Shown: positions 1-64,000 of the stretch, in pieces
Numbering within the stretch: position 1 is the first letter of the stretch
Layout of the letters: each line of letters opens with the position of its first letter
Assembly (NCBI RefSeq): GCF_009847015.1
Contig: NZ_WVEM01000003.1
Coordinates: forward strand, 62,001-126,000
DNA: 64,000 nt
From: Sunxiuqinia indica
GTDB lineage: Bacteria; Bacteroidota; Bacteroidia; Bacteroidales; Prolixibacteraceae
Reading direction: 5' to 3'
Program-made: the position numbers and the translations under genes
Notes under the pieces: model-generated
Databases searched by the model: none
What the model saw: only the letters and a program-made list of their open reading frames with translations
What the model was told of the DNA's origin: nothing

Positions 1-437
1 CGACTGTTTTTCAATTCAAGCGGGATTTCTGAATTATCCCGCAGAAAATATTGTTCGTCCAGGTGTTTAAAACCACAACGGTAATATTGCACTTTCACAT
101 GGTACTCGTCCATATACTCATCTATTTTGTATAGGCACTTTTGCAGATACCTTCTGCTAACAGAAATATCTGCATTTTTTCGTTTACTCTCAATGTTAAA
201 GACTAATCGGTAAAACAACAATTTACCGTAAGCCGCTGGTTTGATTTGCTTAAAAAACTTAATTTCCGACTGATGGTCAGGAAATCCTTTCTCTATTACC
301 AATTCTCGCAAATTCTCCAGTGCGATCTTGCAATGGCCAATTGCATATTCCATCTGTTCGGTCACACTGTCCGATACATCTTTCATCCTTGACAACTGTC
401 TTTCAAGCTCAAAGATGATTTCACAGTACGTTTTCAT
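1..437 (-). CDS. rteC: RteC-family protein, 3' end cut by window edge
   Basis: An open frame starts at an ATG complementary to 435-437 and runs off the left edge without a stop, giving 145 codons (MKTYCEIIFELERQLSRMKD...). The order YYRCGFKHLDEQYF near codons 120-133 and the N-terminal helical region resemble RteC proteins. In CTnDOT-type conjugative transposons of Bacteroides, RteC is a helix-turn-helix activator of the excision operon. Family assignment rests on recognised pattern, not a search. It is likely a gene of an integrative conjugative element, in keeping with the coupling-protein and integrase remnants at 35.2-38.0 kb. Whether the gene is intact cannot be judged because its C-terminal DNA-binding part lies outside the window. 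Confidence 0.72.
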   Translation of the reverse strand, partial: MKTYCEIIFELERQLSRMKDVSDSVTEQMEYAIGHCKIALENLRELVIEKGFPDHQSEIKFFKQIKPAAYGKLLFYRLVFNIESKRKNADISVSRRYLQKCLYKIDEYMDEYHVKVQYYRCGFKHLDEQYFLRDNSEIPLELKNS

Positions 438-775
438 GGCATTTAAAATTAAACTTGTTAATATTTGGTCGTTTTTGTTATTTCCGCTTTCTTCCCAAAC
501 CACTCTTATAACCAGTTTAATTTTTCTCTTTCACAATACATTATTATAGACTGCGGATAATAGCTACTCTGTTTTTACTTTTCACTCAGTTTGAATATTG
601 GTGATATTCCATACACATCCTTTTTACATGAGGGAGTAATTGCCGCTATTATATATTATATATTATATATTACATCTAAATAAATTTATTGAAGCTCAAC
701 ATTATTATTCCAAATTTTTGCGCTATTTAGTCTATTTTTATTTGAAGTTACGGGTATTACTTTCGGTTTAAAGAG
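438..775. other. AT-rich intergenic region upstream of rteC
   Basis: No convincing coding sequence is visible on either strand. The stretch is strongly AT-rich, holds the heptamer repeat at 647-672, and must contain the rteC promoter, since that gene reads leftward from 437. No clear TAnnTTTG box was found for it. Confidence 0.6.
647..672. repeat. Short tandem repeat, heptamer TATTATA x 3.7
   Basis: Three exact copies of TATTATA plus a partial fourth (TATTA) lie in tandem. The repeat sits in the AT-rich spacer between rteC and the propeller remnant. It may be slippage-prone; no function is evident. Confidence 0.85.
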
Positions 776-1037
776 CTAATAGGTATCTAACCATTTTTCG
801 GGTACCGGTATAATGCAAATATTCATTGACCTGTTATCTTTGGAAAGCATAGCAGATTGGATCTGTATTTTCGTTCCGTCAGGGCTGAATTTAGGGTGTG
901 TATGGTCAGCAGCCGTTTGCTTGTGAACGATTACGTGCAAGGGTACCATCTTCCAAACGAAATTCCTTATTGCTGATATAATCGATGTACTTAGCAGCTT
1001 TAAAATCCAATTCATTTAACTTTATTATAGTAGTCAT
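776..1037 (-). pseudogene. Frameshifted C-terminal remnant of a beta-propeller (TolB/PL22-like) protein
   Basis: Two reading frames on the minus strand join into one plausible protein. From the ATG at 1037 one frame reads MTTIIKLNELDFKAAKYIDY and continues through KEFRLEDGTLARNRSQ before a stop. A second frame then continues with HPKFSPDGTKIQIQSAMLS and ends at 776. The phrase HPxFSPDGxKIxIQS is typical of a WD40/TolB-like propeller blade, as in oligogalacturonate lyases (PL22), which would suit the nearby pectin genes; that family call is inference. The two frames prove a frameshift, and the piece is far too short for a complete propeller. It lies 26 bases downstream of the octahaem cytochrome gene. 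Confidence 0.6.
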
Positions 1038-1063
1038 TAATGTTTAGCTAATTATTAATCTCT

Positions 1064-3382
1064 TTAAAAATCTAATAATAACTTTAACTCCTCCATCAAC
1101 TGTTTGACATCCACTGATTCGGGATACTCTTCTAATATTTCTTCACCAAGATTTTTCGCCTTTTGTCTTAAATTGTTACTCATATAAAACTGAAGTAATT
1201 CCAGCTGACTATTCAGGTTATCTGCAACTTCAATCTCTTTCTTCAAGTAGGTTTCTGCTTTTCCCTTTTCTTTCAGAAAGTCATACAACATCGCAATGTT
1301 ATGATTGACGCGGGGATACATCGGGTTAATCTGGCTTGCTTCCAGCAACCTTGCAAGCGACTCATCATATCTCCCCTCTTCACTAAGTAACAAGCCCAGC
1401 GAATACAAAGCATGGGCGTCACCAGGCTCTCTTTCCAGGTAGTTTTCAAAACACTCTTCCGCTTTCTCATTCCGACCAGTTTGGTTATACAAATAGGCCA
1501 GATTCAGATTTACAAAGTACAACTCCTGATCCTGTTCCAGAGCCAGTTTAAAGTATTTCTCTGCCTCAGGAAATTGCTTCTGGTAATAGTGGAAGTTCGC
1601 TAAATTAATTTTACCGGTCGGGAAATCAGCATTATAAAAAAGCACCTGTTTGTATTCATCCAATGCACTGTTATAATAAGCTTTATATTTCTGAGGAATA
1701 TTCTCGCTACCCACCTGAGCCAGATTTTGTACCGCCTCAATCCGGACGGCTTTGGTAGCATCGGTAAGTGCAGCTAGCAATCGGTCGATATTCTGTTTGG
1801 TTCGTTGTTGCAGCGTGCGTATCGCAGAAAGCCTGAACGACGGATCTAGATGACTGAGATAATTGTCTGTTATCCCATCCAATGAATCCGGGAAGTAGGT
1901 ACCAAGATCCTGCAGCGCCAAGCTTCGGATATTAGGCGGATAAAGATCATTTTCCAGAATCTCTTTTAGTTCAACGGCGGCTTTCGGGTCGCCATTCTTT
2001 GCCCCGGCAAAAGTCTGAGCGTAATGGAAACGCCGTTCTTTGCCATACCACTCGGTGATGTATTTGTCTGACCATCCATTGGATTTTTCAACATGACACT
2101 GGTTGCATGCATTGGGTGTACCATTCTTAATTGACAGGTCCGGACGTGGAATCCGGAAACTGTGGTCATTCCGATAGTCAACACCCATATAATAGCGGCC
2201 GTGCATGTGGCAGTTAACACATTCGGTGCCTGAACCAACATCAAAAACAACTCCCGACTCAGACACGACGGCTTCACCGGGCATCCCCTTGCTTTTGTGG
2301 TGATGGTGGCTGTAAGTATCGTAAATTTCTTTCTGATGGCATTGCAGGCAAAGCTTGTTCCCCTCGAACAGGCGCTCGCCGCTGTGAACATTATGACAGT
2401 CGTTGCATTGTATACCCCGCTCGTACATCTTACTTTGGAGGAAAGAGGCATATACATAGTCTTCATCCCTGATTTGTCCGTCAACATACCAGGCAGGTTC
2501 ATCCGGCAGATTCGGGTTAGAATGATTATAAAAGTTTCCTGAAGCATACTCCATATCACCTAGCGAACTTTTTCGTGAGTGACACCTCACACAAAGATCA
2601 ACATACTGTTTGTTGTCAATATTGCTGGTCTTGACCTGCAGACCGAAATTTTGAAAATCGCTGCGCGAATATTTTGGCAACTCAGCCCATTCGATGTGCT
2701 GTGAGCCAGGGCCATGACAAGCTTCGCAACTAACATCAATTTCAGACCAGGTGGTATGGTACGAATCTTTTTCCGAATCATATCCTTTTACAACATTGGT
2801 TGAATGACATTCAGCACACATCCCATTCCAGTTCTGAGCCTGGTTGGTCCAGTGCAACCAATTGTCGTGATCAATCACCTCGTCCTGATAGGTGGAATCA
2901 GCTATGTGATACCAATTGTGATCCACGGTGTTCCAGGTAACCGGCAAGGTTTGAAGTCTCCCCCGGTCAAACTCCACCAAATATTGTTGCAAAGGGGTGT
3001 AACCAAAGACATATTTAACCTCAAACTCCTTCATTTCACCATCTTCACCATCACTGTAGACAAAGAACTTCCCATCCTTACGGTACATCTTATAAGTGTG
3101 TCCCTGGGCTCCCAGTGTCTGATCTGCAAAATCTCCCAAAACCGTTGAATCGTTGGCATAATCCATGGCATGGTCGTGGTGAGAACCTTTCCAGTCATTA
3201 TACTCATTCAGATGGCACTCTTTGCAACTTTGCATTCCCACAAACCCGGGTTCTGAATAAGCATATTCCTCCTGTGGTTTAAACAAAATTAGCTTCACCA
3301 ACAGAAGAACCGGGAAAAGTAAAACAAGTGCTATTCCCAATATCCGGATGAGTTTTTTTTGTGTCTTAATATCCATGATCAT
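1064..3382 (-). CDS. Membrane-anchored octahaem cytochrome c with HEAT and TPR repeats
   Basis: The 772-residue protein has one N-terminal membrane segment (about residues 13-34) and eight CXXCH haem c sites at about residues 53, 189, 219, 264, 326, 345, 388 and 426. HEAT-like helices follow (about 480-560), then TPR repeats (about 590-755). The haem part resembles cytochrome c554/doubled-CXXCH proteins. It begins inside the stop of the Rieske gene (ATGA overlap), so the two are translationally coupled. It is therefore probably the electron acceptor from a quinol-oxidising cytochrome b/Rieske complex, exposed on the periplasmic side, with the TPR tail binding a partner. Its terminal acceptor is unknown; no oxidase or reductase gene is adjacent. 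A start at residue 3 (MDIKTQ) is also possible. Confidence 0.85.
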   Translation of the reverse strand: MIMDIKTQKKLIRILGIALVLLFPVLLLVKLILFKPQEEYAYSEPGFVGMQSCKECHLNEYNDWKGSHHDHAMDYANDSTVLGDFADQTLGAQGHTYKMYRKDGKFFVYSDGEDGEMKEFEVKYVFGYTPLQQYLVEFDRGRLQTLPVTWNTVDHNWYHIADSTYQDEVIDHDNWLHWTNQAQNWNGMCAECHSTNVVKGYDSEKDSYHTTWSEIDVSCEACHGPGSQHIEWAELPKYSRSDFQNFGLQVKTSNIDNKQYVDLCVRCHSRKSSLGDMEYASGNFYNHSNPNLPDEPAWYVDGQIRDEDYVYASFLQSKMYERGIQCNDCHNVHSGERLFEGNKLCLQCHQKEIYDTYSHHHHKSKGMPGEAVVSESGVVFDVGSGTECVNCHMHGRYYMGVDYRNDHSFRIPRPDLSIKNGTPNACNQCHVEKSNGWSDKYITEWYGKERRFHYAQTFAGAKNGDPKAAVELKEILENDLYPPNIRSLALQDLGTYFPDSLDGITDNYLSHLDPSFRLSAIRTLQQRTKQNIDRLLAALTDATKAVRIEAVQNLAQVGSENIPQKYKAYYNSALDEYKQVLFYNADFPTGKINLANFHYYQKQFPEAEKYFKLALEQDQELYFVNLNLAYLYNQTGRNEKAEECFENYLEREPGDAHALYSLGLLLSEEGRYDESLARLLEASQINPMYPRVNHNIAMLYDFLKEKGKAETYLKKEIEVADNLNSQLELLQFYMSNNLRQKAKNLGEEILEEYPESVDVKQLMEELKLLLDF

Positions 3383-3843
3383 ACATACATTACTTGCGAC
3401 TGATCGAATTTGCTACGCCTAACCGGATTACCGGTATCAACAAGCACCTTGTCATCTTTAAATGCAATCGGGTAATAATCCAATGCTCGGGTAGCCGGAG
3501 ATGTAATCACCCGTCCATTCTTCTCAAAAGCAGAGGCATGGCAGGGACATTCAAATCGATCATTACTGGCATTAAATTGAACAATACATCCTAAATGGGT
3601 ACATCGGGATGAAAGGGCGATAAAACCGCCGTCTTCCATTCGATATAAAAAAAACCTGGCGGATCCAAAGGGATAAACCCGCCCTTTTTCAAAGAAAGAG
3701 ACCTCACCGGCATCATAATAAATAGCTTCTGCAGAAGCAGGCTTATTTAGCTTTAGAAGGCGAAAAAAAACGTATCCAAATTCCAAGGACACCAGGCTGT
3801 AAATTAACCCTCTAAAAAATTTTCGTCGGTTGATTTTTTTCAT
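3379..3843 (-). CDS. Rieske [2Fe-2S] iron-sulfur protein of a cytochrome bc complex
   Basis: The 154-residue form chosen here starts at MKKINRRKFF. A twin-arginine-like RRKFF lies just before a single membrane segment (about residues 11-30), as expected for Tat-inserted Rieske proteins. The cluster-binding motifs CTHLGC (81-86) and CPCHAS (99-104) supply the Cys and His ligands. It would carry electrons from quinol at the cytochrome b Qo site to the octahaem cytochrome encoded next. An alternative ATG 17 codons upstream (3894) would give a start only 6 bases after the cytochrome b stop; I prefer the shorter form because it puts the RR motif at the N-terminus. Family is certain, start less so. 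Confidence 0.9.
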   Translation of the reverse strand: MKKINRRKFFRGLIYSLVSLEFGYVFFRLLKLNKPASAEAIYYDAGEVSFFEKGRVYPFGSARFFLYRMEDGGFIALSSRCTHLGCIVQFNASNDRFECPCHASAFEKNGRVITSPATRALDYYPIAFKDDKVLVDTGNPVRRSKFDQSQVMYV

Positions 3844-3900
3844 AGTCTTAAAATTACCAGTTACCGGAAGACTTGCCCATTTCAATTTGAACATCCTGAA

Positions 3901-5175
3901 CTAGAAGATTAATTGCATTCCCTCTCCTCTCAGAAGACTCCCCACAAGCATCATTACCACATAAGCTACAAGTATTATCGTGACCGAGGAAATAACCAGC
4001 TCCATCCGATCTGCTTTCAGTTTCTTTCTCACATAAAATATAAATCCACCGATGGGTACAAAATAGCATAAAACCGGTAGCACACCTTCAGTAAATATGA
4101 CAGGTAGGCCTGAAAACCACCCGCCAATATCCAGTAAAAGATCATCAATCAGGATTAAAAGTAAGGTAAATACAGTGGTGAAGATTGCCGATATGAACGT
4201 GATTTTCTTTCCTTTTTCTGAATAGAACCAAACACCCTCATTGATCTGATGATAGGGTACATAGGGTATGATGATAAAAAACAGAATAACAAACAAAGGG
4301 AGCAAAAACGAGGCAAAGGCTGGGTGTATATGCATCAGTAATTCCTGGAATCCCATAAAATACCAAGGTGCCTTGCTGTGATTTGGACTAACCAAAGGCT
4401 TGGCTTTATCCAATAAAGGTGCATTAACAAAAAAAGAAAAAAGTAACAATACCAATACAACGATAAGAGCTGCCAACACTTCCTTATAAACCAAATGTGG
4501 AGATGTATCTACTTTCTCTGCTTTTTCAGATGACGGGATAGTCACACCTCTTGCTTTTCGAACCAGCCAAAAATGAATGGACATAAAAAAGACCATCAAT
4601 AACGGTAATACACCTGTATGAAAATTATAGAAACGAAGTAAGGTTTGTTCATCTACAACTTTGCTGCCCCGAACCAAATTGGCCAAGGAATTTCCGAAAA
4701 ACGGGATGTAGCTTAACATGTTGGTCATAATGGTAACTGCCCAAAATGAAAGTTGATCCCAGGGTAAAAGGTAACCGGTAAAATTGGAGCTTACCACTAA
4801 AAACATCAACAGCAAGCCATAAAGCCAGTTCTTCCTCCGCTGAAAATAAATTGCTTGTGAATAAAAAACACGGACTAAATGAAGAAATGAAACTACAACC
4901 AATAACATCGCGCTCCAATAGTGAAAATTCCTTAACATCCGACCGAATATTAATTCATCCTGCAGGCGAACAATCGAGTCGTATGCACCAACACCAGAGG
5001 GGACATAAGCAAAACGAAGCAACATTCCAGTGATAAACAGAATAACGAAGAGCAGTGCCGCAATGCCCCCCAATCCAAAAGTTCTGGTAAATAAAATCGC
5101 TTTGGGCTCTATTTTTTTTGGATGCAAATGCAAAAAAAATTTTGAGATAGCTCTATCCATCGATGGATGCTTCAT
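3901..5175 (-). CDS. Cytochrome b (fused b6/subunit IV type) of a bc complex
   Basis: The 424-residue polytopic protein combines the N-terminal four-helix haem domain and the C-terminal domain of cytochrome b. Haem b ligand pairs are H85/H99 and H186/H201. Thirteen and fourteen residues separate the pairs, the latter being the b6-type spacing. The Qo motif equivalent to PEWY reads APWY (in SPNHSKAPWYFMGFQE), so the usual glutamate is absent, a known variant in some bacterial lineages. It is first in an operon with the Rieske and octahaem cytochrome genes and would oxidise quinol in the cytoplasmic membrane. The downstream partner being a large multihaem cytochrome rather than cytochrome c1 is unusual. 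Confidence 0.93.
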   Translation of the reverse strand: MKHPSMDRAISKFFLHLHPKKIEPKAILFTRTFGLGGIAALLFVILFITGMLLRFAYVPSGVGAYDSIVRLQDELIFGRMLRNFHYWSAMLLVVVSFLHLVRVFYSQAIYFQRRKNWLYGLLLMFLVVSSNFTGYLLPWDQLSFWAVTIMTNMLSYIPFFGNSLANLVRGSKVVDEQTLLRFYNFHTGVLPLLMVFFMSIHFWLVRKARGVTIPSSEKAEKVDTSPHLVYKEVLAALIVVLVLLLFSFFVNAPLLDKAKPLVSPNHSKAPWYFMGFQELLMHIHPAFASFLLPLFVILFFIIIPYVPYHQINEGVWFYSEKGKKITFISAIFTTVFTLLLILIDDLLLDIGGWFSGLPVIFTEGVLPVLCYFVPIGGFIFYVRKKLKADRMELVISSVTIILVAYVVMMLVGSLLRGEGMQLIF

Positions 5176-5882
5176 AACTATACTTTTGAGAGATTACTTT
5201 CATTTTGCCAAGCACTTATTCCCTTCACCTATATATCATAATAAATGTATTCATCATTTAATTCCATTCTACTGAACTTTTGACTCACAACGAGAAATAC
5301 AATCATATATGAAAACTATATTCCTACCAACTATTATCTTTTATTTCAATAATTTTATTTTTCCTCTAATCTCAAGTAAAGAGAAAAACCTATTTGTATT
5401 TAGATTATCATCTCATAGACTTCTATCAGTTTTTACAAAAAACAATTATACTCTGTTATTATATACCTTAAGTGAAATAATCATACACTATTTTTCATGT
5501 CCTACTTATCCAACACTTTATATTCTGAACTTCCACGACCTACATTAATATGAAATCCTTTTTCGATATTTTCATTCAATCCTAAAATGTGAACTCACTT
5601 ATACGATTGCCCTGAATTCTTTCATTATAACTCTCATCGTATTATGTTTTTTATTGATTGTCAACCCAGTGACACCTGAAAAAATTACCGATGGTAATTT
5701 GCCACACTTTCACGTCATTTACAAGCTCTTTCCTAAAAAAATGCCAACCTTACAATTTTGATCAAATACAGTTCAATAGTTCCTAATATCTCGTTATAGA
5801 TTATTCCCCTTTTGAATGCGTGGTCAGGGATCGCTATTCATATTTTAATATTAGCTTCGTAAAAATTAATATACCAGATATA
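5176..5882. other. AT-rich non-coding stretch upstream of the cytochrome b operon
   Basis: About 700 bases with no supported gene. It should hold the promoter of the minus-strand cytochrome b operon. The nearest box, TACATTTA on the minus strand at about 5240, differs in the last base from TAnnTTTG and lacks a clear upstream TTTG. The composition and the remnants just to the right suggest decayed coding DNA, but no family could be read here. Confidence 0.5.
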
Positions 5883-6074
5883 TCATTTTCTTCTGATTGA
5901 ACACTTTTCATGTTGAGAGTAGATTTCAGACTTCCTTGTATCTGAAAGCTCGTTAACCCAGTTTATCTTTTCAATAAAGGATAATTTATCAATCTCCGCC
6001 ATCGGACAAAGTGAATTTCTATGAACGGCAGGACATTCATAAGCTAATCCATATAATTGTGTCGTTATATCCAT
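5883..6074 (-). CDS. Small cysteine-containing protein, possibly 5'-truncated
   Basis: The C-terminal 45 residues look like real protein: ECPAVHRNSLCP, then a basic/aromatic helix (EKINWVNELSDTRKSEIYSQ) and HEKC. The pattern of a Cys-Pro pair, a helix with conserved Trp and a final His/Cys resembles small uncharacterised Bacteroidota proteins seen from memory; no function is known to me. The first 12 codons overlap, in another frame, the 3' part of a DUF1080 remnant, so the natural start may have been lost and replaced by a fortuitous ATG. It may be a surviving gene or the tail of a broken one. Confidence 0.4.
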   Translation of the reverse strand: MDITTQLYGLAYECPAVHRNSLCPMAEIDKLSFIEKINWVNELSDTRKSEIYSQHEKCSIRRK

Positions 6075-6268
6075 ATTTGCTTATCACTAAAAACGAATTG
6101 TTTATTTCATCAACTACCGTCCCAACAATTACTCCATCAAACACCTCGTATTTTGCTTTACCATTTAATAATTTCCAGCCATCACGATTTTAACCGTTAA
6201 AAGGATATTCCCACTCATCATTTTGGCAACAAGTAAATGCTACAGAAATAAAAATGAAATCTTTTCAT
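6037..6268 (-). pseudogene. N-terminal remnant of a DUF1080 (3-keto-disaccharide hydrolase-like) lipoprotein
   Basis: On the minus strand a start ATG at 6268 is followed, after a one-base frameshift, by a lipoprotein signal ending AFTCC, then QNDEWEYPFNG, a stop codon where a Lys or similar is expected, and NRDGWKLLNGKAKYEVFDG, then VIVGTVVDEINNSFLVISK. The phrases LFNGKxLDGWK, YEVxDGVIVGT and SFLxT are the hallmark opening of DUF1080 domains. Such proteins are common in Bacteroidota and act on glycosides or keto-glycosides in the periplasm. One frameshift, one stop and loss of everything after about 65 residues make it a clear pseudogene. Confidence 0.72.
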
Positions 6269-6325
6269 AATAAACCCGATTTAGTTTTTTTTATAAGGAT
6301 ATCTGTAAGCATCATTCTAAAATTT

Positions 6326-7297
6326 TCAGTTTATTTTTCTAAACATTGCAAGCTCGTTGACCCATTCTCCTAAAATATGATCAACAGTATATTTCTGGAT
6401 TTGGTCTGAGGTGAGCTGGAGCGACCATTTGACCCTTTGGCTGGGCTTTGCCCCTTCGCCTGTATTATTGTATTCAGCAAAATAGGCTGTTTTTTCCCTC
6501 GCGGGATCTCGCCAGTTATTCCATCCTTCTAGTTTGATGTGATTACCCAATTTACAGCCAATAAACACAGATTTCCCATACGGACGCCATGGACGCCCGA
6601 GATAAAATGATTTTTCGGCAGCATCACCAGTAATATTGCAATTCAGAAATACGAAACCGAACTCAGTATTTTGTTCCGTAGAGGGCGCTGAAACATAACC
6701 TTTGTTTTTGCAGAAAATGGTACATTGGTCAAAAACAGCAGTTGAATTTCCAAAGATGAAATCGACAGTACCTTCGATATAACAATTTCTATAATATTGC
6801 CGCCCTCCTCTCCCTTTAAGATACATTGTGTCTTGAAATCCCAGGAACCGACAGTTCTTAAATGCAACCTTATCGCTTTCAATTCGAACCGCAACAGCCG
6901 GCCCAACCGGCCCTGAAGAGTTTTCAAATGTTATATTTTCAGCGGTAAAGTCCTCGCCAAAAATAAAAAATGAAGAAGAGCCTGTTGTTCCAAGAGTCTC
7001 GCCAAAGCGATTCTCTTTTTTGTTATAATCATCGTAAGTGAGAATTGTATTTTGAACATCTTCGCCTATAAGAGAAACTCGTCTTTTACTCGGTGACAAA
7101 ACAAGCTTTTCCTTGTAAATACCTCTCCGTATAAAAATTGTTGTGCGATTTTTTCTAAAATCCGGAACGGCATCAATCGCATCCTGAACTGTTTTAAAAT
7201 CGTCGTTATCACCCTTCCCCACAACAAAATCATAGGCTTGCACGTGAAATACCTGAATTATGGTAATAAAACTCAGTATCATTAATAATTGTTTCAT
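6326..7297 (-). CDS. Pectin methylesterase, carbohydrate esterase family 8
   Basis: The 323-residue protein has a signal peptide (to about residue 21) and a right-handed beta-helix. CE8 signatures are all present: GIYKEK (59-64), GPAVAV (132-137), FQDTMY with catalytic Q155/D156, EGTVDFIFG with nucleophile D179, and YLGRPW with R235. It removes methyl esters from homogalacturonan, making it accessible to the pectate lyases and polygalacturonase encoded upstream. It is the last gene of the pectin PUL, separated from the sulfatase gene by a 195-base spacer. No sorting domain follows the catalytic domain, so it is probably periplasmic. Confidence 0.95.
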   Translation of the reverse strand: MKQLLMILSFITIIQVFHVQAYDFVVGKGDNDDFKTVQDAIDAVPDFRKNRTTIFIRRGIYKEKLVLSPSKRRVSLIGEDVQNTILTYDDYNKKENRFGETLGTTGSSSFFIFGEDFTAENITFENSSGPVGPAVAVRIESDKVAFKNCRFLGFQDTMYLKGRGGRQYYRNCYIEGTVDFIFGNSTAVFDQCTIFCKNKGYVSAPSTEQNTEFGFVFLNCNITGDAAEKSFYLGRPWRPYGKSVFIGCKLGNHIKLEGWNNWRDPAREKTAYFAEYNNTGEGAKPSQRVKWSLQLTSDQIQKYTVDHILGEWVNELAMFRKIN

Positions 7298-7492
7298 CTT
7301 ATATCGTTCACTTCAACATTATATTCACGGTTCGATCAGTGTCTCTTAATTGAAAGAACATTTCTATTGATCTTTTTTCATCTATTAATTTTTTGGCGAG
7401 ACACAACCACAATTGAGTCAAGAATATCAGCACTTTTCATCCCAGTCTCCAAACCCATTATGTTATTTCCATTTTAATCATTCAAATGACAT

Positions 7493-9112
7493 TCAAACTC
7501 CAATCTTTTTAGCCCAAGATTCATAGGTAGCTTTCATTTCGGCGGCTCTTGCCGGTTCATTTTCGATTAGATTGTTTGTTTCTGTCCGATCCTTCTCAAG
7601 ATTGTATAATTCCCAAGGGCTTCCTTTAATCGAAACCAGCTTCCAGTTTCCTATTCGAACCGCTCGATTTCCCATGTGTTCCCAGAATATAGTATCAGTA
7701 TCCATTTTTTGCTCGCCCAACAGGGCAGGAAGGATTGATCTTCCTGGCATCGGGGTTATTTGATGGTTCTTAAATACCTTGGGATATTCCACGTTTGTAA
7801 CATCGCATATTGTTGTCATAATGTCTATAACATGACCAGGTACATGCGAAATACCGCCAGTATCTTTTATGGTTTCTGGCCAGCTTACGATGAATGGCGT
7901 AGCAATTCCTCCCTCGTGAACATACTTCTTGTAGTATCTGAAAGGAGTATTACTTAGATTCGCCCATGATGCGCCATAGCTATGGAATGAATCTCCAGAT
8001 CCCGGCAAAGCTTTTCCGTCCCAAAAATTACCCCAAAAATCAGTTCCCCAAATGCCATATTCACTACTTCCACCATTGTCTGAAAGGAAAAAGACGACGG
8101 TGTTCTCTAGAGCTCCCATCTTTTCCAATTGATCCATAACCTGACCAATACCGATATCCATCCGATGGATCTGTGCCGCAAAAATGGCCATCAGTTGATC
8201 CATCTGCTCCTTCTGCTCCTGACTTAAGCTATCCCATGATGATACATCTTCATTCCGGTCACTTTTCAGCCACTCCTTATCAATTAAACCTAACTCAACC
8301 ATCCTATTATAACGTTCTTCCCGTAGCTCATCCCAGCCTTTCATGAATTTTCCTTTGTAGAGTGCAATATCTTCCTGTAATGCATGTAACGGCCAGTGTG
8401 GTGCAGTATAGGGAAGATAGAGGAAGAACGGCTGATCTTTAGTTGCTGCTTTCTGCAGAAACTGCACAGCATGGTCGGTAATAGCTTCCGTCATATAAAA
8501 ACCTTCTTTAGAAGGCATAATTTCGGTGCTGTCAATCGCGAAATGGCGAACGACATTTTTACTTTTCCCCCTGGAAATATCAAAATAGTTGGCTGCTCCA
8601 CTAATCAAACCGTAGTAATTATCAAATCCTCTGTCAATTGGCCACTGTGGTCTCTCCTCTCCAATATGCCACTTTCCGGAGGCAGCTGTATAGTAGCCAG
8701 CTTGTTTTAGCACCTCTGCAATAGTAACACATTGGTCATTGAGGTATCCCTGATATGGTCCTTTTGCGGCTTCACCGTGCAATTTTACCATTGCCCCCAT
8801 CCCTGCTTGATGAGGATACAAACCGGTCATAAGTGATGCCCGTGTCGGACAGCAACGAGCGGCATTATAAAACTGACTAAAACGAACGCCATGCGATGCA
8901 ATTTTATCGATGTTAGGCGTACTAATTTCACCTCCATAGCAGCTTAGATCAGAATAGCCCATATCGTCAGCAAGTATGAGGACAATATTTGGCCTTTCTT
9001 TTGTCTCTTTTTCAGTTGTGCTAACCTTATTACTACAGGAAAAAAACAGGCTACCTAAAATAGCAATACATAAGTAATTAATACCAGTTACTATATTTCC
9101 ATTTAATTTCAT
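7493..9112 (-). CDS. Sulfatase, family S1, lipoprotein-like signal
   Basis: The 539-residue enzyme starts with a signal ending SLFFSCSN (probable lipobox, Cys26). The metal-binding start NIVLILADDMGYSDLSCYGG follows at about residues 42-61. C87 in CCPTR fits the C-x-P-x-R formylglycine motif, and KWHIG and SDNGG are further sulfatase motifs. It would hydrolyse a sulfate ester on a sugar after conversion of C87 to formylglycine; a maturase is not encoded in the window. It lies within the pectin PUL between GH28 and CE8, which is odd because land-plant pectin is not sulfated. The GLYPHQAGMG region recalls AtsA-type arylsulfatases; the substrate cannot be read from sequence. Confidence 0.93.
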   Translation of the reverse strand: MKLNGNIVTGINYLCIAILGSLFFSCSNKVSTTEKETKERPNIVLILADDMGYSDLSCYGGEISTPNIDKIASHGVRFSQFYNAARCCPTRASLMTGLYPHQAGMGAMVKLHGEAAKGPYQGYLNDQCVTIAEVLKQAGYYTAASGKWHIGEERPQWPIDRGFDNYYGLISGAANYFDISRGKSKNVVRHFAIDSTEIMPSKEGFYMTEAITDHAVQFLQKAATKDQPFFLYLPYTAPHWPLHALQEDIALYKGKFMKGWDELREERYNRMVELGLIDKEWLKSDRNEDVSSWDSLSQEQKEQMDQLMAIFAAQIHRMDIGIGQVMDQLEKMGALENTVVFFLSDNGGSSEYGIWGTDFWGNFWDGKALPGSGDSFHSYGASWANLSNTPFRYYKKYVHEGGIATPFIVSWPETIKDTGGISHVPGHVIDIMTTICDVTNVEYPKVFKNHQITPMPGRSILPALLGEQKMDTDTIFWEHMGNRAVRIGNWKLVSIKGSPWELYNLEKDRTETNNLIENEPARAAEMKATYESWAKKIGV

Positions 9113-9129
9113 TTCTACGATTTTTTTGT

Positions 9130-10548
9130 TTAGTTATTTACTTCAATTGTTTCGCCGTTTATTGTTACATGCTCCATCAATAGTGCTTTTACTGATTCAA
9201 AAACATTTTGCTGGTTGATATTATTAAAAGAACTATTTAAAATTTTTATATTTTCTATAGGATGCTCCTTCAAACCAAGAATCTGAACTGCATAGTCCGC
9301 TTTTTCGCAAGACATATTTTCAATAAAAATGTTTCGATAGGTGGTATATCTTATTTCGCCGGGAGAAGCTTTTGAAAAGTAATTTTGATTGATCCTGATA
9401 ACTGCATTACTAACCTGACCAACCTTAATATTGCGCAAATAAATATTTTCTATAACCCCACCCCTGTATTTGTTTGACTTCAACCGAAATGCTCTTTCCA
9501 AATGCGGGCTACTCATCTCACAATCATAGGCAAAAACGTTACGCACTCCTCCGGAGGTCTCACTACCGATAACTACACCTCCGTGCCCATCAAACATTTT
9601 ACAGTTACGGATTATTACGTTCTCCGTGGGAATGGCGAGGTCGTACCCCTGCCTGTTTCGACCCGATTTAATCGCAATGCAATCATCGCCGGTATTAAAC
9701 TCACAACCTTCAATGAGTACATTTTTACAGACCTCGGGGTCACATCCATCGCCATTTGGTGCGCCTGGACTGTACAGTTTCACATAACGAATCGTAATAT
9801 TTTCAGACAGTACGGGATGTAGCATCCACATCGGAGGTCTTTTCAGTGTAACTCCTTCTATCAGTATATTTTTACACATAAACGGTTGTATAAAGCTCGG
9901 ACGCAAGAATCCCGACTCCCCAAAAACGCGCTCTTCAACCGGCGTCCCTTTTGCCATTAAATCCAACAACCTGGGAATTGAATTGGGTTGATTCTGTAAA
10001 TTCTCTTCTTTTTTTTCCTTTCCGATGGTCCAATACCACCAGTTCTCAATTGATGCCTGTCCATCAAGCAGTCCGTCTCCGGTAACAGCTATATTCTCCT
10101 GTTTATAGGCATAAATCAAGGGAGAATAATTATAAAGCTCGCTTCCCTCGTAGCGGGTACGCACAACTGGCAAAAAATCTTTGGGATTTGTAGAAAACAA
10201 AAGCGTTGCTCCCGCTGAAACATGCAACTCCACATTACTTAGTAAATGAATTGCACCAGTCAAAAAGGTTCCCTTGGGGACAATAACTCTGCCACCTCCG
10301 GAAGCATTGCAATCTTCAATTGCCTTGTTAATAGCATTCGTACAAAGGCTGCCATCGGCTTTTGCCCCGTAGTCGGTTATTCTGAATTGTCTATCCGGGA
10401 ATACAGGCGGACTAATCTGCACTAATATCGAATCCATTTTTTTCCAACCGTCCTCAATATCCTTGTGGACAACCGGATTTTTAGAGTTCGTAAAAAGTGT
10501 AAATAAAATAAAGTAAATGGTTAGTTGTTTCATCATTGTAATTTTCAA
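9130..10548 (-). CDS. Polygalacturonase-type glycoside hydrolase, family 28
   Basis: The 472-residue beta-helix enzyme has a signal peptide (MMKQLTIYFILFTLF). An N-terminal pectate-lyase-3-like stretch ITDYGAKADGSLCTNAINKA leads into the GH28 core. Catalytic motifs are PNGDGCDPE (264-272), NTGDD (285-289, the two Asp), DGHGGVVIGSE (320-330) and RAFRLKS (352-358). It hydrolyses alpha-1,4-galacturonic linkages, probably as an exo-enzyme acting on oligogalacturonides. The gene is 14 bases after GH105 and 17 before the sulfatase, so it is co-transcribed. Starts at residue 5 or 6 (MMKQL or MKQL) are equally plausible. Confidence 0.93.
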   Translation of the reverse strand: MKITMMKQLTIYFILFTLFTNSKNPVVHKDIEDGWKKMDSILVQISPPVFPDRQFRITDYGAKADGSLCTNAINKAIEDCNASGGGRVIVPKGTFLTGAIHLLSNVELHVSAGATLLFSTNPKDFLPVVRTRYEGSELYNYSPLIYAYKQENIAVTGDGLLDGQASIENWWYWTIGKEKKEENLQNQPNSIPRLLDLMAKGTPVEERVFGESGFLRPSFIQPFMCKNILIEGVTLKRPPMWMLHPVLSENITIRYVKLYSPGAPNGDGCDPEVCKNVLIEGCEFNTGDDCIAIKSGRNRQGYDLAIPTENVIIRNCKMFDGHGGVVIGSETSGGVRNVFAYDCEMSSPHLERAFRLKSNKYRGGVIENIYLRNIKVGQVSNAVIRINQNYFSKASPGEIRYTTYRNIFIENMSCEKADYAVQILGLKEHPIENIKILNSSFNNINQQNVFESVKALLMEHVTINGETIEVNN

Positions 10549-10562
10549 ATTTCATTCGAGGC

Positions 10563-11762
10563 TTAATCTTTAAGTGATTCATACCAAAGACTGGCCATAA
10601 TAAAGGGGCCCACCCCTTTGGGATCATTGTCCCTGAGCCGTTCATTAATGTAGTACTCGTAACTCCCGTCCCGGTATGGATTTCCTCCCAATCCTGCGCC
10701 AGCACATATTGGTGTCATAACGAGCCGCCCGTCATTTTCAACTTTAATCAGATTACTAATCATTCCGTTATAGGCTTTTTTGGCACTAGCCTGATAGGAT
10801 TTATCAATATAGCCCATTTGAGTCGCCTTCAACAAAAAATAGGTAAACATGGCACTCGCTGATCCTTCAAAATAATTCCCCTCTCCGTCTGGCATGTCTA
10901 ACACCTGGCGCCATACCCCCGTTTTTTCATCCTGGCAACTTACGATTGCTGCTGCCAGCCGTTTAATAATTTGAATGACTTCGTCCTTTTGAGGATGGTT
11001 CGATGCATAATCTAAAACATCGACAGTAGCCATTGCATACCACCCCATTCCCCTGCCCCATACGTGTGGGGATAAACCGGTCTCCTTATTTGCCCACCGT
11101 TGCGTTTTACTTTCATCCCAGGCATGATATAAGAGTCCCGTTTTCGGATCGCGTGTTTTTTTCTCCGTTACAATTACCCAGTTCATTGCTTCATCAATAC
11201 TTTCCGGTTCGTTGTAAACCTGTCCGTAACAGGCATAAAAGGGCGCTCCCATGTACAGTCCATCTAACCACATCTGATGGGGATATCGCTTTTTGTGCCA
11301 AAATCCGCCCGCTTCCGTACGTGGATGGTCGATCAATTGGCGCCGAAGTGTTTTTTGGGCAATTTCATATTTCGGTTCTTTAGTTTCAGCGAATAGATCG
11401 AATAACATCTTACCAGAATTGATCTGATCTATATTATAATCTTCCATTTTATAGCCATAAATCACACCTTCCTCATCGATCATGGTGTCGGCATAGGCTT
11501 TTGCATAATTAAAGTAGGCTTCGTTGCCCGTCTTTTTCCATAAATCAATAAATGAGCTGCAAAGCAATCCCTTGGTATACTTCCATTCGATAGCTTTTGC
11601 TTCTTCCATTTGCCAGGCTGCCGGATAGTCGTGCATAATAGTTTCGGCCATACGCTGAGACCACGGCAGCGAACGATCAGCAACCACATCCTGACCATTC
11701 ATTTGAATCGATATAAAAAATAAAATTATACCGATATAAAAAGATAATTGTAGCTTTTTCAT
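10563..11762 (-). CDS. Unsaturated (rhamno)galacturonyl hydrolase, GH105
   Basis: The 399-residue (alpha/alpha)6-barrel protein has a signal peptide to about residue 23. YNIDQINSGK (D112) and KRYPHQMWLDGLYMG (D167) match the two conserved Asp regions of YteR/YesR enzymes, and the GMGWYAMATVDVLDY segment is also typical. It removes the 4,5-unsaturated galacturonyl residue left at the non-reducing end by pectate or rhamnogalacturonan lyases, so it acts directly after the PL1 and PL10 products. It is transcribed with GH28 and the PL1 genes and is probably periplasmic. Confidence 0.94.
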   Translation of the reverse strand: MKKLQLSFYIGIILFFISIQMNGQDVVADRSLPWSQRMAETIMHDYPAAWQMEEAKAIEWKYTKGLLCSSFIDLWKKTGNEAYFNYAKAYADTMIDEEGVIYGYKMEDYNIDQINSGKMLFDLFAETKEPKYEIAQKTLRRQLIDHPRTEAGGFWHKKRYPHQMWLDGLYMGAPFYACYGQVYNEPESIDEAMNWVIVTEKKTRDPKTGLLYHAWDESKTQRWANKETGLSPHVWGRGMGWYAMATVDVLDYASNHPQKDEVIQIIKRLAAAIVSCQDEKTGVWRQVLDMPDGEGNYFEGSASAMFTYFLLKATQMGYIDKSYQASAKKAYNGMISNLIKVENDGRLVMTPICAGAGLGGNPYRDGSYEYYINERLRDNDPKGVGPFIMASLWYESLKD

Positions 11763-11780
11763 TTTCCAGTTGTTTAGTCT

Positions 11781-13184
11781 TTATGGCTTGTTTATTACAA
11801 TCGAATTGAGGTACTCCTCCAGGTTTGTAAAACCGTTGTTGTCGGCATCCCCGTTACGATCTGACGGATCATCGGGATCGAGATTATGTTGCATTTCCCA
11901 CTGATCTGGCATACCATCTTGGTCGGTATCTTTGAGAGCTGGGAGTGAGTTTAACTGCGGCCACCCACCAACATCATCTTGCGAATCAATAATTCCACCA
12001 TTTCCATGAGCCGCGGTTCCGATCAGCACTTCTCTGGAAATGCGTTCATCAATGGTGTCTCGAACCAATGAAGCTCCAGCCCCTGCCAAGACCAACGCAT
12101 AAGCTTCTTCTGCTGTTTGTTCTGTTATTGGTGGAAACTCATGCGGAATCCGCTTTCGATTTTTTGCTTCAGTAGCTCCATCGGAAAAATCAATACCTCC
12201 AGCCCAATTATCTGCTGTAATTTCCGGATAACCCTCAACATAATTTCCTTCAGCATACAGCAAAGTGGGATAGGTATTCGATTTCTGCCATCCGGAATTT
12301 TCTTCTTTTACCATAGCATTGCTCAAAGCGAATATTCTATGGCGCACATTTTCCTTCGTACCGGGCCCCGGTTTGTAATAATTATTCGCCCAATTCAAAT
12401 ACGATTTATTCCCATCGTAACAATTGTTGTGTCCCCAGTTATAAATCACATTATTTCTAAAGTCGACTTCACAGTGTCTCCGCTTCGTTACTTTAGGGCT
12501 GCGAGAGCTATGATGAGCGTATAGATTATGATGAACAGATTGCCTCAACCCGCCAATAATCCCCCCATAACCATGTCCACCTTTGATATGGTGCGAATTA
12601 TTCAGACTCTCAGTAATCATGCACCATTGAACAGTCACAGAATCTATTTTGCCGGATTGAAAGGAGAAAGTTTCATCGATAGACCAACTGACAGATACAT
12701 GGTCAAAAATAATATTAAATCCACGATGGATATGTGCTGCATCATCATCTCTTCCACTTCGATCACCTAAACGACAACGTATGTATCTGACAATAACGTC
12801 GCTTGCTTTAACTCCAAATTCATCTCCAGCCAACGTTATACCATCACCGGGTGCTGTTTGACCTGCGATCGTGATATTTGGATGCGTCACATACAATTTA
12901 TCCTTTAACCATATTGTCCCTGATAAATCAAATACAATCGTTCTAGGGCTGTTGGCACTATCAAGTCCATATCGCAAAGAACCAGCCCCATTATCATCCA
13001 GATTGGTTACATGATAGACATCGCCTCCACGACCTCCTGTGGCAAACCGACCAAAACCTTCAGCTCCAGGAAAGGCTGTCATTTTTGTTACTTGTGCCAA
13101 CAACGAATTACTAAATATTAAACCAACAAACAAAATAACAACGACTTTTCTTATAACAGCATCAATGCTCTTACAGATATTCAT
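11781..13184 (-). CDS. Pectate lyase, PL1 family, without sorting domain
   Basis: The 467-residue protein has a signal peptide to about residue 31, then FPGAEGFGRFATGGRGG, the conserved opening of Bacteroidota PL1 enzymes. A beta-helix contains IAGQTAPGDGI, IRCRLGD, FDHVSVSWSIDE and HHNLYAHHSSRSPK with the catalytic Arg region. The C-terminus has acidic DTDQDGMPDQWE and DRNGDADNNGFTNLEEYLN calcium-binding repeats and then stops. It cleaves de-esterified homogalacturonan by beta-elimination. It is a close paralogue of the next gene upstream (13345-14994) but lacks that protein's type IX domain, so the pair probably works in two compartments. Confidence 0.95.
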   Translation of the reverse strand: MNICKSIDAVIRKVVVILFVGLIFSNSLLAQVTKMTAFPGAEGFGRFATGGRGGDVYHVTNLDDNGAGSLRYGLDSANSPRTIVFDLSGTIWLKDKLYVTHPNITIAGQTAPGDGITLAGDEFGVKASDVIVRYIRCRLGDRSGRDDDAAHIHRGFNIIFDHVSVSWSIDETFSFQSGKIDSVTVQWCMITESLNNSHHIKGGHGYGGIIGGLRQSVHHNLYAHHSSRSPKVTKRRHCEVDFRNNVIYNWGHNNCYDGNKSYLNWANNYYKPGPGTKENVRHRIFALSNAMVKEENSGWQKSNTYPTLLYAEGNYVEGYPEITADNWAGGIDFSDGATEAKNRKRIPHEFPPITEQTAEEAYALVLAGAGASLVRDTIDERISREVLIGTAAHGNGGIIDSQDDVGGWPQLNSLPALKDTDQDGMPDQWEMQHNLDPDDPSDRNGDADNNGFTNLEEYLNSIVINKP

Positions 13185-13344
13185 AAATTCATTTTAATAT
13201 TATTAATATTGCTCACTTAAATTACTATAAATAGAATAATCCCACCCAACAGAAGACCATTCCATATGTCACCCATTATCAATATATTACATCTCAAAAA
13301 ATACGAATAATCAGGATTAATTACTCTGAATGCCTTACAGCTTT

Positions 13345-14994
13345 CTATTCGACTATTATTCTTTGTGTATAGTGCTTCTTGTTACTATCTATTATTTTAA
13401 CAATGTAAGTCCCTGAGGAAAGCCCGTGTTCACCAATATGATATATTCCTTCATTTGCTTTTGCACGATAAACCAGCTTCCCAAAAATGTTATATATTGC
13501 AATATCTGATTTCCCGATGCCCCTTAAATCAACAAATAGATTGGAACGGGTCGGATTTGGATAACAACGCAATGCATCTGATTTTTCGAAGATGTAATTA
13601 TTAACTGAAGTAGGTATTGCCTGAATGCCGTTGAGATACTCTTCCAAATTGGTATATCCGTTACCATTTAGGTCATCGTTTCTATCGTTAGGATCATTTA
13701 GATTCAAGCCATTTTTTTCTTCCCAGTCATCGGGCATGCCATCCTGATCAGTATCTTTTAGAGTAGTCGAGGAATTCAATGAAGGCCAGCCTCCTACATC
13801 AGTTTGGGAGTCTATAATTCCTAAATTACCATACGTAACCGTTCCTGTGAACACTTCTTTCACAATTCGTTTATCAATTGTATCTCGCACTAAAGAAGCA
13901 CCGGCACCTGACAGTACAAGCGGATAAGCATCCTCTGCGGTCTGCTCGGTAATAGCAGGAAAATCGAACGGAACATAAACACGATTTTTCTCTTCAGTTG
14001 CACCATTCATAAAATCGATCCCCCCGTTCCAATTATCAGCAGTTACCGCAGAATATCCAACAACATAATTTCCTTCGGCATATAGCGATGTTTCGTAATT
14101 TTTAGAATCTTCAGGGCTGTTACTACCTTCTGACGCAATATCCTCATCGCTCAATTGAAATATTCTTTTACGTTTGCTACTCTCTGTACCGGGGCCTGCC
14201 TTATAGTAATTGTTTACCCAATTAATGTAAGAAGCAGTGCCATCATAACAACTATTGAATCCCCAATTGTAGATCACATTATTTCTGAAATCAACTTCAC
14301 AATGCCTGCGGCCTGTTATTTTCGGGCTTCGCGAACTATGGTGGGCATATAAATTATGATGAAATGTTTGACGAGTGGCGCCAATAATCCCACCATAACC
14401 ATGTGCTCCTTTCTCATGATGGGAATAACGAAGGCTTTCAGTTATCATGCACCATTGAACGGTTAGGGAATCTACATCATTACTTTGGCAAGAGAAAGTT
14501 TCATCGATAGACCAACTTGCGGTAACATGGTCAAAAATGATATTACTTCCATGTACAATAGAAACAGCATCTTGATCGTCCGAATCCGTGTCGCCGAGAC
14601 GACAACGAATGTACCTGACAATAATATTGCTGGAATAAACATAAAGGGGATTTCCTGCAAGTGTAATACCATCCCCCGGAGCTGTTTGCCCGGCAATAGT
14701 AATATCTGGTTTTTCAATCCTGATGCGGTCGGAAAGAAAAATATTGCCTGATACATCGAAAACAATAGTACGTGGCCCATTTGCCCTTTCAATACCATAA
14801 CGCAAAGAGCCTACTCCATCATCATTCAAATTTGTAACATGATAAACATCACCCCCACGACCTCCACTCGCAAACCGACCAAAGCCTTCAGCACCGGGGA
14901 AAGCAGGTATTTTGCCGGGTTGTGCTGCGAATGAGCTTCCTAACACTAAAAATGCAAGTAAGGTAATTATCAATACTTCTATTCTGTTTTTCAT
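13345..14994 (-). CDS. Pectate lyase, PL1 family, with T9SS type A sorting domain
   Basis: The chosen start, MKNRIEVLIITLLAF, gives about 549 residues and puts the signal peptide at the N-terminus; upstream in-frame ATGs (15000, 15054) only add a non-hydrophobic tail. The PL1 core repeats the paralogue's motifs: FPGAEGFGRFASGGRGG, IAGQTAPGDGI, FDHVTASWSIDE, HHNLYAHHSSRSPK. After the DTDQDGMPDDWE repeats comes a type IX secretion C-terminal domain (YPNPTRSNLFVDL, IYNIFGKLV, GTYIVKI). The enzyme should be secreted or surface-anchored and make the first endo-cuts in pectate outside the cell. It is separated by 160 bases from the downstream PL1, a tandem duplication that has diverged. Confidence 0.94.
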   Translation of the reverse strand: MKNRIEVLIITLLAFLVLGSSFAAQPGKIPAFPGAEGFGRFASGGRGGDVYHVTNLNDDGVGSLRYGIERANGPRTIVFDVSGNIFLSDRIRIEKPDITIAGQTAPGDGITLAGNPLYVYSSNIIVRYIRCRLGDTDSDDQDAVSIVHGSNIIFDHVTASWSIDETFSCQSNDVDSLTVQWCMITESLRYSHHEKGAHGYGGIIGATRQTFHHNLYAHHSSRSPKITGRRHCEVDFRNNVIYNWGFNSCYDGTASYINWVNNYYKAGPGTESSKRKRIFQLSDEDIASEGSNSPEDSKNYETSLYAEGNYVVGYSAVTADNWNGGIDFMNGATEEKNRVYVPFDFPAITEQTAEDAYPLVLSGAGASLVRDTIDKRIVKEVFTGTVTYGNLGIIDSQTDVGGWPSLNSSTTLKDTDQDGMPDDWEEKNGLNLNDPNDRNDDLNGNGYTNLEEYLNGIQAIPTSVNNYIFEKSDALRCYPNPTRSNLFVDLRGIGKSDIAIYNIFGKLVYRAKANEGIYHIGEHGLSSGTYIVKIIDSNKKHYTQRIIVE

Positions 14995-15088
14995 TATCAT
15001 TAAATTGTTATACTTCCCATATTTAAGCGTGCTAGTTTCATATTCATAATACATTACTAAGTGTCAATTGAAAGATGTTCAGCATGAT

Positions 15089-16969
15089 CTAATCTCGGTT
15101 TCTGTTTTTATCACTTAGCCTTCTTACCACAAAATTTTTATAGATTGCCGCACTCACACACTTGTGACGCAAGCCAATTGGCCCTTCAAAAATTTCAGGG
15201 TGATTTTTATAATTCCAAATGTATAATGCACTTTGCTCATCATTAACTACTTTCATATATAATTTGTACCCTTTCTTAATAATTGTAATATGGTGCCTAA
15301 CACCTGTATCAAAAAATCCGGTATTATAAGCTGCCCCTAATTCGGTACCTTCTAACTTTTGATTCAAATCGGGGCGATAACGACGCGCCCGGATATAGTC
15401 GCCTTCTTTTGTGAAAGCAGCATAACTAATATGCAAAGTATTCATATTGTTGTAATAAACTGGCATAGCAGGAAACTCCCTCAAATTTATCCATTCTTGG
15501 ATGTTCTTACCATATTCTCCTTTTCCGCTTCCGGTTGCCTCTATGTATATGATATTGACTGACCTGTCTCTGTCATCAATCCGAATATAATCGTAATCAA
15601 TCATCAGATCTCCTGAAAAAGATTGTTTAGTCCAGAGAACAATATCATTTGCACTTATTTTTGGTTTTGGCCCAGTATAAAGTGCCATACCATTTTCACT
15701 GTTTTCCACGTAGCCAACCTTTCCGTCGAGCAACCATTTATCTTTCCAATCGCCGGTGCAATTGTCGGAAAACGCAATTTCCCAGTCTAGCAGACACAGC
15801 TCATCGAATTGCTTTTTGTCATCGTCACTGGCGATACAACTATCTTCCAATTTCTCATCCAGTACATTTTCTCCAGGAGCCCATTTGGGTTGCCACACTT
15901 TATATTCTTTAAAAATTTCCTTGGGATCATCATCGTACCAACCATAACCAGCTCGCCGTTCCCTGCCAATTTCTGTAAGAGAATATCTTTTTATCCCATC
16001 ACGGTCACAAAAAAATGGTCTGTTATCTTTCAACTCATAAAAACGTGCCCACAAAGTAGGAGCGCCTTTATCTTTCACTATTCTTTTTTCCCTTTTACCC
16101 TCTGCATTATTATATCTCTCAATCCGTATCCCTTCAATTTTTACTTTGTCAAACCAGGTCACAGCAGCTTGTACTGCATTTACGACTTCAAGAGAAGGAT
16201 GATCAATGCCAATTAATATCAAAACGATACCAACAGATTCATTTCCGCTTAATGAGGGTAATTCATAGGTTCTTGCCTTAGCAGGGAGCAAAGTATGCTC
16301 GTCGTATTGTGCACACCAAGCCGTCAGCTCTCCATTTTGTTTGTACTGCGTTTTCAGAATCAAATCGATTCCTTTATCAAAAGCTTTTCTTGCATTACTA
16401 ATTGTTGTGTCATCTAACTCAATCGAAAAACTACCATCATTTTCTGCAATTGATTTCATCACACTCATGACGTTCACCATGGCATTGTCATTGAATGTAA
16501 TATGAGTGGAATAATCCCCTTCTTCAAGTGGATAAAACTGCGGCCATCCGCCATTTTCATACTGTGCTTCAAACAAGTAATTGATTCCCTTTAGAAATGC
16601 GTCTTTATAGCGTGGCCCTTTTGTTTTATGATACACTTTTGAAAGGAAAATCAACTCATTTACTGTAGCTCCATTATCTATTGTGGCAGTGCCCTTCCCA
16701 AATTGCTTTAGTTTTTGCAATCCTTCCTTTTCGTCCTTAGATAAAACCATGTGCATTGGTTTATTCTTAGGCCAACCACCAACATCGCATTGATATAATA
16801 ATACGTTTTCAGCTACACGAACAGCCTCTTCGGAACCATACCATTCTTCATCCATTCCATATACTACTTCTTTCCATTGAAGCCCACTAGTGCATTCTTG
16901 TGCATTTATTTTCAAACTCAAATAAAAGCACAACAAGAAAAGGTAGACATAAGCACAATACTTATTCAT
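15089..16969 (-). CDS. Pectate lyase PL10 fused to a DUF1961-like lectin-fold domain
   Basis: The 626-residue protein has a signal peptide (to about residue 23) and a PL10 (alpha/alpha)3-barrel catalytic domain to about residue 370. PL10 marks are CDVGGWPKNKP, ATVNELIFLSKVY, ENGGWPQFYP and ITFNDNAMVNVM. The remaining about 240 residues (from LLDWEIAFSDN) form a separate beta-rich domain of the DUF1961 type, whose concanavalin-like fold suggests sugar binding; that part is recognised with less certainty. PL10 cleaves polygalacturonate by beta-elimination. The gene is first among the enzyme genes, after an inverted repeat that separates it from the glycan-binding protein gene. Confidence 0.88.
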   Translation of the reverse strand: MNKYCAYVYLFLLCFYLSLKINAQECTSGLQWKEVVYGMDEEWYGSEEAVRVAENVLLYQCDVGGWPKNKPMHMVLSKDEKEGLQKLKQFGKGTATIDNGATVNELIFLSKVYHKTKGPRYKDAFLKGINYLFEAQYENGGWPQFYPLEEGDYSTHITFNDNAMVNVMSVMKSIAENDGSFSIELDDTTISNARKAFDKGIDLILKTQYKQNGELTAWCAQYDEHTLLPAKARTYELPSLSGNESVGIVLILIGIDHPSLEVVNAVQAAVTWFDKVKIEGIRIERYNNAEGKREKRIVKDKGAPTLWARFYELKDNRPFFCDRDGIKRYSLTEIGRERRAGYGWYDDDPKEIFKEYKVWQPKWAPGENVLDEKLEDSCIASDDDKKQFDELCLLDWEIAFSDNCTGDWKDKWLLDGKVGYVENSENGMALYTGPKPKISANDIVLWTKQSFSGDLMIDYDYIRIDDRDRSVNIIYIEATGSGKGEYGKNIQEWINLREFPAMPVYYNNMNTLHISYAAFTKEGDYIRARRYRPDLNQKLEGTELGAAYNTGFFDTGVRHHITIIKKGYKLYMKVVNDEQSALYIWNYKNHPEIFEGPIGLRHKCVSAAIYKNFVVRRLSDKNRNRD

Positions 16970-17012
16970 CTATTCCTAATTTTTGTAAATTGAACTCTTT
17001 TTTTTAAAGAAT

Positions 17013-17051
17013 AACTTTTCCGGAGAACTGTCATAATACTCCGGAAAAGTT
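17013..17051. promoter_or_regulatory. Perfect 13-bp inverted repeat between SGBP and PL10 genes
   Basis: Arms AACTTTTCCGGAG (17013-17025) and CTCCGGAAAAGTT (17039-17051) are exact inverted repeats with a 13-base loop. In the sense RNA (minus strand) the stem is followed by an A-rich, not U-rich, run, so it is not a classic terminator. It may stabilise or process the mRNA and separate susCD-level expression from the enzymes. Confidence 0.7.
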
Positions 17052-17071
17052 GCTTTTGAACAAAACTTAAC

Positions 17072-18325
17072 TTACTGCAATATCTTAGATAGAGGTAAGT
17101 CTTCTGGTGTAAAAGCACCAGTAGTTTCAATCGCGATATAATCAATCAGACATTCATAAAGACCACCACCGCCATCTCCAAAATCTATTTCGTCACCCGA
17201 ATTTCCTTTTAAAGTAGTTTCAAGAACAGGCGTTTGTTCTTCATTTACATACAGCACAATTGACCTGGTAATTTTATTCATAGTCACACGATAAGTATTC
17301 CATGCTGTCGGATCAAAATCAGTCCAGTCTGCAAAATTGATTTTTACGTTCGAGCCGCCTTTTATCTCAATGTTATCCTTCTCAAGATAGAACTTAGCCC
17401 GAAGATCTCCTATTTTAAATGCAATTTCCAAATAGTTTTCCCCAGCGTCAGGGATTCCTTTTACTCGGAAGATTGAGGTAACTTCATCGGGAGAGTCATC
17501 CAATCCTAAATCGCCATAATCAAATGCTGCACTTCCCGAAAAATCGCCTAAACTGGTGAAGTGAACAACACTTCCTCCATAGGCTGCTGGATTGGATTCA
17601 ACAACCCAACGATCAGCCTCATCATTTGCGACACTACCAGGTAAAAACACATTAGGATGGACTGTTCCATCGTAAAAGGCACCAGTAAATTCAATCACGT
17701 TATAATACTCTATGTAGATATTGTAGACTGCCTCAAAATCTCTATTTATCACCTTCAAAGTAGGGGAGTCTACGGTCAAATCAATTGTTCCTGAAGGATC
17801 GGGAACTATCGATTCGCCAAAAGCTTCAGCAGTAAACATCGCAGCTGAAAGATCAATACCTTCCAATATCTCTAATATAATGCTGTCTCCCGAAATTGTT
17901 CCAACTGCTTCTACTGGGCTCGTCAAAACAAATGTTGAAATGGAAGGCGGTACAATCTTGGATTGAACAAGGAATTGCCGGGTTTCAGTGTTAGAAGTCA
18001 CCGTATATACTATAGGGTTTGTCAAATCCGTAATCCCCGCTTCAGGTTCTAACGTACCAAAATAATTTACTAGAATATCTAAATCGAGTTGGCTTACATC
18101 AGTTCCTTGCGGAACAGTGACTGTAATGGTATCCATGTCTGTTTCGACCTTGTTTTGAAAAACAACATTAGAAACAGAATTATTAATAATTATTTGCTTT
18201 ATCTCAGCCTTGATGGGAACTCTCTCCGGCTCCACTACGTCCTCCTGACAAGACGTAAAAAGAATAATTAGCACAGCTATTAAGACGCCGAATGCTCCTA
18301 TATCGTTCATTTTTGTTTTCATCAT
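17072..18325 (-). CDS. Surface glycan-binding lipoprotein (SusE/SGBP position)
   Basis: The 417-residue lipoprotein has a lipobox LFTSC with Cys26. It is followed by Ig-like beta modules similar to DUF5018-type repeats (ITVTVPQGTDVSQLDL; SIILEILEGIDLSAA), each with the pattern of Bacteroidota bacterial Ig-like folds. The C-terminal half (about residues 205-410) looks like a concanavalin-type lectin domain. By position, immediately downstream of susD, it is the surface glycan-binding protein that helps SusC/D capture pectic fragments. Binding specificity is not readable. It is 12 bases from susD and clearly co-transcribed. Confidence 0.78.
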   Translation of the reverse strand: MMKTKMNDIGAFGVLIAVLIILFTSCQEDVVEPERVPIKAEIKQIIINNSVSNVVFQNKVETDMDTITVTVPQGTDVSQLDLDILVNYFGTLEPEAGITDLTNPIVYTVTSNTETRQFLVQSKIVPPSISTFVLTSPVEAVGTISGDSIILEILEGIDLSAAMFTAEAFGESIVPDPSGTIDLTVDSPTLKVINRDFEAVYNIYIEYYNVIEFTGAFYDGTVHPNVFLPGSVANDEADRWVVESNPAAYGGSVVHFTSLGDFSGSAAFDYGDLGLDDSPDEVTSIFRVKGIPDAGENYLEIAFKIGDLRAKFYLEKDNIEIKGGSNVKINFADWTDFDPTAWNTYRVTMNKITRSIVLYVNEEQTPVLETTLKGNSGDEIDFGDGGGGLYECLIDYIAIETTGAFTPEDLPLSKILQ

Positions 18326-18337
18326 TCTAGATTTTAA

Positions 18338-19975
18338 TTAATAACCTTCGTTTTGTCCGTAATCACCCTCATCCCTGATGATTACATTAGTCGGAATCGG
18401 ACGTCTGAACGCCTTCCCATCATTTTGTCCAAAAACTTCATATCCTAAATCAAGGTATTTTTTTACTGCAGGATTATACGCACTGGCTCTCTCCTTTACC
18501 TTTCCTATTCGTCTTAAATCCATCCAACGCTTGCACTCACCCATTAACTCTCTTCCTCTTTCATCCAGAACGTCATCCAGATTTGCGTTAGTTACCTTTT
18601 CATCCCAACTTCTTGCTCGTACGAAATTGATATCATCATCGGCAGACAATCCTTGATTGATCCTTGCTTCAGCTCGAATCAGATAAGTTTCAGCTAAACG
18701 GAAAATAAAGAAATCGCGCGTATTGTCGTATTGCTTGTTCGATGTAGGATCATCAAATTTTTTCACCCACGGATATTCAGAAGTTTCCCAGGTTTCACCA
18801 GCAGTACCCCATACGGTATAATGCTCTAAAAATATCCAATTATCCGGACTTGGATTTTCAGGATCCTCAACAATAGACGGGTGAGGAAAAACCCGGGTGA
18901 TCTTCTTTTCATCTTCAGGCTTCGAATCGTCATAGTAATCGTAATAAGGATCATATTGATTCACCATAAATGAACCTTTATAACGTTTATCAGCAACGTT
19001 GTATTGCAAGTAACACCTGTCTGTAGGTCTTATTTGTCCGTGCCTATAGGGCCATCCTTCTTTTGAGCTTGCATAATATCCTCCCCAAGCATGCGCGCAG
19101 CTCCCTGCTACTCCGTTAATTAACGATTTGCTGTCATACTGTATTGCAAATATTATCTCACGATTGTCTTCACTACCAGGACGAAACACATCTTCAAAAT
19201 TCGATAGTAAGTTATAATTTCCACTTTCGATTACACTCGTTGCATTTTGTTCCGCTTTTTGGAAGTCGTCAGAAACGGCAAAAGAGGTGTACCCTCTCGA
19301 CAGATAAACCAGAGACAACAGCTGTTCTGCTACACCCTTCGACACCCGACCAGACTGATCAGATACTGAGGGTAGTATATTTTTAACGTCCTCTAGTTCT
19401 TTAATGATAAAGGCATAAACATCTTCCTCCGAATTTCGCTCAAAAGAAGTAATTGGCTTGTCGAACGCATCAGTAACAATTGAAACCCCTCCATAAAGTT
19501 CGAGGAGAATATGGTAAAAATATGCCCTAAGAAACCGAACTTCAGCGACGCGAATAGGCAATTCGTCAGATTGCACTGTCTTTTCGGCCCATTCCAGTGC
19601 TAAATTTTGCAATTGAATAGCCTCATAACAATGTGAAAATACGTCGGAAACCCAACCATTGTCAGGCGTCAGTGAATAATAACTATCTACAACCTCATTC
19701 CCAGAAGCAATAGTAGCATGACAAAAAAGGTCAGTTCCCAGTAAAGTTAATCCTTGAAAAGAGGTAGTATTTTTCTGATTGTCAAAATCGTTATCCATGT
19801 CAAAATACAATTTTCTCAAACTTGCATAGCAGGCATTTACCAATGATTGGTAGCCTTCCTGTGTTTTAAAATATTCATCAACGGTTACGCTTGACCTATT
19901 GTCCTCCATCAAATAGTCATTACACCCTATATTAAGTAATAGAATAGCCAATAATAATATTCCTAATTTCTTCAT
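18338..19975 (-). CDS. SusD/RagB-family outer membrane lipoprotein (pectin PUL)
   Basis: The 545-residue protein starts with a lipoprotein signal (LLLNIGC, Cys18). The SusD N-terminal pattern follows: TVDEYFKTQEGYQSLVNACYASL, then AEVRFLRAYFYHILLELYGGVS, the classic R-F-LRA-YY segment. The C-terminal RagB part includes RDFFIFRLAETYLIRAEARI and DERGRELMGECKRWMDLRR. It forms the lid of the SusC channel and binds incoming oligosaccharide. It is encoded 18 bases after susC. Substrate is inferred as homogalacturonan oligomers from the enzymes downstream. Confidence 0.96.
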   Translation of the reverse strand: MKKLGILLLAILLLNIGCNDYLMEDNRSSVTVDEYFKTQEGYQSLVNACYASLRKLYFDMDNDFDNQKNTTSFQGLTLLGTDLFCHATIASGNEVVDSYYSLTPDNGWVSDVFSHCYEAIQLQNLALEWAEKTVQSDELPIRVAEVRFLRAYFYHILLELYGGVSIVTDAFDKPITSFERNSEEDVYAFIIKELEDVKNILPSVSDQSGRVSKGVAEQLLSLVYLSRGYTSFAVSDDFQKAEQNATSVIESGNYNLLSNFEDVFRPGSEDNREIIFAIQYDSKSLINGVAGSCAHAWGGYYASSKEGWPYRHGQIRPTDRCYLQYNVADKRYKGSFMVNQYDPYYDYYDDSKPEDEKKITRVFPHPSIVEDPENPSPDNWIFLEHYTVWGTAGETWETSEYPWVKKFDDPTSNKQYDNTRDFFIFRLAETYLIRAEARINQGLSADDDINFVRARSWDEKVTNANLDDVLDERGRELMGECKRWMDLRRIGKVKERASAYNPAVKKYLDLGYEVFGQNDGKAFRRPIPTNVIIRDEGDYGQNEGY

Positions 19976-19993
19976 TTGATTCTTTTTAGATGC

Positions 19994-22900
19994 TTAAAAA
20001 TTTACGTTTACACCAAACTGAACGGTCATAAAGCCAGGCCCATCATTAGTTCCTTTGTCACCAAACTCAGGATCATGCCCCTGAAAATCAGTAATCAATA
20101 TGGGATTGGTTACGTTTGCATATATCCTTAGGCGAGACATATTTACTCTTTGAACAAATTGTTTGGAGAAAGTATATCCAAAAGTTATATTTTGTACCCT
20201 TGTATATGAACAATCTTTATAATTTTGCAATTGTGCCCCTTTTCTTCCCCAAAAATCATCATTAGTTGCATATTTGGGGCTAGGGGCATCATTTGAAGGA
20301 TTGGTTATGGTCCAATAGTTATGTACAACTGTATTTCTGTTTGTGTAAATCAAGTCATTAAAAAACCTACTTTTTTTAGTAATTCCCTGTTCTGTGTAAA
20401 CAGACATGGAAAAATCAAAGTTTTTATACATTAATTGAGTATACAGACTTCCTGTCCAATCAGGAATTGGTTTTCCGATAACTGTCCGATCATATTGTGC
20501 TTCAATTTTCCCATCGGGCACACCTTCAGGTCCACTTATGTCCCTAATTTTAATTTCACCTGGCACTCTTCCCCACTTTGCAGCTTCTTCTACCTCATCC
20601 AATTGCCAAACGCCTATCATATCATAGTTATAATAAACATCCACTGGCTGACCGATAAATAAACCGTTTACAACATCATCAACCTTCCCTAAGTTGGTCT
20701 CAACAATTTCATTTTTATTGGTTGAAAAAACAAACGATGTTTCCCATTTAATATTCTGTGTTTGAATATTAATAGTCCGTAATGAAACTTCAATCCCTTT
20801 ATTTCTAACAGAGCCGATATTATCAGTCATCTCATCCCATCCCATTGGAACAGGTAATTTGCGTTTCATTAACAAATCTTTCGATAGCTTTGTGTATAAA
20901 TCAACTGTTCCTGAAACCCTGCCTTTAAATAACCCAAAATCCAATCCAAAGTCCACTTCTTCAGTTCTTTCCCAAGTTAAAGCGTTATTAGCTATTCCAG
21001 AAGGTCCAATTCCATTGGAGACTATACCCCCAAAGTCATAATAATACAGGGAATTGGCACTAATAGAGGATTGAAATGCATTAATATTATTATTACCTGT
21101 AAAACCATAACTTAATCTAGCTTTAAGCATCGATACCACAGGAATATTCTGCATGAAAGGCTCTTGCTCAACTCTCCAAGCCACTGCTGTGGATGGGAAA
21201 GCAGCCCATTTATGCCCCTCAGCTAATTTTGAAGATCCATCCCATCTGGCAGAAAGTGTAAGTAGGTATTTGTTTGCATAATCGTAGTTTAGACGCCCCA
21301 TAAATGACGTCAACCTGTTCATGGTATAGGAACTTTCGGTGCTTGTTCTTTCACTGGCAATTCCCATATTATAAAAAGAAGTATTTTGAGGTAAATCTTT
21401 AACTTCAGCACGATAGTCCTCTTGTTGAAAATCGTATACACTAAAAAGGACTGTTCCCTGTATAGTATGGTCTCCAAACGACTTTTTAGTATTTACTTGG
21501 TTATCCCAGGTAAAATTGATTCGGTTTCGATTTAAAATACTCGCAGTTGTATTTTCCTGCAGACCACCTGCCGACTCTGAGTACTGGCCACCCCATGATG
21601 CTTCCCTGATCCATTTAAAACGGGGTAAAAATTCGGTGCGTGCGCTTAACCATTTATAAGGTCGGTAGTTGAAAAATACTTTGCCTAATAAATCAATTGA
21701 ACGTCCGTTGGAATTCGAATATCTCTGATCTAGAATCGGGTTCATTGAGCCTGTAACGATAGTTGCAGGTGATATTGTGAGTCCATCAACCTCATAAAGC
21801 CAACCCGTTGGATCATTAGCCAAAAATATTGGTGGCATACGATATAAATTCATGATACTTTTCCCACCTCCAACTTCAGTCTCCTTTAATCCTGTACGAA
21901 TTAAACCGCCAGCTTCCCATTTCTCATTGAATTTATGTTTTAGGTCAATACTAAAGGTATATTTATCCATAAAATCCTTTTCAATAAAGCCCTTTTCTTT
22001 TTGATAACCAGCCGTCAGACTATAAGAAGTATTTCCTGATTTACCATTCAATGAGAGGTAATGGTTCTGCCTATAGCCATTTTCTAAAAAATTTTTCTCC
22101 CAGTTATAAGTTTCCCCGGCTGCAATTCGACGCTCTATCTCCCGATCCCACTCATCGGATGAAACATATCTGTTCTCATCAGAATCTCCAAATACATCTC
22201 CGCTAAATGGATCCAAACTATTTCCCTGGGCTGCTGCAATCCTATAGTTCAACCACTGCTCGGCATTCATCATCGGTGCCGTATGAGCTGGTGTTTTAAT
22301 TCCGTAATAACCCTTATAAGAAATTGATATTTTCTCATTTTCAACTCCTGCCCCCTTTGTGGTAATTAAAACTACACCATTTGAACCTCTTGAACCATAA
22401 ATAGCTGTCGAAGAGGCATCTTTAAGGACATCCATCTGAGTAATATCGTTTGGATTAAGAAAGTCTATGTTATCCACGATTGATCCATCTACAACATAGA
22501 GTGGTGAGCCACCTGAGATCGAATTCTGACCTCTAATAACGATATTGAATCCAACGTCTGCTCTCCCTGATGACCTTGAAATGTTTACTCCCGCCAACTG
22601 TCCTTGAAGTGCTTCCAACGCCTCAGTGCTACCTCGCGTCGCAATCTGCTCAGAAGCAACACTCCCTATAGAACCCGTTAAATCTTTCTTTTTTACTGTT
22701 CCATAACCAATAGCAATCACTTCTTCCAATCCTATGGCATCTTCAGTCATAATGACATCAATTGATGTCTTTCCATCTACAGGAATCTCCTGAGTCTTCA
22801 TCCCAACGAACGAAAAGACCAAAATAGAATTGGCTGGAACATCTAAAACGGAATACTGCCCATCGGTATTCGTAATTGTACCGTTGGTTGTACCTTTCAA

Positions 22901-23344
22901 GATTACTGTTACACCAGGAAGGGGTAAGCCTAAAGAATCTAAAACCTTGCCCGTAACGGCTATTTTAGTCTGTTGTGTTTCCAAGCGATTTTCCGACAAC
23001 ACTATCTGCCTCCCAAGAACTTCGTATTTAAGGTTTGTCCCTTTGAATAAGTTATCTAAGATTTCAAAGATATTTTCATTCAGAAAGTCTACAGATACTT
23101 TTTTATCAACATCAATCTTTTCGTTGTAGAAAAACCTGAATTTACTTTGATTTTCAATATTCCCAAGAACATCCTCAATTGAAGAGTTATTCATCACGAC
23201 AGTCAACTTAGTATCTTGCGAATAACCTTCATTAGCAAAAGCTCCCAGCAAAGAAATACATAACAAAAAAATTGTCAGTTTCATTTTTCTAATAATTTGG
23301 TAATACAATGGCTGTAAACCACGATTACTTCGTTTTTTTTTCAT
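19994..23344 (-). CDS. SusC/RagA-family TonB-dependent transporter with STN domain (pectin PUL)
   Basis: The 1116-residue protein has, in order, a short basic N-terminal extension, a signal sequence from the internal Met (MKLTIFLLCISLLGAF), an STN domain (about residues 45-115), a carboxypeptidase-regulatory-like Ig domain (about 128-200), a plug (ending GSRGSNGVVLITTKG) and a 22-strand barrel. The STN domain contacts the FecR anti-sigma factor encoded upstream, so substrate import triggers sigma release and PUL induction. The start codon coincides with a TAnnTTTG box on the opposite strand (23344-23351), suggesting an antisense promoter. The leader to fecR is 107 bases and contains a hairpin. 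Confidence 0.96.
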   Translation of the reverse strand: MKKKRSNRGLQPLYYQIIRKMKLTIFLLCISLLGAFANEGYSQDTKLTVVMNNSSIEDVLGNIENQSKFRFFYNEKIDVDKKVSVDFLNENIFEILDNLFKGTNLKYEVLGRQIVLSENRLETQQTKIAVTGKVLDSLGLPLPGVTVILKGTTNGTITNTDGQYSVLDVPANSILVFSFVGMKTQEIPVDGKTSIDVIMTEDAIGLEEVIAIGYGTVKKKDLTGSIGSVASEQIATRGSTEALEALQGQLAGVNISRSSGRADVGFNIVIRGQNSISGGSPLYVVDGSIVDNIDFLNPNDITQMDVLKDASSTAIYGSRGSNGVVLITTKGAGVENEKISISYKGYYGIKTPAHTAPMMNAEQWLNYRIAAAQGNSLDPFSGDVFGDSDENRYVSSDEWDREIERRIAAGETYNWEKNFLENGYRQNHYLSLNGKSGNTSYSLTAGYQKEKGFIEKDFMDKYTFSIDLKHKFNEKWEAGGLIRTGLKETEVGGGKSIMNLYRMPPIFLANDPTGWLYEVDGLTISPATIVTGSMNPILDQRYSNSNGRSIDLLGKVFFNYRPYKWLSARTEFLPRFKWIREASWGGQYSESAGGLQENTTASILNRNRINFTWDNQVNTKKSFGDHTIQGTVLFSVYDFQQEDYRAEVKDLPQNTSFYNMGIASERTSTESSYTMNRLTSFMGRLNYDYANKYLLTLSARWDGSSKLAEGHKWAAFPSTAVAWRVEQEPFMQNIPVVSMLKARLSYGFTGNNNINAFQSSISANSLYYYDFGGIVSNGIGPSGIANNALTWERTEEVDFGLDFGLFKGRVSGTVDLYTKLSKDLLMKRKLPVPMGWDEMTDNIGSVRNKGIEVSLRTINIQTQNIKWETSFVFSTNKNEIVETNLGKVDDVVNGLFIGQPVDVYYNYDMIGVWQLDEVEEAAKWGRVPGEIKIRDISGPEGVPDGKIEAQYDRTVIGKPIPDWTGSLYTQLMYKNFDFSMSVYTEQGITKKSRFFNDLIYTNRNTVVHNYWTITNPSNDAPSPKYATNDDFWGRKGAQLQNYKDCSYTRVQNITFGYTFSKQFVQRVNMSRLRIYANVTNPILITDFQGHDPEFGDKGTNDGPGFMTVQFGVNVNF

Positions 23345-23356
23345 AGTTTTGAAATT

Positions 23357-23433
23357 GGTTTAATGAGTAATTTATTATTAAACTATTATTCATCGGAAGG
23401 GGAAAACCGCTACTTTTCTCCTTCCTTATTTTA
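23357..23433 (+). ncRNA. Predicted antisense RNA over the susC leader (pectin PUL)
   Basis: On the plus strand, antisense to the PUL, TAGTTTTG at 23344-23351 matches the Bacteroidota -7 box and overlaps the susC ATG. About 45 bases later a stem of GGAAGGGGAAAA (23395-23406) and TTTTCTCCTTCC (23414-23425), with one G.U pair and a 7-base loop, is followed by TTATTTTA, which looks like an intrinsic terminator. A weaker 7-bp stem GTTTAAT/ATTAAAC lies between. A clear -33 TTTG was not found. The implied transcript is about 75-80 nt. The same arrangement occurs at the other two PULs in this window and resembles DonS of B. fragilis. Ends are estimates. Confidence 0.45.
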
Positions 23434-23451
23434 CATTACCATTTTATTTAT

Positions 23452-24465
23452 TCAAAAAACACCTCCTTTTTTATAAATTTTCAAAGTGCGGCTGTTTCGA
23501 TCGTAATAATATTGAACCGGCATTGTTCTTTGTATTAACTCCATTACTTCACTCAGTGTCTCCATTTCAATAGTTCCCGTGAAACGGAGATTTTCAATAT
23601 TCTTATTATTGACTTCAATTTTAACATTATACCACCTTTCTAGACGTTTTGCCATTTCGACAAAAGGCTCTTTGTAAAAAATCAGTCTCCCTTCTCTCCA
23701 AGAAGTAAAAACTTCTGTATTGACTGACTTTTTTGCAAGCTGGTTTTTGTCATCCAAGTAAGATTGTTGCCCTGGCTTTAGAATAATGGAATTGCCTGAT
23801 GACCGTTCTACTTCAACCGCACCACGGACCAATGTAGTCTGAAATACTTCATCTTGATATGCCTTAACATTGAAAGCAGTTCCCATTACTTTAATATTTC
23901 CATAGTTGGTGGAAACAATAAATGGCATATCGTCCTTTACAACATCAAAAAATGCTTCCCCGTCAAGACTTATCGTACGAACTTTTCGAAACTGGGATGG
24001 AAATGAAAGTTTGGATCCTGAATTTAACCACACTACTGACCCATCTGGCAGTTTAAAGTTTGTTTTGGCCCCATAAGGAACTGAGATTTGCTCGTTGGCT
24101 TGGTGATTTTGGGAAAATTCACTTTCCTTATTCAGAAAGATAAACGTGCTTGGGACAATAAGCCCCAATATAAATGCCGCAGCAATTGCAACAATCTTCC
24201 TTTTCCAGAATGGCTTGTCTTTGGGGACAAAACCAATCTTTTTAGTAGATATTCTTGATTTTAAAGCCTTCCACTGTTGATCAATCTTTTTGTCCCTAGT
24301 ATGCACAACCTCCTTTTCAAGGGATTTTTGAATCGTCATAAAGAATTCCCTATTCTGATCATCCCTTTTAAGCCAATGTAAAAGTTCTTGTTCCTCATCT
24401 ATTGTCAATTCGCCTCTAAGAAAAGAAAGTATCTTCCTTGTATATATCGACTTTTCGCCTTTCAT
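23452..24465 (-). CDS. FecR-family anti-sigma factor (pectin PUL)
   Basis: The 337-residue single-pass inner-membrane protein has a cytoplasmic N-terminal anti-sigma part (about residues 1-85), a membrane segment (about 89-111), a FecR domain (VPYGAKTNFKLPDGSVVWLN, DGEAFFDVVKDDMPFIVST, VMGTAFNVKAY) and a C-terminal DUF4974 module (YNVKIEVNNKNIENLRFTGT). It holds the ECF sigma factor encoded next to it until the STN domain of SusC signals substrate. The order sigma, fecR, susC is preserved in all three PULs of the window. Confidence 0.95.
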   Translation of the reverse strand: MKGEKSIYTRKILSFLRGELTIDEEQELLHWLKRDDQNREFFMTIQKSLEKEVVHTRDKKIDQQWKALKSRISTKKIGFVPKDKPFWKRKIVAIAAAFILGLIVPSTFIFLNKESEFSQNHQANEQISVPYGAKTNFKLPDGSVVWLNSGSKLSFPSQFRKVRTISLDGEAFFDVVKDDMPFIVSTNYGNIKVMGTAFNVKAYQDEVFQTTLVRGAVEVERSSGNSIILKPGQQSYLDDKNQLAKKSVNTEVFTSWREGRLIFYKEPFVEMAKRLERWYNVKIEVNNKNIENLRFTGTIEMETLSEVMELIQRTMPVQYYYDRNSRTLKIYKKGGVF

Positions 24466-24573
24466 TGGTTGTTCTTTATTAGAAATACGATTAGAGACCT
24501 AATTTTACCAACCCTTTTCTGAAATTATTTTGAAAATTATTAAGATGCGACAACAATAATCTGTTGGGGAAAA

Positions 24574-25149
24574 TTAGTTGTACATGAATTTTTCCTTTCC
24601 TAAAAGCATAAAAAATAAAAATAGCTCCGGCCTTAATTTCTTTCTAGCAATATCTAAGCCTCGTGCCAAGTGCTTATCAACCATCGTCGTAGATATGTTC
24701 ATCATGGCTGCAATTTCCCGGTTTCTTTTACCTTCAATCCACCTTAAACGAAATGCAGTTCCACATTTTACCGGCATATCCTGAATTATCTTCTCCAATT
24801 CCAAGTATAATTGTTCTTCCATAGAAACAAACTTATCGCTTTTCCCAAAGCTGATATAATACAATTCTTCCGCTTCCATGAAAGCTTGCTGGTCCAAATA
24901 CCTTTCTTCCACAACCCTTCGCTTAAGGAAATCCAAACATTTGTTGCGTAGCAACGTGAAGGTATAAGATGGGATGTTCTCGCTGTCATTCAATTTCGAA
25001 CGGTTTCTCCAAAGCTGAAAAAAAACATCCTGAATCAAATCGTCAGCATCTTGATCGCTTTTTAGAAAATAATATGCATATTTTTTCAAACGTGGATAGT
25101 AAAACCTGAAAAACTCCTCAAATGCTTTATTATTTTGGGTTATGTCCAT
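24574..25149 (-). CDS. ECF sigma-70 factor, Bacteroidota PUL type
   Basis: The 191-residue protein has region 2 (FEEFFRFYYPRLKKYAYYFL, then DADDLIQDVFFQLWRNRSKL; about residues 10-75) and region 4 (RLRWIEGKRNREIAAMMNIS, then TTMVDKHLARGL; about 125-175). It should direct RNA polymerase to the pectin PUL when released by the FecR protein. An upstream TAATTTTG (minus strand, complement of 25200-25207) could be its -7 box, though the nearest TTTG is too close. The first 44 codons and about 145 bases of upstream DNA are duplicated at 35.45-35.73 kb, and a dead ECF sigma gene lies directly upstream. Confidence 0.95.
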   Translation of the reverse strand: MDITQNNKAFEEFFRFYYPRLKKYAYYFLKSDQDADDLIQDVFFQLWRNRSKLNDSENIPSYTFTLLRNKCLDFLKRRVVEERYLDQQAFMEAEELYYISFGKSDKFVSMEEQLYLELEKIIQDMPVKCGTAFRLRWIEGKRNREIAAMMNISTTMVDKHLARGLDIARKKLRPELFLFFMLLGKEKFMYN

Positions 25150-25294
25150 AACTTTGCTCAGCTTTCAAATAATTTTCCAAGTTTTAAAAAATGAAAGTAC
25201 AAAATTAAGGAAAATTAATTCAAACGTTTTGCCATTAATGATTTCATTCCACGATTTTTCAGTTTTGATATAATGAAGTAATACCTCAAAATTA
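25016..25294. repeat. Block duplicated at about 35454-35731 (sigma gene 5' part and leader)
   Basis: The first 44 codons of the sigma gene plus the upstream DNA are closely repeated, in the same orientation, about 10.4 kb away. Shared words include AAACGTGGATAGTAAAACCTG and GAAAATTAATTCAAACGTTT. Similarity stops at AAAATTA on the upstream side and at a run of A on the gene side. The two copies differ by scattered substitutions and small indels, so the duplication is not recent. It brackets the second PUL. Confidence 0.85.
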
Positions 25295-25557
25295 GAGTGT
25301 AAGTCTTCAGGCTAATTTGGACAAGTAAGTATTGAAAGCAGCATGATCTCTTAGTTTTTTTCCTTGTTCTCCCAAACCTTAACAAAAACCTCATGAACAA
25401 GATCTTCTGTATCTAAATTTGTTTTAACTATTGAAAATGCAAACTTTTATAGCTTAAGATTAAATAAGGAATAGATCATATCAAAAGCTCGCACATCACC
25501 ATCGATAAAACGCTTTAATAAAACGTCATCAACCTTATCCCTTTTTTCTTTGACCAT
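25290..25557 (-). pseudogene. Remnant of a second ECF sigma factor gene
   Basis: The minus strand from the ATG at 25557 reads MVKEKRDKVDDVLLKRFIDG, DVRAFDMIYSLFNLKL, a stop where Tyr is usual, then KFAFSIVKTNLDTEDLVHEV and FVKVWENKEK. After a frameshift it continues KLRDHAAFNTYLSKLA to another stop. This is unmistakable ECF sigma region 2 (F-DxIY, T-DAEDLVQEVFxKLWE). Region 4 is missing. At least two stops and one frameshift make it dead. It lies between the second PUL's sulfatase and the live sigma gene of the pectin PUL, so a third sigma-controlled system probably once stood here. Confidence 0.8.
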
Positions 25558-25705
25558 TTTAAGTATTCCAATTTCCAAAGGCAACAATACAAACGAATTA
25601 GGATTTCGCAACTTAATCTCAACGTTAATCTATATAAAGTATTTTCATAGGTTCTCACATTATCCGTTCAACAAAACAGGCTTGAATCTTAGTGTTAAAT
25701 TAAGT

Positions 25706-25735
25706 CTCTTTTGAGAAAAAATTTTCTCAAAAGAG
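25706..25735 (-). terminator. Perfect 14-bp hairpin ending the second PUL
   Basis: CTCTTTTGAGAAAA (25706-25719) and TTTTCTCAAAAGAG (25722-25735) are exact inverted repeats with a two-base gap, 11 bases beyond the stop of the sulfatase gene. It most likely ends the minus-strand PUL2 transcript, although the following tract is not a long U run. Confidence 0.65.
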
Positions 25736-25745
25736 GTTCAAACCC

Positions 25746-27185
25746 CTAATCTTCTACAAAAGGAAAAGTATCAACAGGAACCCTTGCCGTGCGTAGTAAT
25801 TCTTGCATCTCTTTCACAATTTTCAGATGTTGATCTGCAACATTATTCTTTTCTCCAATATCGGTGGATAAGTCATAGAGTTCTACTGTTCGTTTTTGGG
25901 GATCAAGCACATTATAGCTAACGTATTTCCAATTGCCTCTACGAATGGCCTGCCGGCCATCCAGTTCATGAAATTCCCAATACAGGTGATCGTGTTGCTT
26001 TTGTCCATCTTTTCCAAGCAAAGTTGGCAGAAAAGAAATTCCCTGGATATCTTGAGGAGTTTCAGCACCTACTAGTTCAGCGCATGTTGGCATAACATCC
26101 CAAAAGGCTGAAATCAGGTCGGTTGTACTGCCTGCACTTATCTTGCCTGGCCAGCATGCAATCATCGGCTCTCGGATTCCTCCTTCATAAAGATCCCGTT
26201 TATATCCTTTCAACGGTCCATTACTATCAAAATAATCAGGGTCAGCCCCTCCTTCAATATGCGGACCGTTGTCAGATGTAAAAATAACCAACGTGCTTTT
26301 ATCCAGCCCCAGTTCTTTTAACTTGTCCATTAGTTCTCCCACTTGCTTATCAAACAATGTAACCATGGCTGCAAAAGCGGCATGAGGCTCCTGTTGAGAA
26401 CCGTAAGCGCCCAACCGAAATTTTTCGTCACCAAACTCGGCTCCAGTAAATGGATGTTCCGGTGGAAATTTGCCCTTGAATGGAGCCATTTTCTCTTTCG
26501 GCAAAAGCAATTCTGCATGGGGAATTGTACTGGCATAATACAAAAAGAAGGGATGGTTCCTATTTCTTTCCACAAATTTTAACACACTATCTTGAATCAT
26601 ATCTGCGGAATACTCTCCTATTTTATCTCCACTATTCCCATTCAACACCACCCTCTCATGATTATTCCACAGATGACCAGGATAGTAATTATGAGCAAGC
26701 GTTTGGCTATTATATCCATAAAACTGATCGAAGCCCTGATTGTTGGGATCACCTTCAGAGGTAATGAAACCCAACCCCCATTTGCCAAAGGCTCCGGTTG
26801 TATATCCCTTCTGTTTCAGCATTTCGGCCAGCGTGAATGATCCTGTGGACAGTGGAGCCTCGCCTTCAGGATCAACATGCATATTGCCCCGAATCGGTGT
26901 GTGCCCGGTATCCTGTCCTGTCAATAAAGAAGAGCGAGAAGGAGCACAAACTGAACAACCGGCGTAGTGCTGTGTAAAAAGCATGCCTTGACTTGCCAAA
27001 CGGTCAATATTGGGAGTTTGAAACTTCTGCTGCCCGTAACAGCTTAAATCACCGTAGCCCAAATCATCTGCCAGAATGTAGACAATATTAGGTTTAATTT
27101 CCTTTTTTCCTTCTTGTTTCGTTGATGTTTGGCAGGCCCAAAGAATCAATAACACTGCTAAACCTCCACAAATACTTCGTTTCAT
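25746..27185 (-). CDS. Sulfatase, family S1, lipoprotein (second PUL)
   Basis: Starting at MKRSICGGLAVLLILWACQ gives 479 residues with a lipobox ending at Cys18; the earlier ATG (27203) adds six residues before the signal and is less likely. Motifs are NIVYILADDLGYGDLSCYG, CAPSR (formylglycine Cys80 in this numbering), FGKWGLG and FTSDNGPH. The final RVPVDTFPF region is a C-terminal sulfatase subdomain. It is the only catalytic gene in this PUL, so the glycan taken up by the SusC/D pair here is probably sulfated, for example an algal or animal polysaccharide; that is inference. A hairpin separates it from susD. Confidence 0.94.
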   Translation of the reverse strand: MKRSICGGLAVLLILWACQTSTKQEGKKEIKPNIVYILADDLGYGDLSCYGQQKFQTPNIDRLASQGMLFTQHYAGCSVCAPSRSSLLTGQDTGHTPIRGNMHVDPEGEAPLSTGSFTLAEMLKQKGYTTGAFGKWGLGFITSEGDPNNQGFDQFYGYNSQTLAHNYYPGHLWNNHERVVLNGNSGDKIGEYSADMIQDSVLKFVERNRNHPFFLYYASTIPHAELLLPKEKMAPFKGKFPPEHPFTGAEFGDEKFRLGAYGSQQEPHAAFAAMVTLFDKQVGELMDKLKELGLDKSTLVIFTSDNGPHIEGGADPDYFDSNGPLKGYKRDLYEGGIREPMIACWPGKISAGSTTDLISAFWDVMPTCAELVGAETPQDIQGISFLPTLLGKDGQKQHDHLYWEFHELDGRQAIRRGNWKYVSYNVLDPQKRTVELYDLSTDIGEKNNVADQHLKIVKEMQELLRTARVPVDTFPFVED

Positions 27186-27224
27186 AATATTTGATTGAAT
27201 CATTAATTTAAAAGATAAAAAATA

Positions 27225-27259
27225 TTAAAAGGACATTAGTACATACAATGTCCTTTTAA
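27225..27259 (-). promoter_or_regulatory. Hairpin between susD and sulfatase (second PUL)
   Basis: TTAAAAGGACATT (27225-27237) and AATGTCCTTTTAA (27247-27259) form a perfect 13-bp stem with a 9-base loop. In the sense RNA the stem is followed by UAUUUUUUAUCUUUU, so it can act as an intrinsic terminator or attenuator that lowers sulfatase expression relative to susCD. Confidence 0.75.
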
Positions 27260-27332
27260 ATCAACGCTAGACGGGAAAATCAAAAAATCCACTACTTCAT
27301 TTTTTTGCTTGCAATAGAATAATGCTCCCTGT

Positions 27333-28826
27333 TTAGTACTTAGGATTTTGATCAAGTGCAGGATTTTCCTGACGCGTTATTTCCTGAATTGGCCACAAAT
27401 AATCCCTTTCCGGATTAAATGAACGTACCTGTACAACCTCACCCTTACTGTTTAAAACATTGGCATTCATCACTACTTCTGCGGTGTGCCATCTACGGAT
27501 ATCATTATAATAAAGTGCCTCACCGGCCAACTCAATTCTGCGCTCATGCCTTATCACTTCCCGCATCTGATCTTTTGTAAGACCTGGCGTTATATCCGGC
27601 ATCAAGGCACGGGAACGGATCTGATTCAAAGCATCATAAACTGAGGGATCGCTACCTGCAACTTCATTTGTTGCTTCTGCATACATCAACAATATATCAG
27701 CATAACGTAAGACAATAAAATTTAATTCTGAATTATTAATATTTGCCTGTACAACATCATCTTTATAAGAGGTATATTTCTTAAACCCGAATCCAGTGCT
27801 AAAGTATTTTGTCGGTGAAGCAATTCCACCTCTGAACATATAGCCGGGAATAACAACTGCCTTTTGCAACCTTGGATCCCTATTATCATAAGGATGTGCC
27901 GGATCAAATAATGGGGATTCTTCAGTGGTCAGGCCGTCAGACATTAGATAACTGTTTACAAGATCCAGGGTCGGAGCAACATTCAATTGTAGTTCAATTT
28001 GGATATCAAAGATCGTAGTATATTCCGGAACTTTATATTGTACGTCAAAAATAACCTCCTTATTTCCTTCATTTTCAACCTGAAATAGGCCTCTGTAATC
28101 TGAAAACAAACCATAGTATTTCAATTCCATAACTGCTTTGGCTGCCAGAGCTGCTTCAGACCACCTGCTTTCGTACAAAAGAACCCTCGCCTTCAATGCG
28201 AGTGCAGCCCCCTTTGTAGCTCGACCAATATCTGATCCTACATAAGAAACAGGAAGCACAGAAGCTGCATAATCAAGATCAGCCAATACCTGATCAATAA
28301 CCTCTTGTCGTGTATTACGCGGTAAATTAGCTTGTTTCTCAAAATCAGGAGATTCAAGAATTAAAGGTACACCTCCAAAATAATTTGCCAGGTTAAAATA
28401 AAACAAGCCACGAAGAAATGATGCCTCCCCCTTAATTCTAGTTTTCAATGCATCGTCCATTTGTACTCGTTCAATATTATCAAGAAGTATATTTACTCTT
28501 CCGATGCCCTTATAATTAGCATTCCATCGGTCCCTGAACACTGTTTCATTGCCCGCAGTATGAGCCCCCGTGGCCAACAATATATCCCCACTTTGATTAA
28601 AAGAATTTGGTGAGATATTTTCTTCCATTAAAGCGTTGTTTCCATATAGCTGATCCTCCCTTAAAACTGCATAACATCCATTAATGGAAGATACTGCCTG
28701 GCTTTCCGTTTGCCACCAGTTTGATTCATTATAATTATCAGTCGCTGTTGTTTCTAAAAAACTTTCGTTACACGAAACAATGAACAATAACAATACTGAA
28801 ATTCCTATATATAATATATTTTTCAT
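27333..28826 (-). CDS. SusD/RagB-family lipoprotein (second PUL)
   Basis: The 497-residue protein has a lipoprotein signal (LLFIVSC, Cys19). The SusD body has NYNESNWWQTESQAVSSINGCYAVL, then KGEASFLRGLFYFNLANYFGGVPL and, near the C-terminus, FIVLRYADILLMYAEATNEV and IRHERRIELAGEALYYNDIRRW. It is encoded 18 bases after its susC. It serves as the substrate-binding lid of that transporter. Substrate is unknown, but the lone sulfatase downstream hints at a sulfated glycan. Confidence 0.96.
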   Translation of the reverse strand: MKNILYIGISVLLLFIVSCNESFLETTATDNYNESNWWQTESQAVSSINGCYAVLREDQLYGNNALMEENISPNSFNQSGDILLATGAHTAGNETVFRDRWNANYKGIGRVNILLDNIERVQMDDALKTRIKGEASFLRGLFYFNLANYFGGVPLILESPDFEKQANLPRNTRQEVIDQVLADLDYAASVLPVSYVGSDIGRATKGAALALKARVLLYESRWSEAALAAKAVMELKYYGLFSDYRGLFQVENEGNKEVIFDVQYKVPEYTTIFDIQIELQLNVAPTLDLVNSYLMSDGLTTEESPLFDPAHPYDNRDPRLQKAVVIPGYMFRGGIASPTKYFSTGFGFKKYTSYKDDVVQANINNSELNFIVLRYADILLMYAEATNEVAGSDPSVYDALNQIRSRALMPDITPGLTKDQMREVIRHERRIELAGEALYYNDIRRWHTAEVVMNANVLNSKGEVVQVRSFNPERDYLWPIQEITRQENPALDQNPKY

Positions 28827-28844
28827 TTTTTTAACATTTTACTT

Positions 28845-31800
28845 TTAAAACACCACATTGCATCCAACAGAGATGATTTTGGTAGTAGGGTAACTATATA
28901 TATCTTCCGCCAAAATATCCTTTTCCGGATCTGATAATTTAAATTTAGAGAAAGTTAAAAGATTTTGTGCGTTGGCATAAATTCTCAATTTGCTAAGGTG
29001 GATGTTCGTCAACAATTTCAACGGAATAGTATATCCTATCTGCAAATTCTTCAACCTTAAATAAGATGCGTCTTTTAACCAAAAAGTAGAATTTCTGGCA
29101 TTGATACGAGAACCTCTTTTTTGCAAGGACAATCGGGGATATTTAGCGTCAGGATTCTCACTGGTCCAACTATTGTCCAACTGGTCTTTGGTGAGTCCTG
29201 CCCCGTTATAAAGCGGCCACGAGACATTACTGGTCGGATAAATATCAATACCTTGTACCCCCTGAAAAAATGCACCTAAATCAAATCCTTTATAATCAAA
29301 ATTTAAATTGAAACTATAAGTATATTTAGGCGTTGACCGTCCCAGAACCCGCATGTCTTTGACATCAATTTTGTTATCGTTATTGAAATCGTGATAAATT
29401 ATATCACCCGGTCCAGTTGTCGGATCCTGGTAGGCATGATTTGAAACTTCTTCCTCAGACTGAAAAATACCATTGGCCTTGTACAAAAACCATGAGTTTA
29501 CTGGATAACCTTCTTCAATGACATTAATATTTCCCCAAAGGTTTGTTGTATATTGTACGTTACCATTCAAAAAATCTACGTTGTTATTAACGAATGCAAT
29601 ACTCCCACCAAAGTTATAATTCAGATCTCCAATTGAATTACGATGTGAAGCACTTATTTCAAAACCTTTATTAGACATTCCATAAAGGTTTGTAATAGGC
29701 CCGGTGAGATTCCCTACCTGACCGGGCACATTTATCCGGGCAAGTATGTCGGTCGTAACTTTATCAAATACGTCAATAGTAACTTCCAGCTTATTATCCC
29801 ACAAGCCTGCATCTAAACCGATATTTTTAATGGTTGTTGTTTCCCATGAAATATTCGGGTCTGACAAAGTAGTAACTGCACTTCCGGGAACCACAGCATC
29901 GTTGTAAGTGGCTCCCTGATTGATATCAATATTATTCAAGTAGCTATACAAAGGGATATCCTGGTTTCCCAACTGCCCCCAGGAAGCGCGTAACTTAAGG
30001 TTGCTAACAGCCTGTAGATTTTGCATAAATGATTCCTGATTGATCCGCCAACCAACCGAAAAAGAGGGGAAAAATCCCCATCGATTATTTTTTGCAAACC
30101 TGGATGAGCCATCGTAGCGGAAGTTAAACTCAAATAAATATTTATCTGAAAAACTATAGTTGGCTCTTCCAAAATAAGACATAAGCTTCGATTCGTATGA
30201 TGTGCCACCTACGTTTTTATTAATAGTACCAGCATTTAATTCCGGCAATTCGTTCCCTAAAAATCCTTCGATGTAAGCCATAAGGTTGGAATCGAAAAAA
30301 GATTCCCTACTAAAGCCAAACAGCAAATTAATATCGTGTTGATCCGAGATTCGTTTGTTCCATTTCAATGTTTGGAAATAGCTGGTATTCAACTCCCTGC
30401 TATTTGTTTCGCTGACACTACGAACATCTTTTCCATTTGGTCTGGCAACTGTGGGTGCTTTAGGGGTATAAAGAAATGTTTCTGGTGAAAAAGTATGCTC
30501 GTTGTTGTCTGATTTATTGACAGCAAAAGTGGCTTTGTATTTTATGTCAAGCGGGAATGTGTATTCAGCATAAATGTTGACCATTGCATGTTGATCTAAA
30601 TTTTTCTTGCCACCTTCTAAAGCTCTTGCTACTGGATGTCTAAAAACATTGTGCCCAGGCGTAACTAGCCAGGTATCACCATAGTGTCCATCAGCAAGGA
30701 TGTTGGGATGAATTGGAAGAGCTCGGGCAATAGCTCCTATTGCTGAATCGTCATTACCACCTATCCCTTTATATGGCCCGTTTTTTTCCCAATATGAACC
30801 ATTAATGATAATACCGAACTCAAATTTGTCTGACGGTTTAAAGATTACATTGGAATTCAGAGAATATTTCTTTGCGTCAGTCGCCATCAAAACCCCAGTC
30901 TGATCCATATATCCCACTGACATTGAAAATGTTACCTCGTCGCTCCCACCTGATAAACGAAAAAAATGATCCTGCATCGGCGCGACAGAAAACATAATAT
31001 CGTACCAATCGGTATTGGGATATAAATCCGAATCTGTACCATTCCTGTATTCTTCAATCTGCGTATCTGAATAGGGTTTAGTTTGGTTTTCATTAACGGA
31101 AGCCTGATTCCTGGCAAGCATGTAATCAACAGAGTTAGTTACCATATCGGGTAAGTAAGTTGCTCTTTGCCATCCAAAATAACTATTCAGTTCTGCCTTA
31201 AGTTTTCCACTCTTCCCCTTCTTTGTTGTGATAAGTATTACTCCATTGGCAGCTCTATTTCCGTAAATTGATGCAGAAGCAGCATCTTTTAAAACAGAAA
31301 TACTCTCAATATCATTAGAATTGACATCCTTCATATTATACTCAATACCATCTACCAACACCAATGGATCATTATTATTTAAAGTGCCAATTCCCCTAAT
31401 TCTTATAGTTGCATTGTCTGCACCCGGTTCACCTCCCGCTTGATTTACATATAATCCATTAACCCCCTGGAGTGCCTGTGTCGAGTTTGTCAAAGGCCTG
31501 CTTTCAAGGAAATCCGAATTTACGGAGGATATTGATCCTGTTAAGTTTACCTTTTTCTGAGTACCGTAACCAACTGCAACAACTTCCTCAATGCCAACAG
31601 TGCTTTCTTGTAAAACAATGTTGACAGTGGTTCTGCCAGCAATATCAATGTCTTGGGTTCTCATGCCTACAAATGAGAATTGCAAAATTGAATTTTCCAG
31701 AATATTAGAGAGTGAATAATTCCCTTCACCATCGGTAATTGTACCGTTTGTGGTGCCTTTAACGACAACGGTAACACCGGGGAGAGGAGAACCAGAAGAG

Positions 31801-32228
31801 TCTGTGACATATCCTGAAATGCTTTTTTGTTGCACCAATCCGACTCCTCCCTTTGTTCCAACTGAAAGGATGACCATACGGTCGCTTATGGTATACTTAA
31901 CATCTGTTCCTTGAAATATACCATTCAATATTTTAGTAATTGATTGACTTTCATCACATATCGATACTTTTCGATCCAAATCAAGATATTCTGAACTAAA
32001 TGCAAATCGAAATTCACTTTGATCCTCAATTGCTCCTAATATTTCTTTTACAGTTGCATCCTTATAATTCAGATTGAACTTATTGCTTTGGCTAAAAACA
32101 CTTGCCCCCGCAGAAAACAAACTAAATAAAAGAATTAGTAAAGATAGTTTCATGACAACAAGGATTTTTCGCATCTGATACCAGATGCCCGGAGCCAATA
32201 AGCTCCTTGTTTTACAATCTTTTTTCAT
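28845..32228 (-). CDS. SusC/RagA-family TonB-dependent transporter with STN domain (second PUL)
   Basis: The 1127-residue protein has a basic extension (MKKDCKTRSLLAPGIWYQ), an internal signal (MKLSLLILLFSLFSAGASVF), an STN domain (about residues 48-120), an Ig-like CarboxypepD-reg domain (SISGYVTDSSGSPLPGVTVV), a plug (IYGNRAANGVILITTKKG) and a barrel ending in an aromatic Phe. The STN domain implies signalling to the FecR protein encoded 92 bases upstream. The ATG overlaps an exact TAnnTTTG box on the other strand. It should import the glycan captured by the SusD partner. Confidence 0.96.
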   Translation of the reverse strand: MKKDCKTRSLLAPGIWYQMRKILVVMKLSLLILLFSLFSAGASVFSQSNKFNLNYKDATVKEILGAIEDQSEFRFAFSSEYLDLDRKVSICDESQSITKILNGIFQGTDVKYTISDRMVILSVGTKGGVGLVQQKSISGYVTDSSGSPLPGVTVVVKGTTNGTITDGEGNYSLSNILENSILQFSFVGMRTQDIDIAGRTTVNIVLQESTVGIEEVVAVGYGTQKKVNLTGSISSVNSDFLESRPLTNSTQALQGVNGLYVNQAGGEPGADNATIRIRGIGTLNNNDPLVLVDGIEYNMKDVNSNDIESISVLKDAASASIYGNRAANGVILITTKKGKSGKLKAELNSYFGWQRATYLPDMVTNSVDYMLARNQASVNENQTKPYSDTQIEEYRNGTDSDLYPNTDWYDIMFSVAPMQDHFFRLSGGSDEVTFSMSVGYMDQTGVLMATDAKKYSLNSNVIFKPSDKFEFGIIINGSYWEKNGPYKGIGGNDDSAIGAIARALPIHPNILADGHYGDTWLVTPGHNVFRHPVARALEGGKKNLDQHAMVNIYAEYTFPLDIKYKATFAVNKSDNNEHTFSPETFLYTPKAPTVARPNGKDVRSVSETNSRELNTSYFQTLKWNKRISDQHDINLLFGFSRESFFDSNLMAYIEGFLGNELPELNAGTINKNVGGTSYESKLMSYFGRANYSFSDKYLFEFNFRYDGSSRFAKNNRWGFFPSFSVGWRINQESFMQNLQAVSNLKLRASWGQLGNQDIPLYSYLNNIDINQGATYNDAVVPGSAVTTLSDPNISWETTTIKNIGLDAGLWDNKLEVTIDVFDKVTTDILARINVPGQVGNLTGPITNLYGMSNKGFEISASHRNSIGDLNYNFGGSIAFVNNNVDFLNGNVQYTTNLWGNINVIEEGYPVNSWFLYKANGIFQSEEEVSNHAYQDPTTGPGDIIYHDFNNDNKIDVKDMRVLGRSTPKYTYSFNLNFDYKGFDLGAFFQGVQGIDIYPTSNVSWPLYNGAGLTKDQLDNSWTSENPDAKYPRLSLQKRGSRINARNSTFWLKDASYLRLKNLQIGYTIPLKLLTNIHLSKLRIYANAQNLLTFSKFKLSDPEKDILAEDIYSYPTTKIISVGCNVVF

Positions 32229-32240
32229 AAATTTGTGTTT

Positions 32241-32322
32241 GTTATTTGATTAATGAATTCTCTTCATTTGACGTGAAGAGATTTATTGGCAGGAAGGTGT
32301 TGACGCACTTTCCTGTTTTTTT
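32241..32322 (+). ncRNA. Predicted antisense RNA over the susC leader (second PUL)
   Basis: This is the clearest of the three copies. On the plus strand, TTG (32207-32209), 18 bases, then TAAATTTG (32228-32235) fits a Bacteroidota promoter; the -7 box begins in the susC start codon. Downstream come a 7-bp hairpin TCTCTTC/GAAGAGA (32259-32281) and a strong terminator: CAGGAAGGTG (32290-32299), loop of 6, CACTTTCCTG (32306-32315), with one G.U pair, then seven T (32316-32322). The T run reaches the fecR stop codon. The predicted RNA is about 80 nt and complementary to the whole susC leader. On the sense strand the stem carries an A.C mismatch and lacks a T run, so it is built for the antisense direction. 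Confidence 0.6.
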
Positions 32323-33298
32323 ATTTTTCTTTCAAATAGACTATTCCTCCTTCCTGATAAGCTTTTGCATGGGTAATATCCAGCAACATTTTCAAGACAT
32401 CTTCGAAATCTTCATTTCTTATTGAAAATGTAACTTTGCAGTTTTTGAGACCATCCCCCACTTCAATGGGTTGATTATACCTTTTCTGTAACTTTTCTGC
32501 GACTTCATTCAGAGGTTGGTCATAAATATTAAAAATTCCATTCCGCCAAGCGGTATACTTCTTTGCGGTAACCCCAACAATTTTGTAATGATTGCTTTTC
32601 TTGTCGTATATCATGATTTCATTGGGCTGAAGGTGAACGAAAGCTTTACGACTATTAGCAGAAAACAACTCCACCGATCCTTCTTCAAGAACCACCTCAA
32701 CATCAGGGTCATTGGGATAGGATTCTGCCGAAAACTGGGTGCCTAAAACTCTAATATTAATTTCATCACAGCTTACTACAAAGGGGAGATTCCTATTTTT
32801 TGTTACTTCGAAATACCCTTGTCCGATCAACTCGACGTCTCGATTCCGAATTCCGAAATCATTGCTATATTTTAAACTGGAGCCAGAATTTAACCAAACC
32901 ATTGTTCCATCAGGGAGCATTGCTTTAGAAATTTGGCCTTTCTCAGCAAAAATGGTATTGAAGAATGTTGCATTTTCGATAAAGTTTCCCGACAGATACT
33001 GATAAATACCACCAATTGAAACCAGAAATAACAGAATCGCAGCATATTTGTATAAACGTTGACTAAAATTCAGGTTCCTAATTCTTTCATCATGTTCATT
33101 TATAATTCGGGTTTGGAACTTGTCCAGTTCTATTAATGTAGTATTAGGTAGGCTTTGGTCATTCAAACCGGCTTTCCATCCGCGTTTGATCTTCCTAAAT
33201 TTTATTCGGTTATTTTCATCTTCAATCCAACTGGTAAGACCAAGTATTTCTTTTTCCGATGCTCTCCCTTCCAAATATTTTATGATTTTTGCTTTCAT
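32321..33298 (-). CDS. FecR-family anti-sigma factor (second PUL)
   Basis: The 325-residue protein has a cytoplasmic N-terminal part, a membrane segment (YKYAAILLFLVSIGGIYQYL, about residues 87-106), the FecR domain (KAMLPDGTMVWLNSGSSLKY, VELIGQGYFEVTKN, VLGTQFSAESY) and a C-terminal DUF4974 module ending LDITHAKAYQEGGIVYL. It should restrain the sigma factor encoded upstream and be relieved by the STN domain of the neighbouring SusC. Its stop codon overlaps the T tract of the predicted antisense RNA terminator. Confidence 0.95.
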   Translation of the reverse strand: MKAKIIKYLEGRASEKEILGLTSWIEDENNRIKFRKIKRGWKAGLNDQSLPNTTLIELDKFQTRIINEHDERIRNLNFSQRLYKYAAILLFLVSIGGIYQYLSGNFIENATFFNTIFAEKGQISKAMLPDGTMVWLNSGSSLKYSNDFGIRNRDVELIGQGYFEVTKNRNLPFVVSCDEINIRVLGTQFSAESYPNDPDVEVVLEEGSVELFSANSRKAFVHLQPNEIMIYDKKSNHYKIVGVTAKKYTAWRNGIFNIYDQPLNEVAEKLQKRYNQPIEVGDGLKNCKVTFSIRNEDFEDVLKMLLDITHAKAYQEGGIVYLKEK

Positions 33299-33430
33299 TG
33301 TGGTTGATTTTCAAAAATGAGTACAATAAATTTTCAAAAACCCTACTGGATAAATAAAAAAAAATTAAAAAATCATCAGAAAATAAACCTCAAGTAATTG
33401 TATTTCAATAGAATAAATAAAGTATTTTTA

Positions 33431-34021
33431 TTATTGCAACAATAAGTGTAAAATTAATGAGAGAGCCACAAACTGTTTTTTCAGTTTCATTTTTAACTCA
33501 AGCTTCGCTTCATGCAGGTGTTTTTCAACTGTTTTTACTGAAATACCCAATTCTAAAGCAATCTCTTTTTGCTTCATTCCATTAATCTTATTTTTAATCA
33601 AGATTTCCCTCTTCCGATCCGGCAGTTCCTCAATAGCTTCTTTTAATGCAGCAACCAACTGTTCTTCCAAGGACAACTCCCTCTTCTCTATAAAATCAAG
33701 TTGGTATAGGTACTGTAGTTCATTTGACAACATTCCCTCCCGAAGGGAATCAAATGAGTACCGTGAATGTTCTTTCAGGTAATTCAAACATTTATTTCGA
33801 AGCGAAACAAACAACAAGCTTTCCACTGATTTATGAAAATCAATTTTTGCCCGATTTTGCCATAACTGGAAAAAACAGTCTTGCACCAAGTCCTCTGTAT
33901 CTTTTCTATTTTTCACAAATAACTGGCAATATCCAATTAAGCGTGGATGAGTTTGCTTGAACAATTCAGAAAATGAACGAGCATCACCTTCTTTTAACTT
34001 GTGATTCAATTGGTTTTCCAT
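33431..34021 (-). CDS. ECF sigma-70 factor (second PUL)
   Basis: Starting at MENQLNHKLKEGDARSFSEL gives 196 residues; the in-frame ATG at 34072 would add a hydrophobic 17-residue tail with no family counterpart. Region 2 reads FKQTHPRLIGYCQLFVKNRK, DTEDLVQDCFFQLWQNRA, and region 4 reads NKINGMKQKEIALELGISVK, TVEKHLHEAKLEL. It should activate the second PUL after release from FecR. It is the first gene of this PUL; upstream DNA to 35.2 kb is non-coding. Confidence 0.94.
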   Translation of the reverse strand: MENQLNHKLKEGDARSFSELFKQTHPRLIGYCQLFVKNRKDTEDLVQDCFFQLWQNRAKIDFHKSVESLLFVSLRNKCLNYLKEHSRYSFDSLREGMLSNELQYLYQLDFIEKRELSLEEQLVAALKEAIEELPDRKREILIKNKINGMKQKEIALELGISVKTVEKHLHEAKLELKMKLKKQFVALSLILHLLLQ

Positions 34022-35194
34022 AAAATGATCAGTGATGATCACAAAGAACCTAAATATACTGAAAATCTCCAACTATCATTTTCATTAGTTGACTGAAAAA
34101 GAATAGCTAAAATTAAATATTTACTAGAATAACAAACACTAACACTCTGATAATAAGAAGCCTTTTATCATTTCCTGTTGTCAGACGAAAAAACAGTAAA
34201 TTCCACGATCTCATTTTTTTAAAGACAAAAATATTAACACCTCTTTTTCGCGCTCTTCAACCAGATATTCTCATCCATCTATTGCCTATTATTAAACCAT
34301 AATCCAGAAGAATCAAAGACGGTTCAGATATATCATCCCGTACCTTCTTATATTTTTGTAATAACTTTATTAAAATGCAATAACTTTTTTGAATCCCTTT
34401 CATCCACAAAGATGAGATCGTAGTGTAACTTGAATAGGATTACTACCAACATTACACTTTGCCAATTTTATTGAAAATATTTCAGTTAAGCCAACTGCGT
34501 TTAAGGATGAGTGAATCATCAACGTAATCATGGCTAGCATTTAATTTATCTGTCCTACAATTTTGATGATTATTCTTATCCCTATTTTTTTTGAATTCAC
34601 GAGCTATACAGGTTTTATTGAAATCCTTAGTCCATACTCCGTCTTAGCGTATAGATTTTTTGAATTTTTATAACATTCCTATAAACATTGCTTTGTATAG
34701 TTTCCAACATCCAGCCAATAAAAAGCCTTTCTGAACCATCTTGCAAAGCTTAGACACCTGACACTCACCACGATAGATTTTTACTACTCATTGATTATCA
34801 ATACATTAAAACAATTTCCCAAAAGCAAAATTTGACTATTTAAACCTGCTTTTAAAGCAACATCATTTAAATCAATATCATCAAGCATTCCTATTATTTA
34901 TTGAAATTCTCCTTTATCTATGAGGGGTCATTATGCTCGTATTCAGAATAGTCTATCTTCTTCAAATACTCTTCAAGTGCGTTCATTTTCTTTTCTTCCT
35001 CATTTTCCATATTTTCCCTTTGAATTTTTCATCGCCGAACTTTATCCATTTTATTGTTCAACTATCAAAAATACTAATATTAAAAATATCTTTTATTGCA
35101 CGATATACCACATGCTGCCACCACTTTAATATTCAGTAGTTTCGCATAAAGCACATCCTACGTTCGCTTTTCAATCACTAAATAGCGAAGTAAT
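34022..35194. other. Long AT-rich region with decayed coding sequence
   Basis: No intact gene is supported over about 1.2 kb. On the minus strand short protein-like runs survive, such as MENEEEKKMNALEEYLKKID (about 34.97 kb) and MLDDIDLNDVALKAGLNSQI (about 34.88 kb), and LHYDLIFVDERDSKKLLHFN (about 34.4 kb), each broken by stops. I do not recognise their families. Given the coupling-protein remnant immediately to the right, this is probably a degraded piece of a conjugative element. The sigma promoter of the second PUL must lie at its left end. Confidence 0.5.
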
Positions 35195-35453
35195 ATGCAA
35201 CAGGAAGACGATTTGAGGGAATTGGCTAAGATCATGGATTTAATGAGTGCCCTGAGTATTTTGTTTGTGGTTATAAACATCTATTGGTTTTGTTACCAAT
35301 AGATGATCGAATGGGGTATTAATATTGACACAATTGATAAAATAATTCTGAATTTCAACCGGACCGCAAAACTATTTGGCAACATCCTTTACACTAAACT
35401 TTTCGCAATGGTATTTCTTGCTTTATCCTGTCCTGGAACAAAGGGCGTTAAAT
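35195..35453 (+). pseudogene. N-terminal remnant of a YWFCY-type coupling protein (MobC/TraG-like)
   Basis: From the ATG at 35195 the frame reads MQQEDDLRELAKIMDLMSAL, SILFVVINIYWFCYQ, a TAG stop, then MIEWGINIDTIDKIILNFNR, TAKLFGNILYTKLFAMVFLA, LSCPGTKGVK, where it meets the duplicated sigma-gene fragment. The IYWFCY string and the following WGxN-DKIxxNFxRTxxLF-xxLYTKLFAxxFLALSCxGTKGVK are the hallmark N-terminus of the membrane part of type IV coupling proteins used by Bacteroidota conjugative and mobilisable transposons. One stop codon and the abrupt junction show it is a remnant. Confidence 0.85.
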
Positions 35454-35731
35454 TGAAAAAACATCCTGAATCAAATCGTCTGCATCTTGATCGCTTTTTA
35501 GTAAAAAATATGCATATTTCTTCAAACGTGGATAGTAAAACCTGAAAAACTCATCAAATGCTTTTTTATTTTGAGTTATGTCCATACCTTTACTTTGCTT
35601 TTCAAATAATTTCTCAAATTTTAAAAAATAAAAGTATAAAATTGAGGAAAATTAATTCAAACGTTTTGACATTAATACTTTCATTCCACGTTTTTTAGTT
35701 TTGACATAATAGAAGTAATACCTTAAAATTA
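35454..35731 (-). pseudogene. Duplicated 5' fragment of the pectin-PUL sigma gene with its leader
   Basis: The minus strand from the ATG at 35585 encodes MDITQNKKAFDEFFRFYYPR, LKKYAYFLLKSDQDADDLIQ, DVF and then leaves homology, closely matching codons 1-44 of the live sigma gene at 25149. Upstream DNA to 35731 also matches. The copy is fused head-on to the coupling-protein remnant, which marks an old recombination junction. Confidence 0.83.
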
Positions 35732-35845
35732 ATAACAGATTTGGGATCAAGTATATCAATCTAAATATTCTACAATTTAAGCACACAATAAAAATATGCT
35801 AAATACATTTTAGAGGGGCAAACTTGCATCCACTGAAAATATCCA

Positions 35846-35996
35846 TTACGAGGCTTTAAGCTTCTTCATATCATTAGAGATTTTTGCATCCACAATCCTA
35901 GCATAAATTTGTGTTGTTTTTATCGAGGTATACCCCAACATTTCTGAGACGGTCTCAATCGGAACACCATTAGTCAGTGTAACGGTAGTGGCAAAA
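35846..35996 (-). pseudogene. C-terminal remnant of a tyrosine recombinase
   Basis: The minus strand encodes FATTVTLTNGVPIETVSEML, GYTSIKTTQIYARIVDAKIS, NDMKKLKAS and a stop, closely matching residues 350-393 of the intact integrase at 36827-38038. The histidine of LGHTS is replaced by Tyr, and nothing upstream of the HTFAT segment remains. It is the tail of a second, related integrase gene whose body has been deleted. Confidence 0.85.
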
Positions 35997-36322
35997 CACC
36001 GAATCCAAAAGGTAATTCAAAAGAAACAAGCGTAATTCACATTAGTACAATGATTTGTGTCTTTTTCTGTCTTTTAGTGGCTTAGCGCCCAAAAGGCAGA
36101 AAAAAGCAGGTTAAGAGATAGTTCAGTTACTTTTCCGTTACCTTTTTTTAAAACGCAAAAGGCTGCAAAAAAAGCAATTGACACCAAGCCTGATAAGTCG
36201 TTTGTATTTTGCTTCCAACTAGCCTTGTTTGTAATATTAATACACTGTATGTCTTATGCTTACATTTGTTCAAATAGCCCCAGCCCTATTAGAAATAATT
36301 TTATCAATTAAAGTAATAGGGT
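35997..36322. other. Non-coding spacer between integrase remnants, with inverted repeat
   Basis: No gene is visible. The only structure noticed is an imperfect inverted repeat: 36061-36075 against 36091-36105 (CTTTTTCTGTCTTTT and AAAAGGCAGAAAAAA, one mismatch, 15-base loop). The spacer lies between the broken C-terminal and N-terminal integrase pieces, so it may derive from an element end. Confidence 0.5.
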
Positions 36323-36604
36323 ATGAATCAAGAATTAGAACTCCTCATTTACATCAAAAAGAGCGAAACAAAACAGGACGAGACTTATCCTGTCATGGGG
36401 AGAATTACCATCGGAAAAACAATGGCACAGTTCAGTGCCAAATTAACCGTTCCAGTATCCCTTTGGGATACCAATGCTAACCGTACATCAGGAAAAAGCA
36501 AACAGGCCATCCATGTTAACCGGGCTTTGGACAAAATCAGCCTATCTGTTAACGGCCATTTTTCAAGGTTAACCGGACTAAACGAAAAGCCAACCGCTAC
36601 CTAA
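36323..36604 (+). pseudogene. N-terminal arm-binding fragment of a tyrosine recombinase
   Basis: The 93-codon frame MNQELELLIYIKKSETKQDE, TYPVMGRITIGKTMAQFSAK, LTVPVSLWDTNANRTSGKSK, QAIHVNRALDKISLSVN matches the N-terminal SAM-like/arm DNA-binding domain of Bacteroidota integrases (F-IKK-x-G-PIYxRITV-G-FS-x-W-G-x-A-xxN). Core-binding and catalytic domains are absent and the frame stops after NEKPTAT. It is in opposite orientation to the intact integrase and is sequence-distinct from it, so it represents a different past element. Confidence 0.75.
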
Positions 36605-36826
36605 GTAATAAATGTCTTCCAGGGAATAGCATCTACTCAGAAAGCCCTTGTCCGATATTTTTCGAACAGCGTCTTATAAGCTTGTTTATCATTCTTTAAT
36701 AACAATGAAACCAAATAAGTGTCAGTATCACGAATTTGTAAATTCAAATTCGCTGTTTTATTAGTTAGCCGTAGAGCCTGTAAATACGAATCTTTTAAAA
36801 TACAATTTACACCTTAAATACAATCT

Positions 36827-38038
36827 TCATGCGTCTTTTTGAAGAATGTCAATAATCTTTTCCATATCCTTACTAATCTTCGAATCCACAATCCTAGCGT
36901 AAATCTGGGTGGTTTTGATAGACGTGTGACCCAGCATTTTTGAAACTGTTTCAATTGGTACTCCATTAGCCAATGTAACAGAAGTTGCAAAAGTATGCCT
37001 GGCTACATGCATGGACAGATTTTTTGTTATTCCGCAAATGTCAGCCAATTCTTTTAGGTATTCGTTCATTTTCTGGTTTGAGCGAATTGGAAGAAGTTTT
37101 CTCTCTGTGTTATTCTCGGAGTAATATTCATATTTCTTCAATATTTGTTTTGCTTCCGGTAACAATGGAACTCTAAATCGGTTTTCAGTTTTAGACCTAT
37201 CATCAATAATCCAATCATTACCATCGTCACCTTGATATATATTATCAAAACTTAGTCCCTCCAATTCGGCGTACGCCAATCCAGTATAGCAGGCAAAAAC
37301 AAAAATATCTCGAACAAGGCTTAATCGAAATGTCTTTAATGGCTTTTTCCTAAGTGTTTCAACCTCCCTGAGTGTTAAGTAATCCCGATTTGTTTTATTT
37401 CTGGTAGGAGTAAATATCTCATAAGGATTTTCGATATTAGATTTTAAAGCCAACGGATTTTTCAATGCTTTATTCAAGTGTTTATGGTAGGTGAGAACTG
37501 AATTCGGCTTTAAGTCATATTTTATCTTCAAATAAGTATCAAGAGAATAAATAAAATCCAAATTTACCATCGATACAGGTATCTCACTTCTTTTAAATTT
37601 CTGTAATACAAATTCACCAAGCCTATCCCGCGTAGTTTTGTAATGACTGTATGTACCCTTTGAATAATCCACTCCGACCTTGGATTCAACATCCCTGACC
37701 GTGTAATTGAAAATATCCATCAATCCGGTAGATTTTCGACGCCCGAGTACCTTATCTTTCAAATCTATAATAGTAAATTCGTCCATGGTTGAATCCAGCA
37801 CATTAAAAGCATCTTGGATCTTCGTCGCTAGTTTATCCAATCGCTTGTTTAGGGTCTTGCTTTCCTCATTTTTACCTTTTATCTGCTGTACTTTGTCATC
37901 CCAAAAATCAGGAATAATAAAAAGACCTGTAGATAATTCGAAGCGTTGGCCGTCCATGGTACACCGGACGTAAACCGGACATTTCCCGTCAGCGCGGGAT
38001 TTTGATCTCTTTAAAGAGAAGTTTACGGTAACTCTCAT
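36827..38038 (-). CDS. Tyrosine recombinase (integrase) of an integrative element
   Basis: The 403-residue protein has an arm-binding N-terminus (FSLKRSKSRADGKCPVYVRC, to about 90), a core-binding domain (about 105-200) and a catalytic domain. HVAR (H344, R347), LGHTS (H371) and the nucleophile Y380 in TTQIYARI are present. The usual first catalytic Arg in TGLR reads TGLAYAE (Ala255); loss of this Arg is also known in IntDOT of CTnDOT. It lies 282 bases from the 3' end of tRNA-Lys and reads away from it, the usual place for an element integrated in a tRNA gene. It appears intact. The remnant at 35846-35996 is a relative. Confidence 0.93.
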   Translation of the reverse strand: MRVTVNFSLKRSKSRADGKCPVYVRCTMDGQRFELSTGLFIIPDFWDDKVQQIKGKNEESKTLNKRLDKLATKIQDAFNVLDSTMDEFTIIDLKDKVLGRRKSTGLMDIFNYTVRDVESKVGVDYSKGTYSHYKTTRDRLGEFVLQKFKRSEIPVSMVNLDFIYSLDTYLKIKYDLKPNSVLTYHKHLNKALKNPLALKSNIENPYEIFTPTRNKTNRDYLTLREVETLRKKPLKTFRLSLVRDIFVFACYTGLAYAELEGLSFDNIYQGDDGNDWIIDDRSKTENRFRVPLLPEAKQILKKYEYYSENNTERKLLPIRSNQKMNEYLKELADICGITKNLSMHVARHTFATSVTLANGVPIETVSKMLGHTSIKTTQIYARIVDSKISKDMEKIIDILQKDA

Positions 38039-38266
38039 AACTCAACTCATTTTTGGTTAAAAAATGGTCTCGTTTCCATGCTTAAAACTAACCCCTTAGA
38101 GTCACATTTACAAGCATCAAAACGAAACAAAATATTTCAAAATGAATTGATTATCTGAAAACTACGTCGATTGCCGAGACCTTTTGGCAGTTTCTTCAGA
38201 TAGGTCTCGATATGGTCTCGTTTATTTTGCGATTTGGTGCATATTTTGGTGTCTGCCGCAAAATAA

Positions 38267-38299
38267 AAAAGCGCCTAAACCTATGATTTAAGCGCTTTT
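38267..38299 (-). terminator. Terminator of tRNA-Lys
   Basis: AAAAGCGC (38267-38274) and GCGCTTTT (38292-38299) form a stem, extended by CTAAA/TTTA pairing inside. Read on the minus strand it is followed by TTTATTTT, 21 bases beyond the tRNA CCA end. Confidence 0.8.
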
Positions 38300-38320
38300 A
38301 AGTCTTTTTGACTTCTTAAT

Positions 38321-38396
38321 TGGTGACTCAGCTGGGGTTCGAACCCAGGACCCCATCCTTAAAAGGGATGTGCTCTACCAGCTGAGCTACTGAGTC
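38321..38396 (-). tRNA. tRNA-Lys (anticodon TTT), CCA encoded
   Basis: On the minus strand the gene starts GACTCAG at 38396, with TAGCTCAGCTGGTAGAGCA as D arm, the anticodon stem CATCC-CTTTTAA-GGATG with anticodon TTT, the T arm GGTTCGAACC and the acceptor CTGAGTC followed by A73 and CCA (38321-38323). All stems pair. Its 3' end faces the integrase gene, so it is a probable attachment site. Confidence 0.97.
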
Positions 38397-38430
38397 ATCC
38401 TGTATGTTGCCTTTTTGTTTAAAGGCGGTG

Positions 38431-38461
38431 CAAAGGTAAAAACTAAGATTTTAATTGCAAA
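38431..38461 (-). promoter_or_regulatory. Promoter of tRNA-Lys, Bacteroidota consensus
   Basis: The minus strand carries TTTG (complement of 38458-38461), 19 bases, then TACCTTTG (complement of 38431-38438), an exact match to the primary-sigma consensus TTTG/TAnnTTTG. It ends 34 bases before the tRNA. Confidence 0.85.
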
Positions 38462-38515
38462 TTTTATTTTAGAAATATCTCTATTTCTATCAACTTTTTT
38501 TCAATGTCAGGTGGC

Positions 38516-38548
38516 TTTGGTGTCGTGGACAAAAAAAAGCTATTTTTG
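38516..38548 (+). promoter_or_regulatory. Promoter of the SDR-thioesterase operon
   Basis: TTTG (38516-38519), 21 bases, TATTTTTG (38541-38548), 23 bases before the SDR start codon. Both boxes match the Bacteroidota consensus exactly. Confidence 0.8.
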
Positions 38549-38571
38549 CCTGAAATTGATTTTTCAAGATA

Positions 38572-39375
38572 ATGAAAGATAAAGTTGTCATAATAACGGG
38601 AGCTTCCTCAGGAATTGGCAAAGCCCTGGCGTATGAGTTTGCATCGCGCGGAGCGGTTTTGGTGCTTGCTGCCCGACGAATAGAGAGACTGCAACAAATT
38701 AAAGAGGAATTAACCGATTCTCAAATATTAACCGTGCAAGCTGATGTCAGTAATGAGCTTGATTGCCAGAAGATCATTGATCAGACCATTGAGCATTTTG
38801 GTAAAATTGATGTGCTTATTAATAATGCAGGAATCTCGATGCGGGCATTATTTTCTGATTTGGAGGTTGATGTGATTAAAAAGCTGATGGATGTTAATTT
38901 CTGGGGAACCGTTTATTGTACGAAAAGTGCGCTCCCATATCTGCTAAAAACCAAAGGATCTGTTGTCGGCGTTATTTCTATTGCCGGTTATGTTGGCTTG
39001 CCTGCCAGAACCGGTTATTCTGCTTCCAAATATGCCATCCGGGGGTTTTTAGATGCATTACGAATCGAGAACCTGAAGAATGGCCTGCATGTGTTGGTTG
39101 CTGCGCCCGGATTTACAGCTTCTGAAGTTCGCGAATCAGCACTTACTCAAGATGGAAGTTCGCAGGGGAAAACACCTCGGAACGAAAGTAAAATGATGAC
39201 AGCTGAAGAATGTGCCAGCAAGATAGCAAAGGCTGTAAAGAAGCGTAAGCGAGAACTTATCTTAACATTCATCGAAGGTAAGTTTACGGTTTTCTTAGGA
39301 AAATTCTGGCCTGGATTGCTTGATAAGCTAACCTATAATCATATGAAAAAGGAACCAAACTCTCCACTAAAATAG
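38572..39375 (+). CDS. Short-chain dehydrogenase/reductase
   Basis: The 267-residue classical SDR has the NAD(P) fold motif TGASSGIG (9-16), NNAG (84-87), the catalytic triad S136, Y149 and K153 (YSASK) and an Arg pair after the second strand (AARR) that suggests NADP preference. It reads from its own consensus promoter and is followed after 6 bases by an acyl-CoA thioesterase, so a role in acyl or lipid metabolism is possible but not shown. Substrate unknown. Confidence 0.93.
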   Translation: MKDKVVIITGASSGIGKALAYEFASRGAVLVLAARRIERLQQIKEELTDSQILTVQADVSNELDCQKIIDQTIEHFGKIDVLINNAGISMRALFSDLEVDVIKKLMDVNFWGTVYCTKSALPYLLKTKGSVVGVISIAGYVGLPARTGYSASKYAIRGFLDALRIENLKNGLHVLVAAPGFTASEVRESALTQDGSSQGKTPRNESKMMTAEECASKIAKAVKKRKRELILTFIEGKFTVFLGKFWPGLLDKLTYNHMKKEPNSPLK

Positions 39376-39381
39376 AAGCGA

Positions 39382-39801
39382 ATGCTTATTCACGAAACTC
39401 AGGTACGCGTATATTACGAAGACACCGATAAAATGGGCGTCGTATATTATGGCGTCTATCCCCGGTATTACGAAATTGGGCGTACAGAAATGATCCGCAG
39501 CCTTGGGATATCTTATAAGGAGATTGAAGACGCAAACATTCTGCTTCCAGCCCGAAGTTTAAATGTGAGCTACCTTAGGTCAGCTTATTATGATGATTTA
39601 TTGACGATTAAAACCATCGTAGAGGAATTGCCCAGCGTTAAATTCCCGATTAAAACCGAAATTTACAATCAGAGAAATGAATTGATTAACAAAGGGGAGG
39701 TTGTACTGGTTTTTTTTAATGGGAAAACAAACAAACCGTGTCGAATCCCGGATGATTTTCTGAATGTAATGACTCCTTATTTTAAATCGAAACGTGATTG
39801 A
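39382..39801 (+). CDS. Acyl-CoA thioesterase, YbgC/FadM hot-dog family
   Basis: The 139-residue hot-dog protein has the 4-hydroxybenzoyl-CoA thioesterase signature: VYYEDTDKMGVVYYGVYPRY, YEIGRTEMIRSLG, with the Asp of DTDKMG as the catalytic position. It hydrolyses acyl-CoA or acyl-ACP thioesters in the cytoplasm. It follows the SDR gene by 6 bases. Its last 20 bases overlap the convergent LysE gene. Confidence 0.9.
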   Translation: MLIHETQVRVYYEDTDKMGVVYYGVYPRYYEIGRTEMIRSLGISYKEIEDANILLPARSLNVSYLRSAYYDDLLTIKTIVEELPSVKFPIKTEIYNQRNELINKGEVVLVFFNGKTNKPCRIPDDFLNVMTPYFKSKRD

Positions 39802-40420
39802 GAAGGGAATAAGTAAAACTAATTATTACAAAAATCCAGATTAGCACTCCGGCCACTTTATTGAACCACCAAAGTAACCTTAAATTAAAACGGTGACGAA
39901 ACATGCTAACTAAGCTGGTGAGAATGATCCACCAACTACATGCTCCTGCAAAAACTCCAAACACAACAAAAAAAGCCTGATAAGGTCTTTCCATGTTCAA
40001 TACAATTCCTGTACTTGCAAAAACAGCAAGAAAAACAAAAATGACGAGCGGATTTGGAAAAGTAATTAGAAAAGTTGAACCAAAATCTTGAAAATAAGAG
40101 GAGCCTTTTTTCCTGAATTTCCGAATATCCTTTACCGGATTTTTGAGAAAAATGTGTACCCCCAGCAATAAAACAATGATTGCTCCAAGTGTTTGAAAAG
40201 TAAGCTGATATTGCTTGATAAAATTGATAAGCCAGGTCAGGCTAAATCCGGCAATTATGGCATAAATTGCATCAGACGTAGCTGCTCCCATTCCCGAAAC
40301 AAATCCGGCAATCCTGTTTTTGTTAACCGTGCGTTGAATAATAAGCACACCGATTGGGCCAAGCGGTATTGACACTCCCAATCCGATCATTAGTCCTTTT
40401 ATAAATAATTCGAAAAACAT
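39782..40420 (-). CDS. LysE-family amino acid exporter/translocator
   Basis: Start chosen at MFFELFIKGLMIGLGVSIPL, giving 212 residues; the ATG at 40456 adds a 12-residue polar tail absent from the family. Six membrane segments are visible. The N-terminal GxxxxxxPGP-like motif reads GLGVSIPLGPIGVLIIQRTV, with ATSDAIYAIIAG and FLITFPNPLVIFVFLAVFA as further LysE hallmarks. It probably exports an amino acid or related metabolite. It is convergent with, and overlaps, the thioesterase gene. Confidence 0.88.
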   Translation of the reverse strand: MFFELFIKGLMIGLGVSIPLGPIGVLIIQRTVNKNRIAGFVSGMGAATSDAIYAIIAGFSLTWLINFIKQYQLTFQTLGAIIVLLLGVHIFLKNPVKDIRKFRKKGSSYFQDFGSTFLITFPNPLVIFVFLAVFASTGIVLNMERPYQAFFVVFGVFAGACSWWIILTSLVSMFRHRFNLRLLWWFNKVAGVLIWIFVIISFTYSLLNHVSI

Positions 40421-40530
40421 GTTGCAAAAGTAATTAATTGAGAAGTTACTTTTCAACGATTTTATTCTAAAATTCTTTGTTGGTAATTTATTTGTATTTT
40501 TACTTAAACAATAAAAAATACGTAGTAAAA

Positions 40531-41448
40531 ATGAAAAGCATCAACCTTATTATTTTATTAATCGCACTATCATTGCAAGGAATGTCACAGGATTTTCAGT
40601 TAAAATTATGGCCTGCTGGGGCACCAAATAAAAACACCCCTCCGGGTGATGAAGAGTATTATAAACAACGAGGGACTTTCCGGTATGAAAATATATCTGA
40701 AGCCGAGTTATTTGTTTATCAGCCCGAAGAGGATAAAAATACAGGTGCCGCAGTAATTATTTGCCCCGGTGGTGGATATCATGTTGAGGCCATTGACCAT
40801 GAAGGATTCCGGATTGCTCAATACTTAAAAGAGCATGGAATCACAGGAATTGTTTTAAAATATCGCTTACCCTATGGGAACTCCGAGATTCCTTTGACTG
40901 ATGCGTTGCAGGCAATTCGTTTTACACGCTCAAAAGCGTTGGAGTGGGGAGTTGACCCTCAAAAGATCGGAATTGCTGGCGCTTCGGCAGGTGGTCATTT
41001 GGCATCAACAGCCGGTACTCATTTCGATCTCGGAAATCCAGAGGCTGACGATCTGATGGGTAAAATTAGTTCCCGACCAGATTTTATGTTATTACTGTAC
41101 CCGGTAATCAGCTTTAAGGAAAGTGTTGGGCACATGGGATCGCGAAGGAATTTGATTGGAGAAACAAACGACTGGAAGATTGCTAAAGAATTTTCGAATG
41201 AATTGTGGGTGACCGAAAACACTCCACCCGTTTTCTTTGTTTTAGCCGATGATGACAGAGGGGTGATTCCTGAAAATTCGATTTCGTTTTACCGTGCGTT
41301 AAAAGAAAATAATGTTCCTGCGGAATTACACATATTTGCCAAGGGAGGGCATGGATTTGGAATGAGAAGCGAAAGAGAAATCCCTGTAGATAATTGGCCT
41401 GATTTATTTGTTGATTGGCTAAAGGCGATGAAAATTGTAACTGAATGA
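40531..41448 (+). CDS. Secreted alpha/beta hydrolase, acetyl-esterase-like
   Basis: Starting at MKSINLIILLIALSLQGMSQ (305 residues) puts a signal peptide at the N-terminus; the upstream in-frame ATG at 40477 precedes it by 18 codons and is unlikely. The body carries the oxyanion motif CPGGGYHVEAIDHEG, the nucleophile elbow GASAGGH (Ser of SAG) and a late Asp (ADDDRGV) and His (GGHGFG), all features of BD-FAE/acetyl xylan esterase-like enzymes. It likely removes acetyl or similar groups from polysaccharides. It overlaps the Nudix gene by 4 bases. Confidence 0.87.
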   Translation: MKSINLIILLIALSLQGMSQDFQLKLWPAGAPNKNTPPGDEEYYKQRGTFRYENISEAELFVYQPEEDKNTGAAVIICPGGGYHVEAIDHEGFRIAQYLKEHGITGIVLKYRLPYGNSEIPLTDALQAIRFTRSKALEWGVDPQKIGIAGASAGGHLASTAGTHFDLGNPEADDLMGKISSRPDFMLLLYPVISFKESVGHMGSRRNLIGETNDWKIAKEFSNELWVTENTPPVFFVLADDDRGVIPENSISFYRALKENNVPAELHIFAKGGHGFGMRSEREIPVDNWPDLFVDWLKAMKIVTE

Positions 41449-41975
41449 TAGAGGCAAAGCATCCAAATCAGCGTTATCAGTATTGTCCAAGTTGTGGTTC
41501 TGCGCAGTTTCAACAGTCGGGCGAAAGATCGAAAAAATGTTCTGGTTGTGGCTTTCACGTGTTCTTCAATACCTCATCGGCAGTTGCTGCAATTATTTTT
41601 GATGAAGCGGGTCGAATGATGTTTACACGAAGGGCCATCGAGCCACACAAAGGTATGCTTGATCTGCCTGGCGGATTTGTAGATCCGATGGAGACAGCAG
41701 AAGAATCTCTTGCCCGGGAACTTCAGGAAGAATTGGGAGTGAAGGTCAACAAAATGGAGTACTATTGTTCATTCCCAAATATCTATCCGTTTTCAGGATT
41801 GGAAGTTTTCACGCTTGATCTGGCCTTTATGGTTGAGTTGGAGACTGTTCAGAATTTAGCGCCGATGGACGATATTTATGCCATTGAATTTTATCATCCG
41901 GCTGAGGTTGATTTAGAGGAACTGCCGGCTCTGTCAATGAAAAATATTATAAAAAGATTGAATGAAAGAAGTTAA
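41445..41975 (+). CDS. Nudix hydrolase with N-terminal zinc ribbon
   Basis: The 176-residue protein has a four-Cys zinc ribbon (C14, C17, C32, C35) like that of NADH pyrophosphatase relatives and ADP-ribose/NUDT14-type proteins. The full Nudix box follows (G77-x5-E83-x7-R91-E-x2-E95-E96-x-G98). It hydrolyses a nucleoside diphosphate linked to another moiety; substrate not assignable. ATGA overlap with the esterase gene and a 14-base overlap with the aminopeptidase gene indicate a tightly coupled operon. Confidence 0.92.
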   Translation: MIEAKHPNQRYQYCPSCGSAQFQQSGERSKKCSGCGFHVFFNTSSAVAAIIFDEAGRMMFTRRAIEPHKGMLDLPGGFVDPMETAEESLARELQEELGVKVNKMEYYCSFPNIYPFSGLEVFTLDLAFMVELETVQNLAPMDDIYAIEFYHPAEVDLEELPALSMKNIIKRLNERS

Positions 41976-43755
41976 AACAATTAAGGAACGAATTAAACAA
42001 TTGCGGACTGAAATGAAGCTGAGTGATGTTCAGGCAGTTTATATTTCCGGGACCGATCCGCATCAAAGTGAATACATGCCCGAACACTGGCAAGTTCGTG
42101 AGTTTATTAGTGGGTTTACAGGTTCTGCCGGGCTTGTTGTTATTACAATGAAAAAGGCGGCACTATGGACTGATTCGCGTTACTTTCTTCAGGCTTCCGA
42201 GCAGTTGAAAGGGACTGGCATCGAGTTGATGAAACAGCGTATGCCGGAAACGCCTGAACCTGCTGATTGGTTAGCAAGCGTATTGGCTCAAAATGAAGTT
42301 GTGGGAACTGATTTCACCTGCTTGTCAGTGAGTCAATATATAAAGTTAAAAGAAGCGCTTTTAGCTAATGAGCTCATGTTGAAAGACGTCGGTGATTTAT
42401 TTGAACCAATATGGGAAGACAGACCTAAATTACCAATTGACCCGGTTTTTGAGCACGACTTACTTTACTCTGGACAGCAAAGAACCGATAAAATCAAGGA
42501 TATTTTAACCTTTGTTAAAGCGAATGGAGCAAATGCAACACTAATTACAGCCTTGGATGACCTGGCCTGGACCTTTAACCTCAGAGGGAAAGATGTTTCG
42601 TATAATCCGGTTTTTATTGGTTTTGCTTTTTTATCCGAAAGTAAAAATTGTTTGTTCGTCAATAAAGGCAAGTTAAGTGAAAAGCTAGTTGATAAGCTGA
42701 CTGAGCAGGAGATCGAAGTTTGTGACTATGAGCAGTTTTATCCCTTTTTGTCGGGGCTGACGAACGATTTTACAATCATGATTGATGCTGATCGTACGAA
42801 TCAAGCTGCCCGTATTGCATTTCCAAAATCGTTGAAAGTGGTGGAGCAAACATCTGTCGCGACACTCTTGAAGTCCCAAAAATCAACATTCGAAATTATC
42901 CATATTCGAGAAACCATGAAAAAGGATGGGGTGGCGATGGTTAAATTCTTACACTGGCTGAATAAAGTTGTTGGGAAAGAAGATATTACTGAGTTTGATG
43001 TCGTCGAACAATTAGTGCATTTTCGATCACAACAAGAGGATTTTAGAGGTATTAGTTTTTATCCTATTGTTGGATTGAATGAAAATGGAGCAATTGTTCA
43101 TCGTTCGGTAACAAAAGAATCAGCTGCTTCAATTGGTAAAGACGGAATTTTGCTCTTTGATTCAGGAGGCCAATATTTGGGAGGAACAACAGATTTGACA
43201 AGAACGGTAGCTCTCTCGGAGCCTGATGAAAAACAAAAGCGTGACTTTACGTTGGTACTGAAAGGAATGATTGGCTTGAGCAAAGCAAAATTCCCCGCCG
43301 GAACGGTTGGGAGCAACCTCGATGCCTTTGCCCGGAAGCATCTGTGGGCGAATGGCTTGAATTACGGACATGGCACCGGACATGGTGTAGGATATTTTTT
43401 GAATGTGCATGAAGGACCTATGAGTATTCGACAGGAGTACAATGAGCAGACGATTAAGCCAGGAATGGTGCTTTCGAACGAACCGGGGTTGTATCGTGAA
43501 GAAGAATATGGCATCCGAATTGAAAATATGATTGTTTGTGTTGAACGCGACGATAATCAATTTGGCCGTTTCCTTGGATTTGAAACACTTACTCTTTGTC
43601 CGATCGATTTAAAGTTGATTGACAGCGAGATCATGAGTTCCGATGAACTAAGCTGGCTTAATAATTATCATCAAAAAGTCTACGAAACATTATCACCATT
43701 TCTAGATTCAGAACACGAAGAATTTTTGAAGACACTGACCCAGAAAATAACATAA
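41962..43755 (+). CDS. Xaa-Pro aminopeptidase (M24B, APP family, long form)
   Basis: The 597-residue cytoplasmic enzyme has two creatinase-like N-terminal domains (SGTDPHQSEYMPEHWQVREF, TGSAGLVV; DLAWTFNLRG) and a pita-bread catalytic domain. Metal ligands are seen in LFDSGGQYLGGTTDLTRT (two Asp), GHGTGHGVGYFLNVHEGP (His), SNEPGLYREEEYGIRIEN (two Glu). The C-terminal domain (WLNNYHQKVYETLSPFL) is typical of the approximately 600-residue form. It removes N-terminal residues preceding proline. It is last in the operon and followed by a strong terminator. Confidence 0.96.
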   Translation: MKEVKTIKERIKQLRTEMKLSDVQAVYISGTDPHQSEYMPEHWQVREFISGFTGSAGLVVITMKKAALWTDSRYFLQASEQLKGTGIELMKQRMPETPEPADWLASVLAQNEVVGTDFTCLSVSQYIKLKEALLANELMLKDVGDLFEPIWEDRPKLPIDPVFEHDLLYSGQQRTDKIKDILTFVKANGANATLITALDDLAWTFNLRGKDVSYNPVFIGFAFLSESKNCLFVNKGKLSEKLVDKLTEQEIEVCDYEQFYPFLSGLTNDFTIMIDADRTNQAARIAFPKSLKVVEQTSVATLLKSQKSTFEIIHIRETMKKDGVAMVKFLHWLNKVVGKEDITEFDVVEQLVHFRSQQEDFRGISFYPIVGLNENGAIVHRSVTKESAASIGKDGILLFDSGGQYLGGTTDLTRTVALSEPDEKQKRDFTLVLKGMIGLSKAKFPAGTVGSNLDAFARKHLWANGLNYGHGTGHGVGYFLNVHEGPMSIRQEYNEQTIKPGMVLSNEPGLYREEEYGIRIENMIVCVERDDNQFGRFLGFETLTLCPIDLKLIDSEIMSSDELSWLNNYHQKVYETLSPFLDSEHEEFLKTLTQKIT

Positions 43756-43760
43756 AAAGA

Positions 43761-43793
43761 AGAAGCCGCTTACAATAATTGCAAGCGGCTTCT
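43761..43793. terminator. Bidirectional-looking intrinsic terminator
   Basis: AGAAGCCGCTT (43761-43771) and AAGCGGCTTCT (43783-43793) are an exact 11-bp stem with an 11-base loop, preceded by an A-rich and followed by a T-rich run. It lies between the aminopeptidase and the convergent copper-receptor gene and can stop both transcripts. Confidence 0.85.
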
Positions 43794-43842
43794 TTGTGTT
43801 ATCATTAAAAGATAACAGGGCATCTTATCCTTTTGAAGTTCT

Positions 43843-46119
43843 TTAAAAGCGATAGCTCAAACTAAAATAAAAACTCCTTCCCGGAGAATAGATCGGTCGA
43901 CTTTCGGCATTGCGAACTGATCTTGATAAGTGTTCGTAATAGGCTTCATCAAATATATTTTGCAGCGAAGCAGCCACATTTAGGTTTTGCACAATCAGGT
44001 AGGAGGCTTTTATATCCAGCACGTTAAATGCTGGAGTTTTTGTTTCTCCATAGCTTTTCGCAATACGGTTTTGCTCAAAGGCATGCCGGAAATTGAGTTC
44101 TGTTCTCAGTTTTTTGTTGATGAACGAGCCAATTAATCGGTAGCGAAATTCCATGGGCGGTATTTCGGGCAAAGCTTCGTCGGAAGTGGTGTTTTGCCCA
44201 TGCGTGTATGCCAATTCTGCTACCTGCTGAATTTTCCTGTTGATAATCTGTTTCCAACTGGCTTCGAACCCCATGATTTTTGCTTTGTCGACATTAACGA
44301 ATTGTCTAACTCCGGGAGCCGTAGCCATTTTGGGTGACAAATCTTTTCTTATTTCCGAAGAAATATGATTATTGAGGAACGATGAAAATAAGTTCAGATT
44401 AAGATCTGTTGCATCACTTTTATAATTGAAAATCAGATCGGCCTGATTATTGGTTTCTGGCTTCAATTCAGGATTCCCAATCATTTCGTAAGGATCCAGT
44501 CCGATCGGGAAGTAGTTGATGTAGCGTTCGGCCAGGCTTCCACTTCGCTGTGCGCTTCCCAGCCAAAGACCAATGGAAAAGTTATCGGTGACTGTTCTTG
44601 TTCCTCCAATACTTAAGGCCGGACTGACAATGTCGGAACTCATGTCTGTGTAATTGGCAGCAAATCCGGCATCAGGATTTTGTGCTTCGGCATGATTCAG
44701 CTCCAGTCGCCCGGAAAACACTAAATGAAAGTTGTCTCCCTGACTATGATATTCTGCAAAAAGACCGTTTTTTCTTATTCGGGCATCCTGCCAGACATTG
44801 TCCGTCAATGTTTTTCCTGCCATTGGGCCCATCAGCATGTTGCGTTTGCGTGTTCCATCAGCATTTTCAATACGCATGTCGGTTCCGGCGTACAACCAAT
44901 CATCATCAAAATCGAAACGCAATTCGGTTCGGCCACCGGCATTGTTCGTTTTAGCAGAAGTGTTGGCATCAACCATCCGCGGATTGAGTTCTTTATCAGC
45001 ATTGTCCATCAAATGATCGACCTTGGTTGCATACATTGTTGTACTCCACGATGATAGTGCTCCACGATAAAAAACTGCTTTGTGCCCCAGATTGATCAGC
45101 CAGGTGTCGTCTTTTCGCAAATCCATGGGCAGGGCCGGAAAGTCAACATCTTTTCCATAGTTGTTTGACACCTGCAAACTCATGGTTTGTGTTGAGTTCA
45201 GCTTCAGTCCAATTTTTCCACCAATGTTTGAACGATAAAAATTAGCCGGTATTTTCACACCATCGCCATCGGTATAATCATTGCCTGTTGATAGCGAACC
45301 AAACAATTTGATGTCGGCATGTTTTGATGTAATGCCTAACAATGCTTCTGATCGGCTTATTTCTCCGTTGGTTTCGAAGCTTGTTCCCATGCGTCCGTTT
45401 AGGTTGGCTTTGTCGGTAAAACTTGGGTCGGCACTTTTAAAGTTGATGGTTCCGCCAAACGCGTTTCCGTAGCGCAAACTATATGGTCCTTTCATTACTT
45501 CGGCTTCAACAATCATATTTAAAGGCACTTGGCTCGACGCCGGATCCATGCGATTCGGACAGGCAGCTGTAGCGCATTGCGAACCGTCAATCACCAAATT
45601 GATTTGGTCGTATTTGAATCCGCGAAGCACTGGGTCAAAACCATAAGCACCGCTTTTCCGGATGCTGGATATTGAACTGAATTGTTCCAGTACTTGCCCA
45701 GCGTCGTGAGCCAGTTTGTCCTGAACCTGCAAGGTCATTTGCTCTTGTTCTCCGGCATTGGGATGTATGCTGATAAATGTTACCGGTTGTAGGTTGTGAC
45801 TTTTAGGTTGCAAAGCAAGCTGGTGTTTCTTGAGTGCCTGATCCAGTTCTTCGGCCGTGAATGATCGTTTTCCATATTGTAGATGCGATATGGTTAAGGT
45901 AATTGTTGGTTGAAAATTAATTGTTATATCGCCGGATTCAGATGAAATGCCTTGTTCATTGCCATAAAAAAAGTTGGCGTCCGGTATTGGTCTATTGGTT
46001 TCCTCGTCTATCAGTTTAAATTGGTGAGTTTGTGCCTCTAAATCAAGTGTGACTATCAAACTGCTCAATATGAATCCAATAAAGGTGATGAAACTTCCGA
46101 ATTGAAATTTTAATCTCAT
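43843..46119 (-). CDS. OprC-like TonB-dependent copper receptor
   Basis: The 758-residue outer-membrane receptor has a signal peptide, an N-terminal CarboxypepD-reg-like domain (about residues 31-108), a plug with IRKSGAYGFDPVLRGFKYDQ, INLVIDGS and GPYSLRYGNAFGGTINF, and a barrel ending RSFYFSLSYRF. C187-x3-M191 (CPNRM) and H369-x-M371 (HLM) reproduce the CxxxM...HxM copper site described for Pseudomonas OprC, with nearly the same spacing between the two halves. It should import copper in a TonB-dependent way. A small Cys-rich membrane protein gene lies just upstream on the same strand and is probably in its operon. Confidence 0.87.
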   Translation of the reverse strand: MRLKFQFGSFITFIGFILSSLIVTLDLEAQTHQFKLIDEETNRPIPDANFFYGNEQGISSESGDITINFQPTITLTISHLQYGKRSFTAEELDQALKKHQLALQPKSHNLQPVTFISIHPNAGEQEQMTLQVQDKLAHDAGQVLEQFSSISSIRKSGAYGFDPVLRGFKYDQINLVIDGSQCATAACPNRMDPASSQVPLNMIVEAEVMKGPYSLRYGNAFGGTINFKSADPSFTDKANLNGRMGTSFETNGEISRSEALLGITSKHADIKLFGSLSTGNDYTDGDGVKIPANFYRSNIGGKIGLKLNSTQTMSLQVSNNYGKDVDFPALPMDLRKDDTWLINLGHKAVFYRGALSSWSTTMYATKVDHLMDNADKELNPRMVDANTSAKTNNAGGRTELRFDFDDDWLYAGTDMRIENADGTRKRNMLMGPMAGKTLTDNVWQDARIRKNGLFAEYHSQGDNFHLVFSGRLELNHAEAQNPDAGFAANYTDMSSDIVSPALSIGGTRTVTDNFSIGLWLGSAQRSGSLAERYINYFPIGLDPYEMIGNPELKPETNNQADLIFNYKSDATDLNLNLFSSFLNNHISSEIRKDLSPKMATAPGVRQFVNVDKAKIMGFEASWKQIINRKIQQVAELAYTHGQNTTSDEALPEIPPMEFRYRLIGSFINKKLRTELNFRHAFEQNRIAKSYGETKTPAFNVLDIKASYLIVQNLNVAASLQNIFDEAYYEHLSRSVRNAESRPIYSPGRSFYFSLSYRF

Positions 46120-46197
46120 TATTCATGATGTTAATAAGTTAGAATTATTTTTAGTGCTGATTAGCAACTAAAGAAAAGTGATGGATGAATAAAAAAC

Positions 46198-46578
46198 TTA
46201 GGATTTTGGAGGATGGAAAATACGACAACTAGTTAATAAGTTGTAGTTGTCTTGGTTCATTGAAATCAGTTGTCTGCTATCTTGTTGCGGAATTGAAGGG
46301 AGTTCATTTTTTGTGGAGAAAAACTGGATTTCACTTTTCCGATTTGATGATTCCGGAAGCTCCTGTTTTTGCTCTTCTTGTTCGTTCAATCTCTTCTCAA
46401 GCTGGCAACAACCTCGGCAGGTCGAGTCCGGTATATCTTTTTCAATACAAAGAAACTCAGCAATGTAGTCTTGACTGATTTTGAAGGAGATGAGGATAGC
46501 CAAATCTGTAAAAAGATGGAGAGCTATCGTCATGACCAAACTGAGTGCTATTATTTGTCTGGTTAAGCTATTTCGCAT
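46198..46578 (-). CDS. Small membrane-anchored protein with CxGxC-like cysteines
   Basis: The 126-residue protein has one N-terminal hydrophobic segment (QIIALSLVMTIALHLFTDLA, ILISF) followed by LCIEKDIPDSTCRGCCQLEK, a Gln/Glu-rich linker and a polar tail. The pattern F-C-x-(K/R)-x-C-xG-xC-LKK is seen in unnamed Bacteroidota proteins located next to metal receptors. It is 78 bases upstream of the OprC-like gene on the same strand. It could bind copper in the periplasm through its Cys cluster; this is inference, and no function is established to my knowledge. Confidence 0.6.
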   Translation of the reverse strand: MRNSLTRQIIALSLVMTIALHLFTDLAILISFKISQDYIAEFLCIEKDIPDSTCRGCCQLEKRLNEQEEQKQELPESSNRKSEIQFFSTKNELPSIPQQDSRQLISMNQDNYNLLTSCRIFHPPKS

Positions 46579-46733
46579 TGCCTGATTTTACTCAAGTTAG
46601 ATCTGTGAGTATCTATCAATTCAAATGACAAAATAGGGTGTGAATTGTTCAGGATGTATGATAAATTGAGCAGAATGAATAATTAGGAGTTGATAATTGT
46701 TCGATTAAAAACGGAACATTATTCGAAGAGTAC

Positions 46734-47141
46734 TTAAAGAGCTCCTTTTAGTTTTTTATCGATCCACTCCTCCGCACTTTCCAGGTTTAGAAAAGTTTTC
46801 ATCTTATAATCAAACATGCTCATTATTTCGCATACCAGATATCCTAAACTAAATAACACGGGGGAGCATACCAATGCCATTTTGCAGTCTTTTAAATCAT
46901 CTTTTAACGATTTCATGTGTTCAACAAGGCTCATGAATTCGTTATATGCTGGATGATAATCGACGTTTCGAAGGTCTGCGATTAAGGTGGTATTTTTTGA
47001 AAAAAAACGATGGTTAACCAATGTGTCCATCATTTGTATACACTCATTGTAGTTAACCTCTCCGTTAGCGATGATAAAAAATACCATTTTATCATCGGAA
47101 AAATAATAATTGAAGCCGTTTTCTTCAAGTTGTTCCTTCAT
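46734..47141 (-). CDS. STAS/SpoIIAA-like protein
   Basis: Start placed at MKEQLEENGFNYYFSDDKMV (135 residues); an in-frame ATG 10 codons earlier (47171) is possible. The alternating pattern FFIIANGEVNYNECIQMMDT, TLIADLRNVDYHPAYNEFMS, CKMALVCSPVLFSLGYLVCE, KTFLNLESAEEWI fits the SpoIIAA-like STAS fold: a strand, an Asp-containing loop, and a C-terminal SAEEWI helix typical of this group in Bacteroidota. Role unknown; such proteins often bind lipids or regulate partners. It is monocistronic and divergent from the DUF4268 gene. Confidence 0.6.
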   Translation of the reverse strand: MKEQLEENGFNYYFSDDKMVFFIIANGEVNYNECIQMMDTLVNHRFFSKNTTLIADLRNVDYHPAYNEFMSLVEHMKSLKDDLKDCKMALVCSPVLFSLGYLVCEIMSMFDYKMKTFLNLESAEEWIDKKLKGAL

Positions 47142-47257
47142 TCCAATAAATATCTTAAGCAAGCGGTGCAATGTTAATTAAAAAGATTGAGTTTTTTTAT
47201 AACAGTGTAATATGCTTTTCATTCATGCATTGTATTTTTGAGGTTCATTTTTAAACG

Positions 47258-47719
47258 ATGTACACACAAGAACAAGCGAAACAATTACGAAAGCAATTCT
47301 GGACCCTTTTTGGCAAGCGTTGTAAGGCGGTTCCTGAACTGCAGGAGAAAAAGAAGAAGTGGGTTTTGTACGACACGAAGATCTCTGGATTAGATCTCAA
47401 ATTTGACGTCAACCGTCAATCGGCCAGCGTAATGATTGAATTGAATCACCGAAATGAGAACAAACGATTGGATTTGTATGAAAAACTTCAAAAGTATCGC
47501 CCACTATTGGAGGACGGATTTGAAAATGGCTTGGAGTGGGATTTCCTGTATGTAAGAGAAAGTGGGGAGGAAGTTTGTCGTATCTACATTGAAATGGAAG
47601 GTGTTGATATTCATCGACAAAAGCAATGGCCCGACATTTTCAACTTTTTTATTGAAAATATGCTCAAGCTTGAAAGCAACTTTATGGATATTCGGGATGT
47701 GCTGAAAGAGGAACTTTAG
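47258..47719 (+). CDS. DUF4268 domain-containing protein
   Basis: The 153-residue soluble protein consists of one DUF4268 domain (QLRKQFWTLFGKRCKAVPEL, KWVLYDTKISGLDLKFDV, SASVMIELNHRNENKRLDLY, EWDFLYVRESGEEVCRIYI). The domain recalls restriction-endonuclease-like folds found in longer nuclease-related proteins, but the stand-alone form is widespread in Bacteroidota and its function is unknown. A TATTTTTG box at 47233-47240, 17 bases before the start, can serve as its -7 element. Confidence 0.85.
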   Translation: MYTQEQAKQLRKQFWTLFGKRCKAVPELQEKKKKWVLYDTKISGLDLKFDVNRQSASVMIELNHRNENKRLDLYEKLQKYRPLLEDGFENGLEWDFLYVRESGEEVCRIYIEMEGVDIHRQKQWPDIFNFFIENMLKLESNFMDIRDVLKEEL

Positions 47720-47775
47720 CCTCGGTAAAAGAATAGGGTACTTTAAATTATTTCTATAATTTTACATTCAAATAT

Positions 47776-48366
47776 TTGAATGTGGATTTTGCAACTCAGA
47801 AAAATAAGAACATAGCCTCACAACTCCGTCGTGGTGATGTGAGAGCATTTGATGAGCTTTATGGGTTGTATAGTCAGCGGTTATATGGCTTTGCATTCTC
47901 GATGTTGAAAAACAAGGAAGATGCCAAGGAAGTGGTACAAGAAACATTTCTCAGACTTTGGAATAAAAAACAAGAGCTCAATACCTCACATTCATTAAAG
48001 GCATTTCTGTTTTCAATTGCTTACAATATTACTGTTGATCTATTCCGAGAGCGCACCAAAGACGCTGACTTCTTAAGTCAGTTGAAGAATCATCTTAGTC
48101 AAGAATCAAATAAAACAGATGAACTGCTGATATTTAACGAGCTGAACGATCGTTTATCCAACCTTATTGCAGAACTCCCGGAGCAACGAAAAAAGATTTA
48201 CCTGATGAGTCGTGAAGAGGGATTAGGACACAAGGAAATTGCTGAAAAGATGGGAATTGCTGTCAAAACTGTTGAAAACCAAATCAACCTTACCTTAAAA
48301 CACATTCGTAAAAACATCGATTCGAATAGCTTCCTGTTTTTTCTTTTTGTTTGTTTATTTTGTTGA
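47776..48366 (+). CDS. ECF sigma-70 factor (third PUL), TTG start
   Basis: The 196-residue protein has region 2 (FDELYGLYSQRLYGFAFSML, KNKEDAKEVVQETFLRLWNK) and region 4 (LMSREEGLGHKEIAEKMGIA, VKTVENQINLTLKHIRKNI). A TTG at 47776 begins NVDFATQKNK and a GTG lies two codons on. The first in-frame ATG is about 35 codons later, inside region 2, so a non-ATG start is required. Weak initiation could keep sigma levels low. It should control the SusC-led PUL that follows. Confidence 0.92.
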   Translation: MNVDFATQKNKNIASQLRRGDVRAFDELYGLYSQRLYGFAFSMLKNKEDAKEVVQETFLRLWNKKQELNTSHSLKAFLFSIAYNITVDLFRERTKDADFLSQLKNHLSQESNKTDELLIFNELNDRLSNLIAELPEQRKKIYLMSREEGLGHKEIAEKMGIAVKTVENQINLTLKHIRKNIDSNSFLFFLFVCLFC

Positions 48367-48505
48367 AAGCCAGACGCTTGGTCTGAATAAATAAAATTTG
48401 TTTATTTTTCTTTGGGGGGTACTGGCCCTTTTTCCGTATTACCTTTTGTAGATTGAAATCGAAATCAATGCAAAAAAACAGAATTGCATTGCTGAACGGA
48501 AAAAA

Positions 48506-49558
48506 ATGGAACAAAAAAAGGAAATAATAGATTTAATAAGGAAGTATCTTGAAAACAAGTGCGATGAAAGAGAGCTGACTAAATTGGTCGAACTTTTTCA
48601 AGAAGGCGAATACCAACAGAATATTGAGCGGCTTTTGTTTGAATATTGGCAAAGAACACCTTCTTTTCAACATACGATACCCAAGTCAGAGCTTGACGAG
48701 ATGCTAAACTCAATTCATCATCAAATTAACTTGCAGTCGAAGGAGAAGGGCGGGGTGATTCGGAAATTAGCAAACTATGCGGTTCGAGTTGCTGCCATTT
48801 TATTTATCCCACTTCTTATCGGATCTGTTTGGATGATGAGTCAAAATAGTGCTTACAATAATTCCGATGAGATGATTACGCTGGAAACACCATATGGGTC
48901 GAAGTTAAAGACGACATTGCCTGATGGTACTGAGGTGTGGCAAAATGCAGGAACGATATTGAAATATCCTGCACGTTTCACCAAAAGAAATCGAAAAGTA
49001 GAACTAATTGGAGAAGCCTATTTTCATGTTTCTTCCGACAAGGGAAATCCTTTTTATGTTGAAACAACTGATGGCACTGTTAAAGTTACCGGGACTCGTT
49101 TTAATGTTTCCGCTTTTCCTGATGATGATTTTTATTCGGTTGTTTTGGAAGAAGGTAAGGTTGCTTTTCAACCGGAAGATTCAAAACCACTCATGCATTT
49201 AGCTCCCAAAGAGAAAATAACCGTAAACAGAGTTGCAGGAACCATCCAAAAGCAAAAAACGGATGTCGAAAAATCAATCTCCTGGATTGACGGTAAACTG
49301 ATATTTCGCAATGATCCACTTGGTGTGGTTGTAAAGCGCCTGGAAAGATGGTATAATGCTGATATTGTTTTGAATGATCCTGATGGTTTGCTGTCCAAAC
49401 ATCAGTTAACGATTACCCTTCAAAATGAAACATTGCGGCAGGTGCTCGACTATATCACTGAAGCTACTAACCTAAGTCTTGAGGTAGAAGATTCAGCCTT
49501 AAATGCAAATTCAACATTGATAAAAACAAAATATATTGTCTCAAAAAAGTATAACTAA
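48506..49558 (+). CDS. FecR-family anti-sigma factor (third PUL)
   Basis: The 350-residue protein has a cytoplasmic anti-sigma part, a membrane segment (about residues 93-110: VAAILFIPLLIGSVWMM), a FecR domain (LETPYGSKLKTTLPDGTEVW, RKVELIGEAYFHVSSDKGNP, VTGTRFNVSAFPD) and DUF4974 (WYNADIVLNDPDGLLSKHQL, EATNLSLEVED). It lies 139 bases after the sigma gene, whose activity it should hold in check until the SusC STN domain signals. Confidence 0.95.
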   Translation: MEQKKEIIDLIRKYLENKCDERELTKLVELFQEGEYQQNIERLLFEYWQRTPSFQHTIPKSELDEMLNSIHHQINLQSKEKGGVIRKLANYAVRVAAILFIPLLIGSVWMMSQNSAYNNSDEMITLETPYGSKLKTTLPDGTEVWQNAGTILKYPARFTKRNRKVELIGEAYFHVSSDKGNPFYVETTDGTVKVTGTRFNVSAFPDDDFYSVVLEEGKVAFQPEDSKPLMHLAPKEKITVNRVAGTIQKQKTDVEKSISWIDGKLIFRNDPLGVVVKRLERWYNADIVLNDPDGLLSKHQLTITLQNETLRQVLDYITEATNLSLEVEDSALNANSTLIKTKYIVSKKYN

Positions 49559-49582
49559 AAACAAAATACCAATGTAACACAA

Positions 49583-49668
49583 ATAAAAAAGGGAAGATGC
49601 GGCTACATCTCCCCTTTAGGGTTCTCTTGAATAAACAATCTTCTAGTTAAAAATTGTAAAACTCAAAC
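49583..49668 (-). ncRNA. Predicted antisense RNA over the susC leader (third PUL)
   Basis: Read on the minus strand, TAATTTTA (complement of 49674-49681) overlaps the susC ATG and differs from TAnnTTTG only in the last base. A 5-bp ACAAT/ATTGT hairpin follows, then the stem AAAGGGGAGATG, loop of 6, CATCTTCCCTTT (complement of 49588-49617) with one G.U pair and a T6 tract running into AT-rich DNA. On the sense strand the same stem has an A.C mismatch. The predicted RNA is about 85 nt. The promoter match is weaker than at the second PUL; existence rests mainly on the threefold recurrence. Confidence 0.42.
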
Positions 49669-49680
49669 CATTGTAAAATT

Positions 49681-52600
49681 ATGGAAAAAAAATGTAAAAG
49701 GTTTGATCCGGGTTTATTTTATCCCGAGATCATTAAAATCGTAAGGCTTATGAAACTCACAGCTCTTTTTGTTATCCTTTTGGTAAGCCAGGCGCTAGCG
49801 ATTAACTCCTATTCGCAAAATACGCGTCTGAGTCTGGATATGAGAAATACCACCGTCAGGGAAGCATTAATAGAAATTGAACGAAGTACAGATTTCTTTT
49901 TCTTATATAGTAATGAGTTGATTGATGTCGATCGTAAGATTGATGTGGTATTAACCAATAAAAGAATTGATGAAATATTGGATGCCGTTTTTCAGGAAAC
50001 CAATATCAGGTATTCAATTAAAGATAGACAAATTATTTTAAAACCTGAGAGTGCGAGCGGCTCAAATGATATACGTTTATCGCAGCAAGCGGTTGATGTT
50101 AGTGGAGTCGTGACTGATCCAACAGGCTTTCCATTGCCCGGTGTTACCGTGCTTCAAAAAGGAACAACCACCGGAACGATAACTGATGGCAATGGTAACT
50201 ATTCTATTTCGGAGGTTCCAGCAAATGCCACCTTGGTTTTCTCATTTATAGGAATGCAAAGCCAGGAAGTAGCCTTGAGCGGACGTAGCAAAGTTGATGT
50301 TGTCCTGCAAGACGAAACCATTGGTATTGACGAGGTTGTTGCTATTGGTTATGGCACCGTCAAAAAGTCGAATTTGACCAGTTCCGTTTCTAAAATTACA
50401 AACGAAGCTTTGGAAAGTAGACCTGTTTCAAACGTCAGTGAAGCATTTCAAGGTCAATTGGCAGGTGTTAATGCACAAGCGACCAGTGGTGGTATTCCGG
50501 GGCAGGACCTCACCATCAGAATCCGTGGTGTAAACACCATCAACGGAAGTAGTAGTCCTCTTTATATTATTGATGGCGTTCCTCGCGATGATATGAATGG
50601 TGTAAACCCGTCAGACATTGCAACGATCCAGGTATTGAAGGATGCATCAGCAACTTCAATCTACGGTTCGCGCGGCGCCAACGGGGTTATCCTTATCGAA
50701 ACCAAAACCGGATCCGGTAAGCCGACCCTTACCTTCGACGCTTACTACGGTTTTCAAACTGCGGAAAAGAAGCTTGATTTGATGAACGGCCCGGAATGGG
50801 TTGCTTACCAGATGTATTTGAGAAATGCTCAGTATATTCGAGCCGGAGGTTCTATGGATGATCCGATGTCTTCCAGACCCTCTTCCTTCCAAATACCGGA
50901 CTTCTGGAATACGACAACCGATTTTACCGATTGGCAAAGCGAAGTACTGCGGACAGCTCCAATTCAAAATTATGAAGCTTCTGCTTCTGCAAGCGGGGAT
51001 ATGGGAAGCATTTTCATGTCACTCGGGTATATGAATCAGGAAGGGATAATAAAGTACACTGATTTCGACCGCTACAATATCCGCTTGAATGGAGCTTTAA
51101 ATATCAGCGAAACGTTTAAAGTAGGAACTAACATTTCGTTTTCGGACTCAAAGCAAAGATTGGGTAGTGCCAATCTGGGAGATCGTCAAGGAAAGGATTC
51201 ACCGACTCACCATGCGCTGATGATGTCTCCCCTGGTGTCACCTGGAATGACTGTAAGGAAGGCCGAAAATAATTTCACAGGAGTACCCGTATCTACGGAA
51301 ACCTCTGATGACTGGGGAGCTACCTGGATTGACCCACTGGCTCAGCTGGAAAAAACCACTGACGATACAAAAACGACACGTATCCAAGCTTCGTTGTGGG
51401 GTGAGTGGAAAATAATCCCCTCGCTGACTTATAAGATGCAGTATAGCAGAAGCTATGACGGAGAAACTTACGAATACTTCCAACCGGCATCAGTGAACAG
51501 AAGTGGATACCTGTCAACCGGCAACAGCTATTCGTCGCGTACCGATGACAAGGTGTTCCAGAATACACTGACTTTTGACAAGCAGTTTGGAAAGCACCAG
51601 TTAAATATACTGGCAGGACAGAGTTCAGAAAAGCAGGAATATTATATTGCCAACCTCGAGGCTTCGGGATGGCCTTATGAAGATGTTACCACATTAAACC
51701 AGGCTTCTACTCCGGTAACAGCATCCACACTAAGAACAACCTATACCAATGCTTCTTTCTTTGGACGTGTGAGCTACAATTACATGGAAAAATACCTGTT
51801 TACCGCAAGTATACGCCGTGACGGATCGTCTCGTTTTGGTACCGAATCCAAGTGGGGTACATTCCCGTCCTTCTCTGCCGGTTGGAAACTCAATGAAGAG
51901 AGTTTCATGGAAGACGTCGCGTGGATTGATTTATTGAAACTTCGTGCTTCGTACGGAACATCGGGTAACGACCGGATTGGTGATTATGCGTATCTGTCGC
52001 AGCTAGGCACCTACTATTCAGCTTATGGTGAAACCAAGCAATTGGGTGCTGCCGCTTCGAACATCGCAAATCCGGAGTTGAAGTGGGAGGAGACTAAGTC
52101 AACCAATATTGGGTTCGACCTGTATGCGTTCAATAACCGTGTGCAGTTTAACTTTGATTACTATCGAAACATCACAACGAACCTGCTGTTCGATGTTCCA
52201 ATCCCCTACACCACTGGTTTTCCCTCAACCCTTACCAATATTGGTAAAATCCGTAATTCCGGTTGGGAAGTTGATGTTACGTCGCATAATATTGCCGGAA
52301 GATTTAAATGGGATACGAATCTGAATTTGTCACACAACAGCAACGAGGTGCTAGAGATGGGTGAGAATACCACCCAGATCATTTCGTCGATCAACGGTGG
52401 ACAGTTTATTACAAAGGTTGGTGGTCAGGTTTCACAATTCTATGTTTTGCCAACCGATGGATTTTTGTCGCCTAGTGACTTTGATGCAAACGGAAACGCT
52501 CTGGTGCCAATCTTGCCAGGTGAAGAAGATGGAAACTATAAATATGTGGATACCAGTGGGGATGGTGACATCAATGCAGAAGATATGATCCCATATGGAA

Positions 52601-53148
52601 GCAATTTGCCTGATTTGACATGGGGTTTAACCAACCGGTTTAGTTACAAAAATTTTGAATTGAGTGTATTGCTGCAGGGACAAACAGGTGGCGAGATCTA
52701 TTTCCTGGGTGCCCGTCATATTGATGCCGGATTCTTCGGACGCACCTCGTACGCCCGTTGGGTCAGAACCTACAAACCGGAATATTTGCAACCTGCAATT
52801 CCGACAGAATATGCTGAGGCTCATGGTGTAGATATGTCGTGGGATGGCAAAACGCAGAATTTCTTTAACTGGGCCGATGATACAAACTCACGGGTTTACA
52901 GCGCGACTTATGTCAGAATCAAGAATATCACGCTAAGCTACAATATGCCCGTGAAGCTCCTTAAAACGCTAAAAATACATGGATTGAAGATATACGGTTC
53001 TGTCGATAATGTCTATACTTTCAGCGATTACCCAGGCTACACGCCAGAGACCAGTAGCTATGGTAACGGAACGACACAGCTTGGCGTTGATTACAGCACC
53101 TATCCGCTTAGTCGTCGATATACTTTAGGTGTTAATTTACAATTCTAA
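49681..53148 (+). CDS. SusC/RagA-family TonB-dependent transporter with STN domain (third PUL)
   Basis: The 1155-residue protein has a basic extension (MEKKCKRFDPGLFYPEIIKI), an internal signal (MKLTALFVILLVSQALA), an STN domain (about residues 52-122), a CarboxypepD-reg-like domain (VSGVVTDPTGFPLPGVTVLQ), a plug (IYGSRGANGVILIETKTG) and a barrel ending LGVNLQF. The STN domain implies trans-envelope signalling to FecR. Its leader carries a hairpin like those before the other two susC genes. It should import oligosaccharides released by the downstream GH92/GH2/GH43/GH89 enzymes. Confidence 0.96.
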   Translation: MEKKCKRFDPGLFYPEIIKIVRLMKLTALFVILLVSQALAINSYSQNTRLSLDMRNTTVREALIEIERSTDFFFLYSNELIDVDRKIDVVLTNKRIDEILDAVFQETNIRYSIKDRQIILKPESASGSNDIRLSQQAVDVSGVVTDPTGFPLPGVTVLQKGTTTGTITDGNGNYSISEVPANATLVFSFIGMQSQEVALSGRSKVDVVLQDETIGIDEVVAIGYGTVKKSNLTSSVSKITNEALESRPVSNVSEAFQGQLAGVNAQATSGGIPGQDLTIRIRGVNTINGSSSPLYIIDGVPRDDMNGVNPSDIATIQVLKDASATSIYGSRGANGVILIETKTGSGKPTLTFDAYYGFQTAEKKLDLMNGPEWVAYQMYLRNAQYIRAGGSMDDPMSSRPSSFQIPDFWNTTTDFTDWQSEVLRTAPIQNYEASASASGDMGSIFMSLGYMNQEGIIKYTDFDRYNIRLNGALNISETFKVGTNISFSDSKQRLGSANLGDRQGKDSPTHHALMMSPLVSPGMTVRKAENNFTGVPVSTETSDDWGATWIDPLAQLEKTTDDTKTTRIQASLWGEWKIIPSLTYKMQYSRSYDGETYEYFQPASVNRSGYLSTGNSYSSRTDDKVFQNTLTFDKQFGKHQLNILAGQSSEKQEYYIANLEASGWPYEDVTTLNQASTPVTASTLRTTYTNASFFGRVSYNYMEKYLFTASIRRDGSSRFGTESKWGTFPSFSAGWKLNEESFMEDVAWIDLLKLRASYGTSGNDRIGDYAYLSQLGTYYSAYGETKQLGAAASNIANPELKWEETKSTNIGFDLYAFNNRVQFNFDYYRNITTNLLFDVPIPYTTGFPSTLTNIGKIRNSGWEVDVTSHNIAGRFKWDTNLNLSHNSNEVLEMGENTTQIISSINGGQFITKVGGQVSQFYVLPTDGFLSPSDFDANGNALVPILPGEEDGNYKYVDTSGDGDINAEDMIPYGSNLPDLTWGLTNRFSYKNFELSVLLQGQTGGEIYFLGARHIDAGFFGRTSYARWVRTYKPEYLQPAIPTEYAEAHGVDMSWDGKTQNFFNWADDTNSRVYSATYVRIKNITLSYNMPVKLLKTLKIHGLKIYGSVDNVYTFSDYPGYTPETSSYGNGTTQLGVDYSTYPLSRRYTLGVNLQF

Positions 53149-53171
53149 CAAACCCTTAATTAGATTCAAAG

Positions 53172-54680
53172 ATGAAAAACATATCAAAAATAATTTGGCT
53201 ATTTATACTGGGGATTTCGGGTTCGTTAATCACCAGTTGCAGCGATTTCCTGAATCCGGATCCGGAGTCATTATATACAACTCAGGCGTTCTATACCACG
53301 CAAGCTGATTTTCAGCTGGCTATTTCAGCCGTTTATGCAAAACAACAAGATGTTTACGATGACAAAAATTACGGGGACAATAGAGGGATGCTGCATTTTC
53401 TTATTGCCCGCAGTGATAATTCGAACTCGGTAAACACAAATTTATATGATGGAGGAGCTTCAATTTTTACCGATAATTCGGGCAATGCTCCGTTAGCCAA
53501 TGTGTGGGAAAGCATGTATGTAATCATCACGCGGTGTAATAGTATCTTAATCCGTATTGATGACGTTGCTTTTGATGATGATGCAACCAAAAACCATATT
53601 AAAGGAGAAGCTTATGCCATGCGCGGTTGGGCTTACGACAATCTGGGGAAATTTTTTGGTGGCGTGCCCTTGATTGTTGATGCAGAATATACGATTTCAG
53701 AAACCTATGAAATTGGGCGTTCTACACAAGAGCAGACATTTGCTCAGGCAGTAAGTGATTATAAGGCGGCAATTGCGCTTTTACCGGAGGGCTGGAGTGC
53801 TGAAGATGCTGGCCGAATCACAGAATATGCTATTGATGCAGCTTTGGGCCGTTTGTATCTGTTTATGAATGAACCAGCCAATGCAAAGCCTTATTTGGAG
53901 GCCGTTGTCAATTCTGGTATTTATTCGTTGGCGACAAACTACGAAGATTGTTTCACGGATGCTTACGACAATGATGTTACAAAAGATCGTGTTTGGGAGG
54001 TTCAGTATATCGGCGGACTGACCGGAGAAGGTCAGGGGTTTAGCGAAGCCAATATGCCCCAAGGTTACAGCGGAGATGAAGGTTACGCTTTGCGCGGATC
54101 AAGTGCTGCCATGCAGGTATCAACAGATATGGTTGCTGCTTTCGAGAGCGGAGACTACCGTCAGACTATTGCCACCTCCGACCAAATTGAAGGAACGGGT
54201 GCAGCCGGCTATACCTGGTGTACAAAGTTTAGCCGTCATTCATATCAACCACAAGCAGCTGACGATTGGGCCAATAATTTGCCAATCATTCGCTACTCCG
54301 ATGTTCTGTTGATGTATGCTGAGGCGATTAATGCTACCGATGGTCCCACCTCTGAGGCAATTGGCTACGTCAACGATGTCCGTGATCGGGCTAAATTACC
54401 GGAGCTGACTGAAACGCAAACGGCATCAGAAGAATCTTTCCTTGAAGCAATTAAACAAGAGCGACGGGTAGAATTTATGTTTGAAGGTTTGCGCTGGTTC
54501 GACTTGGTGCGTTGGGGCGACTTTATCCCTGTGATGAGGAATTTCTTAGACCAAGCAGATGAAGGAAATGGCAGATACACGAATAACGTTCAAGCTTTCC
54601 GTGCAATCTTTGCTATTCCTCAGGCAGAAATGGATCGCTATGATGACACAAGCGTGATGTGGCAAAATCCGGAGTACTAA
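53172..54680 (+). CDS. SusD/RagB-family lipoprotein (third PUL)
   Basis: The 502-residue protein has a lipoprotein signal (SGSLITSC, Cys23), then FLNPDPESLYTTQAFYTTQA, KGEAYAMRGWAYDNLGKFFG (SusD helix pair) and the C-terminal PIIRYSDVLLMYAEAINAT and IKQERRVEFMFEGLRWFDLV. It is 23 bases after susC and forms the binding lid of that transporter. A terminator-like hairpin follows it, before the first enzyme gene. Confidence 0.96.
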   Translation: MKNISKIIWLFILGISGSLITSCSDFLNPDPESLYTTQAFYTTQADFQLAISAVYAKQQDVYDDKNYGDNRGMLHFLIARSDNSNSVNTNLYDGGASIFTDNSGNAPLANVWESMYVIITRCNSILIRIDDVAFDDDATKNHIKGEAYAMRGWAYDNLGKFFGGVPLIVDAEYTISETYEIGRSTQEQTFAQAVSDYKAAIALLPEGWSAEDAGRITEYAIDAALGRLYLFMNEPANAKPYLEAVVNSGIYSLATNYEDCFTDAYDNDVTKDRVWEVQYIGGLTGEGQGFSEANMPQGYSGDEGYALRGSSAAMQVSTDMVAAFESGDYRQTIATSDQIEGTGAAGYTWCTKFSRHSYQPQAADDWANNLPIIRYSDVLLMYAEAINATDGPTSEAIGYVNDVRDRAKLPELTETQTASEESFLEAIKQERRVEFMFEGLRWFDLVRWGDFIPVMRNFLDQADEGNGRYTNNVQAFRAIFAIPQAEMDRYDDTSVMWQNPEY

Positions 54681-54695
54681 CGAAGTAATTAACCG

Positions 54696-54722
54696 AATAA
54701 CAGGCCTTGTAGGTCTGTTATT
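54696..54722 (+). terminator. Terminator-like hairpin between susD and GH92
   Basis: AATAACAGGCC (54696-54706), loop TTGTA, GGTCTGTTATT (54712-54722) with one G.U pair, then CTTTTTT. It has all features of an intrinsic terminator but lies inside the PUL, so it probably attenuates read-through from susCD into the enzymes. Confidence 0.8.
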
Positions 54723-54756
54723 CTTTTTTAACCATGCTGTTAACCAATAAGCAGAT

Positions 54757-57084
54757 ATGAGTATGCCCGACTTATCGAAATCAAAAATTTTCTTCCTGGC
54801 GCTTGTAGCCATCCTAAGTTGTAGTTCCTGTTCAACCAATGAACCCCAAAGGGTAGAGAATCCGGTTGATCTGGTGGTGCCTACCGTCGACAGTGCGAAC
54901 TCCAGGTGGTTTTTCTTCAGCTCAGCATGCCGTCCTTTCGGAATGGTTAATTTAAGTCCTGACACTCAAACAGGAGGTGCCTGGGGGAGCGGCTATCGTT
55001 ACAACACCGATACCATTAAAGGCTTTAGCCACGTGCATGCCTGGCAGCTTGCCGGCGTATCGGTTATGCCCGTTGTCATAAAAAACGAAAAAGGCCGGGA
55101 TATTTTCGACAATTACGAATCAAAATTTTCTCACGACAATGAAACGGCAGCTCCCGGTTATCATTCCTTGGTATTAGAGCGTTACAATATTAAAGCGGAG
55201 CTCACATCATCAACTCGGGTTGGTTTTCATCGTTACACATTTCAAGACCAGGAAAAAGCAGCACTGCTTTTTAATTTGAATGGGATGCTGGGGCCAAGTC
55301 TGATGAAAGATGGCGAGTTGAAACAAACAGGCCAATACACCTTGGAGGGGAAAACGGTAAACTCTCCGACGATGCGCCGGCCCAAAGATTGTACCGTATT
55401 CTTCCAGATTGAGTTAAACGAGCCTGTTCGATCTGTGGTACAAGATGAGGAAACTAAAAATTTCCTGGTCAGTCTGGATCTTTCAGGTAGCAAGGAACTT
55501 TTAATGAAAGTCGCCATTTCTTACACTTCTGCAGATAATGCAGCAGAGAACTTACAAGCAGAGATTCCGGAATGGGATTTCGATGGAATTGTACAGGACT
55601 CTAAAAATGAATGGAATAAAATGCTGGGGCGCATTGAGGTTAATGGTGGAAGCCAGGAGCAACAAAAGCGATTTTATACTGATTTGTGGCATGCCTTACA
55701 AGGGCGCCGGACAATCAGCGATGTGAACGGTACTTATCCTGACAATACAGGTGAAACGTTCAGAATTGGTCAGTTGCCTTTGGATGACAATGGAAAGCCT
55801 CGATTTAATCATTATAATTCGGATTCATTCTGGGGTGCCCAGTGGACAATTAACATGCTTTGGGGACTGGTGTATCCCGAAATGATGGTTGACTTTTCCA
55901 ACTCGCTCATGCAATATTACCACGACGGCGGTTTGGTTCCGCGTGGTCCGTCCGGTGGGAATTACACCTACGTAATGACCGGAGCTACAGCGACGCCGTT
56001 CATTGTAAGCGCTATACAGAAAGGATTGCTAAAGGATAGTTTGGATGTCGTTTATCAAGCTTTAAAGAAAGATCACCTGCCCGGGGGGATTATGGAAAAA
56101 GCTGGCTATGAGCACAACACAAACTTGGGGGGAGGATTGAAATACTACATGGAAAAGGGTTATGTGCCCTATCCGATTCCGGAAGGCGATTTTGGTCTTC
56201 ACCAGGATGGCGCCAGTTTGACCATGGAATATGCTTATCAGGATTGGACGCTGGCGCAGCTGGCGAAAAAGTTGGGCTACGACGATGACTATCGCTATTT
56301 CATGGAAAGAGGGCAGAATTATCGGCATGTTTATGACCCGACAAGTGGTTGGATGCGTCCAAAAGATGTGAATGGAAAGTGGTATGCCGCATTTGATCCC
56401 TATCAGCATGAACATGGCTTTAACGAATCGAACGCCGCGCAGTCATCCTGGTTTGTTCCGCATGATCTGAAAGGCCTGGCAGAACTGATGGGAGGAGAGG
56501 AGCAAACAGTGGACAAACTGAATAACTCGTTTCAAATAGCCGAAAAGCAAGGATTTACCATTGGTACCTCGCACGATTTGGAGCATCATCCGGAATATAA
56601 CCGGGTTCCGATCAATTATGGTAATCAACCTTCAATGCAAACGGCCTTTATCTTCAATTACCTGGCAAGCCCTTGGTTAACGCAGTATTGGTCGCGTAAA
56701 GTTGTTGAAACGGTCTACGAAGGAATCAGCCCGCAGCGGGGCTATAATGGAGATGAGGATCAGGGGCTGATGGGCTCCTTGGCTGTACTCATGAAACTTG
56801 GACTGTTTTCGATGGACGGAGGGTGTTCGGGTGAACCTCAGTTGGAATTGGGAAGTCCGTTATTCGACAAGGTTATCATTCATCTGAACCCGAAATACTA
56901 CACGGGCAAAACAATCGAAATAGAAACGATTAACAATGGTCCGGAGAATTGCTTTATCCAATCTGCTAAGCTGAATGGAGCGCCGTTGAATAACTGGCAA
57001 ATCTTGCAGAAAGAGCTGGTGAAGGGAAGTAAGCTTACGCTGGAAATGGGAGATCAACCCAATAAATCCTGGGGGAAAAACTAA
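54757..57084 (+). CDS. Alpha-mannosidase-type glycoside hydrolase, family 92
   Basis: The 775-residue lipoprotein has a signal ending SCSSCS and a two-domain GH92 architecture: an N-terminal beta-sandwich opening with VDLVVPTVDSANSRWFFFSS, then RPFGMVNLSPDT and GFSHVHAWQLAG, and an (alpha/alpha)6 barrel with WDFDGIV, HEHGFNESNAAQSSWFVPHD, and NGDEDQGLMGSLAVLMKLGL, the Ca-binding/catalytic region. GH92 enzymes are calcium-dependent exo-alpha-mannosidases. It is the first enzyme gene after susD. Linkage specificity cannot be read from the sequence. Confidence 0.93.
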   Translation: MSMPDLSKSKIFFLALVAILSCSSCSTNEPQRVENPVDLVVPTVDSANSRWFFFSSACRPFGMVNLSPDTQTGGAWGSGYRYNTDTIKGFSHVHAWQLAGVSVMPVVIKNEKGRDIFDNYESKFSHDNETAAPGYHSLVLERYNIKAELTSSTRVGFHRYTFQDQEKAALLFNLNGMLGPSLMKDGELKQTGQYTLEGKTVNSPTMRRPKDCTVFFQIELNEPVRSVVQDEETKNFLVSLDLSGSKELLMKVAISYTSADNAAENLQAEIPEWDFDGIVQDSKNEWNKMLGRIEVNGGSQEQQKRFYTDLWHALQGRRTISDVNGTYPDNTGETFRIGQLPLDDNGKPRFNHYNSDSFWGAQWTINMLWGLVYPEMMVDFSNSLMQYYHDGGLVPRGPSGGNYTYVMTGATATPFIVSAIQKGLLKDSLDVVYQALKKDHLPGGIMEKAGYEHNTNLGGGLKYYMEKGYVPYPIPEGDFGLHQDGASLTMEYAYQDWTLAQLAKKLGYDDDYRYFMERGQNYRHVYDPTSGWMRPKDVNGKWYAAFDPYQHEHGFNESNAAQSSWFVPHDLKGLAELMGGEEQTVDKLNNSFQIAEKQGFTIGTSHDLEHHPEYNRVPINYGNQPSMQTAFIFNYLASPWLTQYWSRKVVETVYEGISPQRGYNGDEDQGLMGSLAVLMKLGLFSMDGGCSGEPQLELGSPLFDKVIIHLNPKYYTGKTIEIETINNGPENCFIQSAKLNGAPLNNWQILQKELVKGSKLTLEMGDQPNKSWGKN

Positions 57085-57168
57085 GAATGTCGCGGTAGTG
57101 GGCCGACGAGTTTTGGCCGAAAATTACCCGGGTTGATACCAATATAAACAATCATTAAAAACAAAAAA

Positions 57169-59193
57169 ATGAAAAACATAATAATAGATGACTCAAAATA
57201 CCTCTCGGGGGAGCTGGTTAAAAAGGTTTTATTTTTTGTGTTGCTATTTAGCTTGTCGTTGGCAACAACCGCACAGGGCCGTCAGACCCTTTCGCTTGAT
57301 GGTGAGTGGGAGTTCGCGGCAGATTCGCTGAATAAAGGCATTGCCGAAAACTGGGTAAATGGAATTCCGTCCAACTTATCGCACACAGTGACTGTACCTC
57401 ATACCTGGAATATTGAGAATGGAACCGAAGATTATGCCGGATGGGCTTGGTATCAAAAGGAAATTGATGTGCCGCAGGGCTGGAAAGGCAAGAATATCCG
57501 AATAAAATTCGGAGCGGTTTATCACGATGCTTTTATCTATATTAATGGCAGGAAAGCCGGCGAGAATATAAACGCTGGTTATACACCTTTCACAATCGAT
57601 GTTTCGAAGTTTGTTGTTTTGGGAACGAAGAATAGAATCGTTGTAGCGGTGAATAATGAGTTTTCGGAAACAAATTTACCCTACGCCCGGTCATTCGATT
57701 GGGTGAACGATGGTGGAATTACCCGGTCGGTATCGTTGGAAGTAACTGGAAAGCCGTCGTTGAGATATGTTCATATTTCACCCGAATTAAATTGGAAGGA
57801 CAGTACAGGTACAACACAAATAGTATGTAAACTTTGGGAGGATGGTGTTAAGCGCATCAAACTGACTTTTGCGATAAAAGATAAAGCAACCGGTGAAATT
57901 GTTCAATCCGAAGAGAAAGAGCTAAAAATTGAAAATGGAAAGTTTGTCACTTCTATTGTAGTCGGCAAGGTTAAGCCTTGGCATTTCGATTCGCCTAACT
58001 TGTATGAGTTGGAAACATCGGTAATCGACAAGGGAAAAATTACAGATAAGGAAACCTCTGTTTTTGGTTTTAAGAAAGTTGAAATAAAAGGAGAGCAACT
58101 TTTCCTGAACGGAGAAGAAGTCCGCTTACCCGGAATTGAGTATATGCCTGGTAGCAGTCCGGTTTACGGAATTGCCGAGCCGAAAAGTTATATGGACTCG
58201 ATTGTTCGAACGATGAAAGACCTGAATGTTTGCATTACGCGTTTCCACTGGCAGCAGGATGACTACATGCTGAGTTTGATGGATCAATACGGAATTCTGG
58301 TTCAGGAGGAATTGCCCTGGTGGCAAAAGCCGGCAGCGCTCACACCCGAGTTGATGCAGACAGCAAAGAAACAATTAGGCGATATGGTTGAAGCGCACTA
58401 CAACCATCCTTCTGTTTTTTCCTGGGGTATAAGTAATGAGGTCAATGGTGATACAGATAAAGAGCAATATATCGAACTGCGTGATTTCGTTAAAGCGATG
58501 GATTCAACACGATTTGTTACAGTTGTTTCTAACCGGATCTGGCAAAAACGCGAAAAGGATGAGACTTTGTATGGGGATATGCCGACCTGGAACGAATACA
58601 TCGGCACCTGGCATGGGAATGATCGTAACGAGTTACCAGGAAAGCTTGACACCGTTAAAATGGCGATTGGTAAGCGTCCCTTGTTGATCACGGAAAATGG
58701 TTTGTGTGAACCCGCCATCACCGGGGGAGATGCCAGAAGAATCGATGATATGCTTTTCCATATAAAAGAGTGGAAAAGCAGACCTTTTACGATCGGATAC
58801 ATTTATTTCTGTTTAAGCGATTACCGGACACAAATGGGCGAAGAAGGGTTTGGAAAGTATAAAATTCGCCGCCATGGCATTACAGATGTTTACCTGAATC
58901 CGAAGCCTTCTTATTCCGTTCTTAAACAAATTGCTTCGCCCATTGAGATTACCAAAGTTGAGCGGGTTGACAATTCAACTGCAGTTATTGAAATCGCAAT
59001 TAAAAACGATATTCCGTCTTATGTGTTAAGAGGATACAGTTTAGAGTACAGAAGTTCAGACGGTGACTTGCAGCAAATTGAACTTCCTGTATTAAATCCG
59101 GGTGACACTTTCTCAACCAATTTAAAACAGGTAAATGCTCAGTTTTCTTTCAGGGTATTGAGGCCCGGTGGATTTTGTGTTATTGAGTATTAA
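57169..59193 (+). CDS. Glycoside hydrolase family 2 protein
   Basis: The 674-residue enzyme has a signal peptide after a long polar N-terminus (about residues 20-36), a jelly-roll sugar-binding domain (LSLDGEWEFAAD; VPHTWNIENG), an Ig-like domain and a TIM barrel. The acid/base Glu is E424 in ISNEV and the nucleophile is E509 in LLITENG. The barrel starts GEEVRLPGIEYMPGSSPVYG, unlike classical LacZ, so the activity could be beta-galactosidase, beta-glucuronidase or another exo-activity. It is 84 bases after GH92 and clearly in the same operon. Confidence 0.9.
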   Translation: MKNIIIDDSKYLSGELVKKVLFFVLLFSLSLATTAQGRQTLSLDGEWEFAADSLNKGIAENWVNGIPSNLSHTVTVPHTWNIENGTEDYAGWAWYQKEIDVPQGWKGKNIRIKFGAVYHDAFIYINGRKAGENINAGYTPFTIDVSKFVVLGTKNRIVVAVNNEFSETNLPYARSFDWVNDGGITRSVSLEVTGKPSLRYVHISPELNWKDSTGTTQIVCKLWEDGVKRIKLTFAIKDKATGEIVQSEEKELKIENGKFVTSIVVGKVKPWHFDSPNLYELETSVIDKGKITDKETSVFGFKKVEIKGEQLFLNGEEVRLPGIEYMPGSSPVYGIAEPKSYMDSIVRTMKDLNVCITRFHWQQDDYMLSLMDQYGILVQEELPWWQKPAALTPELMQTAKKQLGDMVEAHYNHPSVFSWGISNEVNGDTDKEQYIELRDFVKAMDSTRFVTVVSNRIWQKREKDETLYGDMPTWNEYIGTWHGNDRNELPGKLDTVKMAIGKRPLLITENGLCEPAITGGDARRIDDMLFHIKEWKSRPFTIGYIYFCLSDYRTQMGEEGFGKYKIRRHGITDVYLNPKPSYSVLKQIASPIEITKVERVDNSTAVIEIAIKNDIPSYVLRGYSLEYRSSDGDLQQIELPVLNPGDTFSTNLKQVNAQFSFRVLRPGGFCVIEY

Positions 59194-59245
59194 AAGATAA
59201 GTATCAAGCTATTGTAATTTGGGGAAAGACTAACATAGGAACAGG

Positions 59246-59276
59246 AAGCCGCAACTTCATTTAGGAGAAGCGGCTT
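59246..59276 (+). terminator. Intercistronic hairpin between GH2 and GH43
   Basis: AAGCCGC (59246-59252) and GCGGCTT (59270-59276) pair exactly, followed by TTCT. The hairpin is moderately strong with a short T tract and may act as a partial terminator within the PUL. Confidence 0.6.
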
Positions 59277-59324
59277 TTCTGCCTCAATGAATTGAGGAAA
59301 TAATATTCCTAAAAAACAGATCAT

Positions 59325-60302
59325 ATGAAAACACGAATTTTAGCGATCATAATAATAAGTTTATTGGTTGCTTGCGCAAATTCAGGCAAGAAAAAAGTAC
59401 AAGCCGATAAACCGTTAATCACGAATCCAATTCTTGATGGCTATTTCGCCGATCCCTGCGTTGTTAAAGAAGGCGATACCTTTTACATTTATGCTACAAT
59501 CGATCCGTGGGGCGGCGAAGAGTTGGCCGTGTTTTCGACAACGGATTTTTTGAACTTCGATCGGCATCATTTAAACTGGCCAACTAAGGATGCTTGTACC
59601 AGCACGAGTTCTAGCGATGCAATGGTTTGGGCACCTTCAGTGTGTAAAGCGCCCGATAGGAAATATTACATGTATGTATCGGTTGGAAGTGAAATTTGGG
59701 CTGGTGTGAGTGATTCTCCGCTGGGCCCATGGCAAAATGCAAAGGAGGATCAATCGCCCATGATTGCCGCGGCTGACTTTCCCGAGGTGCATAATATCGA
59801 CGCGAATTGCTTTGTTGATGATGATGGTCAGCCATACCTGTACTGGGGTTCCGGGTTTCATTGGGTGAATGGTGTTTGTATGGCAGCCAGGTTGAATCCC
59901 GATATGATTTCTTTCCGGGAGGAACCGGTAGACGTTACTCCAGCAGACTATTTTGAGGCTCCGTACATGATTAAACGCTTCGGGAGATACTACCTGATGT
60001 ATTCGTCAGGTAAAGCAATTGATGCGACCTACAAAATTGGATATGCTGTTGGTGATTCGCCACTGGGACCTTTTGAAACCGGCGAAAACAGTCCGATCCT
60101 GAAAACTTCCGCCGACAGTACAATTTACGGACCGGGACATCATTCTGTGTTTAATGAAGAAGGGCAGGATTACATTTTATATCACCGGATTTTCCCGCAG
60201 GATTCAGCATATGTGTTGCGTCAGTTGTGTGTTGATAGCCTGAATTTTGATGCAACCCAAAACATGATGAAAGTACAGCCCGGTGGAGTTGAAAGCTTTT
60301 GA
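59325..60302 (+). CDS. Glycoside hydrolase family 43 lipoprotein
   Basis: The 325-residue single-domain five-bladed propeller has a lipobox (SLLVAC, Cys16). The three catalytic carboxylates are D43 (GYFADPCVV), D159 (HNIDANCFVDDDG) and E211 (DYFEAPYM), in GH43-typical contexts. Family members act on arabinose, xylose or galactose linkages in exo or endo fashion; subfamily cannot be assigned by eye. Its stop at 60302 lies 26 bases before the GH89 start. Attached to the outer or inner membrane through the lipid. Confidence 0.9.
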   Translation: MKTRILAIIIISLLVACANSGKKKVQADKPLITNPILDGYFADPCVVKEGDTFYIYATIDPWGGEELAVFSTTDFLNFDRHHLNWPTKDACTSTSSSDAMVWAPSVCKAPDRKYYMYVSVGSEIWAGVSDSPLGPWQNAKEDQSPMIAAADFPEVHNIDANCFVDDDGQPYLYWGSGFHWVNGVCMAARLNPDMISFREEPVDVTPADYFEAPYMIKRFGRYYLMYSSGKAIDATYKIGYAVGDSPLGPFETGENSPILKTSADSTIYGPGHHSVFNEEGQDYILYHRIFPQDSAYVLRQLCVDSLNFDATQNMMKVQPGGVESF

Positions 60303-60328
60303 GTTTAATACTTTATAATCATAGAAAG

Positions 60329-62563
60329 ATGAGTGCAAGCTTAAGAAAGACATTTTTATATGGAGTAGTCGGCTTTTTAATTTTTGCGTGTCAAACACAG
60401 AAGACGGAGGTAATGGTATCCAGTCCTGAAGTTGACTTGATCCAACGAATTATTCCGGATCGGGCTGATAAATTTGAAGTGGAAATCCTCCCGTCCGATT
60501 CTGCCGATTGGTTTGAGTTGGAATCAAAAGGGGATAAAATAGTGCTTCGCGGAAACAATGGCGTGTCGGTTGCTTCGGCTCTGTATTATTACCTGAAGGA
60601 ATATGCAAATTGCCAGATTACCTGGAACGGAACGAATCTGAATTTACCGGACGAATTACCAACAGTGCCGACGAAAGTTCATAAAGACAGTCCTTATGAA
60701 TATCGTTATTATTTAAATTATTGCACCTTCAATTACACCATGAGCTGGTGGGATTGGGAGCGCTGGGAAAAGGAAATTGACTGGATGGCGCTGCATGGCA
60801 TTAATATGCCTTTAGCCATTACCGGTGAAGAATATATTTGGGACGAGGTATATCGTTCCTATGGATTTACTGACGAAGATCTGGATCCGTTTTTTAGTGG
60901 GCCAGCTTATTTCGGCTGGTTTTGGATGGGTAACCTCGATGGCTGGGGAGGCCCGCTACCAAAAAGCTGGAAAGAGAGTCACCGCGATTTGCAAAAGAAA
61001 ATTGTGCAACGCGAGCGCGAGCTGGGAATGAAAACTGTTTTGCCGGCTTTTACCGGACACGTTCCTGCTTCTTTCAAAAAGTATTTCCCGGATGCAGACT
61101 TAAAACAAACGAACTGGGGCAATGATTTCGCTGATACCTATATTTTGGATGCGAATGATCCGCTATTTGCCGAAATCGGGAAGAAGTTCCTGGAGGTACA
61201 GCAGGAAATTTACGGAACCGACCACTTGTACTCTGCCGATACGTTTAATGAAAACGAACCACCATCCGATGACCCGGAATACCTCTCGGAACTAAGTCGT
61301 AAGGTTTTCGAAGGGATGAAGTCTGTCGATCCCGAAGCGGTTTGGGTGATGCAGGGATGGTTGTTTTACAGTCATCGCGAATTCTGGAAGGCACCACAAA
61401 TTAAGGGTTTACTGGGAGCTGTTCCCGACGACCGGATGATCATTCTGGATTTGGCAGCAGAAATAGAACCCGTCTGGAAACGCACAGAGGCTTTTTACGG
61501 AAAAGAATGGATCTGGTGTATGCTCCACAATTTCGGAGGTAATATTAGCCTGTTCGGGCGTATCGAAAACGTTGCAGAACATCCTGCTGAAGCGTTGAAT
61601 GATCCCAACTCAGGACAGTTGAAAGGTATCGGTTTGACCATGGAAGCGATTGAGCAAACGCCGGTGCTTTACGAGTTGATGACCGATAATACCTGGCGCG
61701 ATACGCCAATCGATTTGCAACAATGGTTGAAACAATACATCAGCAATCGTTACGGTGACAAAAATTCTGATATGGAAAAAGCGTGGGATATTTTGGTGCA
61801 AACCGTATACAACGGACAGGTTATTCGTGATGGTGCTGAATCGATCATCGTCTCCCGCCCAACTTTTGAAGGTTACCGCCGATGGGCACGCACTAAGCTG
61901 AATTATGCAGCCGAAGATCTGTTGCCAGCATGGGATTTGTTTGTTCAAGCGATTCCTGAGTTTGGAACTTCAGATGGTTTCCAGTATGACTTGGTCGACC
62001 TTAGCCGCCAGGTTTTAGCCAATTATGCCTTGCCGGTACAACAGCAAATGGCAATGGCTTACAAAAATAATGACAAGCAGAAATTTCAGCAATACAGCGC
62101 CGAGTTCCTGGAGTTGATTGACGATCTGGATCGTTTGCTGGCAACCCGTAAAGATTTTATGCTGGGCCCATGGATCAGCGATGCACGCAGCTGGGGAACA
62201 ACACCAGAAGAAAAAGTCTTATACGAGCAAAACGCTCGCGACTTGATTACCCTTTGGGGAGGTGCTGACAACCGTTTGCACGAGTACAGCAACCGTCAAT
62301 GGAGTGGTTTATTGAGTGATTTTTATAAGCCGCGTTGGGAGCAGTTTTTTACTGAAGTGAATGTCGACTGGAAAAATTTTGATCAGGCAGCCTTTGATGA
62401 AGAAATAAAACAATGGGAATGGAGCTGGGTGACTTCGCAAAAAGATTTTCCAATTCAACCTACAGGTAGCTCAATAGAGGTTGCTAAGGAGTTGCATCAA
62501 AAATATCGCGACCGTATCGCGCCGCTTACTGAAACTTTACCAACCATCAATTACAACTACTAG
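60329..62563 (+). CDS. Alpha-N-acetylglucosaminidase, family GH89
   Basis: Start chosen at MSASLRKTFLYGVVGFLIFAC, 744 residues, placing a lipobox at the N-terminus. The NAGLU tri-domain layout is visible: an N-terminal alpha/beta domain, a TIM barrel (YEYRYYLNYCTFNYTMSWWD, WMALHGINMPLAITGEEYIW, FNENEPPSDDPEY with a catalytic Glu) and a C-terminal helical domain. GH89 removes terminal alpha-linked GlcNAc from glycoconjugates such as heparan sulfate and gastric mucin. The gene is followed after 2 bases by a NagX/HGSNAT-like acetyltransferase, a pairing that mirrors two steps of lysosomal heparan sulfate breakdown. Confidence 0.93.
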   Translation: MSASLRKTFLYGVVGFLIFACQTQKTEVMVSSPEVDLIQRIIPDRADKFEVEILPSDSADWFELESKGDKIVLRGNNGVSVASALYYYLKEYANCQITWNGTNLNLPDELPTVPTKVHKDSPYEYRYYLNYCTFNYTMSWWDWERWEKEIDWMALHGINMPLAITGEEYIWDEVYRSYGFTDEDLDPFFSGPAYFGWFWMGNLDGWGGPLPKSWKESHRDLQKKIVQRERELGMKTVLPAFTGHVPASFKKYFPDADLKQTNWGNDFADTYILDANDPLFAEIGKKFLEVQQEIYGTDHLYSADTFNENEPPSDDPEYLSELSRKVFEGMKSVDPEAVWVMQGWLFYSHREFWKAPQIKGLLGAVPDDRMIILDLAAEIEPVWKRTEAFYGKEWIWCMLHNFGGNISLFGRIENVAEHPAEALNDPNSGQLKGIGLTMEAIEQTPVLYELMTDNTWRDTPIDLQQWLKQYISNRYGDKNSDMEKAWDILVQTVYNGQVIRDGAESIIVSRPTFEGYRRWARTKLNYAAEDLLPAWDLFVQAIPEFGTSDGFQYDLVDLSRQVLANYALPVQQQMAMAYKNNDKQKFQQYSAEFLELIDDLDRLLATRKDFMLGPWISDARSWGTTPEEKVLYEQNARDLITLWGGADNRLHEYSNRQWSGLLSDFYKPRWEQFFTEVNVDWKNFDQAAFDEEIKQWEWSWVTSQKDFPIQPTGSSIEVAKELHQKYRDRIAPLTETLPTINYNY

Positions 62564-62565
62564 TT

Positions 62566-63708
62566 ATGGTAACAGTAATTAAGAAAGAAGCGGAACGTTT
62601 TCTATCACTCGATGTATTTCGAGGATTAACGATCGCTTTGATGATTGTGGTGAACACTCCCGGAACAGGAGCCCATTTTTATCCTTACCTGACACACGCC
62701 CAGTGGTTTGGTTTTACCTTAGCCGACCTTGTATTTCCCTCTTTCCTTTTTGCGGTGGGTAATGCCATGAGCTTTTCGATGAAAAAGATGCGATTGGCAA
62801 CACCGTCAGATGTTTGGACAAAGATTATCAAACGTACCGTCATCATCTTTTTGTTGGGCTACCTGATGTACTGGTTTCCTTTCTTTCAATTTGGCGATGA
62901 TGGAGGGCTGATGTTGAAGCCAATAGGGGAGACTCGGATTATGGGTGTTTTGCAGCGCATTGCACTGTGTTATTTCTTCGCTTCGGTAATCGTTTTGTAT
63001 TTGTCTGAGAAAGCAACGGTTATTGTTTCAGTTCTGATTTTACTGGCTTACTGGGCAATTCTGTATGTATTTGGCGAGCCCGGAGCTCAATTGGAAATGG
63101 CCAGCAACGCGGCCGGCAAGTTCGATTTATCAATTTTAGGTATCGGACATATTTATAAGAAAGATAGTATTCCCTTCGACCCGGAAGGTATTCTAAGTAC
63201 ATTGCCGGCTATAGTCAATGTTTTGTGGGGCTACCTGGCAGGTGTTTTCATTCAAAAGAAAGGAAAGTCGTTTGAGGGAATTGCCAAATTGTTGATGGTT
63301 GGATTCTTACTGGCTTCGCTGGCACTGTGGTGGGATCTGGTTTTTCCTATATCAAAGAAATTGTGGACAAGTCCGTTTGTGCTCTATACTGTCGGATTGG
63401 ATTTGTCAATTATGGCTGTTTTGATTTATCTAATCGAACTTAAAAAAGTTAAGGTTGGAGTCAAGTTCTTCGATGTATTTGGCAAAAATCCGCTTTTCAT
63501 CTATTTGTTTTCCGAACTTTTCTACATGACGTTGCGTCTGATTCCGGTGAATGCCAATCAGGATGCTTTCGAGTGGGTGAGCGAACAGATATTTCAACAA
63601 CTATTTCCGGGGCCGTTTGGAGCCTTTGTAACAGCAATTGTTTACGTCATGCTATGTTGGGCACTGGGGTGGTGGCTAAATAAAAGACGGATTTATATTA
63701 AAATATAA
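62566..63708 (+). CDS. NagX-like membrane acyltransferase (HGSNAT homologue)
   Basis: The 380-residue polytopic protein opens RFLSLDVFRGLTIALMIVVN, then TLADLVFPSFLFAVGNAMSF and GVLQRIALCYF, the signatures of the DUF5009/heparan-alpha-glucosaminide N-acetyltransferase family. About ten membrane helices are visible. The human relative transfers acetyl from cytosolic acetyl-CoA to glucosamine across the lysosomal membrane. In Bacteroidota NagX-like proteins accompany GlcNAc-containing PULs; whether this one acetylates or transports a sugar is unknown. It is tightly linked to GH89. Confidence 0.85.
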   Translation: MVTVIKKEAERFLSLDVFRGLTIALMIVVNTPGTGAHFYPYLTHAQWFGFTLADLVFPSFLFAVGNAMSFSMKKMRLATPSDVWTKIIKRTVIIFLLGYLMYWFPFFQFGDDGGLMLKPIGETRIMGVLQRIALCYFFASVIVLYLSEKATVIVSVLILLAYWAILYVFGEPGAQLEMASNAAGKFDLSILGIGHIYKKDSIPFDPEGILSTLPAIVNVLWGYLAGVFIQKKGKSFEGIAKLLMVGFLLASLALWWDLVFPISKKLWTSPFVLYTVGLDLSIMAVLIYLIELKKVKVGVKFFDVFGKNPLFIYLFSELFYMTLRLIPVNANQDAFEWVSEQIFQQLFPGPFGAFVTAIVYVMLCWALGWWLNKRRIYIKI

Positions 63709-63797
63709 TATGATGCCCGGTGGTTTTGCGGGATCGTGTTAAGAAGCGATATATGCAGAACTGTAGTAAAAAGAAGAATTGATAATAAAAGACAATC

Positions 63798-64000
63798 ATG
63801 AGAATAAAAAGCAGGCAGAGAATCCAGTTATTGTTGATCATGTTAATGATGAATGCCTTCGTTACTCAAGCCCAAAACTATTGGCAAGATCCGAAGGTCA
63901 ATGAAGTAAACCGTGCGCCCATGCACAGTGCATTTTTTGCTTACGAGTCAGAAGATGCCGCATCAGAAGCTATAAAGGAAGTTTCAACCAATTTTATGAG
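63798..64000 (+). CDS. Glycoside hydrolase family 2, beta-galactosidase type, cut by window edge
   Basis: An open frame from the ATG at 63798 encodes a signal peptide (IQLLLIMLMMNAFVTQAQ) followed by NYWQDPKVNEVNRAPMHSAF, FAYESEDAASEAIKEVSTNF before the window ends. The phrase YWxDPxVxxVNRxPMHxxFFAYE is the start of LacZ-like GH2 beta-galactosidases in Bacteroidota. It continues the PUL 90 bases after the NagX-like gene. Confidence 0.85.
   Translation, partial: MRIKSRQRIQLLLIMLMMNAFVTQAQNYWQDPKVNEVNRAPMHSAFFAYESEDAASEAIKEVSTNFM

Follow-up and report, generated by a model that had tools for sequence, protein, structure and literature searches.

A predicted DonS-like antisense RNA opposite the susC leader of a sigma/anti-sigma PUL in Prolixibacteraceae

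Antisense RNAs of Bacteroides PULs and the locus in the window

DonS and other cis-antisense RNAs associated with Bacteroides PULs go back, reportedly, to Cao et al. 2016, and the layout of the donS PUL comprises ECF sigma and anti-sigma genes. RNAs of the DonS family are described as 78-128 nt long and positioned opposite susC in B. fragilis and B. thetaiotaomicron (PMC7366714; PMC10994844). For B. fragilis, PMC9723704 cites 15 PULs with such RNAs, and PMC10994844 counts 32 of them in B. thetaiotaomicron. DonS represses its PUL by a mechanism given as unknown (PMC11697453), and antisense/PUL pairs of B. thetaiotaomicron display positive as well as negative correlations (PMC10994844). B. thetaiotaomicron also has the FopS/GibS sRNAs, of which FopS represses susC by pairing near the start codon; FopS is multicopy, has many targets and combines a single-stranded 5' seed with one terminator hairpin downstream of it (PMC11697453). 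In the transcriptome of Flavobacterium psychrophilum, antisense transcripts are described on 281 coding sequences, with none linked to a PUL in the text available from that source (PMC9723704). Among the matches listed in a literature search that covered few subscription journals, we found no report of PUL antisense RNAs outside Bacteroides and none of a hairpin in the susC coding region.

The window, i.e. the whole 64,000-nucleotide stretch of DNA analyzed here, lies in contig C33 of a 5.25 Mb genome. It harbors a PUL whose genes lie on the minus strand, namely an ECF sigma factor gene (33431..34072, listed with a TTG start), a fecR anti-sigma factor gene (32321..33298), a susC homologue with CarbopepD_reg_2 and Plug domains and an STN domain below cut-off (28845..32228), which is the predicted target of the antisense RNA, a susD homologue (27333..28826) and, after susD, a sulfatase gene with Sulfatase and SGSH_C domains (25746..27203), while the antisense signals are on the plus strand. 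A first-pass annotation had proposed a DonS-like antisense RNA in the gap between fecR and susC, and its reading of the letters was accurate: the gap is 92 bases, with susC ending at 32228 and fecR starting at 32321, and the plus strand carries TTG at 32207-32209, 18 bases and then TAAATTTG at 32228-32235, whose first base is opposite the A of the susC ATG, followed by a first hairpin (32259-32281), a stem (32290-32315) and seven T (32316-32322), with one pair in the stem being G.U on the plus strand and A.C on the minus strand. The stem, of ten pairs, and its T run constitute a predicted intrinsic terminator (32290..32322, plus strand). By setting the RNA start 7 nt past the -7 box and letting the RNA stop with the final T of the run of seven, we infer both ends of a predicted antisense RNA of ~81 nt (32242..32322, plus strand), which would start ~14 nt and end ~94 nt upstream of the susC ATG; because its start lies upstream of the ATG, this RNA would be complementary to the susC leader and not to the start codon. 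The predicted fold is an 11-base tail followed by two hairpins, with the terminator stem 62-87 nt upstream of the ATG. A script that follows T-rich tails further gave a length of 91 nt here and a median of 81 nt (64-108) in 34 loci of the same genome. An Rfam scan of the window at gathering score had a tRNA as its sole match.

Two further examples are found in the window. The second comprises TTTTCATAGTTTTG at 23338-23351 and an antisense terminator stem at 23395-23425 (23338..23425, plus strand; L006), opposite the susC at 19994-23344; the third has an antisense terminator stem at ~49590-49614 (49590..49680, minus strand; L027), opposite the plus-strand susC at 49681-53148, with the last G of the box replaced by A. 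Elsewhere in the window, a tyrosine-type phage integrase gene with an adjoining tRNA-Lys gene (36827-38396) marks the possible edge of an integrated element, and a Pec_lyase pectate lyase gene (15089-16969) is part of a neighboring cluster.

The predicted RNA resembles the DonS RNAs in being cis-antisense and opposite the susC homologue of a PUL (susC, susD, sulfatase), in the presence of ECF sigma and anti-sigma genes in that PUL (the box being found in 0/17 susC without fecR), and in its length, with ~81 nt, or 91 nt by script, falling within the 78-128 nt described in PMC7366714 and some loci of the same genome (64-108 nt) falling below it. It differs from them in belonging to Prolixibacteraceae and other non-Bacteroides genomes, where it is predicted from sequence, in having no conserved -33 element, and in frequency, with signals at 34/36 fecR-susC gaps here vs. 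the 15 PULs of B. fragilis and 32 RNAs of B. thetaiotaomicron in the sources given above. Unlike FopS, the predicted RNA is encoded in cis opposite its own target, is complementary to one leader and has two hairpins; the single-stranded 5' seed plus one terminator hairpin of FopS is not its architecture.

The antisense terminator and the strand under selection

On the plus strand, 32240-32322 folds with -31.7 kcal/mol (z -7.1; 0/200 shuffles as good), and at -19.5 kcal/mol (z -6.0) the opposite strand of the gap, too, is more stable than its shuffles. The strand therefore cannot be read from folding alone; it is given by the T run and the G.T/A.C asymmetry. Between 19000 and 34500 there are 20 terminator-like sites, compared with a mean of 9.8 (sd 3.0) in shuffles, and the first two of the 20 as tabulated are the two fecR-susC gaps of that segment, both antisense.

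For the genome-wide counts, FecR_C (PF16344) gave 52 matches, 40 in fecR-sized frames and 12 in longer frames (523-1152 aa), ten of which are susC-sized. Our own-genome set comprises the 36 of 40 fecR genes that are followed, at a distance of 60-200 bases, by an ORF of 150 aa or more, leaving out L030 (no next ORF), L033 and L041 (gaps of 21 and 11 bases) and L038 (gap of 383 bases). Judged by a strict criterion (hairpin dG <= -12 kcal/mol plus a T run), terminators are present on the antisense strand of 34/36 gaps, all except L005 and L040, and on the sense strand of 0/36, a locus count whose P-value, like that of the stem asymmetry below, treats related loci as independent. Dinucleotide shuffles of these gaps reached dG <= -12 in 15/216 cases; the loose threshold of dG <= -7 was passed by 100/216 shuffles, which is too many, and only strict counts are therefore used. 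Strict antisense terminators recur in 26/26 loci of the genus and 23/25 of the family, and among susC without a neighboring fecR, an antisense terminator with dG <= -12 lies within 200 bases upstream in 2/17.

The assertion that the structure is selected in the antisense direction is supported by the mismatches in the stems. A strand-neutral search, scoring G.T and A.C alike, found 30 stems over threshold in the own genome, 23 in the genus and 20 in the family, with 45, 25 and 25 G.T on the antisense strand against 1, 2 and 0 A.C, i.e. 95:3 for the three sets, compared with 478:253 in shuffled sequences of the same composition; there is also more T on the antisense side of the terminator stem. 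Each G.T gives the antisense RNA a G.U pair and leaves the mRNA with a mismatched A.C, which points to the antisense RNA as the molecule under selection. Five other terminator-like stems in the window lean to G.T as well (5:2 in 66 pairs), so on this small control the one-way terminator is not special to fecR-susC gaps. The covariation that had been suggested as a check is present between related loci, with 81 compensatory changes in antisense gap pairs vs. 40-56 in slid controls and 420 broken pairs vs. 1094-1200, counts that come from related loci and so are not independent events.

The expectation that the promoter boxes and the stem would be conserved in relatives held for the terminator stem and the -7 box and failed for the TTG at -33. 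Two orthologues, L043 of the same genus and L174 of UBA12447, retain the two hairpins of the antisense strand together with the box and the T run, with the stem of the first hairpin (32259..32281) kept and its loop differing; aligned to the window over the gap and susC start, they have 84% mean column identity, and the FecR of L043 is 49% identical. UBA12447, a Prolixibacteraceae MAG, was the closest of five named susC relatives from one scan (52% identity, residues 1-339), which makes it very probable that the genome of the window belongs to the Prolixibacteraceae. Loci from other genomes are the best-scoring listed matches of each search and not a random sample, with 75/83 kept (5 with gaps outside 50-260 bases, 3 without a next ORF); the order set kept 15/28 (4 without a next ORF, 9 with gaps out of range; L196 left out). 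In these samples strict terminators were antisense in 11/15 and sense in 4 loci of the order, antisense in 8/12 and sense in 4 of the class, and antisense in 2/12 and sense in 0 of other classes, and the class sample had no clear stem asymmetry (G.T:A.C of 5:3). Two Flavobacterium loci, L171 and L172, have an antisense terminator-like site (-12.0 and -14.3 kcal/mol) and, upstream, a gene whose C-terminus looks FecR-like on visual inspection. The antisense signals weaken away from the family, and the counts in the order, the class and other classes oppose a class-wide claim.

The box on the susC start codon and the hairpin within susC

The primary sigma promoter of Bacteroidetes has a -33 element, TTTG or TTG, and a -7 element, TAnnTTTG; by this yardstick, the -7 box of the predicted promoter is strongly conserved and the -33 element is not. 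Across the 87 loci of own genome, genus and family, position -7 before the susC ATG is C in 76%, positions -6, -5 and -4 are A in 92, 98 and 98% and position -1 is T in 97%, with -3 and -2 looser, and the antisense reading of this block is TAnnTTTG beginning on the start codon, as in TAAATTTG at 32228..32235. The box is strand-specific, since exact TAnnTTTG between -110 and +120 of the 87 loci occurs 80 times antisense and 5 times sense, and of the antisense copies 63 coincide precisely with the ATG while 7 are displaced from it by 6 bases. It is also tied to fecR-linked susC: [CT]AAAnnT-ATG is found in 33/36 loci of the own genome, 26/26 of the genus and 20/25 of the family and, farther out, in 9/15 of the order, 7/12 of the class and 0/12 of other classes, and counting by eye in the own genome gave [CT]AAAnnT before the ATG in 0/17 susC without a neighboring fecR. 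These controls are 17 of 56 TIGR04056 matches (four broken or low-scoring ones left out) and kept their first in-frame ATG; in 10/111 loci the susC start had been moved downstream, ahead of the box count, to an ATG with lysine codons after it, which does not affect the genome-wide count of the extended box TTTTCATANNTTTG. The latter has 35 matches in the genome (3 for a reversed control), 28 of them at fecR-linked susC starts, and occurs in the window 2 times vs. 0.07 expected, at two susC starts.

The other half of the promoter named in the first-pass annotation, the TTG at 32207..32209 (plus strand), does not stand and is probably there by chance. An antisense TTG with a 16-21 base spacer is present in 7/87 loci with no spacer peak, 70 loci corrected for box phase had no peak either, and the TTG is missing from both orthologues; being rare, unpeaked and absent from the orthologues, it is no evidence for a promoter, and we dropped it as a promoter element. 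With no -33 element conserved, the strength of the antisense promoter is uncertain. Another candidate, an ECF -35 in the terminator loop (sense GnAACA), was also rejected, as the tetramer-pair search gave mainly the A run and the two stem arms; this spaced search of the gaps yielded no separate promoter pair, and the sense promoter of susC was not found. The motif ATTAA recurs at about -23 before the ATG in the fecR-susC gaps of the 87 loci, being exactly there in 14, and TGCCTATG is present in 12 of the 87.

The coding region of fecR-linked susC holds a structure on the sense strand. In the window it is GGAGC-TTATTG-GCTCC at 32191..32206 (minus strand), or +22 to +37 if the A of the start codon counts as 0, and in fecR-linked susC mRNAs generally a hairpin falls within the first fifteen codons, at about +20 to +45, in a fixed place and made of unrelated sequences; in the two orthologues different sequences fold at the same place and the flanking codons are unchanged. 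From +15 to +52 the mean z is -2.5, with z below -1 in 79/87 loci, compared with 11 to 29 of 87 in six other windows of the same genes and 3/17 in susC without fecR. The antisense strand of this segment has z below -1 in 57/87, less than the sense strand, and the mismatch asymmetry favors sense (58 sense-G.U to 11; shuffled 935:675). Outside the family, z is below -1 in 7/15 loci of the order and 8/12 of the class (asymmetry 4:4). Covariation between related loci gave 49 compensatory cells vs. 32-54 in slid controls and 254 broken pairs vs. 351-470. The alignment of the three orthologues is too small to help, as it has 2 pairs with both members altered, a number not above that in its shuffles. 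What supports the coding hairpin is its folding and its G.U asymmetry rather than covariation. Separately, FecR-linked SusC proteins have an internal Met-Lys/Arg at about residue 22 in 32/36 sequences of the own genome, 26/26 of the genus, 17/25 of the family, 8/12 of the class, 0/12 of other classes and 2/17 controls without fecR. This position implies a leader of ~20 codons before what appears to be a usual signal peptide, and the conserved Met suggests either such a leader or a second start ahead of the signal peptide.

Competing readings and what the signals may mean

Judged by its sequence, the antisense RNA predicted here very probably corresponds to a real element of the genome, and the proposal of a DonS-like RNA has come through as the best reading, given the conserved stem and -7 box and the selection in the antisense direction. 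We think it probable that the plus strand encodes an ~81 nt cis-antisense RNA serving as a brake on the susC PUL, and it is by analogy with DonS that we infer repression of susC. Such an RNA would hold PUL expression down before release of the ECF sigma factor: leader RNA, scarce at that stage, would pair with the antisense RNA, the duplex either blocking ribosome loading or being cleaved, and sigma-driven mRNA in excess over the antisense RNA would then overcome the brake by titration. The G.U pairs may weaken the stem in the sense direction, sparing transcription into susC. One susC mRNA of B. thetaiotaomicron has a computed 5' end ~77 nt before the ATG (PMC11697453), and a leader of that length would be almost wholly covered by the predicted antisense RNA. 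Among the points against the main reading, the predicted RNA leaves the ATG uncovered, unlike a simple start-codon block, and the positive correlations described for B. thetaiotaomicron (PMC10994844) speak against plain repression. Both would suit the main rival, in which antisense transcription itself acts, by interfering with sense transcription in the gap or by tuning expression positively, and the antisense promoter indeed faces a gap that sense transcription must cross. We nevertheless hold this rival to be unlikely, as the gap stems stay paired between related loci whereas interference needs pairing only for the terminator.

The remaining readings assign the signals other tasks. The terminator lies antisense just before the fecR end, as would befit a mere insulator that stops stray antisense transcription from susC before it reaches fecR and sigma, but an insulator does not account for a strand-specific -7 box fixed on the start codon, with 28/35 genome-wide matches at such starts, for the narrow length range of the predicted RNAs, or for the 17 susC without fecR (box in 0/17, strict antisense terminator in 2/17), and we judge it quite improbable. 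That the CAAAnnT-ATG block might be a translation-initiation element or the target of a FopS-type trans-acting sRNA gains from the lack of a -33 element and from the FopS sRNAs of B. thetaiotaomicron, which bind susC close to its start codon (PMC11697453). The known positive determinants of translation in the phylum are A at -3, -6, -12 and -13 (PMC6847099), however, and T dominates at -3 to -1 in fecR-linked susC; because T is dominant where translation favors A at -3, a promoter explains the block better, as it does the TAnnTTTG placed 6 bases further upstream in 7 loci, which does not suit a fixed site, and the confinement of the block to fecR-linked susC in the own genome also counts against an initiation element or sRNA target, which we consider quite unlikely. 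Hairpins acting in the sense susC leader, as an attenuator or processing site with the antisense signals a by-product of complementarity, would be in keeping with the fold of the sense strand (z -6.0), yet with G.T:A.C at 95:3, a stem richer in T on its antisense side and sense terminators of dG <= -12 in 0/36 own gaps, this reading is largely refuted by the mismatch and terminator counts and has hardly any chance of being correct.

Returning to the antisense brake, PUL antisense RNAs are known so far, in the sources cited here, from two Bacteroides species, with one tested case of repression and no known mechanism. Here, predicted antisense signals accompany almost all susC genes with a linked anti-sigma gene in a distant family, and their strand bias suggests that selection acts on the antisense RNA. 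This would make antisense control a default part of the sigma/anti-sigma/susC layout and would provide dozens of parallel cases for mechanism tests, with the link to fecR and the coding hairpin as directly testable leads. We put forward, tentatively and at slightly less than even odds, that in much of the class Bacteroidia anti-sigma-linked susC may carry one leader cassette of ~140-170 bp, comprising a one-direction terminator, an antisense RNA with its promoter in the susC start codon and, between +20 and +45 and ahead of a second conserved Met, a hairpin on the sense strand. If so, silencing by antisense RNA would come as a rule with PULs that have sigma and anti-sigma genes, and the hairpin in the coding sequence, lying where the front of the initiating ribosome would be, would be a hitherto unreported element by which, jointly with the antisense RNA, susC translation is set or gated. 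As judged from the predicted signals, the antisense switch of Bacteroides looks like standard equipment in its distant relatives, and unusually pervasive there.
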